A DNA stretch of 64,000 nt from Nonlabens tegetincola (GTDB lineage: Bacteria > Bacteroidota > Bacteroidia > Flavobacteriales > Flavobacteriaceae): assembly GCF_002954355.1 (NCBI RefSeq), contig NZ_MQVV01000010.1, positions 186,001 to 250,000 on the forward strand. The letters are read 5' to 3'. Of this stretch, positions 1 to 64,000 are shown in pieces. The notes below the pieces were generated by a model. That model had not been told where the DNA came from. It did not search any database and worked only from the letters and a program-made list of their open reading frames with translations. The translations under genes were made by a program, and so were the position numbers. Each line of letters starts with the position of its first letter. Positions within the stretch are counted from its first letter, which is position 1.

Positions 1-67
1 TGTAGTCATCGATAATAGAGCTGAGATTTTGAGCATACATGCTAATTTGCTGCACAATTTTACCGTT

Positions 68-484
68 ATGAAAGGTCGTTCCCTTAAAATTTTACTTTTA
101 GAAGATGATACTATTGAAGTGATGAAGGTCAATCGTGTTATTAACTCTCAAGAAATAAAACATCAACTCATAGAAGCCAGTAATGGTGAAGAAGCTTTAG
201 ATATTCTAAATAAAAAAGATAGTTTACCAGATATTATTTTATTAGACCTAAATATGCCAAAAATTAATGGTATTGAGTTTTTAGAAAAGTTAAAGAACGA
301 TGACAGATTGCGCTACATTCCTGTAATTGTTCTTACAACATCGGGTAATCATCGTGACCTATTGGAATGTTATAAAATAGGTGTGGCAGGATATGTTCTT
401 AAACCTTTAAAATATGAAGATTACGTTTTTAAAATGGAAAAACTCTTATCTTACTGGAGTATAAATGAACTAATCACCTTATAA
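68..484 (+). CDS. Rcp1-like single-domain response regulator
   Basis: Stand-alone CheY/Rcp1-type receiver domain that should accept phosphate from a histidine kinase. From the ATG at 68 the protein is about 138 residues. It shows the acidic pocket (LLLEDD), the phospho-acceptor Asp60 in LLDLNMP, the conserved Thr in VLTTSG and the Lys in YVLKPLK. No output domain follows, as is usual for Rcp1 proteins that work with phytochrome-like kinases. The frame stays open to the left edge of the window, so an upstream extension cannot be excluded, but the ATG at 68 gives the usual family N-terminus. It is separated from the H-NOX gene by 2 bp and is the first visible gene of a seven-gene operon, so it is probably one output or sink of the two kinases downstream. 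Confidence 0.88.
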   Translation: MKGRSLKILLLEDDTIEVMKVNRVINSQEIKHQLIEASNGEEALDILNKKDSLPDIILLDLNMPKINGIEFLEKLKNDDRLRYIPVIVLTTSGNHRDLLECYKIGVAGYVLKPLKYEDYVFKMEKLLSYWSINELITL

Positions 485-486
485 GA

Positions 487-1026
487 ATGAAAGGAATCAT
501 ATTCACAGAATTTTTAGAACTAGTAGAAGAAAAATTCGGACTCTCGATGGTTGATACCATTATCAATGAATCTGAATTGGAATCTCAAGGTATATATACC
601 TCGGTTGGGACCTATGAGTTTTCAGAAATGTTACAACTCATTACCCATTTAAGTAAAAACACTAATATTTCTGTAGATGATTTGCTACTTGTTTATGCAG
701 AACATTTGTTTGCTGCCTTAATCAATATGCATCCCAATATCGTAGAGCACTATAAAGACCCCATGGATCTCGTAGCCTCTATCGAAAATCACATTCATGT
801 TGAAGTAAAAAAAATATATCCCGAAGCTCAACTACCTACTTTTGAAATACAAGAGAAAAATTCTGATTCAATGAAGATAATTTACAAATCAGATAAGGCT
901 CTCTATATGCTTTGTAAAGGATTGATGACAGAAACATTCAAGCTGTTTAAAACTCCTGTAAATATTGAGTTCTATAAACTCAATGAATTAGGAACTGAAG
1001 TAAGATTTGATATAAGCTATGCTTAA
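487..1026 (+). CDS. H-NOX (heme NO-binding) domain protein
   Basis: Soluble 179-residue H-NOX sensor, the normal length for stand-alone bacterial H-NOX. The family start MKGIIFTEFLELVEEKFG is intact. The proximal heme ligand is predicted to be His104 (IHVEVKKIYPEA, aligned with the V-H-x-x-L segment of known H-NOX proteins). The heme-propionate motif YxSxR appears at 133-137 as YKSDK, so its Arg is replaced by Lys. Known bacterial H-NOX proteins bind NO and control a co-encoded histidine kinase or cyclase. Here the PAS histidine kinase starts on the very next base after the stop codon, which makes it the likely partner. Family assignment is firm; NO as ligand follows from the family; effects of the Lys substitution are inference. 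Confidence 0.93.
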   Translation: MKGIIFTEFLELVEEKFGLSMVDTIINESELESQGIYTSVGTYEFSEMLQLITHLSKNTNISVDDLLLVYAEHLFAALINMHPNIVEHYKDPMDLVASIENHIHVEVKKIYPEAQLPTFEIQEKNSDSMKIIYKSDKALYMLCKGLMTETFKLFKTPVNIEFYKLNELGTEVRFDISYA

Positions 1027-2619
1027 ATGTCACAAAACGAAATAGACATATTAAAAAGGGCTTTATCTAGAGAAAAAATGGCCCGTAAACAAGCTGAAAA
1101 AATTCTAGAAGAAAAGTCTGCAGATTTATATAAGTTAACTCAAGAACTTAAGAGTAGTAACCAACAGCTTGAAAAGCTTATTTATGAAAAAAACTCGCAG
1201 TTACAAGGCGTTTTTGAAAACATAGTAGATGCTTATGTTATTATGGACCTACAAGGTAAGGTCCTTAAAATGAACGATTCTGCGATAGAGTTATTGGAAC
1301 AGAATAATGAAGAAAAAGAATTTAGTTTATTAGAGTTAGTAAAAGACAATGATCTTGACCATGTTGCTAATGGCTTTAACAAATTAATCACCAAAGGTTC
1401 TATTACTAATTTTCAAATTCACGTCCACACTAAATCAGGAAAAACTAGGTTAGTCCATATCAATGCTAGTATTATCAAAAACGAAGAAGGTAAACCTGTT
1501 GCAGCACAAGGTATAGTGCGCGATATTACGTTAGATGCGGCCTATCAAAAGGCTGTTGAGGCTGAAAGAATAAAATATAGGTCTATCATTGATAATATGA
1601 ATATCGGTCTAGTTGAAGTAAACTCAAACGACGAAATTCAACTAGTAAATAGGAGATTCATTGAAATGACTGGCTATCAAGAAGAAGAGCTTATCGGAAG
1701 AAATGGAAAAGACTTTCTTTTAATTGATGCAGAAAAGAAAATTTTTAATCCCGATGAAACAGAACTTATTGATGACGGATCTTATACTTATGAACTAAAA
1801 ATTAAAAACAAGAATCAAGAAACTAAATATTGGTTATCCAGTGGTATTAAAAACGTTGATGTAAAAGGAAATCAATTAGGATCAATAAGAATTCATCTTG
1901 ATATTACAGATTTTAAGAACCTTCAATTACAAAAGGAAGATCTAGTTAAAAGTCTAGAAAAAAGTAATAATGAGTTAAAAGAATATGCTCACATAGTTTC
2001 TCATGACTTAAAATCACCATTGCGTAGTATTAACGCATTGGTATCTTGGTTAAGAGAAGACAATAAAGGTATTTTAAATGATTCCAGCATTCAAAATATT
2101 GAGTTGATTGAGTCTACTCTGGAAAAAATGGAATCATTAATTAGTGGAATTCTCGAGTATAGCGTTTTAGACAAAAACGTAGAAGCTTTTAAAAAAGTGA
2201 ATCTGGAAAGCTTAATAAGCGAGGTAATCGAAATGATTTACGTTCCAGATCATATTCAAATCAAGATTAATAATAAATTCCCTATTATTAATGGTGATAA
2301 AATTAAACTACAGCAATTATTCCAAAATTTAATTGCTAATGCCATTAAATACAATGATAAAGATCTTGGTACTATTACCCTTAGCTGTAAAGATCAAGGT
2401 AGTTTTTACGAGTTTGCGGTTAAGGATAATGGAATAGGAATTGAAGAGCAGTATCATCAAAAAATCTTCAAAATTTTTCATGCTCTTCATCACTCTAAAG
2501 ACTCGTCAGGGATTGGTCTTTCGATTGTAAAAAAAATAGTCAATTTACATGGTGGAGAAATATGGCTAGATAGTATTCCTAATCAAGGAACCACTTTTTA
2601 TTTTACCTTAAAGAAATAA
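1027..2619 (+). CDS. PAS-PAS sensor histidine kinase
   Basis: 530-residue soluble histidine kinase with no membrane segments. An N-terminal coiled coil (about 5-60) is followed by two PAS domains (about 60-170 and 185-300), a HisKA domain with phospho-His326 in HIVSHDLKSPLRS, and an HATPase_c domain with N box (NLIANAIKYND), G1 box (DNGIGI) and G2 box (SSGIGLSI). It abuts the H-NOX gene with no intergenic base and precedes the FIST gene by 2 bp. It is therefore the best candidate for the kinase regulated by the H-NOX protein, the FIST protein, or both. Likely phospho-acceptors are the operon's Rcp1-like receiver, Hpt and LytTR proteins. Being cytoplasmic fits sensing through soluble partner proteins. 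Confidence 0.93.
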   Translation: MSQNEIDILKRALSREKMARKQAEKILEEKSADLYKLTQELKSSNQQLEKLIYEKNSQLQGVFENIVDAYVIMDLQGKVLKMNDSAIELLEQNNEEKEFSLLELVKDNDLDHVANGFNKLITKGSITNFQIHVHTKSGKTRLVHINASIIKNEEGKPVAAQGIVRDITLDAAYQKAVEAERIKYRSIIDNMNIGLVEVNSNDEIQLVNRRFIEMTGYQEEELIGRNGKDFLLIDAEKKIFNPDETELIDDGSYTYELKIKNKNQETKYWLSSGIKNVDVKGNQLGSIRIHLDITDFKNLQLQKEDLVKSLEKSNNELKEYAHIVSHDLKSPLRSINALVSWLREDNKGILNDSSIQNIELIESTLEKMESLISGILEYSVLDKNVEAFKKVNLESLISEVIEMIYVPDHIQIKINNKFPIINGDKIKLQQLFQNLIANAIKYNDKDLGTITLSCKDQGSFYEFAVKDNGIGIEEQYHQKIFKIFHALHHSKDSSGIGLSIVKKIVNLHGGEIWLDSIPNQGTTFYFTLKK

Positions 2620-2621
2620 CT

Positions 2622-3716
2622 ATGTTAATCACGTCTAACACTAGCAAAGAAATTGCTCTAGATATTAAAGGTCACGTAGGTGCTCACGGTGCTTTAATTG
2701 CAGTTGCAGAACATACAGAATTGGATATTCCAGCATTAGTTAATGATCTCAATGAGATTGGAGTCACTTTTATGGGTGGGATTTTTCCAAAAGTCATTCA
2801 TAACAATCAGGTTATTGAAAAAGGTATTGTAATCAACACCTTACAAAATTTAGAAAAGATTTGTTTGATAAAAGAATTAAGTTCAACCAATTACACTATT
2901 CCAAAATTTGAATTTCAAGATGGTTCCTACAGTATAATCACCTACGTTGACGGTTTGACTTCAAATATTTCTCATTACATGAGTAAATTGTATGAAAATT
3001 ATGGAATGCAAACGAATTATTTTGGCGGTGGCGCAGGCAGTTTGTCACTTCAACAAAAACCATGTGTATTTACTAATGAAGGATTTTTTGAGGACGCAGC
3101 GGTCTACAGTATTGTTAAAATGTCATCCCATATTGGAGTAAAACATGGATGGAGTAAAGTTGACGGCCCTTATATCGTTACCAAAGCAGATGGTGATGTC
3201 ATTCAAGAGATAAACTGGCAAAACCCGTTTGAAATCTATAAAACTGTTGTAGAAAAGCACTCTAACAAAAAATTCAGTGATGACAACTTTTTTGATATTG
3301 CAAAGGGCTACCCTTTTGGCATTGTTAAAAACGATGGTGAGTGCATTGTAAGAGATCCTTTAATGACTAATGAGAAAGGAGAGATAATTTGTATCGCCGA
3401 ATTAGAGGACAACGCACTGGTTGATATTTTGAACGGAGACAACAACTCACTAATAAAAGCAGCTGAACAAGCTGCTCAAGAAAGTCTGTTACACGCTAGC
3501 AAACCGAGAAAGGCAATAATAATTGACTGTATTTCTAGGGTACTGTTTCTAGAAACAGATTTTGATAAAGAACTTCGCTCAATAACAGGAACACTAAAAG
3601 AAAAATATCCACATATTTCAATAAGTGGGGCACTCACGTTGGGTGAAATATCGTCATACGGTGAAGGATTTCTTGAATTCTATAATAAAACAGTTGTAGT
3701 AGGATTATTTGAATAA
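2622..3716 (+). CDS. FIST N/C domain sensor, NosP-like
   Basis: 364-residue soluble protein with an N-terminal FIST domain (about 20-215, including FGGGAGS and HGWSKVDG) and a FIST_C domain (about 220-355, ending in SISGALTLGEISSYG). FIST proteins are small-molecule sensors, and one characterised subgroup, NosP, binds heme and NO and controls a co-encoded kinase. Here the gene lies between two histidine kinases and next to an H-NOX gene, which favours a NosP-like role. The heme-ligand residue cannot be proven by reading. Its stop codon overlaps the next ATG (TAATG at 3714-3718), so it is probably translationally coupled to the second kinase. Confidence 0.88.
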   Translation: MLITSNTSKEIALDIKGHVGAHGALIAVAEHTELDIPALVNDLNEIGVTFMGGIFPKVIHNNQVIEKGIVINTLQNLEKICLIKELSSTNYTIPKFEFQDGSYSIITYVDGLTSNISHYMSKLYENYGMQTNYFGGGAGSLSLQQKPCVFTNEGFFEDAAVYSIVKMSSHIGVKHGWSKVDGPYIVTKADGDVIQEINWQNPFEIYKTVVEKHSNKKFSDDNFFDIAKGYPFGIVKNDGECIVRDPLMTNEKGEIICIAELEDNALVDILNGDNNSLIKAAEQAAQESLLHASKPRKAIIIDCISRVLFLETDFDKELRSITGTLKEKYPHISISGALTLGEISSYGEGFLEFYNKTVVVGLFE

Positions 3717-4863
3717 TGCAAATACAAAATCACATACTTGAGGTTTTACAGTTATATGAATACGCAATGGCTATTGGGAAATCTTTGGATTTTAAAGATA
3801 ATTGTGAGTCATTTATAAAATTGCTGCTCAAGCGCCAAAATTTGAATGCAGCTTGGGTACTTAAAGAAAAAGAAAATTATTTTGAAACTGTTTATTCGTT
3901 ACCTAAAGGAACAAGTTTAAGAATCAAAAGATCAGAAACTCCATTATCCATAATTGATAATGAATACATACTGCTCGATGTTGAAAAACATGAGATTTTA
4001 AATCAACTATCTCCGATTTCTTTTAAAGAAGGTCATGTTGCTGTGTATAATTTAAAAACTATTGGGTTTTTATTTCTGTACACCAAAAAAATAATTTAAA
4101 TCAAAAGGAATTAGTTCAATTAAAACCGGTAATTGAAAAGTTTACAACTAGCTTGCGTGCGAGTACAGCATTTGAAGAACAACAAAATTTATTAAATAAT
4201 TTAGAAGCCAGAAATCAAGAGTTAAGTGATTATGCTCATATGGTTTCCCATGACTTAAAATCCCCTTTACGCAGTATTGACACATTATCTTCCTGGCTTC
4301 AAGAAGATTATAAAAACTCACTAGATGCTACTGGGCAACAACATCTTGATACAGTAAGGGAAAATGTTCTCAAAATGGATAACCTTATTGATGGTATTCT
4401 ACAATATTCTAGTATCGATAAACACAATTCCGATTTTTATGATGTCCATCCTAACAAGATAATTTCTGAAATCATAAATTCCATAGTTGTTCCTGAAAAT
4501 ATAAAACTTGTAGTTAATGAATTACCAGTTATTAAAGGTGATACTTACAGAGTACGACAACTATTCCAAAACCTGATTACCAATGCTATAACCTATAATG
4601 ACAAAGAACAAGGTTATATTGAAATAGGTTACAACAATAGTGAAAAAGGTATGTTTTACATAAAAGATAACGGTATAGGAATCGATAAAAAATACCATCA
4701 AAAAATATTCAAAACATTTGAAAAGCTCGAGAATAAAAAAGGTTCTTCGGGAATAGGCCTTTCAATAGTAAATAAAATTATTGAGTATTATAACGGACAA
4801 ATCTGGATAGAATCTGAGCCTGGAATAGGAACCACATTCTTTTTTACATTACCTAAAACATGA
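3716..4863 (+). pseudogene. GAF-like histidine kinase, frameshifted at A7 run
   Basis: Second histidine kinase of the operon. The first frame (3716-4099) encodes a GAF-like N-terminus and stops just after TKKII. One extra A in the A7 run at 4085-4091 would continue it as TKKNNLNQKELVQLKP into the HisKA/HATPase part, read in the other frame up to 4863. That part has the phospho-His codon at 4249-4251 (MVSHDLKSPLRS), an N box (NLITNAITYND) and G boxes. Its DHp and catalytic domains closely resemble those of the upstream PAS kinase. The second piece has no convincing start codon of its own. It could be a true mutation, transcriptional slippage on the A-run, or an under-called homopolymer. The end overlaps the Hpt gene by 4 bp (ATGA). 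Confidence 0.82.
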
Positions 4864-5183
4864 CAGAACAACCCAACCGCTCCTATATAGATGCACTTTG
4901 TCGAGGCGATAAAGTATTTGAAGAAAAATTAATCAAGGTCATCAAATTAGAATTTCCCAATGAGGTAAAGGTCTATCATGAAGCCTTTAATGAAAAAAAA
5001 CAAACCAAAACTGCAGAGGCTGTTCACAAACTCAAACATAAAATAAGTATCTTAGGGCTAGAAAACGGTTATCAAACAGCCGTTAAATATGAGGATGAAA
5101 TAAGAGAAGGTAATTACGACTTGCATAAAGAGTTTGAAGCTATTCTTAACAGCATGTCTACCTACTTAAAAACACTAGAATAG
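4860..5183 (+). CDS. Hpt domain phosphotransfer protein
   Basis: 107-residue all-helical protein whose core, AEAVHKLKHKISILGL, matches the Hpt signature HxLKG/H, making His56 the probable phosphorylation site. Stand-alone Hpt proteins carry phosphate between receiver domains. The ATG overlaps the stop of the preceding kinase (ATGA at 4860-4863), and the LytTR regulator starts 8 bp downstream, so the protein probably shuttles phosphate between the Rcp1-like receiver and the LytTR regulator, or acts as a sink. The function is inferred from motif and context; sequence similarity to characterised Hpt proteins looks modest. Confidence 0.82.
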   Translation: MTEQPNRSYIDALCRGDKVFEEKLIKVIKLEFPNEVKVYHEAFNEKKQTKTAEAVHKLKHKISILGLENGYQTAVKYEDEIREGNYDLHKEFEAILNSMSTYLKTLE

Positions 5184-5191
5184 CCAGCAAA

Positions 5192-5902
5192 ATGAAATGT
5201 ATTATCATAGATGATGAAGCTACGGCAAGATTAATCATTGAAAATTACTGTAGTGATATAAAAGGTTTACAAATTATCGAGCAGTTTTCAAATGCTATCG
5301 ACGCCATGAAATACCTTAATCAACACACTGTTGATTTAATCTTTCTAGATATTCACATGCCTAATTTTAATGGTATGGATTTTATTCAAACCATTAAAAA
5401 TCCACCTAATGTAATACTCACCACGTCAGATCCTAATTTTGCTATTGAAGCTTTTGAATATGAGTGTATTGTAGGCTATCTAATTAAACCCATTGACCTT
5501 AATAAGTTTAATAAAGCTGTTCAAAAAGCCGTTACACAGTTTAAGTCTAAAAAAGTTGAAAATCAAAAAGCCGATGTAAGCCTTAACGAAGATGATATTC
5601 TATATGTAAACATTGACAGAAGACTCATTAAAATTGATATGCCTTCTATTTATTTAGTTGAAGCCAAAGGCGATTACATAATGATTAAAACTGAAACAAA
5701 AAACTATATCGTACACAGTACATTAAAGAAAATTGAGGAGAAATTACCTGATCATACCTTTCTTAAGGTACACCGTTCTTACATCATCAACGTTCAAAAG
5801 ATCATTGATATTGAAGACAATTGTGTGTTGATTAAAAAGGACATCGTTCCAGTAAGCAGGTCCAATCGCCCTATCTTAATGAAAAGATTAAATTTATTGT
5901 AG
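5192..5902 (+). CDS. LytTR family response regulator
   Basis: 236-residue regulator with an N-terminal receiver (phospho-acceptor Asp53 in LIFLDIHMP, conserved Thr in ILTTSD, Lys in YLIKPID) and a C-terminal LytTR DNA-binding domain (about 135-236, with FLKVHRSYIINV). It is the only DNA-binding protein of the operon and hence the likely transcriptional output of the H-NOX/FIST signalling module. Bacteroidota LytTR regulators are usually paired with LytS/YehU-type membrane kinases; pairing with soluble HisKA kinases and an Hpt protein is less usual. A perfect palindromic repeat follows 15 bp after the stop codon. Confidence 0.93.
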   Translation: MKCIIIDDEATARLIIENYCSDIKGLQIIEQFSNAIDAMKYLNQHTVDLIFLDIHMPNFNGMDFIQTIKNPPNVILTTSDPNFAIEAFEYECIVGYLIKPIDLNKFNKAVQKAVTQFKSKKVENQKADVSLNEDDILYVNIDRRLIKIDMPSIYLVEAKGDYIMIKTETKNYIVHSTLKKIEEKLPDHTFLKVHRSYIINVQKIIDIEDNCVLIKKDIVPVSRSNRPILMKRLNLL

Positions 5903-5916
5903 TAGATGTATATATT

Positions 5917-5934
5917 ACGCTTTCGCGAAAGCGT
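5917..5934. repeat. Dispersed palindrome, intergenic copy
   Basis: Perfect 18-bp palindrome ACGCTTTCGCGAAAGCGT, 15 bp after the LytTR regulator stop codon. It is one of about 11 clear copies in the window. There is no T-run, so it is not by itself a normal intrinsic terminator. Confidence 0.9.
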
Positions 5935-6038
5935 GTTAACCACCTATAAAAGAATCCAGTAATCTAGTTGATCAAACCATTCAACTACACTTAACGCCTG
6001 TCTAGCGAAAATACACCTAACAAGGTTGTTTATACTTC

Positions 6039-6046
6039 TAATTTTG
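6039..6046 (+). promoter_or_regulatory. -7 box upstream of T9SS cargo gene
   Basis: TAATTTTG matches the Bacteroidota -7 consensus TAnnTTTG exactly, 22 bp before the ATG at 6068. It supports that ATG over a possible TTG start at 6026, which would lie upstream of the promoter. No good -33 TTTG is visible at the expected distance. Confidence 0.45.
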
Positions 6047-6067
6047 ACACATATAAACAAAGTCAAG

Positions 6068-8503
6068 ATGAAGAAAAAACTACTCCTTTTGTTATTCGTA
6101 TCTCAAGTAATATGGGCTCAAGGTTATCAATATCTAGGAGCCTATGATTCCATGGGTACACCTTTATATTTAGAAAACCCAGGTGATGTGGTAGGTAGCG
6201 ACACTATGGATATGGTGGGTTATTCTTTGCCAGAAGGTTATCCTGTTCCCATCTACAATCCTCACTATATAACAGCTGGATACGATACCGATCTTATTAT
6301 TGATAGTCTAGCAGACGTTTGGGTAACCTTCGTAAGTGAAGGTGCAGGTTATAAGAATGTTTTAGGTTTTTACACCTATGATGTTAATAATCCTCCAGTT
6401 ACAGCTCCTACTCCATCAGACATAACGATTATTTTTCCTAACGTATCTGCACTATACAGTGGTGGCGGATTATTAGCTGGTGATAAAGTTAAAATAGGAA
6501 CTTTTCCTGCAGGAACGGGAATTGGATGGGTTCTTTTAGCAAATGCATGGAATAGTTCTACATCTTCTATAGGTAATCCACTTTGGGCTGTACACTCAAA
6601 CCCAGACTTTAACCCAGAAGCCCTACCCGAACTACAGCATCATAATGTCTTGCTACAAGATGCCGAAAACGAAAGAATCATTTTAGGATTTGAAGATGTA
6701 AGAAGAGATTACGGCTCGTGCGATAATGATTTTAATGATGCTGTATTTTATATTTCCGCAAATCCATACACTGCATTGAGAACAACAAATTATGCCGATG
6801 TAAGCAAGTTGGCAACTGTAACATCGGGAAATACAGGTGGTTTAGAAAGTGATGGTAAGCTAGCTAGCCTAGTTGCAGTTAGAAATTTTAAACGATCTAA
6901 AGAAAACCATCAATCAAATAAGAAAAATCAAGAGAGTTTTACTTCATATATTTCAAAAAACGGCGGAACTCAAACGACTCTAGATACTTACATTCCTAAT
7001 ACAGGAATGTATGGAACTGAAGTGGCACAAGTATCTACACCGCAAGACCTTATAGGTATTACCAATGCAAATGAAGTTTTATCAGTAGATTATTATGAAC
7101 AAAGTAATCGCGTAGCGGCTGTTCTAGCAACTAGTACAACAGGGTCTATATACGATCATTCCAAAGTTATTTGCGACCGATTAAATAATTCCTCACTGGA
7201 CGACGTACGTGTAGTAACCGTAAATGGGTATCCCATGATAAGTTCAAAAATAACTCGAGCCAATGGTGAGGTAGAGTACGCATTGGGTTTTTCCATTAAA
7301 CACGACGGTGCCCAAAATGAACTCTATAGTTTGTGGGAAATAGGCCAGTATCCTACAGGGGATTATTACAATTTTCAAGTATGGGGAAGTTCTTTTTCAC
7401 AGGTTTTTGCAATTACTAATGGTATCCTAAGCAACTTTAACCAATCACAATCTGTAGTTAATACTACCATTACAGCTACAGTACCAGAGGTGTTCGTAAA
7501 TTCTGGTTACTATAAAAATGGAGCGCTACACCTTACTATTACAAATAAAACTGGTGTCCTTAATATGAATTTTTCTGGGAATTTGTCTGTAACAGAACAA
7601 TCTGGAAGACAAAACATCACGCAGTCCATTAATCTTTCAGGCGCTTATCAAGAAGATATAATAATTCCAACTGGTGGATTATTTGATATTGGATTTTCTA
7701 TCAACACAGGATCTTCACAGCAAGACACTCTATATCTAGCTGATGGACCATGGGGACTGGACTATCTAGACACCTATGCAACTGTATCACAGTTTGATAT
7801 TAATGCGGGTAATACATCGGTTTTACCAAACGTTTATCATGTGGAACGTAATCCTATTGTAACTGGTAATGTAAAGGGTAATATCAACCTTTTTAGACAC
7901 CTATTACCTGGTGATCAAAGTCTGGATATAACAAATTATGACACCATTCAATTTGATTTAAGCAATGACCGAGATGTAGAGGTTGTTCTGGTTCCAAATG
8001 CAGATATCGCCTGGACTGACAGGTATACCTTTACCATTCCGGCTAATCAGGGAAATACTACTACTACTCATACGATAAGAATAAATGAATTTGAAAATAG
8101 ATCAGGAGTTCCATTCTCTTATTCAGACATTAAAACTATTGTTTTTTCAGTTATAAGTGATTATTCCACAACTATTCCATTTTCAATAAGTATTAATGAT
8201 TTAAAAATCGGTCAATTTTCAACGTTGTCGTTGAACCAAAATTACGATGCTATTGCACAGGTTATGGTGTATCCTAATCCGGCTAGTACAACTGCCTACT
8301 TTAAGTTGCCAGAATCTACAAGTTCAATTGAACTACACATATATGATATGAATGGAAGATTGATAGATCGTAAAACTGAATCTTTGTTAGAAACTGAGAA
8401 TAGCTTTAAATATGATGTGACTTCGCTTAAAAAAGGCTATTATGTTTATAAAATTCTTACAGCAAACAACGAATCTTTTATGGGGAAACTCGTGAAACAA
8501 TAG
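6068..8503 (+). CDS. Secreted DUF4114 protein with T9SS sorting domain
   Basis: 811-residue secreted protein. It has a signal peptide (MKKKLLLLLFVSQVIWAQG), a DUF4114 module around residues 190-240 with the acidic putative Ca-binding motif GFEDVRRDYGSCDNDFND, a long beta-rich middle, a carbohydrate-binding-like segment around residues 560-720, and a T9SS type A sorting domain at the C-terminus (VMVYPNPAST to GKLVKQ). It should cross the outer membrane through T9SS and end on the cell surface or outside. A surface adhesin or carbohydrate-binding role is plausible but not proven. The start is the ATG at 6068, which gives a normal signal peptide and lies just downstream of a -7 box. It is separate from the two-component operon and ends at a bidirectional terminator. 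Confidence 0.85.
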   Translation: MKKKLLLLLFVSQVIWAQGYQYLGAYDSMGTPLYLENPGDVVGSDTMDMVGYSLPEGYPVPIYNPHYITAGYDTDLIIDSLADVWVTFVSEGAGYKNVLGFYTYDVNNPPVTAPTPSDITIIFPNVSALYSGGGLLAGDKVKIGTFPAGTGIGWVLLANAWNSSTSSIGNPLWAVHSNPDFNPEALPELQHHNVLLQDAENERIILGFEDVRRDYGSCDNDFNDAVFYISANPYTALRTTNYADVSKLATVTSGNTGGLESDGKLASLVAVRNFKRSKENHQSNKKNQESFTSYISKNGGTQTTLDTYIPNTGMYGTEVAQVSTPQDLIGITNANEVLSVDYYEQSNRVAAVLATSTTGSIYDHSKVICDRLNNSSLDDVRVVTVNGYPMISSKITRANGEVEYALGFSIKHDGAQNELYSLWEIGQYPTGDYYNFQVWGSSFSQVFAITNGILSNFNQSQSVVNTTITATVPEVFVNSGYYKNGALHLTITNKTGVLNMNFSGNLSVTEQSGRQNITQSINLSGAYQEDIIIPTGGLFDIGFSINTGSSQQDTLYLADGPWGLDYLDTYATVSQFDINAGNTSVLPNVYHVERNPIVTGNVKGNINLFRHLLPGDQSLDITNYDTIQFDLSNDRDVEVVLVPNADIAWTDRYTFTIPANQGNTTTTHTIRINEFENRSGVPFSYSDIKTIVFSVISDYSTTIPFSISINDLKIGQFSTLSLNQNYDAIAQVMVYPNPASTTAYFKLPESTSSIELHIYDMNGRLIDRKTESLLETENSFKYDVTSLKKGYYVYKILTANNESFMGKLVKQ

Positions 8504-8560
8504 GTATAAGGAATTGTGGTTAGTTATGTTTTCGCGACCGAGCAAAGCGAGGGAAGACAG

Positions 8561-8592
8561 AAAAAAGGCTTGGAGTAATCTGAGCCTTTTTT
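8561..8592. terminator. Bidirectional intrinsic terminator
   Basis: 10-bp stem AAAAAAGGCT / AGCCTTTTTT around a 12-nt loop, giving T-runs on both strands. It lies between two convergent genes, and the minus-strand gene ends on its last base. Confidence 0.85.
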
Positions 8593-10676
8593 TAGTCCAT
8601 TTTTTTTGCTTCTGAAAAATTAAATAGAGGTCTTTTTGTAATGTACCATTTAAGGTTCAAACCAAATTCAGTAAACGTAAAACCAGCAATAGTTGTTGAC
8701 GCAATATTACTTTGCAATCCGTATAAATCAATAAAAGCTCGATCTGACAATTTGTAACCCAACTTGGCCTGTACACGATAGGTAGATTGACTAGGATTGT
8801 CTTCTATGACTTGTAAACCTGTAGCAAGATTAATATCGTAATACCATTGATTAATCTTAATCGAATTAAGATCTCTATTAAGGTTTAAGAAAATTTCTAC
8901 AGCATTAAAACTGCTAGGGCTAAAATATGTGGTAGGCACTTGATTTTTAAAGCTTATATATTGGTAGTTTACACCTGCTTTAAGAACAGGTTTTTTGAAA
9001 ATGTTATAATATAATGAGGTAAAAAGCAAATTACGAGTATTATTATCGTTCTGCGAGGTATAATAATATTGAGTAAACCATCCTAAGTTGAAATTGGTAC
9101 TTAGATTATAGTTTACATAATAGTTGTTTTGAATCAATTGTCTATCTAGTAAAGCTGCATTGAAACTTTCCAGAGTGCGTTGATAACCTAATGATAAGGA
9201 TTGTAATTTGAATGCGTTAATATTGAGTGAGAGGTTTGTGACAACCTGACTTTGGTTAGTATTCTCACTATTAGTGTTAATGACACCCAACAACCCTTTT
9301 AAATCAATTTTTGGAATTATCGTGTATTTAGATCCTATTTGGAATGAGTGTGCGGTTGCTGTAGTAGATAACAAATCATTATTTGTATTTCTATAAGTAT
9401 AATCTGCTAGTAATTCCCATTTTACACTCATAGGAACTTTTAGTGTGAGTTGTGAACTATACGCCTCATTTTCACCATTATCAAAGCTATAGCTAGGTTT
9501 GATATTTAAGTATGGAGTAAAACTTTGATCTATATTTTTTAGAAACTTAGTAACGTCTTTTTGTTGATTAAAAATGTCTAATGTTTGAATTCCTTTAAGG
9601 TAGGCTTGTTGGTAAAGGCCTAAAGCTTTTAATGAGTTTGCTTTACCTAGATTACCGTCAAAGGATAACGAATCATTATTTAAAATTTTATCGTAGTCTT
9701 TGATACTTGATTTAAAATTGCTTGTATAAACATTGTTAGTAGCTCTTAATGCTAGTATCCAGTTTTCATTACCATAATCGTTTAAAAGCATTTCAATTTT
9801 ATCACTTGCTTTTTTATACTTGGAGTTCCATATAAGAGCTTGCACATACCGTTCATGTGTTCTTGCAACTGTGTTGGGTTCAATATTTAATGTAACCAGG
9901 CTTAATGATTTTGAAGCTGTTTTTAAAGCTTTTTTATCCTGATTCTTTAGATGTTGTACTAGGGCAATACCGTTTAATGAAATAATACTGTCAGTTCTTG
10001 TTTTATTTATTCTCTTGTAAGTAATAAATGCACTATCTATTTTTTCTGAGATCAAGTAGGTATTAGCTAGCACCTGGAGTAATTCAGCATCCTCCTTTAT
10101 TAATTTATTTACTTCATTCAAGGTATTTATAGCTGCTTGAGTTTTTTGGTTTTTTACTAGAAAATCTGAATATCCTAAATGTATGTACTTTTTAGAGGTA
10201 AGAGCATTGGCATTATTGGGTTCTAATTCAAGTGCTTTATTGATATAAATAATAGCTTGATCATATAATTTTAGATTTGAAAGAGTATTTGAATATCCTA
10301 ATACAGCTGGAAAACTATTCGGTTGGGATCCTAGTAATTTCTCGTAGTATTCTTTCGCTTGTTGAAACTCTTTGTTCCAAAGAAGAGACTCGGCATAATT
10401 AAGTTTAATTTCAAAATCATTGGGATATTCATCCAGTAAATCAACGAACATATTCTTTGCTAACCTAGGGTTATCATTGAGGCCGGTAGCTCGAGCGTAA
10501 CAAAGCTTTGCTGTTTTGTTGTTAGGAAAATCCTGTAAAACCTGATTAAAAAAAACTTGGGCTTCTCTAAATTGACCTTTCTCTAGCATTTTAAACCCTT
10601 CTGACATTTCCTGTGAATAGAGTCTATTACAACAAAACAATGTTATTATAAAGGAAATTAAAACATACGTTTTCAT
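8592..10676 (-). CDS. TPR outer-membrane beta-barrel protein, YaiO-like
   Basis: 694-residue exported protein. A signal peptide (MKTYVLISFIITLFCC...YSQ) is followed by TPR-type repeats (about 20-370) and a C-terminal beta-barrel (about 390-690) of alternating aromatic strands such as FTFTEFGLNLKWYITKR, as in the YaiO outer-membrane family. A periplasmic TPR scaffold plus porin-like barrel is the layout of exopolysaccharide exporters such as PelB and BcsC/AlgK-AlgE. It is divergent from the STAS-flippase-GT4 genes, so it may be the outer-membrane partner of that locus. The ATG at 10676 was chosen because it gives a clean signal peptide; a TATCTTTA box (10703-10710, minus strand) lies just upstream. 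The assignment to polysaccharide export is inference. Confidence 0.75.
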   Translation of the reverse strand: MKTYVLISFIITLFCCNRLYSQEMSEGFKMLEKGQFREAQVFFNQVLQDFPNNKTAKLCYARATGLNDNPRLAKNMFVDLLDEYPNDFEIKLNYAESLLWNKEFQQAKEYYEKLLGSQPNSFPAVLGYSNTLSNLKLYDQAIIYINKALELEPNNANALTSKKYIHLGYSDFLVKNQKTQAAINTLNEVNKLIKEDAELLQVLANTYLISEKIDSAFITYKRINKTRTDSIISLNGIALVQHLKNQDKKALKTASKSLSLVTLNIEPNTVARTHERYVQALIWNSKYKKASDKIEMLLNDYGNENWILALRATNNVYTSNFKSSIKDYDKILNNDSLSFDGNLGKANSLKALGLYQQAYLKGIQTLDIFNQQKDVTKFLKNIDQSFTPYLNIKPSYSFDNGENEAYSSQLTLKVPMSVKWELLADYTYRNTNNDLLSTTATAHSFQIGSKYTIIPKIDLKGLLGVINTNSENTNQSQVVTNLSLNINAFKLQSLSLGYQRTLESFNAALLDRQLIQNNYYVNYNLSTNFNLGWFTQYYYTSQNDNNTRNLLFTSLYYNIFKKPVLKAGVNYQYISFKNQVPTTYFSPSSFNAVEIFLNLNRDLNSIKINQWYYDINLATGLQVIEDNPSQSTYRVQAKLGYKLSDRAFIDLYGLQSNIASTTIAGFTFTEFGLNLKWYITKRPLFNFSEAKKMD

Positions 10677-10823
10677 AAAATCATAGGTAAATCGGGTTAG
10701 ACTAAAGATAATTACCACTGGTCTACAGTAAAATGCGATTAAACGAAAATAACCAATCTAAGCCTTTAAGCTAGAGCATCTTTGTAGAGAATAAAAAATA
10801 AAAATCATTTAAATATCAATATT

Positions 10824-11102
10824 ATGTCTTTACAAATTAACAAATTAAACGGGATTTATGAATTAACTGGAGTGCTTGATTTAACCACTGCAAAACCATT
10901 ATTAAATCATATAAAATTATTGCAAGGGTTTGAGAAATCTATTGATATCAATATAGATAACCTCTCACTGATTGACAGAACAGGTGTTGCTGCACTACTT
11001 ACTATACTTTCTTTGTCTCTAAGAACTGATTGTAATATCACTATTTCTGGTAGGGGTTACAAAGATATTTATAACGAGTATAGAGATAATCAAGCTGCTT
11101 AA
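10824..11102 (+). CDS. Stand-alone STAS domain protein
   Basis: 92-residue protein with a STAS fold pattern (beta strand YELTGVLDL, then NLSLIDRTGVAALLTIL). STAS proteins such as SpoIIAA antagonise anti-sigma factors or switch partner proteins when the Ser/Thr in the D-x-S/T-G motif is phosphorylated; here that motif is DRTG, so Thr is the candidate site. No matching kinase or phosphatase is next to it. It is followed 23 bp later by the flippase gene and is probably co-transcribed, suggesting control of polysaccharide assembly. A CATCTTTG sequence upstream is a weak -7 box. Confidence 0.68.
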   Translation: MSLQINKLNGIYELTGVLDLTTAKPLLNHIKLLQGFEKSIDINIDNLSLIDRTGVAALLTILSLSLRTDCNITISGRGYKDIYNEYRDNQAA

Positions 11103-11125
11103 AACAATAATTTAAAAAAAATAAA

Positions 11126-12397
11126 ATGTTAGCCAGTACCTTCCTTAAATCAAAAAAAATTACCTCAGAACAATTATTTATGTTAAGTGTTCTTTTGGTG
11201 AACGGTGGTAATTATTTTTATAATTTAATTCTGGGAAGGCTATTGGGGCCATCGCAATTTGCAGATGCAGCAGTACTCGTTACTTTTTTATTAGTGCTTT
11301 CTTTTTTGGCCATGACATTTCAGCTGGTTACCACAAAATTTAGCGCCTTATTAGAATATTTTGATTTATCCTCATTCATCAATTCAATATTTAAACTGTC
11401 TGTGATTACCGGTGTTATCATCGGTGCCATAATTATTGCCTTATCAAAGTGGCTTCAACAATCATTACAAACTCAAAATTCTATGATGTTTGTGATTTTT
11501 GGAACAGCGGTTCCTGTTTACTTTATATTAAGTGTAAATAGGGGTTTTCTTCAAGGAAATAATCAATTCAAACCTTTATCCATTACCTATCAATTGGAAA
11601 TGGTAACTAGGTTAGTTTTAACTGTCAGTTTTCTTTTATTCATACCAAAATTAGAACCCATAATAAGTGTTTCCATAGGTATAGTGATTTCATTAATCGC
11701 AGGTTTCTTCCCCTTCAAATTGACGCCTTTCATTGAAAGAATGTCAATTAAATCCAGTCTGATTTTAAGTCGACCTGTGAAACACTTTTTTATTGTTACT
11801 CTATTCTATGAACTTACTCAAATCATTATAAATAATAGCGACATTTTATTAGTGAAGCATTTTTTCAACAGTTATGATGCTGGATTATATGCTTCCCTTG
11901 CTTTAATAGGTCGAGTAGTTTACTTCATGGCATGGATGTTTGTAATGCTCTTACTTCCTAAGGTAATCGAACTGAAAAAAAACAATAAAAACACAACTCA
12001 GATTTTATCTAAATATGTAAGTTATATCACCTTATTGTGTATGGTAATTGTAATTGGAACTATCCTTTCACCAGAAACCATAGTAAGCTTACTGTTTGGT
12101 AATGAGTATTTAGAAATAGCACCATTGTTGTGGAAATACGCTGTGGCAACCTCATTGTTTGCAATCGCCAATATATTCTCGTATTACTTCTTATCCTTAG
12201 GAAACTATATTCCTGTAATTATTTCTGGGATTATGGGAATGATGCAGGTGGCAATGATTTACTTGTTTCATGATTCTCTTCACACAGTTGTTCTAGTTCA
12301 AATAATAGCTATGGTTGTGCTTCTTACTGGACAAGTATTATACTTCTACCAATCAAAAACAGATCAAAACCATTCATCTACACCAACTGGCATTTAG
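11126..12397 (+). CDS. Polysaccharide flippase, MATE/Wzx-like
   Basis: 423-residue integral membrane protein with about 12 hydrophobic segments. Its N-terminus (LLVNGGNYFYNLILGRLLGP) is typical of polysaccharide/oligosaccharide flippases of the MOP superfamily (Wzx, PelG). It should move lipid-linked or nascent glycan across the inner membrane. It stands between the STAS gene and a GT4 gene on the same strand, the usual flippase/glycosyltransferase pairing. The substrate cannot be read from the sequence. The length is near the 400-500 residues usual for the family. Confidence 0.83.
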   Translation: MLASTFLKSKKITSEQLFMLSVLLVNGGNYFYNLILGRLLGPSQFADAAVLVTFLLVLSFLAMTFQLVTTKFSALLEYFDLSSFINSIFKLSVITGVIIGAIIIALSKWLQQSLQTQNSMMFVIFGTAVPVYFILSVNRGFLQGNNQFKPLSITYQLEMVTRLVLTVSFLLFIPKLEPIISVSIGIVISLIAGFFPFKLTPFIERMSIKSSLILSRPVKHFFIVTLFYELTQIIINNSDILLVKHFFNSYDAGLYASLALIGRVVYFMAWMFVMLLLPKVIELKKNNKNTTQILSKYVSYITLLCMVIVIGTILSPETIVSLLFGNEYLEIAPLLWKYAVATSLFAIANIFSYYFLSLGNYIPVIISGIMGMMQVAMIYLFHDSLHTVVLVQIIAMVVLLTGQVLYFYQSKTDQNHSSTPTGI

Positions 12398-12484
12398 TCT
12401 ACACATATAAGTGTATAATCGTTTTTGACTGATTAACACGTTTAAAACTAGGCATATTTGTATAGAAATTAAAAACAAAGATCA

Positions 12485-13696
12485 ATGAAAATCGCAGTCG
12501 TAACATCGTTTCCTCCTAGTAAAATCACACTAAATGAGTATGCTTTCCATTTGGTAAAAAGCTTAAGTGATCACGAAAAAATTTCAGAGATTGTATTATT
12601 AACTGATCATACGGTTGAAGAAAAAGATTTAAGTTTTAAAAATGATGATTGCATCATAACTGTCAAAGAATGTTGGTCATTCAATAGCTACTGGAACTTA
12701 AAATCGGTTACTAAAGCAATTAACGAGACTAATCCAGATCAGGTTTTATTCAACCTACAATTCATGAAATTCGGAGACAAAAAAGTAGCTGCTGCATTAG
12801 GTTTAATGTTACCCTTAATATGTAAACTAAAAAAAATACCTACAGTTGTCTTGCTGCATAACATTCTTGAGGAAGTAGACTTATCTAGTGCCGGTTTTAC
12901 AAATAACATTATCCTTACGAAAGCTTATAACTTAATAGGCTCTTTACTTACTAGACTCATATTACAAGCAGATGTTGTAGCCGTAACCATGCAGAAATAT
13001 GTAACCATTTTACAAGAGAAATACAACGCAAGTAATGTAAGGCTTATACCTCATGGAACTTTTGAAACTCCTCAACAAGAACCTAGCTACGATGCAAATA
13101 CTGGCGCGTTGAAGGTAATGACCTTTGGGAAATTTGGAACTTATAAAAAGGTAGAGAATATGATCGAGGCTGTAGAGTTAGTACGTAAAAGAACTCACTT
13201 AGATATTGAGATAATAGTTGCAGGAACTGATAACCCAAACGTTCCTGGATATTTAGAAGGTGTTAAAAAGAAATACAGTAGCGTTGAAAAGGTAACGTTT
13301 ACTGGATATGTAGAAGAGGATGAGGTGCCTGTAATCTTTCGCGAAAGCGATATCGTTATATTCCCATATACATCTACTACTGGTAGTTCTGGAGTACTGC
13401 ATCAAGCAGGAAGTTATGGTAAGGCTGTAGTAATGCCTGATCTAGGAGACCTAGCTCTACTTACTAAAGAAGAAGGTTATAGAGGTGAGTTTTTTGAGCC
13501 TACTAGTATTACTAGTTTGGCAGATGCTATTGAAGTATTACTTACAAACGATGCTCACCGTCGCGCTATAGCTCGTTCAAATTTTGAGGCTGCAACTGCT
13601 TATCCTATGAGTAAAATTGCACAATTATATGTTGATGTTTTTGATGAATTACAGACTGAATCTAAGTCTGTTAACCATTTACAGGTTGTTAATTAG
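12485..13696 (+). CDS. Glycosyltransferase family 4
   Basis: 403-residue soluble GT-B enzyme. The N-terminus (MKIAVVTSFPPSKITLNEYAFHLVKSL) is the acceptor domain. The C-terminal half contains MTFGKFGTYKKVENMIEA, an FTGYVEEDEVP segment, and the nucleotide-sugar region ESDIVIFPYTSTTGSSGVLHQA. Retaining transfer of a sugar from an NDP donor is expected. It is preceded by a CATATTTG sequence (12453-12460), one base off the -7 consensus. The gene end overlaps the convergent hydrolase gene by 8 bp. The codons for FRES contain the core of the dispersed palindrome (13336-13347). Confidence 0.88.
   Translation: MKIAVVTSFPPSKITLNEYAFHLVKSLSDHEKISEIVLLTDHTVEEKDLSFKNDDCIITVKECWSFNSYWNLKSVTKAINETNPDQVLFNLQFMKFGDKKVAAALGLMLPLICKLKKIPTVVLLHNILEEVDLSSAGFTNNIILTKAYNLIGSLLTRLILQADVVAVTMQKYVTILQEKYNASNVRLIPHGTFETPQQEPSYDANTGALKVMTFGKFGTYKKVENMIEAVELVRKRTHLDIEIIVAGTDNPNVPGYLEGVKKKYSSVEKVTFTGYVEEDEVPVIFRESDIVIFPYTSTTGSSGVLHQAGSYGKAVVMPDLGDLALLTKEEGYRGEFFEPTSITSLADAIEVLLTNDAHRRAIARSNFEAATAYPMSKIAQLYVDVFDELQTESKSVNHLQVVN
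13336..13347. repeat. Palindrome core inside GT4 gene
   Basis: CTTTCGCGAAAG, the 12-bp core of the dispersed palindrome, read as F-R-E-S in the GT4 gene. The flanks do not extend the symmetry, so it may be coincidence or a decayed copy. Confidence 0.4.
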
Positions 13697-15197
13697 ATAA
13701 ATGTTTAAAGGTTGGTTTCTTATTGCCATGGACGTCGATAAATCCATAGAATTTTTGAGGATTTCTACGCCATGGCAATATTCCTGTTACCTTATCAGGT
13801 ACTTGGTTAAAATCATATAAAGTCCAGGACATAGCAGGAATTTTCTTCTCTTTCAGGATTGAGTTGGCTTTTTTATGATACTCTGCTTGTTCTTTTTCAC
13901 TAGAACTCAAACCCAGTATTCCCGTATAAGAACTCCATCCATATTCGGTAATAACAATTTCTTTTTCAGAGAGTTGAGAACGAAGTTTTTCCCATTTATT
14001 TGATAATTCATCTAGGTCTTCATAATAATGAAAAGATACAAAGTCTACATCTTCACTTAATCCTGTCGCAGCTTGTGCATTTGACCAACCTATAGTGACT
14101 GGATGATCCTGGTCTAATAATTTTAAACGATAAATCATTTGTTCAAGCCACGAATCTACCATGGAAGGACTTCGGTTTTCGTAATCGAGATCTGGCTCGT
14201 TTTTTAAATCATAACCTAATAAAGCTGGGTGATTCATTATTTGTGGAATCAATTGATTTAAGTGCTGTGTGGTCATTGTCCAGTCTTCGACATCATAATT
14301 ACCATAAAAGTCAAATAGAGTTACCAATACGTCTAGATCATTGGAATGAGCGCTATCTAATAGCTCGAGCAGTTTATTAACTTTCTTACTTTGCACGTAT
14401 TCTTTTCCAAAATCCTCATACCCAATAAAAATTCTAATCGTATTGATGCCTTGATTTTTAAGCAGATTAAAATCTGAATCAAAAGTGGCCTTGGTAATAC
14501 TATCATTAAAGGTATCCCAAGGAAATTTTTGAGGGTAATAATTAATTCCTCTTACTTTACTGTGCAGTGGTAAGGTTTCAAAATTTGAGGTTATCGAACG
14601 CACGCCTGTTGAAACTAAATGCCTAATGTGCCAGTGACCATCCTGTAGTAGTAACACAACCTTATAGTCATTTGATGTGTTTTGCTCATCGATTATCTGA
14701 TTATCTTGATACGTTTTTTGATATTGAAGAACTTCGGTATCTGATATAACCACAATTTGACCATCCTCGCTCATAAACTCGATTTTAGGATGATGCTCTA
14801 GCGTGGTCATCTCAACGGTTGTTCCGTTTTTAATATTATAGTCGATAATAGATTTTAGTTTGCCCAATGAGCGCTTTGTGTAAAAATCTGAAACACCGTT
14901 AATGTCGTTATTTTTAAGAGCATTTGCTTTTACACGCCATGCGTTTAAATAATCTTTCTCTATGGTGGCAAGCATGGTTTTATTTACAGATCTACCTTTT
15001 ACTGCTGTTGTATCCCAGGTTATTATAGGTCGATAAGTGCGTTGTTCTAACTGTTCAGTATGTAGCATTTTACTGCGATCTGCCCCAGTATTTAAATAAC
15101 TGTATACGCTTCCTATCGCTAGGATTACACAGGCTATAAGTCCTAGGTAAAGTAAAACCAGTCCAGATCGTAATATATTTACGCTAAAGTTATTCAA
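13689..15197 (-). CDS. Membrane-anchored GH5-like glycoside hydrolase with NTF2-like domain
   Basis: 502 residues: one N-terminal membrane segment (about 10-32), an NTF2-like module (about 65-195), then a (beta/alpha)8 hydrolase domain (about 210-500) of GH5/clan A type. Likely catalytic acid/base is Glu334 in YDLKNEPD and nucleophile Glu418 in IVITEYGW. The anchor places the enzyme in the periplasm, where it could trim or release the polysaccharide of this locus, comparable in role (not sequence) to PelA, PslG or BcsZ. The start overlaps the end of the upstream Ig-like gene by 8 bp, so the three minus-strand genes form an operon. The 3' end overlaps the convergent GT4 gene by 8 bp. Substrate unknown. 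Confidence 0.78.
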   Translation of the reverse strand: MNNFSVNILRSGLVLLYLGLIACVILAIGSVYSYLNTGADRSKMLHTEQLEQRTYRPIITWDTTAVKGRSVNKTMLATIEKDYLNAWRVKANALKNNDINGVSDFYTKRSLGKLKSIIDYNIKNGTTVEMTTLEHHPKIEFMSEDGQIVVISDTEVLQYQKTYQDNQIIDEQNTSNDYKVVLLLQDGHWHIRHLVSTGVRSITSNFETLPLHSKVRGINYYPQKFPWDTFNDSITKATFDSDFNLLKNQGINTIRIFIGYEDFGKEYVQSKKVNKLLELLDSAHSNDLDVLVTLFDFYGNYDVEDWTMTTQHLNQLIPQIMNHPALLGYDLKNEPDLDYENRSPSMVDSWLEQMIYRLKLLDQDHPVTIGWSNAQAATGLSEDVDFVSFHYYEDLDELSNKWEKLRSQLSEKEIVITEYGWSSYTGILGLSSSEKEQAEYHKKANSILKEKKIPAMSWTLYDFNQVPDKVTGILPWRRNPQKFYGFIDVHGNKKPTFKHLSN

Positions 15198-16383
15198 TAG
15201 CTACGTTTTTAAGATGTTTAACGATTCCACCAGCTGTAATTTTAATATCATAGTCTCCTTTTTCAAACACATTTGGGTCTAGATAAAATGTAACATCACC
15301 ATTTAAGGTTCCTTTATTTAAGTTATGGTCACTATCATTTCCAACTATAATTGCCTCGACTGTAAATCCATCTGGAATGATTTGGCCTAGGAAACTAGTA
15401 AGTGAGGTGACCCTTATACTTCTACCCGTAATCTGAATATCAAAATCTTTGATAGCTGGTAAAAATTCAATTTTCATATAATTGCTTACGGCCATATTAG
15501 GGATTAGGGCACGTACTTCCCATGACTCGGCTTTTTCTGGATGAAGTAGGTTTGCTGTTGCTACTCCGTTAATAGTTGTTGCAGTGGTTTGTCTAGTTGC
15601 TCCGTGCTCTGTTTGAATATAAAAAGTAACAAGCGTTCCATCAGAAACTGTATTTCCATAACGGTCGGTAATTGATGAGGTAATGAGTTGTAGTGTTTGA
15701 TTACCATCTGCATATGGGTGATTACGCTTTCGCGAAAGCGTAAAATCCACAGCCCTACCAGCCATTATATCAATCGTGTGTTCCTTACTGGATACATTTC
15801 CCGATGTGACCGTCGTAATTAATTTACCAGTAGATGTATGAGCATTGAGAATATCAAAGGTAAAAAGGTTATTAATCATAAGATCTTTTTCCTCTTTTTT
15901 GAAGTCCATAAAGTTTTTAAGAGTAACTGTAGTATTGTCCAACTGAGGATTATCAAATTCATCAACCGGAAGAATAGTGATCATAGTAAAATCATCCTTA
16001 CTAGCTTCTAAAGTAGGTGGACCAACATAACTCTCAATGTGATGTATGTTTTTAGGTAGAATTTTAAGTTTACCTTCCAGATTAGTTTGAAGTAATTTCC
16101 AATATAATACACCAGCTTCACTTGAGATAAATTGAGGTATTGGATATTTTAAATGGGCGTCGTTCTTTAAAGGCTTAATTAGAATAATGCCTTGATTCCC
16201 CATTATTTTAAGTAAAGGAATGTCATCAGTGGTGGCGCTTATTTCTAGGACAATGTTATCTCCAGCAAGATATTCAGTAGTTGTGTTTATCAATCGATAT
16301 GTAGGATCCACATACGGGTGTTCTTTGCTTGACATGAGCAAAGTCACTATCATAATCAGGATATGTGAGTTTCTTAAAATCAT
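15190..16383 (-). CDS. Exported Ig-like (Big_1-type) protein of polysaccharide locus
   Basis: 397-residue protein with a short N-terminal hydrophobic segment (MILRNSHILIMIVTLLMSS) that could be a signal peptide. It has at least two beta-sandwich domains, including a Big_1/invasin-like one (about 215-310; VSDGTLVTFYIQTEHGATR, GVATANLLHPEKAESWEV). It is probably a periplasmic structural or glycan-binding partner. It overlaps the gene on each side (1 bp with the GT-C-like gene, 8 bp with the hydrolase gene), so it is tightly co-expressed with them. A full copy of the dispersed palindrome is embedded in frame and encodes TLSRKR in the linker before the Big_1-like domain. No exact family can be named. 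Confidence 0.6.
   Translation of the reverse strand: MILRNSHILIMIVTLLMSSKEHPYVDPTYRLINTTTEYLAGDNIVLEISATTDDIPLLKIMGNQGIILIKPLKNDAHLKYPIPQFISSEAGVLYWKLLQTNLEGKLKILPKNIHHIESYVGPPTLEASKDDFTMITILPVDEFDNPQLDNTTVTLKNFMDFKKEEKDLMINNLFTFDILNAHTSTGKLITTVTSGNVSSKEHTIDIMAGRAVDFTLSRKRNHPYADGNQTLQLITSSITDRYGNTVSDGTLVTFYIQTEHGATRQTTATTINGVATANLLHPEKAESWEVRALIPNMAVSNYMKIEFLPAIKDFDIQITGRSIRVTSLTSFLGQIIPDGFTVEAIIVGNDSDHNLNKGTLNGDVTFYLDPNVFEKGDYDIKITAGGIVKHLKNVAIE
15724..15741. repeat. Dispersed palindrome inside Ig-like protein gene
   Basis: Perfect 18-bp palindrome ACGCTTTCGCGAAAGCGT, in frame and read as T-L-S-R-K-R, between two predicted domains of the protein. Confidence 0.92.
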
Positions 16384-19300
16384 TAATTAGGATTACCTAT
16401 ATAACTGTTCAACTCTATTTTAATATATGGGATTTCACTATTGCTTGTAGGTATTAATTCATGTTCAACTTTGTCATCATAACTAGTATGGTAATTAGGA
16501 TTGGGTAATCCATTCACATAGCAATTTGACATGTTTGAATTGATGGTTTTTAATTCTTTGAGATCAGTAAGTTTAATTTCAAAATTTGACTTGCGCTGCG
16601 GTCTTATCGCATCAGTAATAAAATGATGTTCTACCCAAACTAGATTTGAATGTTGATCATAATAGGATAATAGTAGTTGAGGTACTGTTACTTGTTGATT
16701 GCCCGCATTGAATAAGGAGCCTGACAATTTATCTCCCTTTATATGAAGCTCATTAATAGTTAATGCTTTATACAAATCAGTTATCGCTACATTACCAGCA
16801 GCTTGAAGATTAAAAACCTGCGGTTCACTTTCAAAATTAATAGGTGTATAATGGTCTGGATCAAATCCTGACGGAATACTGTCTTTGGTATTTTGCCAGG
16901 CGATACCTTCAAACTTGATTTTGAAACTACTGATCTCTTTTGGTAACAGTTTGTGTTTTAAATCGTATTGAGCATTATAACTAGCTAGCTCTTTATTGCT
17001 GTTATCATAAATAGTACCATTTATAACAACATCTGCAGGAACATTATCTATATTTTGTACCTCTCCAAGTAAATAATACTGTCCTTCATTTTTAACAAGT
17101 TTGCTATTGAGTAGTTGAAGTTCTGGTTGTTTAAGTACGTCCTCGTGAAACGTTTTTTCTACCGTTGCCTTGCGCCTTCCTTGATTATAAAAATCTGTTT
17201 GATTAACACTTATAAATTGATCTGGAGGAAGGTCTGGATCTTTTTCCTGTAATTGAATGTACCAATTTCCATCACGTTTTACTGTAGAAATAATCGTGGC
17301 TTTTTCTAATTTCTTCAATGGAGTGATCCATTTTGTAAAGACTTGAACTATAGCTGTGCTATCAGTAGATGATACAATTTGAGTGTCTATTTCGTCTAGC
17401 TTACCATAAGAACTTAATAATCCGTCAGATACTGAAACCTCTAGCATATATTGATCAAGGGAAAGTTTACTTTTTACGTCAATATAGCTATGTGCCTTTT
17501 TAAATTCCTTGAAATCAAGAGCGTCATAATAAGCTATACTTACATTCTCTGGACTATGATGGGCATCATTTTTAATGTATAATAAATAAAGACCAATAAT
17601 TGAGATGATTACTAAAATTATTGACCATATATGTAGTAGTACAATTAAACTCCAAGGTATGTTTTTGATTGTAAAAGGTACTTTTAAATAATCCGGTAAT
17701 CTAACCTCTTTATATTTCAACAATCTTAATAAAAGCAAGTGAAAATTGAGCACAAATGCAATAAGCACTGTCAATATAGGCATGATTCCCCAAAGCAATT
17801 TTTGCCATTGTGCGACATCTTGAAAAGGTAAAATTTTTGGTAATGGAGCAACATTTAGTTTTTCCCAAACCATAATTCCGTTTTCCAGTTGTTGTAATCT
17901 TTGCCATCCACTGAAATATAGCATTGGATCATAAAATTTATCATTAGAAAAAATGTATTTCAAATGATACTTTTCTGGAGCGGTTAAAAATTGTTGTAAG
18001 GAGCCTAAACCTTCTACACCTTTAAACTTTGAATTTTCTAATCGTTCTATCGGTCTTGTTGTCAACTCTGGTAATCTGCGAGCAGAATGATAATTACCAT
18101 CAACCGTTAGTGCATTTGTTTGAGCAGATAGCCATGCCATTTGATCTCCAAATCCTAATGTTAAATACCTCCATTCATGGTGTTGATCTTGATCAAGAAA
18201 GTTGACTATGGGAAGCATTTTAATTTTAGGCGGCTGCGACGGCCTAAAGTTTCCTAGAGTTATTGTAAAAATGCTGAAAAAAATGATTAAACCAGCTAAT
18301 ACACCACCGCTCAATCTATGATAAACGGCACCTAATTTACTTTGGATCAACTCTTTTAAATCACCATTTATAAATCTATAGGCAAACTCACCCAACATAG
18401 GCAACGACATTATGGAAGCCCATAACGTAAATCTATCTAAGGTAAGAATATTAAAGGCGTTTTCTCCCAATATCGTTCTTGGTATAGGAGTAGTTCCTCC
18501 TGTTCCTAATATGGTAAGTAAAGTAATAGACAAACCAAAAAACAAATAGCGCTTACTATAATACCTATAGAATATATAAGGTAGAATTAACAGAAGAATA
18601 CCCCATGGAATTAAAAAGAAAACAAGTCCTGAAGAAGTGATTTCTATAAAATTATCTCGTGATCCATGTGGTATAGGAACCTGTGTTATTGGATTATTTT
18701 TAGTGTTAATCCAATATGGTAAAATACAACCTATTATAATTACTAAAGAACAAGCTCCAAATACTACTATCCTTTTAAACAATTTAAAAAAGCTAACTAG
18801 GAATACCTTAAAAGTGATTTGTCTGTACGTAGAAACACGATCTCTTGAATGGTCCATAATGACCATTCCGATTAATGGAAAAATAAAAAATACCATCCCA
18901 AAAATCGGTGTGACATGATGTGAGGTAACGGTAACCGCGATTAAGGATAAGCTCGTTATTAAATATTTGATTTTACCATTTTTCAACCATAAATAAATTT
19001 CTGGTAGGGCATGCATAAGTACCGATATTCCAACTATACTAGGCAATTGACCGAATATGTGTAGTGTTTCGACAAATGAAGAAGAAAAAACAGCTAGGAG
19101 CGCGGCGTAACCTGCACAATTTCTGTTTGAAGTAAGTAATAGGGTGAATCGATAAACACCGGTAATAAATAAGATAACTCCTACTATAGCAATAGTGAAC
19201 ATACCAAACTTTAATCCACCTATACTACTTAACAAGGCTATAGATTGATGCACCAATGGTGGATAACTCATTACTGTAAAACCAGTATACCACTTAAAGT

Positions 19301-19481
19301 TCCACGGTTCAAACCAATTACTAGCGTAGTGTTCTGCAAAAAACAAATGAATAAGAGCATCATAGGTAGTTTCCAGAGTATAAAATATCGTAGCACCATG
19401 AAACAATAGCCCTACGAATAAAGCTACTATCAATATTTTATTGGTCTTTTTAGATGATTTCAATGGTTGCATTTTATACAT
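16383..19481 (-). CDS. GT-C-like polytopic membrane protein (PTPS-related family)
   Basis: 1032-residue protein. The N-terminal 560 residues hold about 10-12 membrane segments with an early periplasmic acidic motif (ETTYDALIHLFFAEHYA), as in GT-C enzymes that use polyprenyl-phosphate sugars and in the so-called 6-pyruvoyl-tetrahydropterin synthase-related membrane family. A last TM segment (about 625-645) is followed by a periplasmic part with an NTF2-like module (about 655-760) and FxLYD-like beta domains (about 800-1030). Together with the DPM1-like GT2 encoded divergently, it could use a lipid-phosphate sugar to modify the exported glycan. The start is the ATG at 19481 or 19472; a TATCTTTA box lies at 19484-19491 (minus strand), which favours the second. 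First gene of a three-gene operon. Confidence 0.68.
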   Translation of the reverse strand: MYKMQPLKSSKKTNKILIVALFVGLLFHGATIFYTLETTYDALIHLFFAEHYASNWFEPWNFKWYTGFTVMSYPPLVHQSIALLSSIGGLKFGMFTIAIVGVILFITGVYRFTLLLTSNRNCAGYAALLAVFSSSFVETLHIFGQLPSIVGISVLMHALPEIYLWLKNGKIKYLITSLSLIAVTVTSHHVTPIFGMVFFIFPLIGMVIMDHSRDRVSTYRQITFKVFLVSFFKLFKRIVVFGACSLVIIIGCILPYWINTKNNPITQVPIPHGSRDNFIEITSSGLVFFLIPWGILLLILPYIFYRYYSKRYLFFGLSITLLTILGTGGTTPIPRTILGENAFNILTLDRFTLWASIMSLPMLGEFAYRFINGDLKELIQSKLGAVYHRLSGGVLAGLIIFFSIFTITLGNFRPSQPPKIKMLPIVNFLDQDQHHEWRYLTLGFGDQMAWLSAQTNALTVDGNYHSARRLPELTTRPIERLENSKFKGVEGLGSLQQFLTAPEKYHLKYIFSNDKFYDPMLYFSGWQRLQQLENGIMVWEKLNVAPLPKILPFQDVAQWQKLLWGIMPILTVLIAFVLNFHLLLLRLLKYKEVRLPDYLKVPFTIKNIPWSLIVLLHIWSIILVIISIIGLYLLYIKNDAHHSPENVSIAYYDALDFKEFKKAHSYIDVKSKLSLDQYMLEVSVSDGLLSSYGKLDEIDTQIVSSTDSTAIVQVFTKWITPLKKLEKATIISTVKRDGNWYIQLQEKDPDLPPDQFISVNQTDFYNQGRRKATVEKTFHEDVLKQPELQLLNSKLVKNEGQYYLLGEVQNIDNVPADVVINGTIYDNSNKELASYNAQYDLKHKLLPKEISSFKIKFEGIAWQNTKDSIPSGFDPDHYTPINFESEPQVFNLQAAGNVAITDLYKALTINELHIKGDKLSGSLFNAGNQQVTVPQLLLSYYDQHSNLVWVEHHFITDAIRPQRKSNFEIKLTDLKELKTINSNMSNCYVNGLPNPNYHTSYDDKVEHELIPTSNSEIPYIKIELNSYIGNPN

Positions 19482-19599
19482 GCTAAAGATATAACAAGGA
19501 ATTTATCCAACCATCGGCATTTATCCTCGCTCGACTGCCACTCGTCTATAGTTAAATGACAACCAGCGAATTTCAACGAAATTAGGTGTCTTACACCGA

Positions 19600-19607
19600 T
19601 AATTTTG
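19600..19607 (+). promoter_or_regulatory. -7 box of GT2 gene
   Basis: TAATTTTG matches TAnnTTTG exactly, 24 bp before the ATG at 19632. No convincing -33 TTTG at 19-20 bp is visible. Confidence 0.45.
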
Positions 19608-19631
19608 GGTCGTAATTAAAGCTCAAATATT

Positions 19632-20465
19632 ATGAAAACTGGAATTATCATACCGTGTTACAATGAAGAAAAAAGACTAGATGTTCAAGCCTTTATTGAA
19701 TTTATTCAAGCTCATGAAAACTATCATTTATGCTTTGTAAATGATGGAAGTAAAGATAACACTCTAGAGGTTTTGAATAGTATTCGTAAAAACAGCCCTC
19801 AACGAGTAAGTGTTGTTGATGTTAAAAAGAACGCAGGAAAAGCAGCTGCAGTTCGTTCAGGTGCTAGATACTTATACAACAGAGAGGATATTGACTATAT
19901 AGGTTTCATTGATGCAGATTTATCTACCGACTTTAAAGACTTTAAAAAGTTGGTAGATACGTTGCATAATAATGATGAGCTTACAATGGTTTACGGTTCC
20001 AGAGGTAAAGGAAATGGTACTATCGAGCGTAACCCGTTGAGATTACTGTTTTCTAAAATCGTGAAAATGTTCATCTTCTTTATTTTAGGTTTATCAATAG
20101 AGGACACACAATGCGGAGCCAAAGTGTTTAAAAGAGATATCATTCCTTTAGCCTATCAACAAGCATTCTTGACAAGATGGTTATTTGATGTCGAGATCTT
20201 TTTGAGACTTAAGAAATACTATGGAAATCATGTCATGAATAAAATGCACGAACAAGCATTAGATAGATGGGTTCACGTTGACGATTCAAAGTTAGGATTA
20301 AAAGATGCTTTAAACATACCTCTTCAACTTACTCAAATATTCTACCAGTATAATGTTGTGAATTCGTTTGCTCAGCCACAATTCGCTGTAAATTCAGGCT
20401 TCAATTTGAACACAGCAACCTTAATAGAAATGCCAGTAAATACTCCACAAGTAATTGCCGCGTAA
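19632..20465 (+). CDS. Glycosyltransferase family 2, DPM1/dolichyl-phosphate-sugar synthase-like
   Basis: 277-residue GT-A enzyme: IIPCYNEEKR at the N-terminus, nucleotide-binding FVNDGSKDNT, DxD motif in GFIDADLSTDF, and the DPM-like segments EDTQCGAKVFKR and LFDVEIFLRLKKYYG. Such enzymes transfer a sugar from NDP- or GDP-sugar to polyprenyl phosphate, making the donor used by GT-C enzymes. That fits the GT-C-like gene transcribed divergently 150 bp away. The region around residues 140-155 is hydrophobic and may associate with the membrane. The C-terminal 50 residues are outside the catalytic domain. Own promoter likely (TAATTTTG box). Confidence 0.87.
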   Translation: MKTGIIIPCYNEEKRLDVQAFIEFIQAHENYHLCFVNDGSKDNTLEVLNSIRKNSPQRVSVVDVKKNAGKAAAVRSGARYLYNREDIDYIGFIDADLSTDFKDFKKLVDTLHNNDELTMVYGSRGKGNGTIERNPLRLLFSKIVKMFIFFILGLSIEDTQCGAKVFKRDIIPLAYQQAFLTRWLFDVEIFLRLKKYYGNHVMNKMHEQALDRWVHVDDSKLGLKDALNIPLQLTQIFYQYNVVNSFAQPQFAVNSGFNLNTATLIEMPVNTPQVIAA

Positions 20466-20541
20466 TTCTATTGAACCACAGTTAATATTAAAAACTTGTT
20501 TTATTAGTTTGTAAACTAAAAACATTTATAAAGAATTAATA

Positions 20542-21108
20542 TTAGAACTCTTTTAAATCTCTTTGAAGCGTTTTCAACATTTGCTTTTCTTTTTTAATCT
20601 GGTAAGCGATAAATACAATCATTGCAATTGCAATAGGAATGCTTGAAATCCAGGTATATTGAAACCAAAAATCACTTAAATACTTTTTAAAAGTAGGAAT
20701 AAGCATAACAAATCCTGCCCAGTACAGTGTAAGTAGTACCGGTGTCCATACCTGGTGGATTTGTAATCTCAATTGATGTCGGTCCCGATTCAATTGAGTG
20801 TACTCTTGAGCGCTCAATGTTGGATGAATAGGCTTAAATTGTCTAGAAGATTTAAGCTCTAACGCAATACGTACTGAAATAACACCTATCATAAGTAAAA
20901 GTCCTGAAGTAAATAAAGGCTCGTTTGATGTGGCTGTATAAACAAAATACGCCACTAAAGTTAGAGCTGTGATACTAAGTACAGCAATGGTGATGAGTTG
21001 ACCTCGTTTTATTTGTGCTAGCGTGTTTGTTGCTTTTGTGGTAATATTTGAATCAGGCTGGGATTTTTGATCCGGCCAGGTTTTAGTTATCTCTTCAAAT
21101 GTTTTCAT
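20542..21108 (-). CDS. Membrane protein coupled to ECF sigma factor
   Basis: 188-residue integral membrane protein with a short cytoplasmic N-terminus and four predicted membrane segments (GQLITIAVLSITALTLVAYF, PLFTSGLLLMIGVIS, VLLTLYWAGFVMLIP, SIPIAIAMIVFIAY). Its ATG at 21108 lies inside the end of the sigma factor gene (14-bp overlap), so translation is probably coupled. By position it is a candidate anti-sigma factor or regulator of that sigma factor; no zinc-binding anti-sigma motif (HxxxCxxC) is visible. No family recognised. Confidence 0.72.
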   Translation of the reverse strand: MKTFEEITKTWPDQKSQPDSNITTKATNTLAQIKRGQLITIAVLSITALTLVAYFVYTATSNEPLFTSGLLLMIGVISVRIALELKSSRQFKPIHPTLSAQEYTQLNRDRHQLRLQIHQVWTPVLLTLYWAGFVMLIPTFKKYLSDFWFQYTWISSIPIAIAMIVFIAYQIKKEKQMLKTLQRDLKEF

Positions 21109-21592
21109 GATTGACACATTTAGTAAGTTGTTGTTTAATTCTATTAATTCTAGTGCGCACAGCATTGTGATTAATTCCTACGATAGCTGCAATTTCCTGC
21201 TGTGGCACTTCTTCTAATTCTAATAAAAGAATGGATTTATTGACCTTATTCAACTTGTTCATGCATGCGTAAAGCGTTGCATATTGAAGTTCCTTATCTA
21301 CTGCAGTTTCTACTGTTTGTTCTATCTTATTATCTAAACTCTCTGTTAGTTTATTTTTATTATCTCGTAAAAACTGCAAGCAGGTATTTACTGCAATACG
21401 GTACAACCAAGTAGAACGTTTTGCTGTTCCTTTGAAAGAGCTCCAGTGTTGCCAGACTTTCATAAAAACCTCTTGTTGTAAGTCCGTAGCTAGTGGTTGA
21501 TTTCCTTTTACGTAACCTAAACAGAGTCGGTGAACCTTGTCTACATTATTGTGATAAAGTTGTTCAAATGCTCTTTGCTGGTCGGTTATCAT
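21095..21592 (-). CDS. ECF-type RNA polymerase sigma factor
   Basis: 165-residue sigma-70 family factor with region 2 (LCLGYVKGNQPLATDLQQEVFMKVW, then STWLYRIAVNTCLQFL) and region 4 (QEIAAIVGINHNAVRTRINRIKQQL), and no region 1 or 3, as in ECF factors. It overlaps the upstream hydrolase gene by 4 bp (ATGA-type) and the downstream membrane-protein gene by 14 bp, so the three form one operon. It probably answers an envelope signal through the membrane protein; the regulon is unknown. Confidence 0.92.
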   Translation of the reverse strand: MITDQQRAFEQLYHNNVDKVHRLCLGYVKGNQPLATDLQQEVFMKVWQHWSSFKGTAKRSTWLYRIAVNTCLQFLRDNKNKLTESLDNKIEQTVETAVDKELQYATLYACMNKLNKVNKSILLLELEEVPQQEIAAIVGINHNAVRTRINRIKQQLTKCVNHENI

Positions 21593-22425
21593 AAGTCTAA
21601 AATAGCGTGTAATTTCTCATTCAACCAATCTGGAGCATCGTACATGATAAAATGCTTAGAATCTGCCTTAATGTGAAAATCATAATTCTTTAGATTGCTG
21701 TACTGTTTTTTATAAGTTTGGGTTGCCGCATCAACTCCATAAGGTAATCCTGCTGCAATAATAGTCACAGGAACTGTTATTTGTTTGAGTAAAGGACGTA
21801 CGTCTAGCTTTAAATAATCGGTATATCCATGAACATAGGTTTTACGATCACACTTAGTGATGGATTCGGCAATAAGGTTTTGATGTTCTGGTGAGCCAGC
21901 CATTCCTTGGGCCATCATCACTGCCATTTGACTAAACTGTTGATCACTCATAGCGAGCATTTGATTGTTATAAGGGCTGTCATAAATAAGTGTACTAGGG
22001 TCCACGCCAGGGAACATGAGCGCTGCGGTGCCAGGCAATCCATCAATAACCACTACTTGTTTGATGTTCAGGTTTTCTTGAGCGGCTAACCAAGTGGCAA
22101 TAGTACCACCCATGCTATGACCTACAACCGTCCATTCTTCAGTGTTGTTGTGAGCTATGTAGGATTTAATTTCCTTTAAAACCCTAGGTAACCACAACGA
22201 GTCAACAGCTTGAATCTGACCAAAACCAGCATAATCTACTAAGTGTAATTCGTTATGGTCTATGAATTCGGTTATTACAGAATCCCAAACTGTGTGATCA
22301 CTTGCAAACCCAGGTAAAAGTAGAACAGGTTTTCCAGAGCCTTTTACGGTCGTTTTGATAGCGTTTTGGGCATCGCTGTGAGAAAAAATAAATAATGCTA
22401 TAGCGAAAAGAATAATGCGTTTCAT
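21589..22425 (-). CDS. Secreted alpha/beta hydrolase
   Basis: 278-residue enzyme with a signal peptide (MKRIILFAIALFIFSHSDAQ) and an alpha/beta hydrolase fold. The oxyanion region LLLPGFASDHTVWD, nucleophile Ser104 in VVGHSMGG and catalytic His258 in DSKHFIMYD are present. Substrate cannot be predicted; esterase or lipase-like activity in the periplasm is likely. It is the first gene of the operon with the ECF sigma factor and its membrane partner. Confidence 0.87.
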   Translation of the reverse strand: MKRIILFAIALFIFSHSDAQNAIKTTVKGSGKPVLLLPGFASDHTVWDSVITEFIDHNELHLVDYAGFGQIQAVDSLWLPRVLKEIKSYIAHNNTEEWTVVGHSMGGTIATWLAAQENLNIKQVVVIDGLPGTAALMFPGVDPSTLIYDSPYNNQMLAMSDQQFSQMAVMMAQGMAGSPEHQNLIAESITKCDRKTYVHGYTDYLKLDVRPLLKQITVPVTIIAAGLPYGVDAATQTYKKQYSNLKNYDFHIKADSKHFIMYDAPDWLNEKLHAILDL

Positions 22426-22514
22426 AATGATGTTTTTAATTGTTATTCACCCTTATGATGCAACTTCTTTAAAATGTTACATGACTATTTTAAAAATTTA
22501 TGTTTTAGATACTC

Positions 22515-22530
22515 CGCTTTCGCGAAAGCG
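22515..22530. repeat. Dispersed palindrome, intergenic copy
   Basis: Perfect 16-bp palindrome CGCTTTCGCGAAAGCG in the 168-bp gap upstream of the hydrolase/sigma operon. Confidence 0.92.
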
Positions 22531-22593
22531 TACTAAAATAAAAGCAAATGAATAATCATTTTATTATTAACCCTGTATACAAATCCGAAAACT

Positions 22594-23334
22594 CTATAAC
22601 CTATTCAAAAGATTTTTATACTTAACTAACTCCTTTTTGGAAATAGAATCTGTTACAGTTAAAGCTGAATAATTAGATAAGCCGAAAAGTATATGATCAA
22701 CGATTTGCTTTTTATGCTCAACTGCTTGTATACGCATAACCGATTTATACACCATATTTGGATTGTGTATAAAACACATTGCGATGGCATCGCTAGTTAA
22801 CTCGTTAGCGGAACTTGAGTCTGCAATCATGGTTTGTATAAATAAATGAAGAAGCTCTATGTCTTTAGTGTTCTTAAAGTATTCAGGTATAAATTCTAAA
22901 ACATAATTATATCTAGAGTCGCTGTAAAAAGCGGTTTTTTGAAATGATTCCTTAATGAGAATTTGGTTTTTTGTTGCTAAAGATTTGTTTGCTTTTTCTC
23001 GAAGGTCTTTGTAGTTTTTAAGAGTCTTTTCGATAAGGTCCTTTTGATATTGTTCACTAAGTTCTTCAACTGGTTGTATACGGTTTTTATGAACAAATCC
23101 TGATATGTTTTTGTTTTTCCAGGTTTGTACATAAAACCAATTTGTTGTGTCAGTCGCATAGAACTCAAAGAAGTCTCCATTATAAAGTGTGTCTTTTACT
23201 TTCGTTTGTAATCCAGCTGATTCTCGGACAAGAGTATAACCATCTACATCTTTGATAATTCCTATATGGCTTTGAGCACTGGTGTTATAAAAAACCGAAA
23301 ATGCGATCCACAAAATACAGCTGAATATCTTCAT
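22594..23334 (-). CDS. Secreted SH3-like domain protein of unknown function
   Basis: 246 residues: a signal peptide (MKIFSCILWIAFSVFYNTSAQ), a bacterial SH3-like domain (about 25-90; DGYTLVRESAGLQTKVKDTL...WFYVQTWKNKNISGFVHKNRI), then a helical C-terminal region of unknown family. Bacterial SH3 domains often bind peptidoglycan or peptide, so an envelope role is likely. It starts 9 bp after the upstream 178-residue membrane protein gene ends and is probably co-transcribed with it. Confidence 0.68.
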   Translation of the reverse strand: MKIFSCILWIAFSVFYNTSAQSHIGIIKDVDGYTLVRESAGLQTKVKDTLYNGDFFEFYATDTTNWFYVQTWKNKNISGFVHKNRIQPVEELSEQYQKDLIEKTLKNYKDLREKANKSLATKNQILIKESFQKTAFYSDSRYNYVLEFIPEYFKNTKDIELLHLFIQTMIADSSSANELTSDAIAMCFIHNPNMVYKSVMRIQAVEHKKQIVDHILFGLSNYSALTVTDSISKKELVKYKNLLNRL

Positions 23335-23343
23335 TATTACTTG

Positions 23344-23880
23344 CTAGTTAATTCTATCCAAACCATTCATTAAGTGCTTTTTTATATACGTCACTTGTTT
23401 ATAAATTCCAACAAATAGTACCAGCAAGAAAAACACATATAATCCAATTAATGCCAATACCAAATAAACAAATGTGTCATCAATTTCGAAATTTACAGCG
23501 CAATAAACTAGGAGCAGCAAAAAGAATGTAGAAATGGCATAAAAAGAAACTCTAATTTTTCGAGTTCTGTGGTAAGACACTTGTACAATTGACTTATAGT
23601 CATGGACAGGTTCAATTCTACCCAATGCAAACACATAATCTCCTATGGAATTCTCTTTAAAAACAGATGATTTTGGCCTCAACGTAAATTCCCTACCATA
23701 ATAGCCGTGAATAAAACCCGTAAAGGGTTGATGAGTGGTAAACATCTTCTTAAAACTTTCATTTTGTGAACACAAGGAATTAATGTGGTCGCTTATCGTT
23801 TTATCTGATAGATCAAAACTACTTTTCCTATTTATAGGAGAACCAGTAAATAATAGTAAAAAGAGTTCTTTGAACAACAT
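23344..23880 (-). CDS. Hypothetical membrane protein
   Basis: 178 residues with two adjacent membrane segments near the C-terminus (about 113-160; VSFYAISTFFLLLLVYCAV and TFVYLVLALIGLYVFFLLVLF) and a soluble N-terminal part. I do not recognise a family. It lies 9 bp upstream of the SH3-like gene on the same strand, so they probably act together. Confidence 0.6.
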   Translation of the reverse strand: MLFKELFLLLFTGSPINRKSSFDLSDKTISDHINSLCSQNESFKKMFTTHQPFTGFIHGYYGREFTLRPKSSVFKENSIGDYVFALGRIEPVHDYKSIVQVSYHRTRKIRVSFYAISTFFLLLLVYCAVNFEIDDTFVYLVLALIGLYVFFLLVLFVGIYKQVTYIKKHLMNGLDRIN

Positions 23881-23919
23881 TTATCGCAGTTAATTAATAT
23901 CATTCTATTTTATAAGAAC

Positions 23920-25431
23920 TTATTCTATTATAATTTTTTTAGATTTAGTTCCAGTATTCAAAACGGCTTGTAGAATGTAAACTCCGGTTGACAAATTTGT
24001 AGTTGTAATTCTAGGATCAAATGATTCGTAAACAAGTTTTCCTGACATTTCAAACAATCGTAACTCTTTAAACGTAGTATCATTGTCAAATGTAAGATAT
24101 AATTCATCTCCATCATTATCTACTATCACATCAAAGCTCGTAGTGTTTTCGGCTGAACTTTTAAATTTGAAAACTCTAGCATAGCCATAATCCCTAGGAT
24201 TTGAAATTGAATTGCGAGATGGCGATCCAATCGCTACAGTCAAGCCATCTGAAGATAAGCTTGTACTCCACCCGTTATTATCATTAGGGAATTTACCGTA
24301 AATATTATTTCCTACTTGAACCCAATTATCATTCTCCAAACGATATAGCTTTACTAGTCCTGCAAGAAAAGCAAAATCTTGATTCCCAGCTTCTCCTATT
24401 ACCAAAAAATTTCCATTATCAGATAAGTTTACACTACCACCGTTTCCAGATTCAGAATGGCTTCCATTAATGCTTTGACCAACTTGTATCCATTCACTCA
24501 TGTTTTTCCTAAAAACCCTAGTTTGACCCGTGCTTTCTCCGTCAACAGTAGCGGTTCGTGCTCCTACTGCCAATATATTACCGTCTGAAGACAATGAAAC
24601 ACTTGTTCCAAAGTAGTCTCCTGGATAGTTCCCTTTAATTTCTTCGCCATAAGGAACCCAAATATTGTTTAAGTAGTGAAATACCCTAACATGTCCAGAT
24701 GCGCTTCCAGACGCATCATTTAATTCGCTGCCTATAGCGATGATATTTCCATCTGAGGATAAACTTAGACTTACACCTGACTGATCAAATGCTTGTGATC
24801 CAACAATTCTTTCACCCATATTCCTCCAAACATTAGATTCAATTTTATAAACAGTCACATGCCCAGAACTAGTGCCATTATAATTACTATATGGGGCTCC
24901 AATCGCAACGATAGTTCCGTCATCATTAAGTTCTAGTGACCAACCACTTAAAAACCCTCTATTTTCACCGTAAATAGTATTTCCATACTGAACCCAACTA
25001 TTTTGAATATATTTAAAAACCCTTACGGCTCCAGCATTAAAAATAAACTGACGGAGGCCATGGCTACTTATTGCTAAGGTAGTACCATCTGAAGAAAGAG
25101 AAAGATTAGTACCGCTTAATTCGTTTGGAAACTCACCGTAAATAGTCTGCCCCATTTGAATCCAATTTCCAGATTTGTTTTCAAAAATTCTTACCATTCC
25201 AGAGACATCTCCATTATCACTATTTCCAGGAGATCCAACAGCAATAATCTTTCCATTAGAAGATAAACTAACAGCATTTCCACAAGATTCACTATAACTC
25301 AGTCCAACGATATCCTCACCTACTTGTATTTGTGCAAAACTAAGTTTAAAGGTGAAAAACAAACATAGGCTGAACGTAAGCAACAATCTTTTAAATCCCA
25401 TAGGCATAAAGATAAGGTTTCTTAAACTCAT
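23920..25431 (-). CDS. T9SS cargo with FG-GAP-like repeats
   Basis: 503-residue secreted protein. A signal peptide (MGFKRLLLTFSLCLFFTFKLSFAQ if started at the internal ATG at 25401) is followed by about seven repeats of the type SLSSDGNIIAIGS...GHVRVF, a beta-propeller-like FG-GAP pattern, and a C-terminal T9SS type A sorting domain (LRLFEMSGKLVYES to KSKKIIIE). It is probably a surface or extracellular protein. ATGs at 25431, 25407 and 25401 are all possible; the last gives the most standard signal peptide. It is isolated from the atp operon by a strong terminator. Confidence 0.82.
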   Translation of the reverse strand: MSLRNLIFMPMGFKRLLLTFSLCLFFTFKLSFAQIQVGEDIVGLSYSESCGNAVSLSSNGKIIAVGSPGNSDNGDVSGMVRIFENKSGNWIQMGQTIYGEFPNELSGTNLSLSSDGTTLAISSHGLRQFIFNAGAVRVFKYIQNSWVQYGNTIYGENRGFLSGWSLELNDDGTIVAIGAPYSNYNGTSSGHVTVYKIESNVWRNMGERIVGSQAFDQSGVSLSLSSDGNIIAIGSELNDASGSASGHVRVFHYLNNIWVPYGEEIKGNYPGDYFGTSVSLSSDGNILAVGARTATVDGESTGQTRVFRKNMSEWIQVGQSINGSHSESGNGGSVNLSDNGNFLVIGEAGNQDFAFLAGLVKLYRLENDNWVQVGNNIYGKFPNDNNGWSTSLSSDGLTVAIGSPSRNSISNPRDYGYARVFKFKSSAENTTSFDVIVDNDGDELYLTFDNDTTFKELRLFEMSGKLVYESFDPRITTTNLSTGVYILQAVLNTGTKSKKIIIE

Positions 25432-25457
25432 GCACGTATTTGGACTATTTAAGCCTT

Positions 25458-25491
25458 AATAAAATGAAACCGCTCCCAAATTGGGAGCGGT
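25458..25491 (-). terminator. Terminator of atp operon
   Basis: Near-perfect 11-bp stem ACCGCTCCCAA / TTGGGAGCGGT at 25469-25491, followed on the minus strand by a T-rich stretch (TTTCATTTTATT), 30 bp downstream of atpG. Confidence 0.85.
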
Positions 25492-25520
25492 CTTAAGTTG
25501 TATTATGAAAGAAAAACTTA

Positions 25521-26396
25521 CTAGTTATTCAATGCCTCTGCACCACCAACGATTTCAAGAATCTCATTAGTAATAGCCGCTTGTCTAGCTTTGTTATAAG
25601 TTAATTTCAACTGATCTCTAAGTTCAGTAGCGTTATCTGTAGCTTTGTGCATTGCAGTCATACGCGCACCATGCTCACTTGCCCATGAATCACGTACTGC
25701 TTTATAAAGCTGTGTTTTTAGTGATTTAGGTATAAGTTCCTCAATGATTTCTTCTTTAGAAGGCTCAAAGATGTAATCCATCTCTTTTTGAGCAGCGATA
25801 GCTTCTTCGTCTTTGGCTACTGGTGCAAGTGGTAAGAAATCTTCAGTTCTTACTATTTGTGTTGCCGCATTTTTAAAGCTGTTATAAACTAGGATGATTT
25901 TATCAAAGTCTCCGTTCTTGAACAACTCCATCAATTCTTCTGCAATTGCAGCGACATTTTCAAAAGAAATGTTGTCAAACAAATCACTTTTGTTTGATTG
26001 AACTGTGTCGTTCTTACTAACAAAGTCGTTTGCTTTCTTACCTATCGTCATGTATGAAACTGCCACACCATTAAGCTCTTCTTTATTCAAACGCACCAAT
26101 TCTTTGATAATGTTTGAATTAAAAGCACCAGCCAGACCACGATTAGAAGTAATAGCTACTACTAAAGCCTTTTCAACTGGTCGTTGAATAGAATAAGCAC
26201 TCGCAGAATCACCTTCTAGCGTAGCGCTTAAATTTTGTAGCATTTCAGTAAGTTTATCAGAATAAGGACGCATTGCTGTAATGGCATCTTGGGCCTTTTT
26301 AAGCTTTGCTGCACTCACCATCTTCATTGCACTAGTAATTTGCATGGTTGAAGATACCGAGGATATTCTGTTTCTTATTTCTTTTAGGTTTGCCAT
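25521..26396 (-). CDS. atpG: ATP synthase gamma subunit
   Basis: 291-residue central-stalk subunit of F1, which couples rotation of the c ring to catalysis in the alpha/beta head. The N-terminal helix MANLKEIRNRISSVSSTMQITSAMKMVSAAKLKKAQ and the C-terminal helix ASEHGARMTAMHKATDNATEL are diagnostic. Normal length. It is the last gene of the atp operon and is separated from atpA by 70 bp that contain a perfect hairpin. atpD and atpC are not in the window, as is usual in Bacteroidota, where they form a separate operon. Confidence 0.97.
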   Translation of the reverse strand: MANLKEIRNRISSVSSTMQITSAMKMVSAAKLKKAQDAITAMRPYSDKLTEMLQNLSATLEGDSASAYSIQRPVEKALVVAITSNRGLAGAFNSNIIKELVRLNKEELNGVAVSYMTIGKKANDFVSKNDTVQSNKSDLFDNISFENVAAIAEELMELFKNGDFDKIILVYNSFKNAATQIVRTEDFLPLAPVAKDEEAIAAQKEMDYIFEPSKEEIIEELIPKSLKTQLYKAVRDSWASEHGARMTAMHKATDNATELRDQLKLTYNKARQAAITNEILEIVGGAEALNN

Positions 26397-26423
26397 AGTT
26401 TATTAAGAAAAGAGATAAGGAGA

Positions 26424-26454
26424 AAAGAAACAAGAGAGATTCTCTTGTTTCTTT
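26424..26454 (-). other. Intercistronic hairpin between atpA and atpG
   Basis: 14-bp perfect stem AAAGAAACAAGAGA / TCTCTTGTTTCTTT with a 3-nt loop (26424-26437 / 26441-26454). On the minus strand it is followed by TTTTCTCC, a weak T-tract, so it may be an mRNA stability or partial termination element within the operon. Confidence 0.65.
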
Positions 26455-26466
26455 TTCTTTATTCTA

Positions 26467-28041
26467 TTAGTAACGTGCTGAAAGATCTTTTGCTACTGCT
26501 GTTAATACGTCAATAGCTTCATCAGTTAATTTTCCAGCCTTAAGAGTATCTAGAGTATCTCTATGCTTTGCATTAAGTAATTCTAAATAATCTCTTTCAA
26601 ATTCTTTTACTTTCTCTACAGGTACATTTCTTAACAAGTTCTTTGAACCAGCATAGATAATTGCAACCTGATCTTCTACCGTGTAAGGTGAGTTTTGAGC
26701 TTGCTTTAAGATCTCTACGTTACGTCTACCCTTTTCAATTACGTTAAGTGTAGCAGCATCAAGATCAGAACCAAACTTAGCAAATGCTTCTAGTTCACGG
26801 AACTGTGCTTGGTCAAGCTTAAGAGTACCCGACACTTTTTTCATAGACTTAATTTGTGCACTACCACCTACACGAGATACCGAAATACCTACGTTAATTG
26901 CTGGACGCACACCAGAGTTAAATAAATCTGATTCTAAGAAAATCTGACCGTCAGTAATCGAAATTACGTTTGTAGGAATATAAGCAGAAACGTCACCAGC
27001 CTGAGTTTCAATAATAGGAAGTGCAGTAAGAGAACCACCACCTTTTACGATAGGCTTAAGACTTTCTGGTAAGTCATTCATATTTTTTGCGATATCATCA
27101 TCTGCAATAACTTTTGCAGCACGCTCTAATAATCTAGAGTGTAGGTAGAAAACGTCTCCTGGATACGCCTCACGTCCTGGTGGACGACGTAATAAAAGAG
27201 ATACCTCACGATATGCAACAGCTTGTTTAGATAAATCATCATATACAATAAGAGCAGGACGACCTGTATCACGGAAGTACTCACCTATTGCTGCACCAGC
27301 AAATGGAGCATATACCTGCATTGGAGCAGGATCAGAAGCATTTGCAGCAACGATGGTAGTATAAGCTAGGGCACCAGCATCTTCTAGTACCTTAGCAATG
27401 TTAGCTACTGTAGAAGCCTTTTGACCAACAGCTACATAAATACAATATACTGGCTCACCAGCATCGTAAAACTCCTTTTGGTTAAGGATTGTATCAATAC
27501 ATACTGTTGATTTACCAGTCTGACGGTCACCAATTACAAGCTCACGCTGTCCACGACCTACAGGAATCATGGCATCAATTGACTTAATACCTGTTTGCAT
27601 TGGTTCGTTTACAGGTTGACGATAGATAACCCCAGGAGCTTTACGCTCAAGTGGCATTTCATAAAGGTCTCCTTCAATAGCTCCTTTACCATCTATAGGC
27701 TCACCTAGTGTGTTTACCACACGACCTACAATACCTTCACCTACTTTGATAGATGCAATACGTTGTGTTCTTTTTACCGTATCACCTTCTTTGATTTCCT
27801 GTGATGGGCCTAAAAGTACCACACCTACGTTATCCTCTTCAAGGTTTAATACGATTCCTTCCATTCCTGTTTCAAAAGAAACAAGTTCTCCATATTGAGC
27901 GTTTGAAAGACCATAAACACGTGCGATACCGTCACCTACAGTAAGAACAGTTCCCACTTCATCAAGAGATGCAGTTGCATCAAATCCTGATAATTGTTGC
28001 TTAAGTATTGCAGATACTTCTGCTGGATTTACTTCTGCCAT
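26467..28041 (-). CDS. atpA: ATP synthase alpha subunit
   Basis: 524-residue F1 alpha subunit with Walker [10 protein letters not shown] around residues 171-179 (Lys177) and the family motif [14 protein letters not shown]. It forms the non-catalytic nucleotide sites of the F1 head. Normal length. It follows atpH after a 103-bp gap that contains a degenerate copy of the dispersed palindrome, and precedes atpG. Confidence 0.98.
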
Positions 28042-28106
28042 GTTATTGTTTTTATTCTATGTTTAAACCTTGCGGTTTTTACTTTTCTATTAAGTTGTAG
28101 TAAGTA

Positions 28107-28122
28107 CGCTTTTGCGAAAGCA
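28107..28122. repeat. Degenerate dispersed palindrome between atpH and atpA
   Basis: CGCTTTTGCGAAAGCA differs from the 16-bp palindrome at two positions. It lies in the atpH-atpA gap. Confidence 0.65.
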
Positions 28123-28144
28123 AACTAACCACAGATATTATTAT

Positions 28145-28678
28145 TTATTGAGCAAACTCTCTTTTTAACGCACTGAATTTGTTTGTAACACTAGCGTTAA
28201 TTTCCTTATCACCTACTCTTAAAATGAAACCACCTAGTATAGATGAATCTATTTTTTTCTCTAAAGTTACCTCTTTACCAGCAAGTTCGGTTGCCTTAGC
28301 AAGTATTTTTGCTTCTAAGTCTGCTGTAATTTCTACGGCAGTCGTGACTGTAGCAATCTCGCGCTTGTTCATCTCTTCAAATAAGAAGATGTAACGTGTA
28401 GCAACATCGGCAAGGATATCAGCTCTTTTATTGTCCACTAATAGATCAAATGACCCCATAGTTATCGCTCCCGAATCCTTAAAAACTTGACGTAATGCAT
28501 TACGTTTTTGCTCCATCTTAATTAAAGGACTAGATAGAAACTGGCTGAGCTCCTTATTGTTTGCTAGCGTGGCTAGTATGGTTTTCATGTCATCATTCAC
28601 AGCAGCCGCCTCGTTCTTCTCAACCGCGAGATTAAGAATAGCTTTAGCGTATCGTGATGCAGCTCTTGATAATTTCAT
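28145..28678 (-). CDS. atpH: ATP synthase delta subunit
   Basis: 177-residue F1 delta (OSCP-type) subunit that links the peripheral stalk to the alpha subunits. Diagnostic segments are SRAASRYAKAILNLA at the N-terminus and DSSILGGFILRVGDKEINASV near the C-terminus. Normal length. 5 bp downstream of atpF. Confidence 0.96.
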   Translation of the reverse strand: MKLSRAASRYAKAILNLAVEKNEAAAVNDDMKTILATLANNKELSQFLSSPLIKMEQKRNALRQVFKDSGAITMGSFDLLVDNKRADILADVATRYIFLFEEMNKREIATVTTAVEITADLEAKILAKATELAGKEVTLEKKIDSSILGGFILRVGDKEINASVTNKFSALKREFAQ

Positions 28679-28683
28679 AATTC

Positions 28684-29181
28684 CTAGATATTAGCTTCAG
28701 TAAGCATTTTATCAATTAAAGCTAGTTGCGCATCTTTTTCAGATAATTCTTTACGAGTTACCTTTTCGGCGATATCAACAGAAAGTTCAGCTACTTGTGT
28801 TTTAATATCAGCAAGTGCAGCTTTCTTTTCAGCTTCAATAGTTTCTTGTGCTTGTGCGATAATTTTATCAGCTTTTTCTTGAGCTTCAGTGCTTGCCTCG
28901 GCAATCATTTTTTCTTTGATCTCACGAGCTTCTTTAAGCATAGTATCTCTTTGAGCACGAGCCTCGGCAGCAGCAGCTTCATTTGAAGCCTCAAGCTTTT
29001 TCATTTCAAGCTTTGCGTTTTCTGCAGCAGCAAGTGCCTCACTGATTCCTTGCTCACGATCATCTAATGAATTGATGATAGGTTTCCATGCAAATTTCCC
29101 TAATAATACTACTAATATGATAAGGATTATCGCCTGCATGATAAACAAGCCTGGAGAAAAGTCGTTTAAAAGAGTTTCCAT
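28684..29181 (-). CDS. atpF: ATP synthase subunit b
   Basis: 165-residue peripheral-stalk subunit: one N-terminal membrane helix (about 10-30; PGLFIMQAIILIILVVLLGKFAW) and a long charged coiled coil (about 40-150) rich in Ala, Glu and Lys. Normal length. It follows atpE after 93 bp that hold a long hairpin. Confidence 0.96.
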   Translation of the reverse strand: METLLNDFSPGLFIMQAIILIILVVLLGKFAWKPIINSLDDREQGISEALAAAENAKLEMKKLEASNEAAAAEARAQRDTMLKEAREIKEKMIAEASTEAQEKADKIIAQAQETIEAEKKAALADIKTQVAELSVDIAEKVTRKELSEKDAQLALIDKMLTEANI

Positions 29182-29219
29182 TTATAGTTATTCTAAAATT
29201 TGAGTTTAATTCTAATTTT

Positions 29220-29259
29220 AAAACACATCCTGTAACCAACCGTTACAGGAATGTGTTTT
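29220..29259 (-). other. Long hairpin between atpE and atpF
   Basis: 17-bp stem AAAACACATCCTGTAAC / GTTACAGGAATGTGTTTT with one bulged base and a 5-nt loop, in the atpE-atpF gap. In the operon direction no strong T-run follows, so it is more likely a 3' stabiliser or partial terminator for atpE mRNA than a full terminator. On the opposite strand it would be followed by a T-run. Confidence 0.72.
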
Positions 29260-29274
29260 AGTTTTTTTAAGGAA

Positions 29275-29472
29275 TTAGCTTCCTAAGATTAACGCACCAA
29301 ATGCAAGTCCTTCTAGAAGTGCACCGATGATGATCATCGCAGTTTGGATTTTACCAGCAGCCTCAGGTTGACGAGCGATAGCTTCCATCGCTTTTCCACC
29401 GATTTGACCTAAACCGATACCACCACCGATTACGATTAATCCTGCTCCAATTAAATTTAGAGTTCCAGTCAT
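29275..29472 (-). CDS. atpE: ATP synthase subunit c
   Basis: 65-residue proteolipid with two membrane helices. Helix 1 carries the Gly-rich GGGIGLGQIGG; helix 2 carries the ion-binding Glu54 (GALLEGLAFG). The residue after Glu54 is Gly, not the Ser usual in Na+-binding c rings, although a Gln (Q23) is present in helix 1, so proton coupling is more likely. The polar loop is ARQPEA. The long hairpin downstream may raise its expression relative to other subunits, matching its multicopy stoichiometry (inference). Confidence 0.97.
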   Translation of the reverse strand: MTGTLNLIGAGLIVIGGGIGLGQIGGKAMEAIARQPEAAGKIQTAMIIIGALLEGLAFGALILGS

Positions 29473-29489
29473 TGTTATTAAATTAAAAA

Positions 29490-30695
29490 TTAAACAAAAC
29501 GTTCTCTGGTTTCCTCAACCTCACCTTGAGTTAAGATCTCATCCTCATGTTCTTCATCATGATGATGATCGTGTTCTTCAACGGCCATACCGATGAATAA
29601 CGAACTTAACATTGTAAAAATGAAGGCCTGTAAGAAAGCCACTAATAATTCTATTACCATAATGAATAACGCTAGAACTAATGAAAGTCCTGTCGAACCT
29701 ACTGGTCCAAAACTTTCCTTCAAGGTTATCATAAGGGCTATAAGACTCATCACCACAAAGTGACCAGCTGTAATATTTGCAAACAAACGCACTAAAAGTG
29801 AGAACGGCTTAATAAGCACGTATCCTACTAATTCTATAACGGCAAGAATCGGTCTAAGTATAACTGGAACACCTGGCATCCATAAAGTGTGACCCCAAAA
29901 TTCTTTTGTACCACTAAATAGGTAAATAATTGCAGTGAATATTGCAAGACATGCTGTAACTGCAATTTGACCTGTTACATTAAATCCTATAGGAGTAAGT
30001 CCTAATAAATTCAAAATCCAGATGAAGAAAAATACCGTTAATAAATAAGGCATAAATCTTCTATACTTTTTCTCTCCTATGTTAGGACGAGCGATTTCAT
30101 CACGCACATAGATTACTAGAGGCTCTAGTACTCTACCAAATCCAGTTGGGATGTTTTTCTTTTTATACTGCTTAGCTAGTCCACCAAACAATAAAAGTAA
30201 TATCAAACCAGTAACTAAAATTCCGAATACAGATTTTGTGATTGAAAAGTCAAGTACCTTGTGTGCATTAGTTGGGTGATGCTCTTCATCAAAAGCTACA
30301 GTAGTAGCTCCATTATCTAACTCATAGATTTTACTATGAAGTTTAGTTAAGGTAACTCCATCTTTTTGAACAAGCACCTTACCATCATCATCATGATGAA
30401 ATTCAGAAGACATGAAAGTTCTTAAACCTTCACTAGTCCAAACAATTACAGGAAGTGGAAATCCTACATGCTTGCGTTCACCAGCATCGTTTGTATACGA
30501 AAACAGGTGAAAATCGTGAGCATCCTTCAAGTGATGCTTAATGTAAGCGTTAATTTCTTCTTTAGAATTTACTCTACCGCCATCGGCCTCAGTAGTATGG
30601 TTGTCGTGACCATGATCTTCTTGAGCATTAACTGTTCCTGAAAAGACAGTAAAAAGTAAAGCAAAAAAAGCTGTTTTAATATAAGCTCTGTACAT
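29490..30695 (-). CDS. atpB: ATP synthase subunit a with signal peptide and His-rich extensions
   Basis: 401-residue F0 a subunit, about 130 residues longer than the E. coli protein. The extra part is an N-terminal signal peptide (MYRAYIKTAFFALLFTVFSGTVNAQ) followed by a His/Asp-rich periplasmic region (EDHGHDNHTTE), as is normal in Bacteroidota. The essential proton-channel Arg is Arg303 (LLVRLFANITAGH). The C-terminal tail is again His/Glu-rich (HDHHHDEEHEDE). A TACATTTG -7 box lies about 40 bp upstream. It is followed 17 bp later by atpE. Confidence 0.97.
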   Translation of the reverse strand: MYRAYIKTAFFALLFTVFSGTVNAQEDHGHDNHTTEADGGRVNSKEEINAYIKHHLKDAHDFHLFSYTNDAGERKHVGFPLPVIVWTSEGLRTFMSSEFHHDDDGKVLVQKDGVTLTKLHSKIYELDNGATTVAFDEEHHPTNAHKVLDFSITKSVFGILVTGLILLLLFGGLAKQYKKKNIPTGFGRVLEPLVIYVRDEIARPNIGEKKYRRFMPYLLTVFFFIWILNLLGLTPIGFNVTGQIAVTACLAIFTAIIYLFSGTKEFWGHTLWMPGVPVILRPILAVIELVGYVLIKPFSLLVRLFANITAGHFVVMSLIALMITLKESFGPVGSTGLSLVLALFIMVIELLVAFLQAFIFTMLSSLFIGMAVEEHDHHHDEEHEDEILTQGEVEETRERFV

Positions 30696-30734
30696 GTATT
30701 ACACCTTAAATAGTTAGGTTCTCAAATTCGGGTG

Positions 30735-30742
30735 CAAATGTA
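30735..30742 (-). promoter_or_regulatory. -7 box upstream of atpB
   Basis: CAAATGTA on the plus strand reads TACATTTG on the minus strand, an exact TAnnTTTG, 39 bp upstream of the atpB ATG. It suggests the atp genes have their own promoter, separate from the porW-bactofilin transcript. Confidence 0.5.
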
Positions 30743-30819
30743 CGACAAAAAACATTTGAAATAACCTTAAAAACTAGGCTATTATTTTATTAATTTTTTA
30801 AACCGGTTGTAAACGGTAA

Positions 30820-31185
30820 TTATTTATCATTAAGCCACTTAATTACAATGGCAGATTCAATCATGAGATAAATGAAGTAAGGAACAAGTAAGTGTAACTT
30901 ATCAACACGAGATAATGACTCATTTTCTGCTAGCAATTCTGGGAATATTAAAAGTGCTGCTCCTATCTTTACCATTAATATAGCAATGAATACGAATCCT
31001 AGTTTTTCACTAGCAATCGTGTGCACGTAGTTTAAGGCAGCAACTGTAAAATATCCTGCTATACCTAAAAACAAATAGATTTTTACTAAACTGATCTCTC
31101 CTGCTGGGATAAGAAAAAAGTGCGCAGCATACAGTAAAAGGGTAATTACTGTTAATGCTGCAAGGGACTTTACATAAAAATTCAT
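30820..31185 (-). CDS. DUF6168-like four-TM membrane protein
   Basis: 121-residue membrane protein with four hydrophobic segments (LAALTVITLLLYAAHFFLIP; LVKIYLFLGIAGYFTVAAL; LGFVFIAILMVKIGAALLIF; LLVPYFIYLMIESAIVIKWL). Its position upstream of atpB matches the DUF6168 family of Flavobacteriia. It may help assemble or stabilise F0, but no function is proven. Its ATG overlaps the bactofilin stop by one base (TGATG). I find no AtpZ/AtpI-type gene in this cluster. Confidence 0.7.
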   Translation of the reverse strand: MNFYVKSLAALTVITLLLYAAHFFLIPAGEISLVKIYLFLGIAGYFTVAALNYVHTIASEKLGFVFIAILMVKIGAALLIFPELLAENESLSRVDKLHLLVPYFIYLMIESAIVIKWLNDK

Positions 31186-31589
31186 CAGGCAGTTTTACCT
31201 TTTTTACTTGAGTCATTAATGTTTTTAACACCAGATTGCATGCTACAAGTAGCGTTGAACTCTGCGCCTGGTTCTACAGCTAGTTTACCTGTTGTCACTT
31301 CACCATCGATACGAGCAGTTGCTTTGAGCGTTAAAAGATTATCCACTACTAATTTTCCTTTAATGGTTCCCTCAACGTCGGCATTTTGACAACGCATGGA
31401 GCCGTCTATTTTACCTTCTTTCCCTATTACTACTTTGGCTGTAGTTTCCAATGAACCTATAATTGTACCATCTATTCTAAAGCCACCTGTGCTTTTAATA
31501 TCTCCTTCAATAACAGTTCCTTGTCCTATTCGGTTTTGAGATTTTCCTGACTCCATAGTTCCTTTACCTGATTTTTTATCGCTAAACAT
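31185..31589 (-). CDS. Bactofilin (polymer-forming cytoskeletal protein)
   Basis: 134-residue protein whose middle (about 20-115) is a right-handed beta-helix of bactofilin type (IGQGTVIEGDIKSTGGFRIDGTIIGSL...GKLVVDNLLTLKATARIDGEV), with short disordered ends. Bactofilins polymerise without nucleotide and position envelope enzymes. It lies between porW (16 bp upstream) and the DUF6168-like gene (1-bp overlap). Confidence 0.9.
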   Translation of the reverse strand: MFSDKKSGKGTMESGKSQNRIGQGTVIEGDIKSTGGFRIDGTIIGSLETTAKVVIGKEGKIDGSMRCQNADVEGTIKGKLVVDNLLTLKATARIDGEVTTGKLAVEPGAEFNATCSMQSGVKNINDSSKKGKTA

Positions 31590-31605
31590 TTTCTTTAAGG
31601 GTTAT

Positions 31606-34224
31606 TTACTTCATTTCGGCGGTGTACTTATCCAATGATTTATACACTTGAATGATTTTATAGTTTTCTGTTGCTATTGCAATATAAGGTCTTGAAATAT
31701 TATAACCATTTTCTGGTTTCTGTAGTAATTCACCCAATCCTTTGGCTCCTAATTTAGTATTGAAACCGTGAATTACTAACAGTTTTTCGTTTTCATTGTA
31801 CACGTCGGTTGAGTAGGTGAATGAGTATTCCGCTTTCGCGAAAGCGTCATCAAGAGCAGCAGTCAGGTTATCAATTGCAGATTGCTCACTTTTATTAAAC
31901 CTATAAACCAGTTTAAAATCTGTAAGCCCATCTTCTGGAAGGTAAACTTCTGGTATTTTGAGAGATTCTGCTTTTTTTACTAAATCCTGTGCGCTTTTAC
32001 CTATCTCACTGTTTGGATAATTAAGTGCTACATAATCTATTCCTCGCTTATAAGCTTGAAAACCGTATAATCTACCTGATGCAAATGCTTTAAGTAGTTC
32101 TAATCTAGGTACTATATCATCTCCATTGAATATTTTGACATATTCTGGAACAAAAGCTATTACTTGATCGTACTGCTCAGCCTCATACATTTTATACAGT
32201 CTATTATAAACTGCAAGCGGTGTTTCACTATTATCTAATTTTGATTCTGGATTACGCAATAACTCGGCATATCTAGAATCTGGATACTCAGAGATTATTT
32301 TGTTTTTATAGAGACTGGCCTTTTGTGCATTTGGTGTTTTACTGTCTTCCTTATAAATAAGGTATAGGTTGTAAAGGGCAGGTAATTCTAGTTTTTCTAC
32401 TGGTTCAAAATCCAGAAGTCTAGTGAATCGATCAATAGCCAGATCGTTTCTTTTAAATTTCTCTTTATAGATTACACCTAACTGATAGTAGGCAAAGTCT
32501 CTAGAGTCGGCAATGCTGTCTAACACAAATCTGCCTTTTGGTAGTTGTTCAATATAAAAGGAGGTTGTAAACTCTGGTCGTAATTCCTCTTCTTCATTTA
32601 CAATTTCATCTTCTATCTCACCATCCAGGGTAGACTTTTTGTTTTTACGTCGCCAGTTATCCTCTAATTTGCGTTTACCCCATTTTGATCTAAAATCTTG
32701 TTTACCACGAGCAACAGTTTGCGTGTTGTAAAAGTAGAAAGATGAGTTACCTAAAGAAGGTCCTGTAGGTCCTGGTGGCGTTGCTCCACCAAAGGTTGGT
32801 CCTATATTACCTCTTCTAGAAGTTTTGTTATTTTGAATTTTGGAAAAGGCCGTTTGCTGTTGTGCTTCTTTTGCTGCGGCAACTTCGGCAGCTCGAGCTT
32901 CTCTTTCTTCTTGAGCTTTTAAACTGTCAATATATACTTGATAATATTGTTCTTGTTCTTGAGGAGACATTGCTAGTACTTTAAAAATACTATCGGCACT
33001 ACTACGCCATCCTTCATAAACTATAACGCCTTCTAAATTGTCTCGCTTTTTACGTACCAATCTATGTTCTGGCGTGCGTTCCTTATATTGCGCAACTGCG
33101 CTATCATAGTATTTCCCAGCATTGACATATTCTGCCTGATCAAAACTAATTTTTGCAAGTGCACTGTAATTATTACCTCTTAGATATTTATCAGTACCAC
33201 CTTTGGCTCTTAGCGATTTATTAAAGTATTCTTTAGCAAGATTTAAACTGTCCTTGTCATGAAAGTAAATAGCCTTACGAGAATAAATAGCATCTAACCA
33301 CGGTCTATTTTCTCTGTTTTCCTCAAGATCGGTGATGGTTTCAATAAGCTCGGTATCACTATCAACGGCTGGATCGTACAGTTTTATTTTTTCTATAAAA
33401 GCATTTATATAATAACGTCTAGGTATTTTACGATGCCATTCAATAAGTTGATCGTAATGTGCAAAAGCACTGTCGCGTTGACCCGATTTTGCAAATAATT
33501 GCCCTGCAATAAAATTATACCTTGCTTGTGTCTCTCTATTTTTAGTTTGTTGAGCTGCTTTATTCATGTAGACTAACGCGCTATCAACTTCTTCTAAGTT
33601 TAAAAAAGCTTGTGCAAAAATGGCATTTGCCAGTGCTAGATCTTCTTGTTCAAACTTTTCTTCGTCCTGAGAAAGTAATTTTCTCAAGTTCTTAATTGCG
33701 ATTTCATTATTATCTAATCGCATATTTGTTTTTTCTCGCCAGATTTTTGCTCTATTGAGCTCATCACTTTCTGGCATGAACTGTAAAATGTAATTAAATG
33801 CTTCAAGGGCAGGAACAAATCGCTGGTCATAATAGCGAGCTTTTCCTAAAAGCATGTATGCCTCATCGATTTGAGGATTATATTCTACCTCATTGATAAG
33901 CATGCTGTGTTTTTGTACAGCTTTAACCGCTTTTTCTTCAGCTCGTTCAAAATTGGGATCTAGCGCTCGCTGTCCTGGTAAAAAAACCTCGTCCTTAACG
34001 GACATTCTTTCAACTGGTAGAACTTCCCAATAGTTGTCTTTATAATTTTGCTCTAGTTGATCCAGTCCTGCTTGTAAAGCAAGGTCGCCGTTATACAATA
34101 CATTGTATTCTGTTCCTACGGCATGTAGGTTGCGACTTATAAAGGAGTTTTTCTTACGACTACATCCTACAAGTCCTAAAACGACTACAAGTATTAATAA
34201 AAACTGTGATAAATATTTATTCAA
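31606..34224 (-). CDS. porW: T9SS/gliding lipoprotein PorW (SprE)
   Basis: 872-residue TPR-rich lipoprotein with lipobox LVGC (Cys21). Many TPR helices lie between residues 60 and 750, interrupted by a low-complexity Gly/Pro/Ser region (about 475-500). The PorW/SprE family is required for type IX secretion and, in gliding species, motility. This fits the two T9SS cargo proteins in the window. A full palindromic repeat is embedded in frame near the C-terminus and read as DAFAKAEY. It is the first gene of a transcript with the bactofilin. Confidence 0.88.
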   Translation of the reverse strand: MNKYLSQFLLILVVVLGLVGCSRKKNSFISRNLHAVGTEYNVLYNGDLALQAGLDQLEQNYKDNYWEVLPVERMSVKDEVFLPGQRALDPNFERAEEKAVKAVQKHSMLINEVEYNPQIDEAYMLLGKARYYDQRFVPALEAFNYILQFMPESDELNRAKIWREKTNMRLDNNEIAIKNLRKLLSQDEEKFEQEDLALANAIFAQAFLNLEEVDSALVYMNKAAQQTKNRETQARYNFIAGQLFAKSGQRDSAFAHYDQLIEWHRKIPRRYYINAFIEKIKLYDPAVDSDTELIETITDLEENRENRPWLDAIYSRKAIYFHDKDSLNLAKEYFNKSLRAKGGTDKYLRGNNYSALAKISFDQAEYVNAGKYYDSAVAQYKERTPEHRLVRKKRDNLEGVIVYEGWRSSADSIFKVLAMSPQEQEQYYQVYIDSLKAQEEREARAAEVAAAKEAQQQTAFSKIQNNKTSRRGNIGPTFGGATPPGPTGPSLGNSSFYFYNTQTVARGKQDFRSKWGKRKLEDNWRRKNKKSTLDGEIEDEIVNEEEELRPEFTTSFYIEQLPKGRFVLDSIADSRDFAYYQLGVIYKEKFKRNDLAIDRFTRLLDFEPVEKLELPALYNLYLIYKEDSKTPNAQKASLYKNKIISEYPDSRYAELLRNPESKLDNSETPLAVYNRLYKMYEAEQYDQVIAFVPEYVKIFNGDDIVPRLELLKAFASGRLYGFQAYKRGIDYVALNYPNSEIGKSAQDLVKKAESLKIPEVYLPEDGLTDFKLVYRFNKSEQSAIDNLTAALDDAFAKAEYSFTYSTDVYNENEKLLVIHGFNTKLGAKGLGELLQKPENGYNISRPYIAIATENYKIIQVYKSLDKYTAEMK
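31831..31846. repeat. Dispersed palindrome inside porW
   Basis: Perfect CGCTTTCGCGAAAGCG, read as A-F-A-K-A in a C-terminal helix of PorW. Confidence 0.92.
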
Positions 34225-34469
34225 AAGAGCTCTTTTTAAGTCTACCTTACATAACTACAAAGCCTTATAGTTATTGTAATAAGTCGGTAAAAATAAGAAA
34301 ACTGTAGACGTCTATCCTAATCTAAAGAATCAACCAGTAAGTATTCTTTACGGTTATAATACTATTAGTACTAGTTTGTCCAACTCACTCAATCATATTG
34401 GTCATTAACTAAATACCTTTTTTATTTCATCCTTTTGTACCTATTTTTAAACGATAATTAAATGATTGC

Positions 34470-37400
34470 ATGAAAAACTATTTATGGATAGGTGCTTGTT
34501 TGTGGTGCCTACTAATGACTGCTCAACAAGAAGAGAACAGCTTGTTATGGAAAATTACCGGTAATGGTCTAGAAAAACCATCCTACTTATACGGAACCAT
34601 GCACGTGAGCAAAAAGGTGGCTTTTAGACTGGACGATGTTTTTTATAAAGCTCTAAATGAAAGTGATGCTATTGCCCTAGAATCAGATCCAACCTTCTGG
34701 ATGGGTGAGTATTATGAAGAGGAAAAAAATGATCCTAAGAATCTTACTCGTGGTGGATATGATGATGATTTTTATGAAGGCATGTTTAAACTAGGTCATC
34801 CCGAACCTCAACTAGTAAGATACAGTTTAAGATTAGGTGACGAGGCTTTAAACGGTTTTCTTTATAGGAAATCAAATGGCGGCGATAATTTTGAAGAGGA
34901 AACCTACCTGGATTTATTTATTTATCAAGCTGGTAAAAAGAATAATAAGCCCATTATAAGTCTTGAGGATTTTAAAGAATCTCAATATTTAACTACCGTA
35001 GCAGGAAATAGCGAGCCAAAAAAAGAGGTCGATAAATGGTTACAAGAACGTTTAGAAAATAAAAATCGATATACCTTAATGGAAGATGTTTATCGCGATA
35101 GAAACATCTCATTACTAGACAGCATAGGGCAAGCAACCGATACCGAATACTATAGGGAATATATGCTTTACAAGCGTAATCAAAATATGGTTGATGAACT
35201 TATAAAATCCATGGGTGACAAAAGCATTTTTGCAGGTGTAGGAGCAGCACATCTACCTGGGGAAAAAGGTATGATTCACTTACTTGAAAAGGTAGGTTAT
35301 ACGGTCGTACCCTATACGAGTGAACAAACTGAATACGCAAGTGCACAAAAAGAATTACTGGACGATACGTTTGTGGCTCCTACGCTTTCGCGAAAGCGTA
35401 CCGATGACGACTTTATTTCCATTGAAAGTTTTGATGAATTAAGAGGTTTTTCTGCTAGTAATCAAACTTTTATAATGGTGCCAGAAATGACAAATGGTGC
35501 TTATTTAATGATGTATCGTATAAATACATTCCCTTATTTACCAATTACTCCAGAGGAAACAGAAGAAATCAATCTGGATTATATAGAGAATTTTCTGTAC
35601 GAGGATATTCCAGGTGAAATTGTAAGTAAGGAAACAATAACCCGTCCCTATCCTGGTTTTGATATCTTGAATAAAACCAAAAAAGGTGATTATCAACGAT
35701 ACCGTATTTATGAAACACCATTGGAACTACTGATTATAAAATTAGGTGGTAAACAAGGCTATGTTAAACAATATGGCGATTCGATTTTTAATACGTTAGA
35801 AATTAAACAGGTAACTACTGGAATGGAAGAGTTTAATTCTCCTAATAAAGGTTTTAAAGTAATGTTTCCTAAGTACCGCACTGCTACAAACGTTTCCTTA
35901 GCTGGTAAAAAATTACTGCAGGGTAAGAGTGATGGTATTACTTATTTTCTACAGGAAACTGTTGTTAATAGTACTAACTATATTGAAGACGATAAATTTG
36001 AAGCACAGTTCATTGTCGAGGAATTTGCACAAAATCAGAAACTTCAATTAAAAGACGGTTATTTATCAAAAAACCCTTACCAATCATACACTGCCCTAGC
36101 ACAAGACACAATTAATAACACTGCTATGTACTTGCATAGTGTTATGCGTAATAATAAATACTATCTTCTAGGAGCAACTACAACTGATAAAAAAACTGCT
36201 GATGCGTATTTCAATTCGCTTGAATTCAATACTCCTAAGTATGAAAAGTTTGAAACCGTTGTTGACACCGCATTGTATTTCACTGTAAAAAGTCCAGTGG
36301 ACGCACCTTATAGAAAAAGCAATTCTTATGACAGACCAAAGGCACATGAAAGTCTAGAAAAATCTACCACTTACTATACTCCTGCAAACGAGTTTATCAG
36401 AGTAAAAATGGAAAAATTTCATGATCTTCAAATGTATAAGGATGCACAAGAAATGTGGGAAGATTATAACAATGACCTAGCTGATAATTATAGTTTTGAG
36501 GAGTTAGGTGCTACTCTTAAAGATAGTATAACTTCACAAAATAATGACTTATACACCTATTCTAGGACTTATACAGATAGTTCAAGTGCCAAGATTTTAA
36601 AGTTCAAGAATATATATTACAAAGGGCGTATTTATGAAATAAAGACAGTGTATGATACTATCCAAGAACCTTCTGAATTTATATCTAATTTCTTTGAAAC
36701 TTTTGCTCCAAAAGATACTTTACTAGGTAAAGATGTGTTTGTGGATAAGGTTGATATTTTCTTTAATGCAGTTAAAAATAGAGATACACTAGCTTTTATT
36801 TCAAACGAATTACTACGATTTAATAAGAAACACATTGACCAACTCATTGAATGGATACCAACCGTAAAAGCCGATGAGAAGAATTTCAAAAGTGAACGTA
36901 ATGATGCTATAAAACAATTAATGGCGTTACAAGAAGAAGATGATAGAGTGTTACCATTTATTGAATATTTGTATGAACTCTCTTATGATCAACCTGATGT
37001 ACAAAGCCTTATCCTGAACGAACTCATGCGAACTGATACTCGCAAAGGTCAAAAAATATTATTGGGCCTTTTAGAAAAAGATCTACCATTGAGTACCAGT
37101 TATCAGGACAACTTTTTAAGAAGGAATGATCGCAACCTTGTTCTAAGAAAAGAACTATTCCCTGAACTGTTTAAATACGCATCTATCTCAGAATATAAGG
37201 AGCCTGTTTATGAATTGCTAGCTAAACTGAAAGATAGCGGCCTTATGAAAGTAAAGCAGTATAAGCGATATAGAGATCAAATAATCACCGACGGGAAGAT
37301 TGATATTAAACGTAATTTAAGTGCTAGTAGTTCCTATGGTTCTACCAGTAATCTTCTTCCCTATGCAAAACTTATATTTCCATTTAGAGAGGAGCGCAAT

Positions 37401-37949
37401 GCTAAGATTTTCTTTGAGAAATTAATAAAAAGTAAAAACGATAAGGTTTTGTCTTATTATTACCTAGAGCTGCTCAAAAACAATGAATCAATACCAGCTG
37501 AACTGGATGAATACAAAAATACCGATGCCGACTTTGAAGCAGTAATCATAAGAAAAGGAGCACGATATGGAGTAAAACCTTATAACAACCTAAATGATCA
37601 AGAAATAGCAAGAGCTACTTTATTAGGTCGAATTAACATTGAAAAGAAAAAGGATTCCATGTTCTTCCTTAAAAAGGAAATTATTAAAACTGATCTTGAT
37701 GAGGAAGTAAGTGTGTACTTTTTCAAGTTGATAAAAGAGAACACCTACAAAGACAAGGAGTATGTCATGTACGCGGCCTACTTGCCTGAAAAAGATCGTG
37801 AGTATAAAACAGAAACCTATGATGAATCCTCAAGTAATGGTATTTCTATAACACCTACTCGAGATGAAGAGGATATTATTAAAAAGGTTACTAAAAAATT
37901 AAAGCACCTTACACGTGGTCGTGTACCTAGAATAGGTGGTAGGTATTAA
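34470..37949 (+). CDS. TraB/GumN family protein with long C-terminal extension
   Basis: 1159-residue exported protein. A signal peptide (MKNYLWIGACLWCLLMTAQ) is followed by a TraB/GumN domain (about 25-290) with GTMHVS, ESDP and FAGVGAAHLPGEKGMIHLLEKVGY, the conserved GxH and GxxHLPG motifs of this putative metalloprotease-like fold. Residues 300-1159 hold a beta-rich part and an alpha-helical repeat-like part (about 770-1060) of no family I recognise. TraB/GumN proteins are usually about 280-320 residues, so the extension is large. An in-frame copy of the dispersed palindrome (read as TLSRKR) sits at the boundary between the TraB/GumN domain and the extension. The end overlaps the convergent 76-residue gene by 4 bp. 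Confidence 0.78.
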   Translation: MKNYLWIGACLWCLLMTAQQEENSLLWKITGNGLEKPSYLYGTMHVSKKVAFRLDDVFYKALNESDAIALESDPTFWMGEYYEEEKNDPKNLTRGGYDDDFYEGMFKLGHPEPQLVRYSLRLGDEALNGFLYRKSNGGDNFEEETYLDLFIYQAGKKNNKPIISLEDFKESQYLTTVAGNSEPKKEVDKWLQERLENKNRYTLMEDVYRDRNISLLDSIGQATDTEYYREYMLYKRNQNMVDELIKSMGDKSIFAGVGAAHLPGEKGMIHLLEKVGYTVVPYTSEQTEYASAQKELLDDTFVAPTLSRKRTDDDFISIESFDELRGFSASNQTFIMVPEMTNGAYLMMYRINTFPYLPITPEETEEINLDYIENFLYEDIPGEIVSKETITRPYPGFDILNKTKKGDYQRYRIYETPLELLIIKLGGKQGYVKQYGDSIFNTLEIKQVTTGMEEFNSPNKGFKVMFPKYRTATNVSLAGKKLLQGKSDGITYFLQETVVNSTNYIEDDKFEAQFIVEEFAQNQKLQLKDGYLSKNPYQSYTALAQDTINNTAMYLHSVMRNNKYYLLGATTTDKKTADAYFNSLEFNTPKYEKFETVVDTALYFTVKSPVDAPYRKSNSYDRPKAHESLEKSTTYYTPANEFIRVKMEKFHDLQMYKDAQEMWEDYNNDLADNYSFEELGATLKDSITSQNNDLYTYSRTYTDSSSAKILKFKNIYYKGRIYEIKTVYDTIQEPSEFISNFFETFAPKDTLLGKDVFVDKVDIFFNAVKNRDTLAFISNELLRFNKKHIDQLIEWIPTVKADEKNFKSERNDAIKQLMALQEEDDRVLPFIEYLYELSYDQPDVQSLILNELMRTDTRKGQKILLGLLEKDLPLSTSYQDNFLRRNDRNLVLRKELFPELFKYASISEYKEPVYELLAKLKDSGLMKVKQYKRYRDQIITDGKIDIKRNLSASSSYGSTSNLLPYAKLIFPFREERNAKIFFEKLIKSKNDKVLSYYYLELLKNNESIPAELDEYKNTDADFEAVIIRKGARYGVKPYNNLNDQEIARATLLGRINIEKKKDSMFFLKKEIIKTDLDEEVSVYFFKLIKENTYKDKEYVMYAAYLPEKDREYKTETYDESSSNGISITPTRDEEDIIKKVTKKLKHLTRGRVPRIGGRY
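35381..35400. repeat. Dispersed palindrome inside TraB/GumN gene
   Basis: 20-bp perfect palindrome TACGCTTTCGCGAAAGCGTA, read as T-L-S-R-K-R at the junction between the TraB/GumN domain and the extension. Confidence 0.93.
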
Positions 37950-38176
37950 AACCACCACACATCTTTTTTAAAAATCCATTTTAAACCGTAGCGCTTTCCA
38001 CTTTGGTATTGCGCTACGTGTGGTTTTGGTGCCACCACTACTGCTACAATTATGGGTAACATCGTAGTAAAAACAGATGTCTTATTAGTAATTGCCTTGG
38101 TTATAAAAAAAGTTCCCATAAATAAAACAAGAAAACTAATTGAATACACTAAATACGTTTTAATCTTAGGGCTCAT
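37946..38176 (-). CDS. Small two-TM membrane protein
   Basis: 76 residues with two hydrophobic segments (YLVYSISFLVLFMGTFFI and SVFTTMLPIIVAVVVAP) and a basic C-terminus (GLKWIFKKDVWWF). No function known. It starts 2 bp after the ABC ATPase gene ends and is probably co-transcribed with it. The 3' end overlaps the TraB/GumN gene by 4 bp on the opposite strand. Confidence 0.68.
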   Translation of the reverse strand: MSPKIKTYLVYSISFLVLFMGTFFITKAITNKTSVFTTMLPIIVAVVVAPKPHVAQYQSGKRYGLKWIFKKDVWWF

Positions 38177-38178
38177 AA

Positions 38179-38901
38179 TTATTCTTCTTCTTGATAATTT
38201 TCAGATATTCCTTTAAAATATGACTCTAATTCGTGGAATGTACCAGCCGTTTTTACAATGTCCTTTACCACCTTACCTTTTTCAAGTAAAACGACACGTT
38301 GTGCTACCTCAGTAACGTGTATTAAATCATGACTAGACACTAGCACAGTGACCTCAGGATCGTTGGCTAGATCCTTGATGATATTCTTTAAACGTATTTG
38401 AGTACTTGGATCAAGATTTGCAAACGGTTCATCTAGAATGATAACTTTAGGGTTGCCTATAAGAGAAGCAACAATCCCTACTTTTTTCTGGTTTCCTTTA
38501 GAAAGATCTCTTAAATATTTTTTCTGGCCGATAGCTTCGCCATTAAAAAAGTCCATGTATTTGGCCATCACAGCATCTACATCGGCTTTATTTAATCCTC
38601 GTAGCTCACCTATAAAATAAAAGTACTCTTCGGGAGTAAGATATCCTATAAGAAAACTCTCATCAACAAAAGCGCTTGTAAAAGGTTTCCACTCTTCACT
38701 CTTATCCACGCGTACGCCATTTGATTCAATGTGTCCGCTATTTGCCTGGATCAAGTCTAGTAATAATGAAAATAATGTCGTTTTTCCTGCACCATTGTTT
38801 CCAACCAGTCCTATTGCTTGACCTTGTGGAATTTCTAAGTGTTCTATATCCAGAACTGAAACTCCATTATATTGTTTTGAAAGATTTTGAATACTTATCA
38901 T
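38179..38901 (-). CDS. ABC transporter ATP-binding protein
   Basis: 240-residue ATPase with Walker A GNNGAGKTT (about 34-42), signature LSKGNQKKVG, Walker B VIILDEPFANLDP and the H-loop VSSHD. It resembles ATPases of exporter-type ABC systems with separate permeases. The DUF5687 membrane protein encoded 99 bp upstream on the same strand is the likely permease. Substrate unknown. A dispersed palindrome lies in the gap between the two genes. Confidence 0.93.
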   Translation of the reverse strand: MISIQNLSKQYNGVSVLDIEHLEIPQGQAIGLVGNNGAGKTTLFSLLLDLIQANSGHIESNGVRVDKSEEWKPFTSAFVDESFLIGYLTPEEYFYFIGELRGLNKADVDAVMAKYMDFFNGEAIGQKKYLRDLSKGNQKKVGIVASLIGNPKVIILDEPFANLDPSTQIRLKNIIKDLANDPEVTVLVSSHDLIHVTEVAQRVVLLEKGKVVKDIVKTAGTFHELESYFKGISENYQEEE

Positions 38902-38933
38902 GATGTGTAAATATTATTGGTTTTTTAGGGTTT

Positions 38934-38949
38934 CGCTTTCGCGAAAGCG
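38934..38949. repeat. Dispersed palindrome, intergenic copy
   Basis: Perfect CGCTTTCGCGAAAGCG in the 99-bp gap between the DUF5687 permease gene and the ABC ATPase gene, inside a probable operon. Confidence 0.92.
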
Positions 38950-39000
38950 GACTATTTAAATCTCACTCCTACCCTACTTTTAATTGTATTATTATTGAAG

Positions 39001-40485
39001 TTAGTTTTTTTGCGCATAGGCAGCAATAGTGTCGTACTTTTCTTCCTTATATAGACCTTCAATTATCTCAAAAATTTTATTTCTAAATAGCAATCCTAGT
39101 ATACCTGTCACTGCAATAGCGATAAATCCAGCAGATTCACTTATCGTAAGTCCAAATGCATAATAAATTACTATAGGTAGAATAAGTTTTGGGATAAGCA
39201 TGAGTAAAGTCTTTGCATTGAAAGCCTTGCTATCTCCAAATGCTTTTTTGTTTGAGGTTAAATCAATAGGTGTTTTAACATAGGCGCCACCCCATAAAAC
39301 TACAGAAGAATTAAAGCCTATATTATAGATAGCTCCACAAACCATGGCTAACCACCAGTCCAGTCCAAAGTATAAATAGAACGTACATATTAAGAAACTT
39401 ACAGCGGTACATATTACCATAAGCCACCATTTGCTTAATAGAAACTCTCTGTATGGAATATTTTGAGACATCATTAATTTGTAATAGCTACTGTCCCATG
39501 AAGGTACTAATCCACCAAAGCTGAATAGGAATCCACCGGTACAAAATAATCCTGCAAAAATTTTCATACCGTTTATTTGCTCATAGATATCATTCATAAA
39601 GAAGAATCCATAGAACACAAACAGAAAGCCCATGATAAAGGTTGTTCTTGCACGTTTGTTACGTTTTATAAGTTTAATGTCGTTTTTTAAATAGGTTGAT
39701 ATTTTACCGAATCTATCGAGAAAGCTTAGATCTTCTGTCTTGGCTTCTTTTACCTTTGATTTTAGTCCAGCATCTAAATAAAGTTGTCCTTTAAAATATT
39801 TATAGGCGTACCAGCCAAAAAATACTGCTGATCCTATTGGTAATACAAATGACCAGGCATTGTTGTAAAAGAACTCAAAAACAGGTTGAGTATAGATAGT
39901 GATGTCAAATATGCCGTAGTATTGAGTAATGGCAAAAACTCCCATTATGGCTGCAACTGGATAAAAAACAACGTCTTTATTATTGATGAAAATGTTTAAG
40001 AAATTGAGCGAAAGTGTTATTCCTAACATCGCTAAATGCCAGCTAATTACTCCAGCTACGTCATAACCCTTAACAAGTAATACGATACTAAATGGAATAA
40101 AAAACATGGCCGGTAGTAAAGTAAAGAACGAAAAAACAGTTTTACCTAAGGCATATTTTACAATCTTTCCCTTTGTAAATGGTAAATAAAGTAAAGGTTT
40201 AATATTAGCCACTGGCATCTTTTGCATAGCATATCTAAAAACTAAATCTACTACGAACCAAAAAATCAAAAACTTGTTTATTACTTCAAAAGGATTTCCG
40301 GCATTGATTTTACCATCCTCAATGAATTCTTCTAGGATAAAGTAACTACCAGCTCCTAATCCTATAAATTCAAGTAAAATGATAAAGGCAAAGAATCCTA
40401 ATATTATCTTGATTGCTAGATTTTGTTTAAAGGCGGCGCTTCTTAAAAAACTCTTCCATTCTAAACTCAAAAAGTACTTAAGCAT
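39001..40485 (-). CDS. DUF5687 family ABC permease
   Basis: 494-residue integral membrane protein with about 10-12 hydrophobic segments. It matches the DUF5687 pattern of Bacteroidota proteins encoded next to an ABC ATPase (start LKYFLSLEWKSFLRSAAFKQN, with the charged loop FGKISTYLKNDIKLIKRNKRARTT in mid-protein). It is probably the membrane part of the transporter; substrate unknown. A TATCTTTA box lies upstream (40543-40550, minus strand). Confidence 0.85.
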   Translation of the reverse strand: MLKYFLSLEWKSFLRSAAFKQNLAIKIILGFFAFIILLEFIGLGAGSYFILEEFIEDGKINAGNPFEVINKFLIFWFVVDLVFRYAMQKMPVANIKPLLYLPFTKGKIVKYALGKTVFSFFTLLPAMFFIPFSIVLLVKGYDVAGVISWHLAMLGITLSLNFLNIFINNKDVVFYPVAAIMGVFAITQYYGIFDITIYTQPVFEFFYNNAWSFVLPIGSAVFFGWYAYKYFKGQLYLDAGLKSKVKEAKTEDLSFLDRFGKISTYLKNDIKLIKRNKRARTTFIMGFLFVFYGFFFMNDIYEQINGMKIFAGLFCTGGFLFSFGGLVPSWDSSYYKLMMSQNIPYREFLLSKWWLMVICTAVSFLICTFYLYFGLDWWLAMVCGAIYNIGFNSSVVLWGGAYVKTPIDLTSNKKAFGDSKAFNAKTLLMLIPKLILPIVIYYAFGLTISESAGFIAIAVTGILGLLFRNKIFEIIEGLYKEEKYDTIAAYAQKN

Positions 40486-40626
40486 AAGATTTTATATTGT
40501 GGTTGATGTATATGTAGACCTTGATAAAAATTTGTTACAGTATAAAGATATGGTCTAATCCCGATAATCTGGATATTGATGGCTACTCATTACTCTTGTA
40601 GCTTATAAAAGCAGCTTGTTATGAAT

Positions 40627-40634
40627 TATATTTG
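40627..40634 (+). promoter_or_regulatory. -7 box that fixes the DUF4254 start
   Basis: TATATTTG matches TAnnTTTG exactly. It lies between an in-frame ATG at 40621 and the ATG at 40651, so only the second can be translated from this promoter. Confidence 0.55.
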
Positions 40635-40650
40635 CATTAAAATTAAGTAC

Positions 40651-41262
40651 ATGTTTTCAGATAAGGCAAATAAGTTATTTCAAGAAGTTATAGAGAAGTA
40701 TCACGTGATAAATACTGTGGATCAATCTTTTGAAAACCCATATGATCGTAATTCACACCTTATTGAACATTTACTATATCGCAAATGCTGGATAGATACT
40801 GTCCAATGGCATTATGAAGATATCATACGCGACCCTAATATTGAACCTGTTGCTGCTCTAACTCTTAAAAGACAAATTGATGCCAGTAACCAGGATCGTA
40901 CCGATATGGTTGAGTATATTGACAGTTATTTCCTTGAAAAATACAAGGAGGTTGTACCACACAATAATGCGACTATTAACACAGAAAGTCCTGCATGGGC
41001 TATAGATAGACTTTCTATTTTGGCTCTTAAAATATTTCATATGCATGAAGAGGCTACTAGAGAAGAAGCTTCACAAGATCATCGTAATGCTTGCCAAAAA
41101 AAATTAGATGTTCTTCTTGAACAACGTATTGATTTGTCAACTGCTCTTGATCAACTTTTGTCTGATATTGCTTCTGGTGATAAGTATATGAAAGTGTACA
41201 AGCAAATGAAGATGTACAATGACGACGAGCTTAATCCTGTACTGCGCGCGGCAAATAAATAA
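40651..41262 (+). CDS. DUF4254 domain-containing protein
   Basis: 203-residue soluble helical protein of the DUF4254 family (MFSDKANKLFQEVIEKYHVINTVDQ; LLYRKCWIDTVQWHYEDIIRDP). Members are found next to glycosyltransferase family 9 genes in Bacteroidota; here the GT9 gene begins 2 bp downstream, so a role in LPS or envelope glycan synthesis is likely. Function unknown. The ATG at 40651 was chosen because a -7 box lies between it and the earlier ATG. Confidence 0.85.
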   Translation: MFSDKANKLFQEVIEKYHVINTVDQSFENPYDRNSHLIEHLLYRKCWIDTVQWHYEDIIRDPNIEPVAALTLKRQIDASNQDRTDMVEYIDSYFLEKYKEVVPHNNATINTESPAWAIDRLSILALKIFHMHEEATREEASQDHRNACQKKLDVLLEQRIDLSTALDQLLSDIASGDKYMKVYKQMKMYNDDELNPVLRAANK

Positions 41263-41264
41263 AA

Positions 41265-42287
41265 ATGCCTAATTCACCTAAAAACATCTTAGTAACGCGC
41301 CTAAGTGCGATGGGTGATGTTGCTATGATGGTTCCAGTACTTATTGGATTTAAAAAGAAATATCCAGAAGTAAAGGTAACCGTATTATCGCGCAAGCGAT
41401 TCAAGGATATTATAGAACAAGTCCCAGACGTTCAATTTATTGAGGCACAAGTTCAAGAGAAACATAGTGGCGCTCTAGGAATTTATAAGTTGTCACAAGA
41501 ATTGCAACACTATTCGTTTGATGCTATTGCCGACTTTCATAACGTATTACGTACTAAAGCATTAAGATTATTTCTCACAGGAAAAAAAGCTGTGATAGAC
41601 AAGGGTAGACTAGAGAAAAAACGTTTAATTAATGACCCTAACTTTTTTAAGCCATTAATCACTACTCACGAGCGCTACACGCAAGTTTTAAGAAATTTAG
41701 GTTTTGAAATTAACTTGCATGGTGATGAATTTCTTACATCCTTACCTCTATCAACACGCCTACAAGATTTTTTACCTACTAACACTTATAAATGGATAGG
41801 ATTTGCCCCATTTGCAGCACATCCTTCTAAAGGGTTAAGTGTAGAAAGAATAGATGAATATTTAAAAGAGTTAAGTGGTCTGGAAAATGTTAATGTTTTT
41901 TTATTTGGTGGTGGTAAAAAGGAAGTAATAGTTTTAGATAAGCTAGCAGACTCCTATAACAACGTCATCAATCTTGCCGGTAAATTCTCTTTTAAGGAAG
42001 AACTAGCGATCATTTCAAAATTGGATCACATGATAGCCATGGACAGTGGTAATGGACACCTTGCAGCAATGTATGGTGTTGATACGATCACTGTTTGGGG
42101 ATGCACACATCCCTACGCAGGGTTTGCACCATTTGGACAACCTATAAAAAACCAAGTGACGGTTAATAGAGATCGTTTTCCTTTGATTCCTACTTCCGTT
42201 TATGGTAATAAATGGCCTGACGGTTATGAAAATGCTATCAACACCATCCCTATCAAAAAAGTCATTCAATTAATAGTCAATAAATAA
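41265..42287 (+). CDS. Glycosyltransferase family 9 (heptosyltransferase-like)
   Basis: 340-residue GT-B enzyme with the N-terminal pattern ILVTRLSAMGDVAMMVPVL and the nucleotide-sugar site KLDHMIAMDSGNGHLAAMYGV typical of ADP-heptose:LPS heptosyltransferases. It probably adds a sugar to lipid A core or a related surface glycan. Co-transcribed with DUF4254, ending in a bidirectional terminator. Confidence 0.88.
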   Translation: MPNSPKNILVTRLSAMGDVAMMVPVLIGFKKKYPEVKVTVLSRKRFKDIIEQVPDVQFIEAQVQEKHSGALGIYKLSQELQHYSFDAIADFHNVLRTKALRLFLTGKKAVIDKGRLEKKRLINDPNFFKPLITTHERYTQVLRNLGFEINLHGDEFLTSLPLSTRLQDFLPTNTYKWIGFAPFAAHPSKGLSVERIDEYLKELSGLENVNVFLFGGGKKEVIVLDKLADSYNNVINLAGKFSFKEELAIISKLDHMIAMDSGNGHLAAMYGVDTITVWGCTHPYAGFAPFGQPIKNQVTVNRDRFPLIPTSVYGNKWPDGYENAINTIPIKKVIQLIVNK

Positions 42288-42320
42288 AGAAGGAGCACTT
42301 TGTAAAATGCTCCTTCTTTA
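42285..42320. terminator. Bidirectional terminator
   Basis: 13-bp stem TAAAGAAGGAGCA / TGCTCCTTCTTTA with a 10-nt loop between the convergent GT9 and CoA-transferase genes. Confidence 0.8.
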
Positions 42321-42342
42321 TATTCTTTATACTATCAAGTTT

Positions 42343-43044
42343 TTACTCTCTAGGTCTAGTAGTACGCTGCTCTATACGTTTCTCATATTTATCTCCTTGG
42401 AAAATACGCTTAACAAAAATGCCTGGTATATGAATTTCATTGGGATCCAATTGTCCTGCAGGCACAAGTTCTTCCACCTCAGCAACAGTAATAGTTGCAG
42501 CACCACACATACAAGGATTAAAATTACGAGCAGTTCCTTTAAAAATTAGATTACCAGCTTCATCTCCTTTCCAAGCTTTTACAAATGCAAAGTCTGCCTT
42601 AAAGGCATGCTCTAGGATATGTGGTTTCCCATTAAATTCTCTTACTTCCTTTCCTTCTGCTACTTCAGTACCATATCCAGCTGGAGTATAAAACGCTGGA
42701 ATTCCTGCTTGTGCAGCCCTACAACGCTCAGCAAGTGTTCCTTGAGGAATTAAATCAACCTCTAATTCGCCACTTAACATTTGTCTTTCAAACTCGTCAT
42801 TTTCACCTACATAGGAAGAGATCATTTTTTTTACCTGCTTACCTTGTAAAAGTAATCCTAAACCAAAATCATCTACACCAGCATTATTAGAGATACAAGT
42901 AAGGTCCTTTACTTCTAGCTTTACTAATTGAGCGATACTGTTTTCTGGAATTCCAGACAGGCCAAAACCACCTACCATCAGCGTCATACCACTTTTAACT
43001 CCTTCGAGAGCTTTCTCTACATTAGCAACTGTTCTATTGATCAT
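42343..43044 (-). CDS. scoA: 3-oxoacid CoA-transferase subunit A
   Basis: 233-residue class I CoA-transferase A subunit ([51 protein letters not shown]). Subunit A needs subunit B, which carries the catalytic Glu, to move CoA between succinyl-CoA and acetoacetate (ketone body or branched-chain catabolism). No subunit B gene lies on either side: a terminator and the GT9 gene follow, and a PaaE-type reductase gene precedes it by 61 bp. The partner must be encoded elsewhere or be absent. Confidence 0.92.
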
Positions 43045-43105
43045 AATGTGTTTTTATTATCGGTATGAAAATACAATAATTATAAGACAATGAAAGCTGG
43101 TAGGG

Positions 43106-44146
43106 CTATACCTCATCAAAATTTACAACTACTTTTGAACTAGTTGGATAAGCTTGACAGGATAAGTATAATCCATCGCTTACTTCTTGATCAGTAAGTA
43201 TAGCATTCTTAGCCATTTGGGCAGTTCCTTCTTCAATTAAACAAATACAAGAACTGCATATTCCACCTTGGCAAGAATATGGTGCATCTATATCGTTTTT
43301 GAGAATTACATCTAGTAAATTTTGATCTCTAGTCATGGTAAAGGAATGCTCTTCATCATCTAGAATAACTTTTACCTCTGTTAAATGTGAATCTTCAGTG
43401 ATTTCAATATCGTTCTCTTGAGTTGTAAACAGTTCAAACAAAATGTTTTCTTTGTCCAAATACCCTTTTTCCTTTAGATTGTCGCTGGCCATTTTAATCA
43501 TATCCTCTGGTCCACATAAGTACGCTTTCGCGAAAGCGAGATCTTTACAATCATTTTTCAAAAAGTAATTCAAATTTCCTTTTGAAATACGACCAAAAAG
43601 AGCTTCATCTCGTTCTTCACGTGAGAAAGAATACTTCAAAATGAATCTATCGCCGTATTGATCTTTCAAATCGTTAAGTTGCTCAAAATAAATAGTTTGA
43701 GATAGAGATTGATTACCGTATAACAAGGCAAACTTGCTATCTAATTCTTGTGAAAGAACGGTTTTAATCATTGAAATTATAGGTGTGATTCCACTACCGG
43801 CAGCAATGGCAAGGTAGGTGTTACCGTTGTCAATGTTATGAACAAAAAGACCTTGTGGCGCAGCTACTTCAAGAGTATCACCTGCTTTTAAGCTTAATGC
43901 ATAGTTAGAAAACAAACCATTAGGAACAGCTTTAACCACAACACTTATTGAGTCCTCAAATGGAGCACTAGATAAGGAGTAAGCTCTACGTACATCCTGA
44001 TCGTTTATCTTAGATTTTAACGTAAGATATTGTCCAGATTCATATTCAAATTCCGATTTTAAATTATCTGGAATCTGAAATACAATCTCCACAGCTTGTG
44101 GAGTTACTCTAGTTACTTGTTTTATAGTGAGTTTATGAAAAACCAT
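43106..44146 (-). CDS. PaaE-type ferredoxin-NADP reductase
   Basis: 346-residue flavoprotein: FAD domain (about 1-100; RRAYSLSSAP for FAD, GLFSNYA), NAD(P) domain (about 105-235; AAGSGITPIISMI, YLCGPEDM), and a C-terminal plant-type [2Fe-2S] domain with Cys ligands in YSCQGGICSSCICL and a fourth Cys in LSCQAYP. It is like PaaE of phenylacetyl-CoA epoxidase or related electron-transfer reductases; no paaABCD genes are in the window. The dispersed palindrome is embedded in frame as DLAFAKAYLCGPE, just before the conserved NAD(P)-site motif. Confidence 0.88.
   Translation of the reverse strand: MVFHKLTIKQVTRVTPQAVEIVFQIPDNLKSEFEYESGQYLTLKSKINDQDVRRAYSLSSAPFEDSISVVVKAVPNGLFSNYALSLKAGDTLEVAAPQGLFVHNIDNGNTYLAIAAGSGITPIISMIKTVLSQELDSKFALLYGNQSLSQTIYFEQLNDLKDQYGDRFILKYSFSREERDEALFGRISKGNLNYFLKNDCKDLAFAKAYLCGPEDMIKMASDNLKEKGYLDKENILFELFTTQENDIEITEDSHLTEVKVILDDEEHSFTMTRDQNLLDVILKNDIDAPYSCQGGICSSCICLIEEGTAQMAKNAILTDQEVSDGLYLSCQAYPTSSKVVVNFDEV
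43523..43538. repeat. Dispersed palindrome inside PaaE-type reductase gene
   Basis: Perfect CGCTTTCGCGAAAGCG, read as A-F-A-K-A immediately before the conserved YLCGPEDM motif. Confidence 0.92.
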
Positions 44147-44317
44147 GTTGTAATTTTAAAAATGTAAAAATAAGAACTGTCGCTTGCTTAATTACCAATT
44201 GCATTCAAATAGTCGCAGTAGGTCATAATTCTTATCTTAGCATCATAAAAACAGAGGTTATAAGAAAAAATCGATTGATTTGAACTTGTAATCACTAGGA
44301 ATTAACCATAATTACAC

Positions 44318-46180
44318 ATGAAAAAAATTGCATTATTATTACTCGCAGCATTTATAGTGAGCTGTGGATCAACCTCATCAACTAGTTCGGTGGTATCATC
44401 AAGTGATGAAACTACTTACTGGCAACAACATGTTGATTATACCATGGATGTTGATATGGACGTGGACCGATATCAGTATACAGGAAAACAAACTTTGGTG
44501 TACACCAACAATTCGCCAGAAACGCTAGACCGTGTTTATTATCATTTATTTTTTAATGCTTTTCAACCAGGTAGTGATATGGATGTAAGGTCACGCAGTA
44601 TCGAAGATCCTGATAGAAGAGTTGGATCTCGTATTGCTGGACTGGATCAAAATGAGATAGGTTATCTGTACGTGGATAATATGACGCAGGATGGGACTGC
44701 GTTAAATCCACAACGTGAAGGAACAATACTGGTAGTACCACTAGCTAAACCTCTTGCTCCAGGAGCTTCTACAACTCTTAAATTAGATTTTGATGGGCAA
44801 GTTCCTGTTCAAATACGTCGTAGTGGTCGCAATAATGCTGAAGGTGTGGCGCTTTCAATGACACAGTGGTATCCTAAAATGGCCGAATTTGACAAAACCG
44901 GTTGGAACACTAGTCCTTACATAGGTCGTGAATTTCATGGTGTATGGGGAGATTTTGACGTTAAATTAACAATGGATCGTACTTATACAGTTGGTGGAAC
45001 AGGTTATTTACAAAACCCTAAGGAGATAGGCCATGGATATGACAAAGCAAATTCTGGTCCCGGAAAAGGAAAGGACGGCAAATTAACGTGGCATTTTGTG
45101 GCTCCACAGGTTCATGATTTTGCATGGGGTGCAGATCCTGATTTTGTTCATGATATTTACAAAGGAGCAAATGGTGTAGATCTTCATTTCTTCTATAAGA
45201 ATAAAGCATCTATCAAGGATAATTGGAAGAAGTTACAACCAGTAACAAATGAATTTTTGAAATTTTTCAATAAAAATATCGGTGAATATCCATACAAGCA
45301 ATACTCTGTAATCCAAGGTGGTGACGGAGGAATGGAGTACGCAATGTGTACCCTAATTACAGGTGAGAGAAAATTCAACAGTCTTGCAGGAGTTACTGCT
45401 CATGAGTTTGCACACTCATGGTTTAATCACATACTAGCTACAGACGAATCTAAACACGAATGGATGGATGAAGGATTTACTACCTATATATCAAATCTAG
45501 CAGAAGCGTATGTGAGCGGTGGTGACATGTCAAAAGCAAATCAAAGCTCTTACCGCGGTTATATTTACCTGGCAACGTCTGGTAAGGAAGAACCACAAAC
45601 TACTCATGCCGATCATTATCATACTAACCTAGCCTATGGTGTAAGCGCTTATAATAAAGGAGCTACTTTCCTAGCTCAATTAGGATACATAGTAGGTAAC
45701 GATGTACGTGATCAAATCATTAAAGAATATTACAACACTTGGAAATTCAAACACCCAGACCCTAATGACTTTAAAAGAGTAGCAGAGCGTGTAAGCGGTT
45801 TTGATCTTGAATGGTACTTGCGCGATTGGACCATGACGACTAAGACAATTGACTATGCAGTTAACGATATGAATAGCTTAGATGGTGTAAATGTAATCGA
45901 GCTAGAACGTAAGGGTCAAATGGGCATGCCGTTGGATATAGAAGTGACAATGACAGATGGAACGAAGAAAATGTTTTACATACCATTACAAGAAATGAGA
46001 GGTGAAAAGGAAATTCCTTCTAATTGGACAAAACTGGCTGATTGGTCGTGGGCAAATCCTACTTATAATCTAATATTGGATGGGATCAATATGAACGATG
46101 TTAAATCTGTAACTATAGATCCATTAAACCAAATGGCTGATATCGATAAAGAAAATAATAGTTGGAGTCTAGAGATGTAA
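44318..46180 (+). CDS. M1 family metallopeptidase lipoprotein
   Basis: 620-residue zinc aminopeptidase. The lipobox is FIVSCGS (Cys16). The zinc site is H362-E-F-A-H366 with the third ligand Glu385 (HEWMDEGF), and the substrate-binding GxMEN motif appears as GGMEY. It is probably anchored in a membrane on the periplasmic side and degrades peptides. Single gene with its own terminator. Confidence 0.93.
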   Translation: MKKIALLLLAAFIVSCGSTSSTSSVVSSSDETTYWQQHVDYTMDVDMDVDRYQYTGKQTLVYTNNSPETLDRVYYHLFFNAFQPGSDMDVRSRSIEDPDRRVGSRIAGLDQNEIGYLYVDNMTQDGTALNPQREGTILVVPLAKPLAPGASTTLKLDFDGQVPVQIRRSGRNNAEGVALSMTQWYPKMAEFDKTGWNTSPYIGREFHGVWGDFDVKLTMDRTYTVGGTGYLQNPKEIGHGYDKANSGPGKGKDGKLTWHFVAPQVHDFAWGADPDFVHDIYKGANGVDLHFFYKNKASIKDNWKKLQPVTNEFLKFFNKNIGEYPYKQYSVIQGGDGGMEYAMCTLITGERKFNSLAGVTAHEFAHSWFNHILATDESKHEWMDEGFTTYISNLAEAYVSGGDMSKANQSSYRGYIYLATSGKEEPQTTHADHYHTNLAYGVSAYNKGATFLAQLGYIVGNDVRDQIIKEYYNTWKFKHPDPNDFKRVAERVSGFDLEWYLRDWTMTTKTIDYAVNDMNSLDGVNVIELERKGQMGMPLDIEVTMTDGTKKMFYIPLQEMRGEKEIPSNWTKLADWSWANPTYNLILDGINMNDVKSVTIDPLNQMADIDKENNSWSLEM

Positions 46181-46199
46181 TCGAGCTTTAATTATTATT

Positions 46200-46238
46200 A
46201 AAACGCCATTTCATGTAACTATGAAATGGCGTTTTTTT
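46200..46238. terminator. Strong intrinsic terminator
   Basis: 15-bp stem AAAACGCCATTTCAT / ATGAAATGGCGTTTT with a 6-nt loop and a T-run, 20 bp after the M1 peptidase gene. Confidence 0.9.
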
Positions 46239-46260
46239 ATTTATAGAACCTAGATATACC

Positions 46261-46268
46261 TAAATTTG
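46261..46268 (+). promoter_or_regulatory. -7 box of rnpA
   Basis: TAAATTTG matches TAnnTTTG exactly, 20 bp before the rnpA ATG. It sits right after a terminator, so it is the likely promoter of rnpA and perhaps the following genes. Confidence 0.5.
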
Positions 46269-46288
46269 CTCCCAAGAATAATTATCTG

Positions 46289-46657
46289 ATGATTAGATTT
46301 ACCTTTTCAAAAAATCAAAAATTAAAAAGTCGCAAACTTATTGAGCAACTTTTTAAAGATGGTAAATCAATTAAATCAGGTCCATTACGTCTGGTTTATC
46401 TTCCCGTAGAGAAAGAAACTCAAATAGGTGTAAGTGTCTCAAAAAGATACTTTAAAAGGGCTGTTGACCGCAATAGATTAAAACGATTATTGCGTGAGGC
46501 GTATAGACTATCACAACATGATTTTCCATTTGATAAACAGCCTATCGCAGGTATGTTCATCTACCATTCTAATCGTATGCCAGAATACACCTTTTTAGAA
46601 AATCAAATGAAAAAACTAATCAAGAAGTACCATCTTTTAAATACAAATTCTAAATAA
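46289..46657 (+). CDS. rnpA: Ribonuclease P protein component
   Basis: 122-residue basic protein with the RNR motif KRAVDRNRLKRLLREAYR and the N-terminal FSKNQKLKSRKLIEQLF. It binds RNase P RNA and helps process tRNA 5' ends. In many bacteria rnpA is next to rpmH and yidC near the origin; here its neighbours are an M1 peptidase and an S41 protease, and rpmH is not visible. Confidence 0.95.
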   Translation: MIRFTFSKNQKLKSRKLIEQLFKDGKSIKSGPLRLVYLPVEKETQIGVSVSKRYFKRAVDRNRLKRLLREAYRLSQHDFPFDKQPIAGMFIYHSNRMPEYTFLENQMKKLIKKYHLLNTNSK

Positions 46658-46774
46658 AAATAAGAAGGACTTCTAATTACAAACTGTGGAATGCTATTTG
46701 ATTTATCGTGGTTAATTGTAATTAACCTATCTTTATGCGTTACCCTATTGAGTAAGGATAAGAATTAACAAGTA

Positions 46775-48409
46775 ATGAAATTATTAAAACGTAAAATAAT
46801 CATTCCTATAATTGCTGTTATAGGAGTTTTCTCACTAGTTAGTTTTCAAAATGACTTTTTTGAAATTGCTAAGCAAATAGAAATTTTCAACGAAATGTAT
46901 AAACAGATCAACATGAACTATGTTGACGAGACTAATCCAGGCGATCTTATGGATAATGCTATTGAAGGCATGATGGATGAGCTAGATCCCTATACAAAGT
47001 ACTGGACAGAACAAGAAGTTGAAAAATCAAAAATTAATAGACGTGGAGCTTATACCGGTATAGGTGCTAGTGTATTAACTAAAGATGATAAAATCATAAT
47101 AGTAGAACCGTGGAAAGATTATCCAGCAGACAAGGCTGGTCTAAAAGCAGGAGATGAAATTATAAGTATAGATGCGGTTCAAATTTCTGATTATAAGGAC
47201 AACGCCGGTGATTTATTAAAAGGATCTCCTGGAAGTGAGCTCAAAGTAGTTTACAGAAGACAAGGCAATTTACTGAATGCGACACTTAAAAGAGCTGCGG
47301 TAGATATACATGCTGTCCCTTTTTATGATATGGCTACTCCTGAAATAGGTTACGTTGTACTCTCTAAATTCAATGAAAAAGCTAGCAGAGAGACAAAAGC
47401 TGCTATTAAAGAACTTCAAGAAAAAGGTGCTCAAAAAATAATCCTAGACCTACGAGGTAATCCAGGTGGTTTATTAAGTGAGGCTGTAAATGTGTCCAAC
47501 CTTTTCATTCCAAAAGATAAATTAATTACCAGTACTAAATCTGTTGTTCCAGAATACAACAAAACGTACCTGACCAAACGTAATGAGACATTTGAAGGTA
47601 TGCCAATTGCTGTGCTTATTAATGGTCGCAGCGCGAGTGCAAGTGAAATTGTAAGTGGTAGTATACAAGATTATGATCGTGGAGTAATAGTAGGTGCACG
47701 TAGTTTTGGTAAAGGTCTTGTGCAACGCCCAAAAAAGCTGAGTTATGGAACACAAATTAAAATTACCATTTCTAGATATTATACACCTAGTGGTAGATGT
47801 ATACAAGCACTAGATTATTGGAATCGAGATGAAGATGGAAACGCCGTACGTACCAAAAAAGAAGATTACAATGCCTTTAAGACTGTAAACAGTGGTCGTA
47901 CAGTGTATGATGGTGGTGGCGTTGATCCAGATATAAAGCTTGCTAGCTCGGCCTATTCACCCGTTACCACTACCCTTCTTAAAGAAAATGCGATTTTTGA
48001 TTATGCTACGGACTACTATTACCAACATCAGTTCTCTGATATGAATGAGATCAAACTAACTGATAAGGATTTTAATGATTTTGTTGCTTGGTTAGAAAAA
48101 AGAGGATTTGATTTTGATACTGATACTGAATCCGCTTTCGCGAAAGCATATAAAACAGCAGTCAAAGAAGAACTGGACGACGACATTGCAACCACTTACA
48201 AAGCAATGAAACAAGCTATCAAACAAGCAAAAAAGAAAGATATATTAGATAAAAAACCTGAAATCATGAGTTTGCTAACTGATGAAATTGTAAAGAGATA
48301 TTTTTACAAAGAAGGATTATACCAGTATCAAATAAAATACAGCCCAGAAATAAAAACTGCTATAGAAGTGCTTGAAGACGAGAATCGCTACAACAATATA
48401 TTAAAATGA
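46775..48409 (+). CDS. S41 family C-terminal processing peptidase
   Basis: 544-residue protease with an N-terminal membrane or signal segment, a PDZ domain (about 90-170; GIGASVLTKDDKIIIV...KAGLKAGDEIISIDAV) and an S41 catalytic domain. The Ser/Lys dyad is Ser288 (in SASASEI) and Lys313 (in SFGKGLVQ). The helical C-terminal part is about 150 residues. It likely processes periplasmic proteins. A palindromic repeat (one end base changed) is embedded in frame as ESAFAKAYK. Its end overlaps the OmpA gene by 4 bp (ATGA). Confidence 0.93.
   Translation: MKLLKRKIIIPIIAVIGVFSLVSFQNDFFEIAKQIEIFNEMYKQINMNYVDETNPGDLMDNAIEGMMDELDPYTKYWTEQEVEKSKINRRGAYTGIGASVLTKDDKIIIVEPWKDYPADKAGLKAGDEIISIDAVQISDYKDNAGDLLKGSPGSELKVVYRRQGNLLNATLKRAAVDIHAVPFYDMATPEIGYVVLSKFNEKASRETKAAIKELQEKGAQKIILDLRGNPGGLLSEAVNVSNLFIPKDKLITSTKSVVPEYNKTYLTKRNETFEGMPIAVLINGRSASASEIVSGSIQDYDRGVIVGARSFGKGLVQRPKKLSYGTQIKITISRYYTPSGRCIQALDYWNRDEDGNAVRTKKEDYNAFKTVNSGRTVYDGGGVDPDIKLASSAYSPVTTTLLKENAIFDYATDYYYQHQFSDMNEIKLTDKDFNDFVAWLEKRGFDFDTDTESAFAKAYKTAVKEELDDDIATTYKAMKQAIKQAKKKDILDKKPEIMSLLTDEIVKRYFYKEGLYQYQIKYSPEIKTAIEVLEDENRYNNILK
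48133..48148. repeat. Dispersed palindrome inside S41 peptidase gene
   Basis: CGCTTTCGCGAAAGCA, one base off the perfect 16-mer, read as A-F-A-K-A in the helical C-terminal region. Confidence 0.85.
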
Positions 48410-49515
48410 TAAACCGTTATTGCACCCTATTATTCCTATTGACAAGTCTGTTTTCTTTTTCACAAATTCAAGAACAACACAGCGTTTATTTTGATGTAGA
48501 TAAAGATGAATTCAGTTTTAGTGAAGGAAGACAACTCAATGCTTTTTTTGACAATTTACTGTACAAACCTATTCTAGATGTAAAAATTCTTGGTTACTGT
48601 GACGATCGTGGTAGTTATGAGTACAATATGGATTTATCCAATAGAAGGGTAGAAACTGTAGCAAACTGGCTGAAAAATCATGATATTCAAACGGATCATA
48701 TTTCTAAAATTATAGAAGGCCGTGGTGAAGTTGCACTAGAAAAGAATTCACAAGAATCACTGGAAAATGAACGGGCACAAAATAGGCGTGTAGACCTCAC
48801 CTTTACCTTGCGCAAGGAATATGTTGATCGTATTGAAATTAAGCAGTTAGAACGCAGCAAACTCACTCAAAAACAAAAAGAATTCATCGATGAATATGAA
48901 GAAAAAGTAGTCGATAAAATTATTAATGAACCAGATAGTAAAGAATCTATTCCCGTATTGCCTCTTAACAATTCTATAGACAAGGAAGATGAAATAACAG
49001 CAGTAAAGGTTAATAAGAATACTAAAGCAGCAACCACTGCTGCAAATACACCAGAAGAGCAAGATGAATACCTAGATATTCCTACAAAACTTGATCCACC
49101 TATTGATAATACTAAAGAGCCTTTCAAAAGTTTACTACGTAAGAATATTAAAAAAGGCGAAATAATTAGATTAGAAAACGTACTGTTTTATAAAGGTCGT
49201 TCAAAACTTATAGAAGAATCACAGCCTATTCTAGAACGTATCGCCGAGATATTACTCGCCAGGGAAGATATCGAATTTGAAATTCACGGTCACGTATGTT
49301 GTATAAATCCCGCGTATAAAGATGCTTACAATAGAGATACTAAAAAAACCAATTTATCTGTTGATAGAGCAAAGACCATTTTTAAAAAATTAAGAGAACG
49401 AGGAATTGATCCTAGAAGGATGAAATTTAAAGGATTCGGTAGAACCAAACCTCTAGGTGGACCCGATAAAAACGATCGTCGTGTCGAGCTTTATATTACA
49501 AAAATTAACAAGTAA
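48406..49515 (+). CDS. OmpA family protein with two OmpA-like domains
   Basis: 369 residues: a signal peptide (MINRYCTLLFLLTSLFSFSQ), an N-terminal OmpA-like domain (about 25-125; VYFDVDKDEFS...DLSNRRVETVANWLKNH), a charged linker (about 135-235), and a C-terminal OmpA-like domain (about 245-369; FKGFGRTKPLGGPDKNDRRVEL). OmpA domains bind peptidoglycan. Translationally coupled to the S41 protease; the ArsR gene begins 2 bp downstream. Confidence 0.87.
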   Translation: MINRYCTLLFLLTSLFSFSQIQEQHSVYFDVDKDEFSFSEGRQLNAFFDNLLYKPILDVKILGYCDDRGSYEYNMDLSNRRVETVANWLKNHDIQTDHISKIIEGRGEVALEKNSQESLENERAQNRRVDLTFTLRKEYVDRIEIKQLERSKLTQKQKEFIDEYEEKVVDKIINEPDSKESIPVLPLNNSIDKEDEITAVKVNKNTKAATTAANTPEEQDEYLDIPTKLDPPIDNTKEPFKSLLRKNIKKGEIIRLENVLFYKGRSKLIEESQPILERIAEILLAREDIEFEIHGHVCCINPAYKDAYNRDTKKTNLSVDRAKTIFKKLRERGIDPRRMKFKGFGRTKPLGGPDKNDRRVELYITKINK

Positions 49516-49517
49516 AC

Positions 49518-49847
49518 ATGGGTATTACCAAAACTGAATTATATACAGATAAACAAGTTAATCTTGCTGCGGTGTTTAAAGCACTGGGACATCCTGCTAG
49601 AGTAAGTATTTTAGAATATTTATTTAAAGTAGAATCTTGTGTGTGCGGTGATATAGTTGATGAAATAGGTCTGGCCCAAGCTACCATCTCACAACATCTT
49701 GTAGTGTTAAAAAATGTAGGGATTATTCAGGGAACCGTTACTGGGACAAGCGTTTGTTATTGTATTGACAAATCAAAGTGGCTAGAAATCACAGAATATA
49801 TTGAACCTTTCTTGAATTCTAGTACGTTAGATACGGAATGCTGTTAG
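49518..49847 (+). CDS. ArsR/SmtB-type metal-responsive repressor
   Basis: 109-residue winged-helix protein (KALGHPARVSILEYLFK, QATISQHLVVLKNVGII). It carries the ArsR-type alpha-3 motif ESCVCGD (Cys41, Cys43) and ends in ECC (Cys108, Cys109), so thiol-based sensing of As(III), Sb(III) or another soft metal is likely. No ars genes lie next to it; it follows the OmpA gene by 2 bp and precedes sua5. Its targets may lie elsewhere. Confidence 0.87.
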   Translation: MGITKTELYTDKQVNLAAVFKALGHPARVSILEYLFKVESCVCGDIVDEIGLAQATISQHLVVLKNVGIIQGTVTGTSVCYCIDKSKWLEITEYIEPFLNSSTLDTECC

Positions 49848-49914
49848 GCTTAAATATTAATTTTTACTTGAGGTTTTTACTCCGATATTTGCCTAAAATT
49901 TGTAAAAGAATCCA

Positions 49915-50871
49915 ATGACCGAAGTGTCTTCAAATATATCAAGGGCAGTAGACCTACTTAATCAAGATAAACTAGTCGCCATTCCAACTGAAACTGTTTA
50001 CGGTCTGGCAGGTAATATATATAGTGAAAAAGCCATAAAGGGAATTTTTGAAATGAAGCAACGACCTTTATTCAATCCCTTAATTGTGCATATTTACGAT
50101 GTTAGACAAGTAAGAGAACTTACTACTGATTTTCCAGAAAAAGCTCAAAAACTTGCTCAGAAATTCTGGCCTGGATCACTTACTCTCATTTTACCAAAAA
50201 ATGAGAAAGTCCCTAATCTAATAACCGCAAATAAAAACAGTGTAGGAATTAGGATGCCAGATCATTCAGTGACTCTAGAATTGCTAGCACAATTAGAATT
50301 TCCACTTGCAGCGCCTAGTGCAAATCCTTTTAGTAGAATAAGTCCTACCACTGCCCAACATGTGAAGGATTATTTTAATGATAAACTAGAGCTAGTACTA
50401 GATGGTGGACCTTGTAAAAATGGTATAGAATCGACAATAGTAGGTTTTGAAAATGAGGAACCAGTCATCTATAGATTAGGTTCTATTTCTCAAGAAGAAA
50501 TAGAAGAGGTTATTGGTAAGGTGAACATTAATAATCAGGAAAAAAATACACCTATTGCTCCTGGTATGGTAGAAAAACATTACGCTCCTAGGACCAAAAC
50601 AGTGCTAGTAGAAAATGTATCAGACTACCTTCAAGCAAATAGGAATTTAAAAATAGGTATTTTATTACACGAGAAAATCGATGATGAGCAACTTGCCCAT
50701 ACCGTTAAATACCTTACCTCAACCAGCGATATTAAAGAAGCTGCTAGTTTATTGTATGCCAGCCTTCATGAATTAGATGCATTAAATCTAGATATCATTG
50801 TTGCCCAAAAATTCCCTGATTCAGGAATAGGGAAATCTCTAAACGATAGATTGACTAGAGCAACAAAGTAA
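49915..50871 (+). CDS. L-threonylcarbamoyladenylate synthase (Sua5/TsaC)
   Basis: 318-residue enzyme that makes threonylcarbamoyl-AMP from Thr, bicarbonate and ATP for the t6A37 modification of tRNAs. Diagnostic segments are IPTETVYGLAG, KQRPLFNPLIVHI, FWPGSLTLIL, IRMPDH and APSANPFSRISPTTA. The length and the C-terminal domain after about residue 205 (APGMVEKHYAPRT) make it a Sua5-type rather than a short TsaC protein. Confidence 0.94.
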   Translation: MTEVSSNISRAVDLLNQDKLVAIPTETVYGLAGNIYSEKAIKGIFEMKQRPLFNPLIVHIYDVRQVRELTTDFPEKAQKLAQKFWPGSLTLILPKNEKVPNLITANKNSVGIRMPDHSVTLELLAQLEFPLAAPSANPFSRISPTTAQHVKDYFNDKLELVLDGGPCKNGIESTIVGFENEEPVIYRLGSISQEEIEEVIGKVNINNQEKNTPIAPGMVEKHYAPRTKTVLVENVSDYLQANRNLKIGILLHEKIDDEQLAHTVKYLTSTSDIKEAASLLYASLHELDALNLDIIVAQKFPDSGIGKSLNDRLTRATK

Positions 50872-50875
50872 TGCT

Positions 50876-50883
50876 TACCTTTG
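50876..50883 (+). promoter_or_regulatory. -7 box directly before the DUF6660 gene
   Basis: TACCTTTG matches TAnnTTTG exactly and ends only 4 bp before the ATG at 50888, so the transcript would be leaderless or nearly so. A TTGA at 50851 is a loose -33 candidate (22-bp spacing). Confidence 0.45.
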
Positions 50884-50887
50884 ACAA

Positions 50888-51199
50888 ATGAAGTGGTTTT
50901 TTATTCTATTTTCCATGTACTTCCTAGCATTAAATATAATGCCTTGTGGTGATGGTGTAGAACATGATGACCACATTGAAATTGCTAGTGACGACGATGG
51001 CTGCGAGGATAATCATGAAGATTTGTGTTCCCCTTTTTGTATTTGTAATTGTTGTTCTGTTCAATTAGTATTTGAATTACCTTATATAACCCAGTTTCTA
51101 TTTTCGGATAAAACTATTTTAGGTGATAATCACTACAAATCACCTTATTCTATTATTTATCCAGATTCAGAAATTGATCCTCCAAGAGTATTAAGTTAA
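50888..51199 (+). CDS. DUF6660-like small exported Cys/His-rich protein
   Basis: 103-residue protein with an N-terminal hydrophobic segment (MKWFFILFSMYFLALNIMPCG), then a Cys/His/acid-rich region (HDDHIEIASDDDGCEDNHEDLCSPFCICNCC, split here by its own spacing: HDDH, CEDNHEDLC, CICNCC). It resembles the DUF6660 family found next to TonB-dependent receptors of metal loci. Binding of Cu or Zn is plausible. The TonB receptor gene begins 54 bp downstream on the same strand. Confidence 0.72.
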   Translation: MKWFFILFSMYFLALNIMPCGDGVEHDDHIEIASDDDGCEDNHEDLCSPFCICNCCSVQLVFELPYITQFLFSDKTILGDNHYKSPYSIIYPDSEIDPPRVLS

Positions 51200-51253
51200 A
51201 TCCAACTTCAGGCTATAAATCGCCTTTATTTTAACTTAAATACACTCATAAAC

Positions 51254-53458
51254 ATGAATAAATATTTGTGCAGTATTATACTGCTATTAGGTGTTTACGC
51301 TTTCGCGAAAGCGCAATCACAAAATTCTCAAAACACAATTACCGTAACCGTTGTATCCCAATTGGATCAAGAACCTTTATTAGGTGCCAATATTTTTATC
51401 AAAAGTCTTAAAAAAGGTTCTATGACAGATATAAATGGTGTTGCAACCCTGGAAAATTTAGAAGATGGAACCTATGAATTAAGCATAAGTTACGTAGGGC
51501 ATAAAACGCAAATTATCACAATTAATTTACCATCTCAATTAGAATATCGTGTAGTTCTAGAAGAAAGTAAAGCTCAATTAAACGAGGTGGTTATTCAGTC
51601 TACACGTAGTACGCGAACCTTTAAACGTACTCCTACTAGAATCGAATTTATAGGTGGTGAGGAATTAGTAGAAAAAAATGCGATGAACAGTACTAATATT
51701 TCAATGGTATTAAGAGAAAGTACAGGTATCCAAATGCAACAAACCTCTCAAAGTAGTGCAAATCAATCTATAAGAATTCAAGGTCTAGATGGTAGGTACA
51801 CGCAGCTTTTAAAGGATGGTTTTCCCCTATACAATGGATTTGCTGGTGGTTTAAGTATTATGCAAATACCGCCAGTTGATATCAAACAATTTGAGATTAT
51901 TAAAGGTAGTTCGTCTACTTTATACGGTGCAGGAGCTATTGCAGGTCTAGTCAATATTCAATCAAAAACTCCAGGTGAGGAAAAGGATATGGACATCATG
52001 ATTCAAGGTACCCAAGCTCTTGGTGCAACTGCCAATGTTTTTTATAGTGATCGTAATGAAAAATGGGGAACTACCTTGTATGCCTCGGCTAATTTGCAAG
52101 AAGCATATGATCCAGATGGAGATGAATTCTCAAACCTACCAGAAACTAAGTCCATAACCTTAAACCCTAGACTTTTTTACTATCCAAGTGAGAGCAGTAC
52201 CTTATGGGTAGGAATCAATACCACGTTTGACGATCGTACAGGTGGATTTCTGGACGCTATCGATAAAAAAAGTAATAGGTACACCCAAGTAAATACATCG
52301 AGCAGGATAAGCTCTCAAATAAGCTATGATCAGCAATTAAATGAAAATAGTAGCTTACAATTTAAAAACAGCATTTCATATTTTAATAGGGAACTTCAAA
52401 CTCCTAATATTCTTTTTACCGGTGAACAAGTAAACTCATTTACAGAAGTTAATTACAAGCGTTCAGGCTTAAAGTCAGATTGGGTTCTAGGAGCAAATTT
52501 ATATACCACCAATTTTGATGAAACCAGTATAAATGATAGAGATCAAAAGGATACTACAGTAGGTGCATTTATCAACAATGTAACAGACTTAAGTGATAGA
52601 TGGATATTAGAAACAGGATTAAGAACAGACTATGCAATGGATTGGGGTTTATTTGCTTTACCTAGAGTTTCCCTTCTATATAAAGGCCCAGGAACTTTTA
52701 CCAGTCGTTTAGGTGGTGGATTGGGTTATAAAATTCCAGATTTATTTACAGAAGAAGGTGAGATGCTTAATTTTAGCGGTATCTCAGGTATTAACAAAGA
52801 TGAATTAGATGCAGAAACATCTTACGGAATTAATCTGGATTTTAATTATACCACTCCTATTACTGAACAGATTAATTTTTCTATAAATCAATTGTTTTAT
52901 GCTACTGCTATTGACAACGGATTGTTATTAACCTCAACAGGTATGGATACTTATTCTTATCAAAATGCAGATGATATAACGTTAAGTCGTGGAGCAGAAA
53001 CAAATATGAAGTTTACTTATAAAGATTTTAAATGGTTTTTAAATTATGCATTCATAGATACACAGCTTAATTTTCTTGATGGCAATCCTCAAAAACCACT
53101 TACTGCAAGACATAATGCTGGTACAGTTTTAATGTATGAAAATGAAGAATGGCGTATAGGTTATGAAGCTTATTACACAGGTAATCAATTACTTTCTAAT
53201 GGGTTTGAAACTACTGATTATGTTACAATGGGACTTCTGGTTATGAAAAACTTCAAATGGGGTCATTTATTTACCAATTTTGAAAACTTTACGGATCGTA
53301 GACAATCTCGTTTTACTCCTACTTTAAATGTGAATTCAAACGGTATCCCTAGCTTTAATGAAATCTATGCTCCTACTGATGGTTTTATTTTTAGTATAGG
53401 TGTTATTTTAAAACCTTTTGGAACTATGGAACACCACGATGATCATGATGATCACTAA
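51254..53458 (+). CDS. TonB-dependent receptor, probable metal uptake
   Basis: 734-residue outer-membrane receptor. A signal peptide (LLLGVYAFAKAQS, probably cleaved after AKA) is followed by a CarboxypepD_reg-like domain (about 28-110; LLGANIFIKSLKKGSMTDINGVATL), a plug (about 125-235; GLDGRYTQLLKDGFPLYNG, IIKGSSSTLYGAGAIAGLVNI) and a 22-strand-type barrel. The protein ends in a His/Asp-rich tail (EHHDDHDDH). With the DUF6660-like neighbour this points to a metal (Cu, Zn or a metallophore complex). The dispersed palindrome forms part of the signal peptide (AFAKA). Confidence 0.88.
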   Translation: MNKYLCSIILLLGVYAFAKAQSQNSQNTITVTVVSQLDQEPLLGANIFIKSLKKGSMTDINGVATLENLEDGTYELSISYVGHKTQIITINLPSQLEYRVVLEESKAQLNEVVIQSTRSTRTFKRTPTRIEFIGGEELVEKNAMNSTNISMVLRESTGIQMQQTSQSSANQSIRIQGLDGRYTQLLKDGFPLYNGFAGGLSIMQIPPVDIKQFEIIKGSSSTLYGAGAIAGLVNIQSKTPGEEKDMDIMIQGTQALGATANVFYSDRNEKWGTTLYASANLQEAYDPDGDEFSNLPETKSITLNPRLFYYPSESSTLWVGINTTFDDRTGGFLDAIDKKSNRYTQVNTSSRISSQISYDQQLNENSSLQFKNSISYFNRELQTPNILFTGEQVNSFTEVNYKRSGLKSDWVLGANLYTTNFDETSINDRDQKDTTVGAFINNVTDLSDRWILETGLRTDYAMDWGLFALPRVSLLYKGPGTFTSRLGGGLGYKIPDLFTEEGEMLNFSGISGINKDELDAETSYGINLDFNYTTPITEQINFSINQLFYATAIDNGLLLTSTGMDTYSYQNADDITLSRGAETNMKFTYKDFKWFLNYAFIDTQLNFLDGNPQKPLTARHNAGTVLMYENEEWRIGYEAYYTGNQLLSNGFETTDYVTMGLLVMKNFKWGHLFTNFENFTDRRQSRFTPTLNVNSNGIPSFNEIYAPTDGFIFSIGVILKPFGTMEHHDDHDDH
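51298..51313. repeat. Dispersed palindrome in TonB receptor signal peptide
   Basis: Perfect CGCTTTCGCGAAAGCG, read as A-F-A-K-A and forming the signal peptidase cleavage region of the receptor. Confidence 0.93.
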
Positions 53459-53461
53459 CAT

Positions 53462-53492
53462 AAAAAGCCCTTTTTAAAAAAGGGCTTTTTTT
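53462..53492. terminator. Bidirectional terminator
   Basis: 14-bp stem AAAAAGCCCTTTTT / AAAAAGGGCTTTTT with T-runs on both strands, between the convergent TonB receptor and GNAT genes. Confidence 0.9.
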
Positions 53493-53500
53493 ATTTACTT

Positions 53501-53941
53501 CTACAAGATTATTTTCATTTTTTGATGTGGAATTCCATCCTCTAAATATTCTTCACCAGTGGATTCAAAACCTAATTCTTTATAAAATTTATCTAGATAG
53601 CATTGAGCGCTTATTATAATGGTAGACCAGGATTTTTTATGAATATAATCCATACTTGCTTTCATTATTAATTTCCCATAAGATTTACCTCTAAATTCTG
53701 GATTAACAACTACTCTACCAATGCTTGATTGTTTAAAATAATCACCTGGTTTAAAAATTCTAGTATAAGCTACAATTGATTCATCATGATAACCTATAAC
53801 GTGAATTGCAAGTTGATCCTTATTGTCGATATCTTGATAAACACAATCCTGTTCTACAACAAAAACCTGAGAACGTAACCGTAAAATTTGGTACAGTTCT
53901 ATCGTATTTAATTCATCAAAGGTTTTTATACGTACTTGCAT
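53501..53941 (-). CDS. GNAT N-acetyltransferase, ElaA-like
   Basis: 146-residue acyltransferase of the ElaA type: start IKTFDELNTIELYQILRLRSQVFVVEQ, acetyl-CoA-binding GRVVVNPEFRGKSYGKLIM and the later FYKELGFESTGEEYLEDGIPHQKM. Substrate unknown. It begins 5 bp after the preceding small gene ends on the same strand, so they are probably co-transcribed. Confidence 0.9.
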   Translation of the reverse strand: MQVRIKTFDELNTIELYQILRLRSQVFVVEQDCVYQDIDNKDQLAIHVIGYHDESIVAYTRIFKPGDYFKQSSIGRVVVNPEFRGKSYGKLIMKASMDYIHKKSWSTIIISAQCYLDKFYKELGFESTGEEYLEDGIPHQKMKIIL

Positions 53942-53946
53942 GTTTT

Positions 53947-54207
53947 TTAAAATTGTTTAGGTACAATTTTAGGTTTAGGTGGTTTTACACCTATCCTGAT
54001 ATCGGTAATTATTTTCTCTAGCATTTCACCAAATGATTCATCACCATTTGCCATTATTTCTTGTCGATGACTATCCAGATCATTTAATACTTGTTCTTTC
54101 TCCTTATCTTCATAACTGTCTAGCTCTCTCCATATTTCCATGAGTTTTTTCTCTGGATGTACTGCCGTGCGCAGTTGGTGAATTATAATAGTAGCTTCTT
54201 TTTTCAT
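53947..54207 (-). CDS. Small conserved-looking hypothetical protein
   Basis: 86-residue acidic helical protein without a signal peptide or membrane segment; ends in a Pro/Lys-rich tail (VKPPKPKIVPKQF). No family recognised. It lies between two short genes on the same strand and has codon use like its neighbours, so it is likely real. Confidence 0.6.
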   Translation of the reverse strand: MKKEATIIIHQLRTAVHPEKKLMEIWRELDSYEDKEKEQVLNDLDSHRQEIMANGDESFGEMLEKIITDIRIGVKPPKPKIVPKQF

Positions 54208-54259
54208 ATTTCTACAGTATCCCTAGTATTGTATACAAGAGAAATTTAATTCTTAATCA

Positions 54260-54538
54260 TTATTTGATTTTACCTCTGTAACGTAACGAGTTTTCGTTAT
54301 GTTGTAAAAGTAGTCGTTGATCCCTACTATAACTTTTCAATAAATGAATTACGTAATCGAATTGATCGTCAGTGAGATGTTTATAAGCAGGTGCTGGTAT
54401 TTTATCACGCCATTTTCCTTGTAAAACATTGTCTAATGCAATACGCCAGTAACAATGGTTATCAAAATTAAGTTCTGGATATTGTTTAGGTAACTGTTCA
54501 CCTAATTCAAAATAAAGTTTACTATTTATTCTACTCAT
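54260..54538 (-). CDS. Small conserved hypothetical protein
   Basis: 92-residue soluble protein (KLYFELGEQLPKQYPELNFDNHCYWRIALDNVLQGKWRDKI). I recall similar short proteins in Flavobacteriaceae, sometimes labelled acetyltransferase, but no GNAT motif is visible here, so that name should not be trusted. The ATG at 54538 was chosen over an upstream TTG. Confidence 0.65.
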   Translation of the reverse strand: MSRINSKLYFELGEQLPKQYPELNFDNHCYWRIALDNVLQGKWRDKIPAPAYKHLTDDQFDYVIHLLKSYSRDQRLLLQHNENSLRYRGKIK

Positions 54539-54596
54539 ACCAATCAACCTTCCTTCTCGTAGTAGATAATTTAAATATAGCCGATGATAAAATAGG

Positions 54597-55028
54597 TTAT
54601 GAACAAGCTATTTTATCAACCCTACGTTTGTGACGTCCACCTTCAAAATCAGTTTCAAGAAACGTCTTTACTAAGGCTATTGCTTGTGGTATTGAAGTGA
54701 AACGAGCTGGAATACAGATGATATTTGCATCGTTGTGCTCTCGTGATAATTGAGCAATTTCTTTACTCCAGCACACAGCGCCACGTACTTCTTTATACTT
54801 ATTAACAGTCATTGATACACCTTGTGCACTACCACAAATAACTATTCCTTTTGAGGCTTTACCAGATACGATATCTTGCGCTACTTTATGGGCAAAATCT
54901 GGATAATCAACACTATCAAAACTATCAGTACCATGATTAGTGATTTCATAACCATTTTCTTTTAAGTAACCTACTATGGCATTTTTATATGCAGGTCCTG
55001 CGTGATCGTTTCCTATAGAGATGTTCAT
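54597..55028 (-). CDS. rpiB: Ribose-5-phosphate isomerase B
   Basis: 143-residue RpiB/LacAB family isomerase that interconverts ribulose 5-phosphate and ribose 5-phosphate. Key segments are ISIGNDHAG, DYPDFAHKVA, the active-site VICGSAQGVSMTVNK and NIICIPARF. The ATG at 55028 gives the family start MNISIGNDHAG; an upstream in-frame ATG at 55088 would add a hydrophobic 20 residues not usual for this cytoplasmic enzyme. Confidence 0.95.
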   Translation of the reverse strand: MNISIGNDHAGPAYKNAIVGYLKENGYEITNHGTDSFDSVDYPDFAHKVAQDIVSGKASKGIVICGSAQGVSMTVNKYKEVRGAVCWSKEIAQLSREHNDANIICIPARFTSIPQAIALVKTFLETDFEGGRHKRRVDKIACS

Positions 55029-55164
55029 GTGACTAAATATTAAGTAACAAAGGTAAAAAAGCAGTAAGTTAAATGAGGTTATTAACACCTAGTAATTTTT
55101 GACTTTTATAAATCAATAATAACCTGTTAATAGTTTTTAATGAAATTATTTAGGATTTGTCAAA

Positions 55165-55445
55165 TGCTTGTGCATATATACAGGATACTGAAACAACATC
55201 ATTTTCTTATTAGTTTTTTCAATTTAGTTGTTAAATGTAAAATTGACGTTATTAACAGATTAATTTAATGTAAATAATATACAATTCATTGTGAATAATG
55301 GTTGTGAACAACTGTGAGTAAAACAGTTTAATTGGTTTAAAAATAGAAATTTAATTCTCTTATAACTTGTTTATAACTGCTGAAAGTTTCTTCTTTTTTG
55401 AAATAACAAAAAACGATTACCTAAATTTTACCGCTATTCACAAGC
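55165..55445. other. Candidate replication origin (DnaA-box cluster)
   Basis: Very AT-rich part of the 823-bp gap between divergent rpiB and rnr. It holds a perfect DnaA box (TTATTCACA, minus strand, 55290-55298) and one-mismatch boxes at 55169-55177 (minus), 55303-55311 (minus), 55313-55321 (minus) and 55434-55442 (plus). Three boxes are spaced 10-13 bp apart. An A/T-only tract follows to about 55530 and could be the unwinding region. dnaA is not in the window, which is common in Bacteroidota. Position-specific proof is lacking. Confidence 0.5.
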
Positions 55446-55572
55446 TATATTAATCACTATTTTTTATTTAAAAATTTTAAAAGAAAAATCTATGATATAA
55501 TATATGTTAATAACAACTAGAAGAAGTAAAACTTTAAAAATTTAAGAAAGCAGAAAAAAAGAAAGGTATCTC

Positions 55573-55698
55573 TTAAAATGCCGTAGTGGCATTACTAGCA
55601 TCAAGAGCAATAAAAATGAGAATAGCACATACTATAGCAGCTACTAGTAATATTCCTAGAAAAAAATAGATCGTAAACTTCTTATGTTTGAGAGACAT
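55573..55698 (-). CDS. 41-residue single-TM protein
   Basis: Small gene in the rpiB-rnr gap: ATG at 55698, stop at 55573-55575. The protein starts MSLKHKKFTIYFFLGILL, has one membrane helix (about 10-31) and ends LDASNATTAF. The basic start and hydrophobic middle look like a genuine small membrane protein, but no homologue is known to me. It sits on the strand of rpiB, 545 bp upstream of it. Confidence 0.5.
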   Translation of the reverse strand: MSLKHKKFTIYFFLGILLVAAIVCAILIFIALDASNATTAF

Positions 55699-55836
55699 TG
55701 TTTGGTTTAAACTATGTTTATATAACGTCTAAATTCATTTAAAGTTACACTTTTATTAAGGAATTTTTAAGATTTATTTATAATTTGTTCAATATTAATT
55801 ATTTGTAAAGCAATTATGATTGAGTTGTATAAAGAG

Positions 55837-55844
55837 TAACTTTG
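55837..55844 (+). promoter_or_regulatory. -7 box of rnr
   Basis: TAACTTTG matches TAnnTTTG exactly and ends 7 bp before the rnr ATG, implying a leaderless or nearly leaderless mRNA. Confidence 0.5.
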
Positions 55845-55851
55845 TTTATAT

Positions 55852-58062
55852 ATGAAGAAAAAGAAATCACGAAAATCAAAGACCAAGTTTCAAAACTTAA
55901 GTCAAAGTGTTCTCAATATTTTAAAAAACGAACCCAATAAACTATTTAATTACAAACAGATATGCGCCAAACTAGGAATAAAAGATTCTAGTGGCCGCAA
56001 TCAGGTAATTAAAAAACTACATCAATTAAAAGCTAAAGACAAGATTGAAGAAGTTGATCGTGGTAAATTCAAGATCATTAAAGCAATTGATTATTACACG
56101 GGAATTCTCGATGTAAGCTCTCGCGGCACCGGTTATGTTATAACCGAAGAATTACAAGAAGACATAATGATTCCTAAAAGATCCATCGGTCAGGCACTTG
56201 ATGGTGATCAAGTTGAAGTCTATGTCTATCACCGTAGACGAGGACAACAACCAGAAGGTGAGGTTACTAAGGTACTACAGCGCAATAAAACAGAATTTGT
56301 GGGAACTATTGAAGTTCATGAAAAATTTGCATTTGTAAATATTGCAAACCCAAAAATAACTACAGACTTCTTTATTTCTAAAAGCAATATTAATGGTGCC
56401 AAGGATGGTCAAGTTGTACTAGTCGAGTTCTTAGAATGGAACGATAAACAAGATTCACCTAATGGTAAAGTAAAGGATATTCTAGGTGATCCAGGTGAGC
56501 ATGATACTGAGATTCATGCCATTCTAGCGCAATACGGTCTTCCTTATGAGTTTCCTATCGAGGTTGAAAAGTTCACTGAACAGTTGGATAAAACCATAAG
56601 TAAGCAAGAAATTAACAAGCGTCGTGACATGCGCGAGGATCTCACCTTTACGATAGACCCTAAAGATGCAAAGGATTTTGACGATGCCTTATCATTTAAA
56701 GTCTTAGAAAACGGTAATTATGAAATAGGAATCCATATTGCCGATGTTTCTCACTACGTTAAACCAGGAACTGTTCTCGATGATGAAGCCTATGAACGTG
56801 CCACATCAGTATATCTAGTAGATAGAGTAGTACCCATGTTACCTGAAGTATTATCAAATGGTGTGTGTTCCTTAAATCCTCATGAGGACAAACTATGTTT
56901 TTCTGCAGTATTTGAATTAGACGATAAAGCAGTTATCCACAATCAATGGTTCGGTAGAACAGTTATTCACAGCGATCAGCGATTTGCTTATGAAGAAGCG
57001 CAACATATCATTGAAACGCAACAGGATGAAATACCTGAAGATATCTCGCTTTCGCGAAAGCGTACAAAAATACCTACTCTTATTGTTCAAGCCACTCTTA
57101 AACTTGATGAACTTGCTAAAATCATGCGAGCAAAGCGCATGCAATCTGGAGCATTGAGTTTTGATAAGACTGAGGTTAAATTTGATCTCAATGAAAACGA
57201 TGAGCCAGTAGGTGTGTTTTTTAAAACCTCTAAAGACGCTAATAAATTAATTGAAGAATTTATGTTATTAGCCAATAAAAAGGTAGCAGAATTTGTAGGA
57301 AAGCGTACCGCAAAAAACGGCGATAAAAAGACCTTTGTTTATAGAATACATGATGAACCTAATGATGAAAAGCTTAATGCCCTTGCAGGCGTAGTAAAGA
57401 AATTTGGTCATCAATTAGACTTAAGAGATCGTAATAGAGTAACCTCATCACTTAATAAACTATTACATGATGTTAAAGGTGCTAAGGAGCAAAACATGGT
57501 TGATACCCTAGCTATACGGTCTATGTCAAAAGCTGTTTACTCTACTGATAATATTGGTCACTATGGACTAGCCTTTGATTATTATTCTCATTTTACGAGT
57601 CCTATAAGACGTTATCCAGATGTTATGGTTCACAGACTTTTACAACATTATCTAGATGGTGGAAAAAGTGCCGATGAAGAAGTGTATGAAGTAAAATGTG
57701 ATCATTCTTCTAACATGGAAATGCTTGCTTCAAAAGCAGAAAGAGATAGTATCAAATACATGCAGGTCAAATACATGAAAAACCATGAAGATGAAGAGTT
57801 TTTAGGAGTTATTTCTGGTGTGACCGATTGGGGTATATATGTGGAGATTATTGAAAACAAGTGTGAAGGTATGATTAGGTTAGGTGATCTAGACGACGAT
57901 AGTTATGAATTTGTTGAGGAAGATTTTGCTGTTGTAGGTAGACGTACTAAAAATACCTATACACTAGGTGACGAGGTTTATGTTAAAGTCAAAAACGCCG
58001 ATTTAGTCAAGAAACAATTAGATTTTTGGATGGTTGGCAGTAAAGAACAGGTAGAATCCTAA
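55852..58062 (+). CDS. rnr: Ribonuclease R
   Basis: 736-residue 3'-5' exoribonuclease of the RNB/RNase II family. An N-terminal winged-helix region (about 10-65) is followed by cold-shock domains, the RNB catalytic domain with the metal-binding motif TIDPKDAKDFDDALSF, a C-terminal RNB segment HFTSPIRRYPDVMVHRLLQ, and an S1 domain (about 650-730; GVISGVTDWGIYVEI). It degrades structured RNA. The dispersed palindrome is embedded in frame (read as LSRKR) in the RNB domain. Its stop overlaps the next ATG by one base (TAATG). Confidence 0.96.
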   Translation: MKKKKSRKSKTKFQNLSQSVLNILKNEPNKLFNYKQICAKLGIKDSSGRNQVIKKLHQLKAKDKIEEVDRGKFKIIKAIDYYTGILDVSSRGTGYVITEELQEDIMIPKRSIGQALDGDQVEVYVYHRRRGQQPEGEVTKVLQRNKTEFVGTIEVHEKFAFVNIANPKITTDFFISKSNINGAKDGQVVLVEFLEWNDKQDSPNGKVKDILGDPGEHDTEIHAILAQYGLPYEFPIEVEKFTEQLDKTISKQEINKRRDMREDLTFTIDPKDAKDFDDALSFKVLENGNYEIGIHIADVSHYVKPGTVLDDEAYERATSVYLVDRVVPMLPEVLSNGVCSLNPHEDKLCFSAVFELDDKAVIHNQWFGRTVIHSDQRFAYEEAQHIIETQQDEIPEDISLSRKRTKIPTLIVQATLKLDELAKIMRAKRMQSGALSFDKTEVKFDLNENDEPVGVFFKTSKDANKLIEEFMLLANKKVAEFVGKRTAKNGDKKTFVYRIHDEPNDEKLNALAGVVKKFGHQLDLRDRNRVTSSLNKLLHDVKGAKEQNMVDTLAIRSMSKAVYSTDNIGHYGLAFDYYSHFTSPIRRYPDVMVHRLLQHYLDGGKSADEEVYEVKCDHSSNMEMLASKAERDSIKYMQVKYMKNHEDEEFLGVISGVTDWGIYVEIIENKCEGMIRLGDLDDDSYEFVEEDFAVVGRRTKNTYTLGDEVYVKVKNADLVKKQLDFWMVGSKEQVES
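57047..57062. repeat. Dispersed palindrome inside rnr
   Basis: Perfect CGCTTTCGCGAAAGCG, read as L-S-R-K-R within the RNB catalytic domain. Confidence 0.92.
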
Positions 58063-58229
58063 TGAAAACGAAAATTTGTCATACTTGTCAAAAAGATGAC
58101 AATGTGATGTATCGTATTCAATTTTCAGGAAGTAATCAATGGGTTTTTTGTTGTAAGTCTTGTACACAACATCATCAATCTGATATTAATTACCGTTATG
58201 GAGGCACCTGGAAAGGCAACCGTCATTAA
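58062..58229 (+). CDS. 55-residue zinc-ribbon-like protein coupled to rnr
   Basis: Small gene starting in the TAATG overlap with the rnr stop. The protein (MKTKICHTCQKDDNVMYRI... ending GGTWKGNRH) has CxxC at Cys6/Cys9 and CCxxC at Cys30/31/34, a probable zinc ribbon. It is rich in aromatic and basic residues, as in RNA- or nucleic-acid-binding ribbons. The tight coupling suggests it works with RNase R. No named family recognised. Confidence 0.72.
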   Translation: MKTKICHTCQKDDNVMYRIQFSGSNQWVFCCKSCTQHHQSDINYRYGGTWKGNRH

Positions 58230-58247
58230 TTAAAATGCATTTAATTA

Positions 58248-58278
58248 TGTATTTAATCGATATTAATTGTATTTAATC
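58248..58278. repeat. Direct repeat TGTATTTAATC
   Basis: Two exact copies of TGTATTTAATC start 20 bp apart (58248 and 58268), with a related TGCATTTAAT just before (58236). Possible operator or just AT-rich sequence. Confidence 0.35.
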
Positions 58279-58410
58279 TAATATTACTAGTCAGTATAAT
58301 TCAATTTTAAAAGTAATCTGGAACTGGTAGATATTTGTATTGTAATTGAGAGTGGTTACTTAGTTACAACATTTTCATGGTTTTATGAAATAGAATATTT
58401 TCAATTAAGA

Positions 58411-58470
58411 AAGTTTTTTGGTTGGTTAGTAAAATCCCGTTATCCTCTTCAGGATGCGGGATTTTCTTTT
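58411..58470 (+). ncRNA. Repeat-plus-hairpin unit 1 (candidate small RNA)
   Basis: Starts with the 18-nt repeat AAGTTTTTTGGTTGGTTA (58411-58428), shared exactly with unit 2, followed at once by a long hairpin: AAAATCCCG / CGGGATTTT (58431-58439 / 58457-58465) with an inner ATCCT-CTTC-AGGAT stem, then CTTTT. No ORF is visible. The hairpin is a good intrinsic terminator; whether the repeat marks the 5' part of a small RNA is inference. Confidence 0.4.
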
Positions 58471-58477
58471 AAAATTA

Positions 58478-58493
58478 ATTATGCACGCATAAT
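58478..58493. repeat. Inverted repeat upstream of unit 2
   Basis: ATTATGC-AC-GCATAAT, a perfect 7-bp inverted repeat with a 2-bp spacer, typical of an operator for a dimeric regulator. It lies just before a TGGCACGGGTTTTGG sequence that resembles a sigma-54 promoter. Confidence 0.45.
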
Positions 58494-58497
58494 AGTT

Positions 58498-58512
58498 TGG
58501 CACGGGTTTTGG
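58498..58512 (+). promoter_or_regulatory. Sigma-54-like promoter sequence
   Basis: TGGCACGGGTTTTGG compares with consensus TGGCACG-N4-TTGC: a perfect -24 element, correct spacing, and a -12 element with C changed to G. It lies about 50 bp upstream of unit 2. The -12 mismatch and the lack of a visible rpoN or activator gene make this tentative. Confidence 0.3.
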
Positions 58513-58549
58513 AAAGATATAGTTGAAGGTTATTAAGAGTAATTTTCAT

Positions 58550-58602
58550 AAGTTTTTTGGTTGGTTAATGAAACAGCAGTCTTTTAGGCTGCTGTTTCTA
58601 TT
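58550..58602 (+). ncRNA. Repeat-plus-hairpin unit 2 (candidate small RNA)
   Basis: Second copy of AAGTTTTTTGGTTGGTTA (58550-58567), followed by the hairpin GAAACAGCAG / CTGCTGTTTC (58570-58579 / 58589-58598) and T-rich sequence. The hairpin sequence is unrelated to that of unit 1, while the 18-nt lead is identical. Confidence 0.4.
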
Positions 58603-58656
58603 TATACAAACTGTAACATATTTATTTTTTGATTGTCTGTATATAAAATAACAATC

Positions 58657-59331
58657 ATGAAATTTATAGTAAGCAGTTTAATTGTACTCTTCTCGGTAAT
58701 AATAGTAGCCCAAAATCCTATTGAGGAAGACATGGGAAATTTTGATACAATAAAAACATTTGACTTAGTCAAAGTCAATTTAGTGAAATCTGATGTTAAT
58801 AAACTAGTCATAACAGGCGAGGATGCCCAGGACGTAGAGTTTGTTTTAAAAAATAAAACTCTTAAAATCAGAATGAAAACGGAACGAATTTTTGATGGTC
58901 AAAATACCTTTATACACGTTTATTATAAAGATCTACAAACTATTGATGGTAATGAAGGATCAGTCATCGTAGTTAATGAATTAATGACTCAAAACAATCT
59001 TGAAATCAAAGTGCAAGAAGGAGCTAGGGTAGAAGCTGGTGTTGCGATTGAGCATTTGGATATAAGAGCAGTAACTGGTGGTATTGTTTCTTTAACAGGA
59101 GCAGCAAAAAACCAAAATATTGTTGTTAATACAGGTGGAATAGTTGAAAATGCAGGTTTAAAAACTGATGATTCTCGAGTTAAAATACAAGCTGGTGGTG
59201 AGGTTGAAGTGTATGCGAGTAATTACGTGAAAATTAGAATTAATGCCGGTGGCGATGTAATGATATACGGTAATCCAAATAATATTAATAAGAAAACTGT
59301 ATTTGGAGGTCGTATTGAAATTGTGGAATAA
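58657..59331 (+). CDS. Head GIN (DUF2807) domain protein
   Basis: 224 residues: signal peptide (MKFIVSSLIVLFSVIIVAQ), then a beta-helix of GIN/DUF2807 type (FDLVKVNLVKSDVNKLVITGED, later IRAVTGGIVSLTGAAKNQNIVVNTGGIV). Secreted or periplasmic, function unknown; such proteins are common in Bacteroidota. The ATG at 58657 gives the signal peptide; an upstream ATG-free GTG-like extension is unlikely. Confidence 0.85.
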   Translation: MKFIVSSLIVLFSVIIVAQNPIEEDMGNFDTIKTFDLVKVNLVKSDVNKLVITGEDAQDVEFVLKNKTLKIRMKTERIFDGQNTFIHVYYKDLQTIDGNEGSVIVVNELMTQNNLEIKVQEGARVEAGVAIEHLDIRAVTGGIVSLTGAAKNQNIVVNTGGIVENAGLKTDDSRVKIQAGGEVEVYASNYVKIRINAGGDVMIYGNPNNINKKTVFGGRIEIVE

Positions 59332-59374
59332 CGACGTTATATCGTTCATTAAACTTTAGTTTTCTTAACTATCA

Positions 59375-59406
59375 TTTGATAAGCCTTAGGTTATCTATTA
59401 TTTTTG
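59375..59406 (+). promoter_or_regulatory. Full Bacteroidota promoter of LysE gene
   Basis: TTTG (59375-59378), 20-bp spacer, TATTTTTG (59399-59406): both elements of the TTTG-N19/20-TAnnTTTG consensus, 20 bp upstream of the ATG. This is the best complete promoter in the window. Confidence 0.7.
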
Positions 59407-59426
59407 AGCTATAACTGATTTGTTAT

Positions 59427-60104
59427 ATGCTAGAAGATATATATAGTGCTATCCCATTAGGTTTTGGTATGGCTTTTTTAATAGGGCCAGTGTTTTTTGC
59501 CTTATTAGAAACAAGCGCCATAAAGGGTTTTAGAGCTGCTCTAGCTCTTGATATAGGAGTCATACTAGCGGATATCATTTTTCTTCTAGTCGCCTATTTT
59601 ATGACCTCTAGTATTTTAGAAAAATTAAAGGATGATCCTGCATTATACATTTTTGGTGGTAGTATTTTATGCATTTATGGAGTAATTTCCTTTATAAAAA
59701 CCAAGAAAACATACCTTAAAGAAGTAGATAAAGGAGTTTTAATCGTACAGAAGAACAATTATTATTCCCTGTTTATCAAAGGATTTTTACTCAATTTTAT
59801 CAATATTGGCGTTTTAGGTTTCTGGTTGGGATTGATTGTAGTATTTAGTCCTCAACTAGAGAATGATGAAAATCGTATACTGGTATTTTTCAGTACTGTT
59901 TTACTTACTTATTTCATTGTAGATTTATGTAAGATAGTATTAGCAAAAAGTTTAAATAGATACTTAACTCCACTTAGAATATTTTGGTTAAAAAGACTAA
60001 TCGCTATTGTCATGTTAATATGTGGAGCAGTATTGATTATTAAAGGTGTATTTCCTCAAACCACAGTTATAATAGAAAATCAATTACCAGAATTACCACA
60101 TTAA
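59427..60104 (+). CDS. LysE family exporter
   Basis: 225-residue membrane protein with six hydrophobic segments and the family start IPLGFGMAFLIGPVFFALLETS. LysE/RhtB proteins export amino acids or similar small molecules. Substrate unknown. The next small gene begins 1 bp after its stop. Confidence 0.88.
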   Translation: MLEDIYSAIPLGFGMAFLIGPVFFALLETSAIKGFRAALALDIGVILADIIFLLVAYFMTSSILEKLKDDPALYIFGGSILCIYGVISFIKTKKTYLKEVDKGVLIVQKNNYYSLFIKGFLLNFINIGVLGFWLGLIVVFSPQLENDENRILVFFSTVLLTYFIVDLCKIVLAKSLNRYLTPLRIFWLKRLIAIVMLICGAVLIIKGVFPQTTVIIENQLPELPH

Positions 60105-60105
60105 A

Positions 60106-60339
60106 ATGAGATGGATTGCTTACGTATTAGGAGTTCTTGCAATTGGTTTTTTACAATTTATTTTATTTATAATTTTTGTTCCTGACTCTTGTGTGTACCA
60201 CACACAATCGGACGAAAGACCCTTTTTAATTAAATACTGTTATGAAGGTGTTCATCCAACTCCAAATGTTTTAAATATTGTATTAACGATAGTAATCGGA
60301 CTGGCATTAGGTCACTTTATCGCAAAACGTATTCAATAA
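60106..60339 (+). CDS. Small two-TM membrane protein
   Basis: 77 residues with two membrane segments (IAYVLGVLAIGFLQFILFIIFVP and VLNIVLTIVIGLALGHFI) and a loop with two Cys (CVYHTQSDERPFLIKYC). Function unknown; co-transcribed with the LysE gene. Confidence 0.65.
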   Translation: MRWIAYVLGVLAIGFLQFILFIIFVPDSCVYHTQSDERPFLIKYCYEGVHPTPNVLNIVLTIVIGLALGHFIAKRIQ

Positions 60340-60369
60340 AAAAATCCCCAGTAATTACTGAGGATTTTT
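60340..60369. terminator. Terminator after LysE operon
   Basis: Stem AAAAATCC / GGATTTTT enclosing an inner CAGTAATTACTG palindrome. It lies between the LysE operon and the convergent tRNA-Cys gene and may serve both. Confidence 0.75.
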
Positions 60370-60370
60370 G

Positions 60371-60441
60371 AGGTGCCAAGCGGATTCGAACCGCTGTAGT
60401 AGGTTTTGCAGACCCAAGCCTAGCCACTCGGCCATGGCACC
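60371..60441 (-). tRNA. tRNA-Cys (GCA)
   Basis: 71-nt cloverleaf on the minus strand: acceptor GGTGCCA / TGGCACC with discriminator U, D-arm GCCGAGTGGC region, anticodon loop CTGCAAA with anticodon GCA, T-arm AGCGGTTCGAATCCGCT. CCA is not encoded. Confidence 0.96.
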
Positions 60442-60516
60442 TTGTGGACGGCAAAAATAGTAAAAAAGAACAGTTTTTAGGATATCAATCGATAAAATCT
60501 AAAAAGCTGTTATTCT

Positions 60517-60873
60517 TTATCTACTTTCTGACATTTCAATGATTACACTTTCAACGTCTCCACCTATAGGAGGATTTATTTTAGCTACTTGTACAGTAGC
60601 TTGTTGAACTAGTGGTTCTTCTTTAAAAATTCTATCTAGTATACGTTTTGCAACTTGCTCCAGTAATTTAGATCTTATTGCCATTTCCTCCTTAATAATT
60701 CTATTAAGGGAAACATAATCTACTGTATCTTTAAGGTGATCGGTTTGCGCACTTTTAGTTAAATCGGCACTTATTTCTAGATCCACTCTATAATCGCTAC
60801 CTATACGTTCTTCCTCGTCTAGACAGCCATGGTTAGTAAAAACTCTAACGTTATTCAATTTAATTTTATGCAT
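60517..60873 (-). CDS. folB: Dihydroneopterin aldolase
   Basis: 118-residue FolB (IKLNNVRVFTNHGCLDEEERIGSDYRVDLEI, DYVSLNRIIKEEM, EQVAKRILDRIF). It cleaves dihydroneopterin in folate synthesis. The usual HGV is HGC, with Cys in the position of Val. The ATG at 60873 (MHKIKLNN) is chosen because a perfect -7 box (60878-60885, minus strand) lies between it and the ATG at 60888. Confidence 0.93.
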   Translation of the reverse strand: MHKIKLNNVRVFTNHGCLDEEERIGSDYRVDLEISADLTKSAQTDHLKDTVDYVSLNRIIKEEMAIRSKLLEQVAKRILDRIFKEEPLVQQATVQVAKINPPIGGDVESVIIEMSESR

Positions 60874-60877
60874 AGGG

Positions 60878-60885
60878 CAAAGATA
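60878..60885 (-). promoter_or_regulatory. -7 box of folB
   Basis: TATCTTTG on the minus strand, exact TAnnTTTG, 4 bp before the ATG at 60873. It excludes the upstream ATG and implies a leaderless or nearly leaderless mRNA. Confidence 0.5.
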
Positions 60886-60910
60886 CATACCATTACTTAT
60901 CTATAAATCT

Positions 60911-60918
60911 TAACTTTG
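60911..60918 (+). promoter_or_regulatory. -7 box of glnS
   Basis: TAACTTTG, exact TAnnTTTG, 19 bp before the glnS ATG and back to back with the folB promoter. Confidence 0.5.
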
Positions 60919-60937
60919 CTTATAAAATAACATAGGG

Positions 60938-62614
60938 ATGAGCGATAAAAAGCCAGCTAACTTTATAGAAGAGATAATTGAAGCAGATCTTGAAAACGGA
61001 TTAAATCCAGATCATTTAAGATTTAGATTTCCACCAGAGCCTAATGGATTCTTGCACATAGGACATGCTAGTGCAATTTGCTTAAATTTTGGGTTAGGAG
61101 AGAAGTATAACAAACCAGTAAACTTAAGATTTGATGATACAAATCCTGCTAAAGAAGAATCTAAGTTTGTTGAAGCTATTCAAAAGGATATTGAATGGTT
61201 AGGTTATAAATGGGATAACCTATGTTACGCATCTGACTACTTCCAACAACTTTATGATTGGGCTATACAGCTTATAAAGGAAGGTAAAGCTTATGTTGAT
61301 TCTCAATCAAGTGAACAAATTGCTGAACAAAAAGGTACACCTACACAACCTGGAACTAATAGTCCTTATAGAAACCGTAGTATAGATGATAATCTGAAGT
61401 TATTTGAATCTATGAAAAATGGTGAATTTGGCGAGTCTGAGCATGTACTAAGAGCTAAGATTGATATGGCATCTTCAAACATGCTTATGAGAGATCCTAT
61501 CATGTATCGCGTTGTGAACAAACCACATCATAGAACAGGTAATGATTGGAAAATTTATCCCATGTATGATTGGACACATGGAGAAAGTGATTATTTAGAA
61601 CAAATAACTCACTCATTCTGTACTCTTGAATTTTTACCTCATAGAGAGCTTTATAATTGGTTTCTTGACCAAATAGTAGATAAGGATAAGATACGCCCTA
61701 AACAACGTGAATTTGCCCGTCGTAACGTCTCTCATACAGTAACTTCAAAACGCAAACTTCAAAAACTCGTTGATGATGGAATTGTTTCAGGTTGGGATGA
61801 TCCTAGAATGACCACCATTTCTGGAATGAGAAGAAGAGGTTATCCTGCTCAAGCAATCCGTAATTTTGCAGATTCTATAGGTATTGCAAAACGTGATAAT
61901 CTAGTTGACATGAACCATTTAGAGTATTTCGTAAGAGATTATCTAAATAAAGAAGCTGACCGAGTGATGGCAGTTCTAGATCCAGTTAAATTAGTAATTA
62001 CTAATTATCCTGAAGGTAAAGAAGAAATCTTACAAGCCGAAAATAGTCAGGAAGATGCATCTAGAGGATATAGAGAAGTACCTTTCTCAAAAGTACTTTA
62101 TATAGAACGTGAAGATTATAGGGAAGAAGCTAATAAGAAATTCTTTAGATTAAAGAATGGAAAAGAAGTAAGACTTAAAAATGCCTATATTATTAAGGGT
62201 GAAGGTTGTGTAAAAGATGAAAATGGTGTCATCACTGAAATACATGCAACCTACGATCCAGAATCAAAAAGTGGTAGTGGCACTGAGGCCAGTATGCGTC
62301 GCGTTAAAGGAACCTTACATTGGGTAAGTGCAGCCCATGCTGTACCAGTTGAGGTAAGATTATACGATAGACTGTTTAATGTTGCACAGCCAGACGCAGA
62401 TAAGGATGTGGATTTCATGCAATTCGTAAATAAAGAATCATTAAAAACTATCACAGCGTTTGGTGAACCAGCTTTAAAAGACTTAGAAGTAGGGAAAACG
62501 GTACAATTCCAGCGTATGGGTTATTTCTCAGTTGATAGGGATAGTACTTCAGAGAATCGAATTTTCAATAGAACAGTAACTCTAAGAGATACATGGGCAA
62601 AAATTGATCAATAG
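60938..62614 (+). CDS. glnS: Glutaminyl-tRNA synthetase
   Basis: 558-residue class I synthetase that charges tRNA-Gln. The HIGH motif is at residues 40-43 (PEPNGFLHIGHAS); the KMSKS-like motif is VTSKRKL (around residue 270). The C-terminal anticodon-binding beta-barrels are present (HWVSAAHAVPVEVRLYDRLF). Normal length. Presence of glnS fits direct Gln-tRNA charging. Confidence 0.97.
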   Translation: MSDKKPANFIEEIIEADLENGLNPDHLRFRFPPEPNGFLHIGHASAICLNFGLGEKYNKPVNLRFDDTNPAKEESKFVEAIQKDIEWLGYKWDNLCYASDYFQQLYDWAIQLIKEGKAYVDSQSSEQIAEQKGTPTQPGTNSPYRNRSIDDNLKLFESMKNGEFGESEHVLRAKIDMASSNMLMRDPIMYRVVNKPHHRTGNDWKIYPMYDWTHGESDYLEQITHSFCTLEFLPHRELYNWFLDQIVDKDKIRPKQREFARRNVSHTVTSKRKLQKLVDDGIVSGWDDPRMTTISGMRRRGYPAQAIRNFADSIGIAKRDNLVDMNHLEYFVRDYLNKEADRVMAVLDPVKLVITNYPEGKEEILQAENSQEDASRGYREVPFSKVLYIEREDYREEANKKFFRLKNGKEVRLKNAYIIKGEGCVKDENGVITEIHATYDPESKSGSGTEASMRRVKGTLHWVSAAHAVPVEVRLYDRLFNVAQPDADKDVDFMQFVNKESLKTITAFGEPALKDLEVGKTVQFQRMGYFSVDRDSTSENRIFNRTVTLRDTWAKIDQ

Positions 62615-62638
62615 TTTTTCTTATAATTTGCTTCCTTT

Positions 62639-62662
62639 GACATGAACTTCATGATTCATGTC
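62639..62662. repeat. Inverted repeat after glnS
   Basis: GACATGAA / TTCATGTC with an 8-bp spacer, 24 bp after the glnS stop. No T-run follows; the main terminator is further down. Confidence 0.4.
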
Positions 62663-62701
62663 TGCAGTCGCGAAAACATACAACATAAAAGCATAATCGC
62701 T

Positions 62702-62732
62702 AAAAAGTCATTCAGTAATGGATGGCTTTTTT
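62702..62732 (+). terminator. Terminator of glnS
   Basis: Stem AAAAAGTCATT / GGATGGCTTTTTT (with GU pairs) and a 7-nt loop, followed by Ts. Confidence 0.65.
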
Positions 62733-62851
62733 GGTTATAAATTGTATGATTTTAACAAAAATTGATAAATATTATATAGATTTTATGCTTTTTCATTGAA
62801 TTAATCAAAATGCTTATATATCTATTAACGCTGTAAGCTGTAGGAGTAAGG

Positions 62852-62859
62852 TACATTTG
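62852..62859 (+). promoter_or_regulatory. -7 box of YtxH operon
   Basis: TACATTTG, exact TAnnTTTG, 31 bp before the ATG at 62891. Confidence 0.5.
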
Positions 62860-62890
62860 TAATAACAAACAAATCAAAAAAAATATTACT

Positions 62891-63261
62891 ATGGCAAAGA
62901 CAGGAAATACGATTATAGCACTTGCAGCAGGAGCTGCTCTAGGAGCAATCGCAGGAATTTTATACGCACCAGAAAGCGGTAAAAAAACACGTAAAAAATT
63001 AAAAAAGAAGCTATTAAAGCAAAAGATACTTTTACAGAAAGTGCTCAAAGAACCTATGAACAAGTAGCAGCAAAAACTTCAGAAGTTCGTGGAACAGTAG
63101 GTGAAAGGATAGAAGAAGCACTATCTACAGCTAGTTATAAAGCAGATGATGCTATTGTCGCACTAGAAGAAAAACTAGAACAACTGCGTACACAAAACGC
63201 CAAATTACAAAAACCTAAATCGGTAAGCGGAGCGGTAAAAAAAGCTAAAGCGACTGTATAA
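62891..63261 (+). CDS. YtxH domain protein with apparent -1 frameshift
   Basis: The zero frame from ATG 62891 encodes a Gly/Ala-rich YtxH N-terminus (IIALAAGAALGAIAGILYAPESGKK, with a membrane-like helix) and runs out at a TAG at 63065 after 58 residues. A -1 shift at 63001-63007 (TTA-AAA-AAG, the heptamer A AAA AAG in correct register) continues as EAIKAKDTFTESAQRTYEQ through a helical YtxH tail to TAA at 63259, giving 123 residues. This could be programmed -1 frameshifting of dnaX type, or an under-called A-run. YtxH proteins are small stress-linked envelope proteins. The holin-like gene follows by 10 bp. Confidence 0.75.
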
Positions 63262-63271
63262 AAACTAGATT

Positions 63272-63613
63272 TTGAGTTCTATTACAGACCAAATACAGGA
63301 ATTTCAAGAGGCCAGTAAAAGCTATATTGAAACTACAATTGAATTTCATCGTTTACGATTATTCAAAGGTCTTACGTTGTTTTTAAGTAGCAGTGTTCAC
63401 AAGCTTTTAAGTATTCTATTTATAACATTATCAGCGATCTTTTTAAGCACAGCAGTAGCCTTTTTACTAGGTGAAATATGGGAAAGTTACGCAATGGGCT
63501 TTTTTGCTGTAGGAATCTTCTACTTCATCATCTTTTTATTAGTTCTATTGTTAACTAAGAAGAAAATTGAAACTAATGTTATACAACGTACAAGTAAGAA
63601 ATTTTTTAATTAA
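63272..63613 (+). CDS. Phage_holin_3_6-like membrane protein
   Basis: 113-residue protein with a helical N-terminus (ITDQIQEFQEASKSYIETTIEFHRL) and two adjacent membrane segments (about 45-72 and 76-98), the layout of the so-called phage holin family (holin-X-like) found next to YtxH genes in Bacteroidota. It is not evidence for a prophage. The start is a TTG at 63272; no ATG is available upstream of the conserved part. Confidence 0.75.
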   Translation: MSSITDQIQEFQEASKSYIETTIEFHRLRLFKGLTLFLSSSVHKLLSILFITLSAIFLSTAVAFLLGEIWESYAMGFFAVGIFYFIIFLLVLLLTKKKIETNVIQRTSKKFFN

Positions 63614-63619
63614 ATATTC

Positions 63620-63826
63620 ATGAAGGTTTACAATAATTTTGACGAGATAAATAAGGAGCTTAACGTTCTATCGTTACAAAAACAAATTCATGAAGAAACG
63701 ATGAAGTTAAAAATAAATGAAGTTAAGGAAGAATTGAGTGCAGTTTCAATTGTTACTAATATGATATCGTCAATTGCAAAAAAAGCGGTAGTTTTAAAAA
63801 TTGTAAATAAATTTTTAAGTCGTTAA
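63620..63826 (+). CDS. DUF6327-like small protein
   Basis: 68-residue helical protein (MKVYNNFDEINKELNVLSLQKQIHEETMKLKINEV, ending AVVLKIVNKFLSR). It follows the holin-like gene by 6 bp, the usual place of DUF6327 genes. The C-terminal amphipathic stretch may touch the membrane. Function unknown. Confidence 0.7.
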   Translation: MKVYNNFDEINKELNVLSLQKQIHEETMKLKINEVKEELSAVSIVTNMISSIAKKAVVLKIVNKFLSR

Positions 63827-64000
63827 ATGAAAATAGGAAGTATCATTTACTTCATTCTTACACTAATAACACTTATAAGTTCCTCTTACTATTTTTATCT
63901 GATCTACGTGAGACATCATGAATCAGAAAATATATATCTAGTAAGTGGAATTTTTAATGTCATACTATTTTTCTTTTGTCTTTTTTTATGGATAAGAGAA
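63827..64000 (+). CDS. Membrane protein, truncated by window end
   Basis: ATG directly after the stop of the DUF6327-like gene. The visible 58 residues have two hydrophobic segments (IGSIIYFILTLITLISSSYY and LVSGIFNVILFFFCLFLW). The frame is open to the edge. Fourth gene of the YtxH operon; family unknown. Confidence 0.6.
   Translation, partial: MKIGSIIYFILTLITLISSSYYFYLIYVRHHESENIYLVSGIFNVILFFFCLFLWIRE

Follow-up and report, generated by a model that had tools for sequence, protein, structure and literature searches.

How nitric oxide (NO) might be linked to surface life in a flavobacterium without a GGDEF match is the question raised by a locus of Nonlabens tegetincola, lying in the 64,000-nt stretch of DNA analysed here (the window). 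NO control of biofilm is attributed mainly to c-di-GMP enzymes or to Vibrio quorum sensing in the accessible parts of the literature (PMC12570481, PMC8846402, PMC6769237, PMC8738867), and the search of the window's genome gave no GGDEF match, while a control search gave matches in 8/14. The reading that we favour, and regard as reasonably probable, is a multi-input, NO-responsive phosphorelay with interchangeable inputs, exerting transcriptional control over a surface matrix without c-di-GMP; in many marine flavobacteria its LytTR regulator is likely to control adjacent genes for a sugar coat (biofilm matrix).

In the proposed mechanism, NO bound by H-NOX would control the adjacent kinase HK1, and the FIST protein, where present, would control its own kinase, HK2. 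Because the kinases carry no receiver domain, phosphate would pass to the stand-alone receiver, then to the Hpt protein and finally to the receiver of the LytTR regulator (His-Asp-His-Asp), an order of transfer that we infer. The regulator would bind CCATTCGTC(G/T)ACACTTAA sites before its own operon (in the window's genome two copies, 21 bp apart) and similar sites before the cluster (T9SS-sorted DUF4114 protein, TPR protein, flippase, glycosyltransferases and hydrolase-like protein), and NO together with the FIST signal would set the level of matrix production. The locus presents a testable chain that leads from H-NOX through LytTR to named promoters, in which an 18-bp site can be mutated.

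Gene content of the window

A Pfam search placed on the forward strand (68-5902), head to tail, a receiver, an H-NOX protein, a PAS kinase, a FIST protein, kinase sequence, an Hpt protein and a receiver-LytTR regulator, separated in that order by 2 nt, 0, 2 nt, a 1-nt overlap, the second kinase, a 4-nt overlap and 8 nt (Table 1). The H-NOX protein belongs to its family by score (127.8 bits, cut-off 25.5) and the receiver-LytTR regulator passes both of its profiles (67.3 and 67.9 bits against 30.2 and 22.6). The first-pass annotation had described a tight operon of seven genes: its gene content and order are borne out by the Pfam matches and the spacings, but the second kinase, taken there as one intact gene, is broken into two frames in the present assembly, and ATG 68 is a likelier start for the receiver than the TTG 29 chosen there. 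That annotation also named a LytTR output, which we retain, and missed the downstream matrix-type cluster that shares LytTR-type sites.

Table 1. Features of the operon, the LytTR-type sites and the adjacent cluster, in window coordinates
Feature	Position	Strand	Evidence or remark
Two LytTR-type sites	-41..-24 and -20..-3, just outside the window		before receiver gene; 21 bp apart
Single-domain receiver (RR)	68..484	+	PF00072 6.4e-23; likely first relay acceptor
H-NOX sensor	487..1026	+	PF07700 4.9e-37
HK1, PAS-PAS-HisKA-HATPase histidine kinase	1027..2619	+	Pfam; presumed H-NOX partner
FIST protein, type B	2622..3716	+	PF08495 4.7e-24; PF10442 1.9e-20
HK2, N-terminal piece	3716..4099	+	no Pfam domain
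HK2, catalytic piece, other frame	4153..4863 (open from 4051)	+	HisKA 2.8e-11; HATPase_c 3e-26
Hpt phosphotransfer protein	4860..5183	+	PF01627 20.3 bits, below the cut-off of 24.6
Receiver-LytTR response regulator	5192..5902	+	PF00072; PF04397 9.1e-19
LytTR-type site	5977..5994	+	94 nt before DUF4114 gene; 24.2 bits
Secreted protein, DUF4114 and T9SS sorting tail	6071..8503	+	domain search
TPR protein, presumed outer-membrane export	8592..10676 (or GTG start 10718)	-	PgaA model 41 bits, cut-off 367
LytTR-type site	10715..10732	+	109 nt before STAS gene; 20.9 bits
STAS-domain protein	10824..11102	+	PF01740 22.1 bits, cut-off 22.6
Polysaccharide flippase	11126..12397	+	PF13440 1.8e-12
LytTR-type site	12370..12387	+	115 nt before GT4; 20.9 bits
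GT4-type glycosyltransferase	12485..13696	+	PF13692 9e-19
Glycoside hydrolase-like protein	13689..15197	-	PF11790 4.1e-06
Protein with Ig-like (Big) domain	15190..16383	-	below cut-off
1032-aa protein, cluster marker	16383..19481	-	no family
LytTR-type site	19538..19555	+	94 nt before GT2; 23.4 bits
GT2-type glycosyltransferase	19632..20465	+	PF00535 9.6e-24

Searched apart, the two HK2 pieces match residues 1-126 and 125-end of the intact copies carried by relatives, with identities of 44-48% (N-terminal) and 56-60% (catalytic), and a single change of frame falls within the 4051-4099 overlap, where seven A stand in a row. The division of HK2 between two frames may leave the FIST branch silent in this strain. 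A stronger version, in which HK2 has recently become a pseudogene, leaving a dead FIST branch and a relay driven by H-NOX/HK1 alone, accords with a kinase that can be read only as two pieces in different frames; we regard it as possible but rather doubtful, since all catalytic motifs are kept, the one frame change sits in the stretch of seven A, a kind of sequence prone to slippage and to assembly errors, and the genome is a draft assembly in 21 contigs.

A conserved core and its sensor cassettes

Conservation was assessed in 81 loci, namely the best 80 of at least 584 confirmed stretches plus the window's, and the shares given for them are valid only for H-NOX proteins near the query. Among these 81 best loci, the order receiver-H-NOX-HK1 occurs in all, the LytTR regulator in 80 and a cassette of FIST protein plus kinase, with two distant FIST types, in 53. 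The phospho-acceptors in the same best loci are invariant: the phospho-Asp and Lys of the receiver (81/81), the H-box His of HK1 (81/81) and of HK2 (55/55), the Hpt His (79/79) and the LytTR Asp (80/80). The arrangement therefore recurs across the family and is neither chance nor strain-specific; an order unique to this strain, which the first-pass annotation had named as a refuting outcome, is ruled out. The cassette itself varies, being stacked in one locus (L083), fused to Hpt in another (L126) and absent in others. In L126, from Aquimarina, the FIST-linked kinase carries an Hpt-like domain as a fusion (PF01627 1.3e-4, 22.6 bits, cut-off 24.6). In genome G027 H-NOX has been lost, and receiver, Hpt and LytTR are still together.

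Judged from sequence, the HK1 and HK2 branches plausibly converge on one relay, because of the conserved design, the invariant phospho-acceptors and the HK2-Hpt fusion. An earlier proposal that two sensor types feed one phosphorelay is thereby upheld as regards two sensor/kinase pairs with one conserved Hpt and one conserved LytTR, but not as regards FIST as an NO sensor or an intact HK2. The wiring could instead be branched, with receiver and LytTR phosphorylated separately and the receiver serving as a phosphate sink or acting elsewhere; branched outputs are known for H-NOX kinases, and for the H-NOX/kinase/CheY-like receiver operon of L. pneumophila the output is reported as unknown in the accessible part of PMC11237717. 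We think this unlikely, as G027, though without H-NOX, still keeps receiver, Hpt and LytTR together, and the HK2-Hpt fusion of L126 fits a relay, though it is compatible with other orders. The serial relay remains the preferred wiring.

Shewanella oneidensis is reported, by title, to have H-NOX and NosP, both sensor classes, in one c-di-GMP network, which, compared by title alone, differs from the flavobacterial operon. In Vibrio, where HqsK/H-NOX and VpsS/NosP act on LuxU-LuxO, a cytosolic kinase with no known sensory domain is likewise controlled by a soluble heme NO sensor, and several kinases use one shared Hpt protein that feeds a DNA-binding regulator; however, according to the accessible parts of PMC6769237 and PMC8738867, the genes there lie apart from one another and their output consists of LuxO, Qrr RNAs and quorum sensing, whereas the flavobacterial system has one operon for all parts, a LytTR regulator and a likely target next door. 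The hnox2-lpg2458-lpg2457 operon of L. pneumophila also unites H-NOX, a kinase and a CheY-like single-domain receiver, but FIST, Hpt and LytTR are not mentioned for it in the accessible text (PMC11237717). FIST genes in the vicinity of H-NOX genes have been noted before, in the accessible part of a genome-neighbourhood survey (PMC8738867).

Our own count gave 75 near H-NOX/FIST pairs, one of which (G296, L063) is arranged otherwise; it covers FIST copies close to H-NOX, leaving out those far from H-NOX or in genomes without it as well as one H-NOX match under the cut-off, and low-scoring FIST proteins in four genomes (G000, G162, G310 and G356) were confirmed from the loci and not from the search listing. 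In G093 (L057), FIST is present only as a 140-aa piece.

A broader proposal, to which we give about even credence, is a plug-in platform. A fixed core (receiver, kinase, Hpt, LytTR and the matrix cluster with its sites) would accept sensor-plus-kinase cassettes (H-NOX/HK1, FIST-A/HK2, FIST-B/HK2) that are inserted, stacked, lost or swapped between species by recombination, giving NO control of surface matrix without c-di-GMP, and FIST type B, with its haloarchaeal relatives, would be a sensor class apart from NosP. The natural input sets (H-NOX by itself, H-NOX plus FIST A, FIST B or both, and sets lacking H-NOX) form a comparative series for studying the signals detected by FIST proteins and the sharing of one Hpt among several kinases.

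The H-NOX and FIST proteins

YxSxR is the heme motif of H-NOX, and the window's protein has YxSxK. In an alignment of 14 rows this lysine resembled damage and suggested decay of H-NOX, a reading that was rejected, with K in 12 and R in 69 of the 81 best loci. H102 and H104, which cover what we take to be the position of the proximal heme-binding histidine, are both present in 81/81 of these best loci. Conservation of the proximal histidine in H-NOX is described in the accessible part of PMC8738867. The window H-NOX would be expected to bind heme and NO.

In ancestry, the window H-NOX is closest to the Winogradskyella-type H-NOX, and within-genus inheritance of the whole operon was rejected for it (p-AU 9e-16). 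The window LytTR regulator is closest to its own genus and groups with five other rows of the genus in a supported set of six; for it, within-genus inheritance was not rejected (p-AU 0.055), in a tree for which the program warned of long branches. The best match of the receiver is ambiguous. Of about 102 rows, 57 and 55 entered the two inheritance trees.

The FIST protein carries FIST and FIST_C domains (85.8 and 73.8 bits against cut-offs of 23.2 and 28.5), and the gene adjoining it is the histidine kinase split in two frames. It had been called NosP-like, which does not hold as a membership claim: against the NosP model (NF041558, equivalog cut-off 450) it scores 29.3 bits and is not NosP by score. 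Six relatives score 28.5-59.6 bits against the same model; by type, three type A proteins reach 48-60 bits and four type B proteins, including the window's, 28-32. With this divergent type so far under the cut-off, the presence of both NO sensor types is, for FIST, an assumption. A C-terminal C.LHNQ motif occurs in 47 of 48 type A proteins in the best 80 of at least 584 loci plus the window's and is lacking in type B, which is found in 7 of these 81.

The FIST proteins may sense NO. They may instead belong to the same platform and detect ligands other than NO, either heme itself or some small metabolite, the operon then integrating NO and one or two other signals; this we rate as a serious prospect, if somewhat short of an even one. 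Types A and B both lie far under the NosP cut-off, type B is without the C.LHNQ motif of type A, and a heme response is reported for the FIST-FIST_C portion of V. cholerae CdpA in the accessible part of PMC8846402. Against it, the FIST gene shares an operon with an NO sensor, and its pairing with a kinase of domainless N-terminus resembles NosP-NosK (PMC12570481, accessible part). In the NosP-NosK-NosR and NosP-NahK-NarR systems, too, a FIST gene lies beside a kinase with a domainless N-terminus of ~130 aa (accessible parts of PMC12570481, PMC8846402 and PMC11237717), whereas the flavobacterial FIST types fail the NosP model and the output is no c-di-GMP enzyme.

The predicted structure of a type A protein (L075, Winogradskyella marincola) reached a mean pLDDT of 80 and a pTM of 0.82, and Foldseek ranked FBXO22 first (TM 0.50), followed by chorismatase and Toblerone-fold hydrolases. 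FBXO22 contains a FIST domain, and the ranking of this model agrees with a FIST fold and is silent on heme. The type B prediction (mean pLDDT 50, pTM 0.49) was set aside. When the two FIST sequences were searched against solved structures, each had only a single match, at E 0.65-0.97.

LytTR-type sites and the adjacent cluster

The motif CCATTCGTC(G/T)ACACTTAA lies upstream of the operon and of genes in the adjacent T9SS-protein/polysaccharide cluster. It was found separately in the best 80 of at least 584 loci plus the window's, before the operon in 77/81 and before the DUF4114 genes in 53/55; the motif scores were 1124 and 649, where shuffled sequence reached 119 and 95. A matrix trained on the operon and DUF4114 promoters of other loci gave four sites above 20 bits in the window, the next best reaching 8.2; site counts at the operon and DUF4114 promoters depend on the training, and the STAS, GT4 and GT2 sites are independent of it. 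Among 30 simulated windows, chance gave such a match in one, at 22.6 bits. Five of the eight matches in the strain's own genome fall in the 20-kb operon/cluster region, and the other three lie inside open frames (L199-L201) and are probably chance.

Direct repeats are typical of the DNA sites of LytTR regulators. Of the 78 operon promoters tested, 24 have a second copy of the motif at offset +21 and 13 have one at -21; this copy is rare at DUF4114 promoters (4/53). AlgR of Pseudomonas aeruginosa is similarly a LytTR response regulator with polysaccharide gene targets (PMC4064291, accessible part), and its core site, CCGTTCGTC, is alike in 8/9 bases to the motif core; it differs in its inputs, in its polysaccharide cluster and from the flavobacterial sites, often two copies 21 bp apart.

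Within the genus, the site is present in 15/16 genomes with H-NOX and 0/7 without. Across 59 genomes, allowing one mismatch, it is missing in 6/25 with H-NOX and present in 6/34 without, and the pattern gave 51 matches in 25 of the 59 genomes, the reversed control pattern 10 in 9. G027, without H-NOX, retains the sites along with LytTR.

These sequence comparisons make the LytTR regulator the candidate binder of the CCATTCGTC sites. That the motif is instead the site of another regulator or a regional promoter element, the relay controlling something else, seems to us improbable: 6/25 H-NOX genomes are without the site at one mismatch and the binder is itself inferred, but copies 21 bp apart recur in many operon promoters, the motif resembles the AlgR site, it is absent from all 7 same-genus genomes without H-NOX, and it is kept with LytTR in G027. 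Control by the LytTR regulator is the reading carried forward.

A DUF4114 relative lies downstream in 55 of the 81 best loci (best 80 of at least 584 plus the window's) and was not found in the other 26, within flanks of 10 kb or less. A Pel- or PNAG-type cluster was considered for its similar gene content and rejected, no family being over its cut-off: the family-model search gave no Pel match among the cluster proteins, and the PNAG models gave 41 bits of 367 (PgaA) and 67 of 422 (PgaC). The 1032-aa marker protein had no match in Pfam and NCBIfam searches. The cluster product would be a surface matrix. Among 12 stretches from genomes with sites or cluster, picked as examples and not as a sample, G032 (L205) has the cluster without sites. 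G024 (L209) has it apart from the operon, without sites. The marker is missing in 4/25 H-NOX genomes; within the genus it is present in 16/16 genomes with H-NOX and 0/7 without, and motif, cluster and H-NOX co-occur between genomes.

The H-NOX operon and its conservation

The window (G000:C10:186001-250000) starts just within an operon that runs, from the ATG at 68, through genes for a single-domain receiver (RR), H-NOX, HK1 (a histidine kinase with two PAS domains), a FIST/FIST_C protein, the HK2 sequence, Hpt and a receiver-LytTR regulator; adjacent genes overlap or lie apart by no more than 8 nt. The seven-gene H-NOX/FIST/two-kinase/Hpt/LytTR operon of the first-pass annotation was thus borne out in gene content and tight spacing but not in HK2 being one open gene, which lies in two open pieces in different frames. 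Since each piece aligns to its own part of intact relatives, meeting at their residue 125/126, one change of frame is indicated, close to a run of seven A. The description of the FIST protein as NosP-like did not hold: its score with the NosP equivalog model was 29.3 bits (cut-off 450). Pfam searches of the window's HK1 and HK2 revealed a receiver domain in neither kinase, and no known domain in the HK2 N-terminus. A tRNA-Met gene upstream, between an epimerase-like gene and the operon, is a possible recombination point.

Named genomes were scanned by means of an H-NOX alignment; at least 584 loci resulted, and the best 80 (Flavobacteriaceae by title, plus one 'Flavobacteriales' and one 'Bacteroidetes' bacterium) were used with the window's locus, 81 in all. 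Conservation of gene order, which the first-pass annotation had proposed to check, was confirmed in this set: RR-HNOX-HK1 was present in 81/81 loci and LytTR in 80/81 (the exception, L151, is a short contig), and the FIST+HK2 cassette in 53/81. H-NOX was found in 25 of 59 genomes (the window's and relatives); in the 15 other H-NOX genomes of the genus, FIST followed HK1 in 12 (including L029, where its open frame is shortened), was absent in two and met a contig end in one. Among 397 family genomes, 146 had H-NOX, 116 FIST and 93 both, with starts at most 3.3 kb apart in 75 of the 93; with four further pairs confirmed from fetched loci, near H-NOX/FIST pairs numbered 79/146, one of them (L063) differently arranged. 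H-NOX occurred in 16 of a phylum sample of 247 genomes, seven of them outside the family, and one locus outside the family (L039) has HNOX-kinase-RR-Hpt-LytTR genes without FIST.

Several loci showed further variation. The operon of L057 (G093) seems to be decaying, with one stop codon within the H-NOX match and a FIST piece of 140 aa; genome G010 has a second H-NOX gene (L052), preceded by a receiver and followed by an 824-aa kinase; and five FIST-less operons (L066, L067, L071, L127, L137) have two LytTR regulator genes in immediate succession.

FIST-kinase cassettes and a proposed relay

FIST proteins encoded between HK1 and Hpt are of two distant kinds, whose mutual match is only about 50 bits: type A in 48 of the 81 best-matching loci and type B, the window's kind, in seven. 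The two are stacked as FISTa-HK2-FISTb-HK2 in L083, and a FISTb-HK2 pair lies after LytTR in L079. Type B-linked kinases tend to group in the kinase tree (4 label changes vs 10.3 in shuffles), where the window's HK2 falls within a supported set of seven, both under long-branch warnings; FIST and HK2 therefore seem to travel as a pair. At an Aquimarina locus (L126), where no separate Hpt gene was found, HK2 bears an Hpt-like domain that scores 22.6 bits against a cut-off of 24.6, and the G027 operon is without H-NOX and keeps the receiver, kinase, Hpt, LytTR, sites and putative matrix cluster. The best plasmid-borne type A relatives share 36–43% identity (Legionella, Azospirillum); type B relatives share 36–39% in haloarchaea and 29–31% in Salinibacter and Microvirga. 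In each of three such loci (L154, L155, L156) a gene for a GAF-domain, PAS or ATP-binding protein follows, which places FIST beside signalling genes well beyond the known NosP organisms.

Phospho-acceptors were invariant among the 81 best-matching loci (receiver Asp 81/81, Hpt His 79/79, LytTR Asp 80/80), and the simplest reading would be a four-step relay from kinase to receiver Asp, Hpt His and LytTR Asp. The title of a Shewanella paper links NosP to the H-NOX network. In the Shewanella and Vibrio cases described in the accessible parts of two papers (PMC6769237, PMC8846402), H-NOX inhibits its kinase when NO is bound, so that NO would lower the level of phosphorylated LytTR, which could activate or repress the putative matrix genes. 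The HK2 N-terminus resembles that of NosP-controlled kinases, also of no known domain (accessible part of PMC12570481), whereas FIST types A and B both fail the NosP model. According to the accessible parts of the literature, a neighbourhood survey mentions FIST genes close to H-NOX genes of group 1 (PMC8738867), and kinases under H-NOX or NosP control feed Vibrio LuxU (PMC6769237, PMC8738867). The parts are known and we infer the output; in the literature searched, partial in text and mostly outside subscription journals, we found no description of the operon, the regulon or the modular, widespread arrangement.

Candidate LytTR sites and the downstream cluster

Separate motif searches of the operon promoters and of the promoters of the downstream DUF4114 gene returned the same element, as CCATTCGTCGACACTTAA in 77 of the 81 best-matching loci and CCATTCGTCTACACTAAA in 53/55 respectively; scores in shuffled sequence were far lower for both sets. 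The core, CCATTCGTC, agrees at 8/9 bases with the site of the LytTR regulator AlgR (accessible part of PMC4064291). Two copies 21 bp apart precede the window's operon, in the 41 bases that lead up to the window. With a matrix trained on 129 sites from other loci, four candidate sites in the window scored above 20 bits, each 94–115 nt upstream of a gene (DUF4114, STAS, GT4 and GT2, respectively), and no other match exceeded 8.2 bits. In a Markov control 0.23 hits above 14 bits were expected per window, and 1/30 simulated windows had a hit of 22.6.

Coordinates of features in the window and in fetched loci
Feature	Sequence	Position	Strand
Candidate LytTR-type site	window	5977	+
Candidate LytTR-type site	window	10715	+
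Candidate LytTR-type site	window	12370	+
Candidate LytTR-type site	window	19538	+
1032-aa protein	window	16383-19481	
Palindrome	window	5917-5934	
Palindrome	window	15724-15741	
Palindrome	window	22514-22531	
tRNA-Met	L027, upstream of operon	7748-7822	
Operon without H-NOX	L206 (G027)	1585-19111	
Type B FIST relative, haloarchaeon	L154	3845-5050	
Type B FIST relative, Salinibacter	L155	3842-4960	
Type B FIST relative, Microvirga	L156	3632-4792	

With two mismatches allowed, the whole G000 genome held eight matches vs two for the reversed control pattern; five lie within the 20-kb operon/cluster region and the remaining three within open frames. In the 80 named loci (the best of at least 584), sites above 17 bits numbered 104 within 400 nt upstream of the operon (in 74 loci) and 101 downstream of it (in 66 loci); the 426 kb of operon body held none, and the 650 kb lying further upstream held six.

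The window also contains a highly iterated palindrome, CGCTTTCGCGAAAGCG, which recurs as far as 57063; with one mismatch allowed and both strands counted, its 19 matches fall at 10 places, with none expected by chance.

The downstream cluster encodes a DUF4114 protein with a T9SS tail, TPR and STAS proteins, a flippase, GT4, a hydrolase-like protein, a Big-domain protein, GT2 and a 1032-aa protein that matched no Pfam or NCBIfam family and is 59–72% identical in most full-length copies found. Judging from these genes, the product may be an exported polysaccharide together with a secreted protein. In eight other genomes chosen for viewing, most cluster genes have relatives next to the operon or close to it, with at least one site ahead of a cluster gene in 7/8 stretches (none in G032, L205); in G024 the cluster is separate from the operon and without sites. 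Within the genus, the 1032-aa marker occurred in 16/16 genomes with H-NOX and 0/7 without, and sites at one mismatch in 15/16 and 0/7; across all 59 genomes the marker occurred in 21/25 and 1/34 (G027) and sites in 19/25 and 6/34 (reversed control pattern, 9/59), Fisher tests on these counts treating related genomes as independent.

Probable replacement of the sensor end

The best matches of the window's H-NOX, at 78–80% identity, come from Winogradskyella and a Flavobacteriaceae bin, those from its own genus reaching 57–59% at best, and a clade of genus plus window was rejected in the H-NOX tree (p-AU 9e-16). LytTR, on the other hand, shares 83% identity with its own genus vs about 71% with others; its tree did not reject that clade (p-AU 0.055) and put the window in a supported set of six genus rows. 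These identities and trees indicate that the sensor end was probably replaced and the output end retained. The closest HK1 is that of Winogradskyella tangerina, the closest Hpt is from the own genus, and the closest relative of the receiver is ambiguous.
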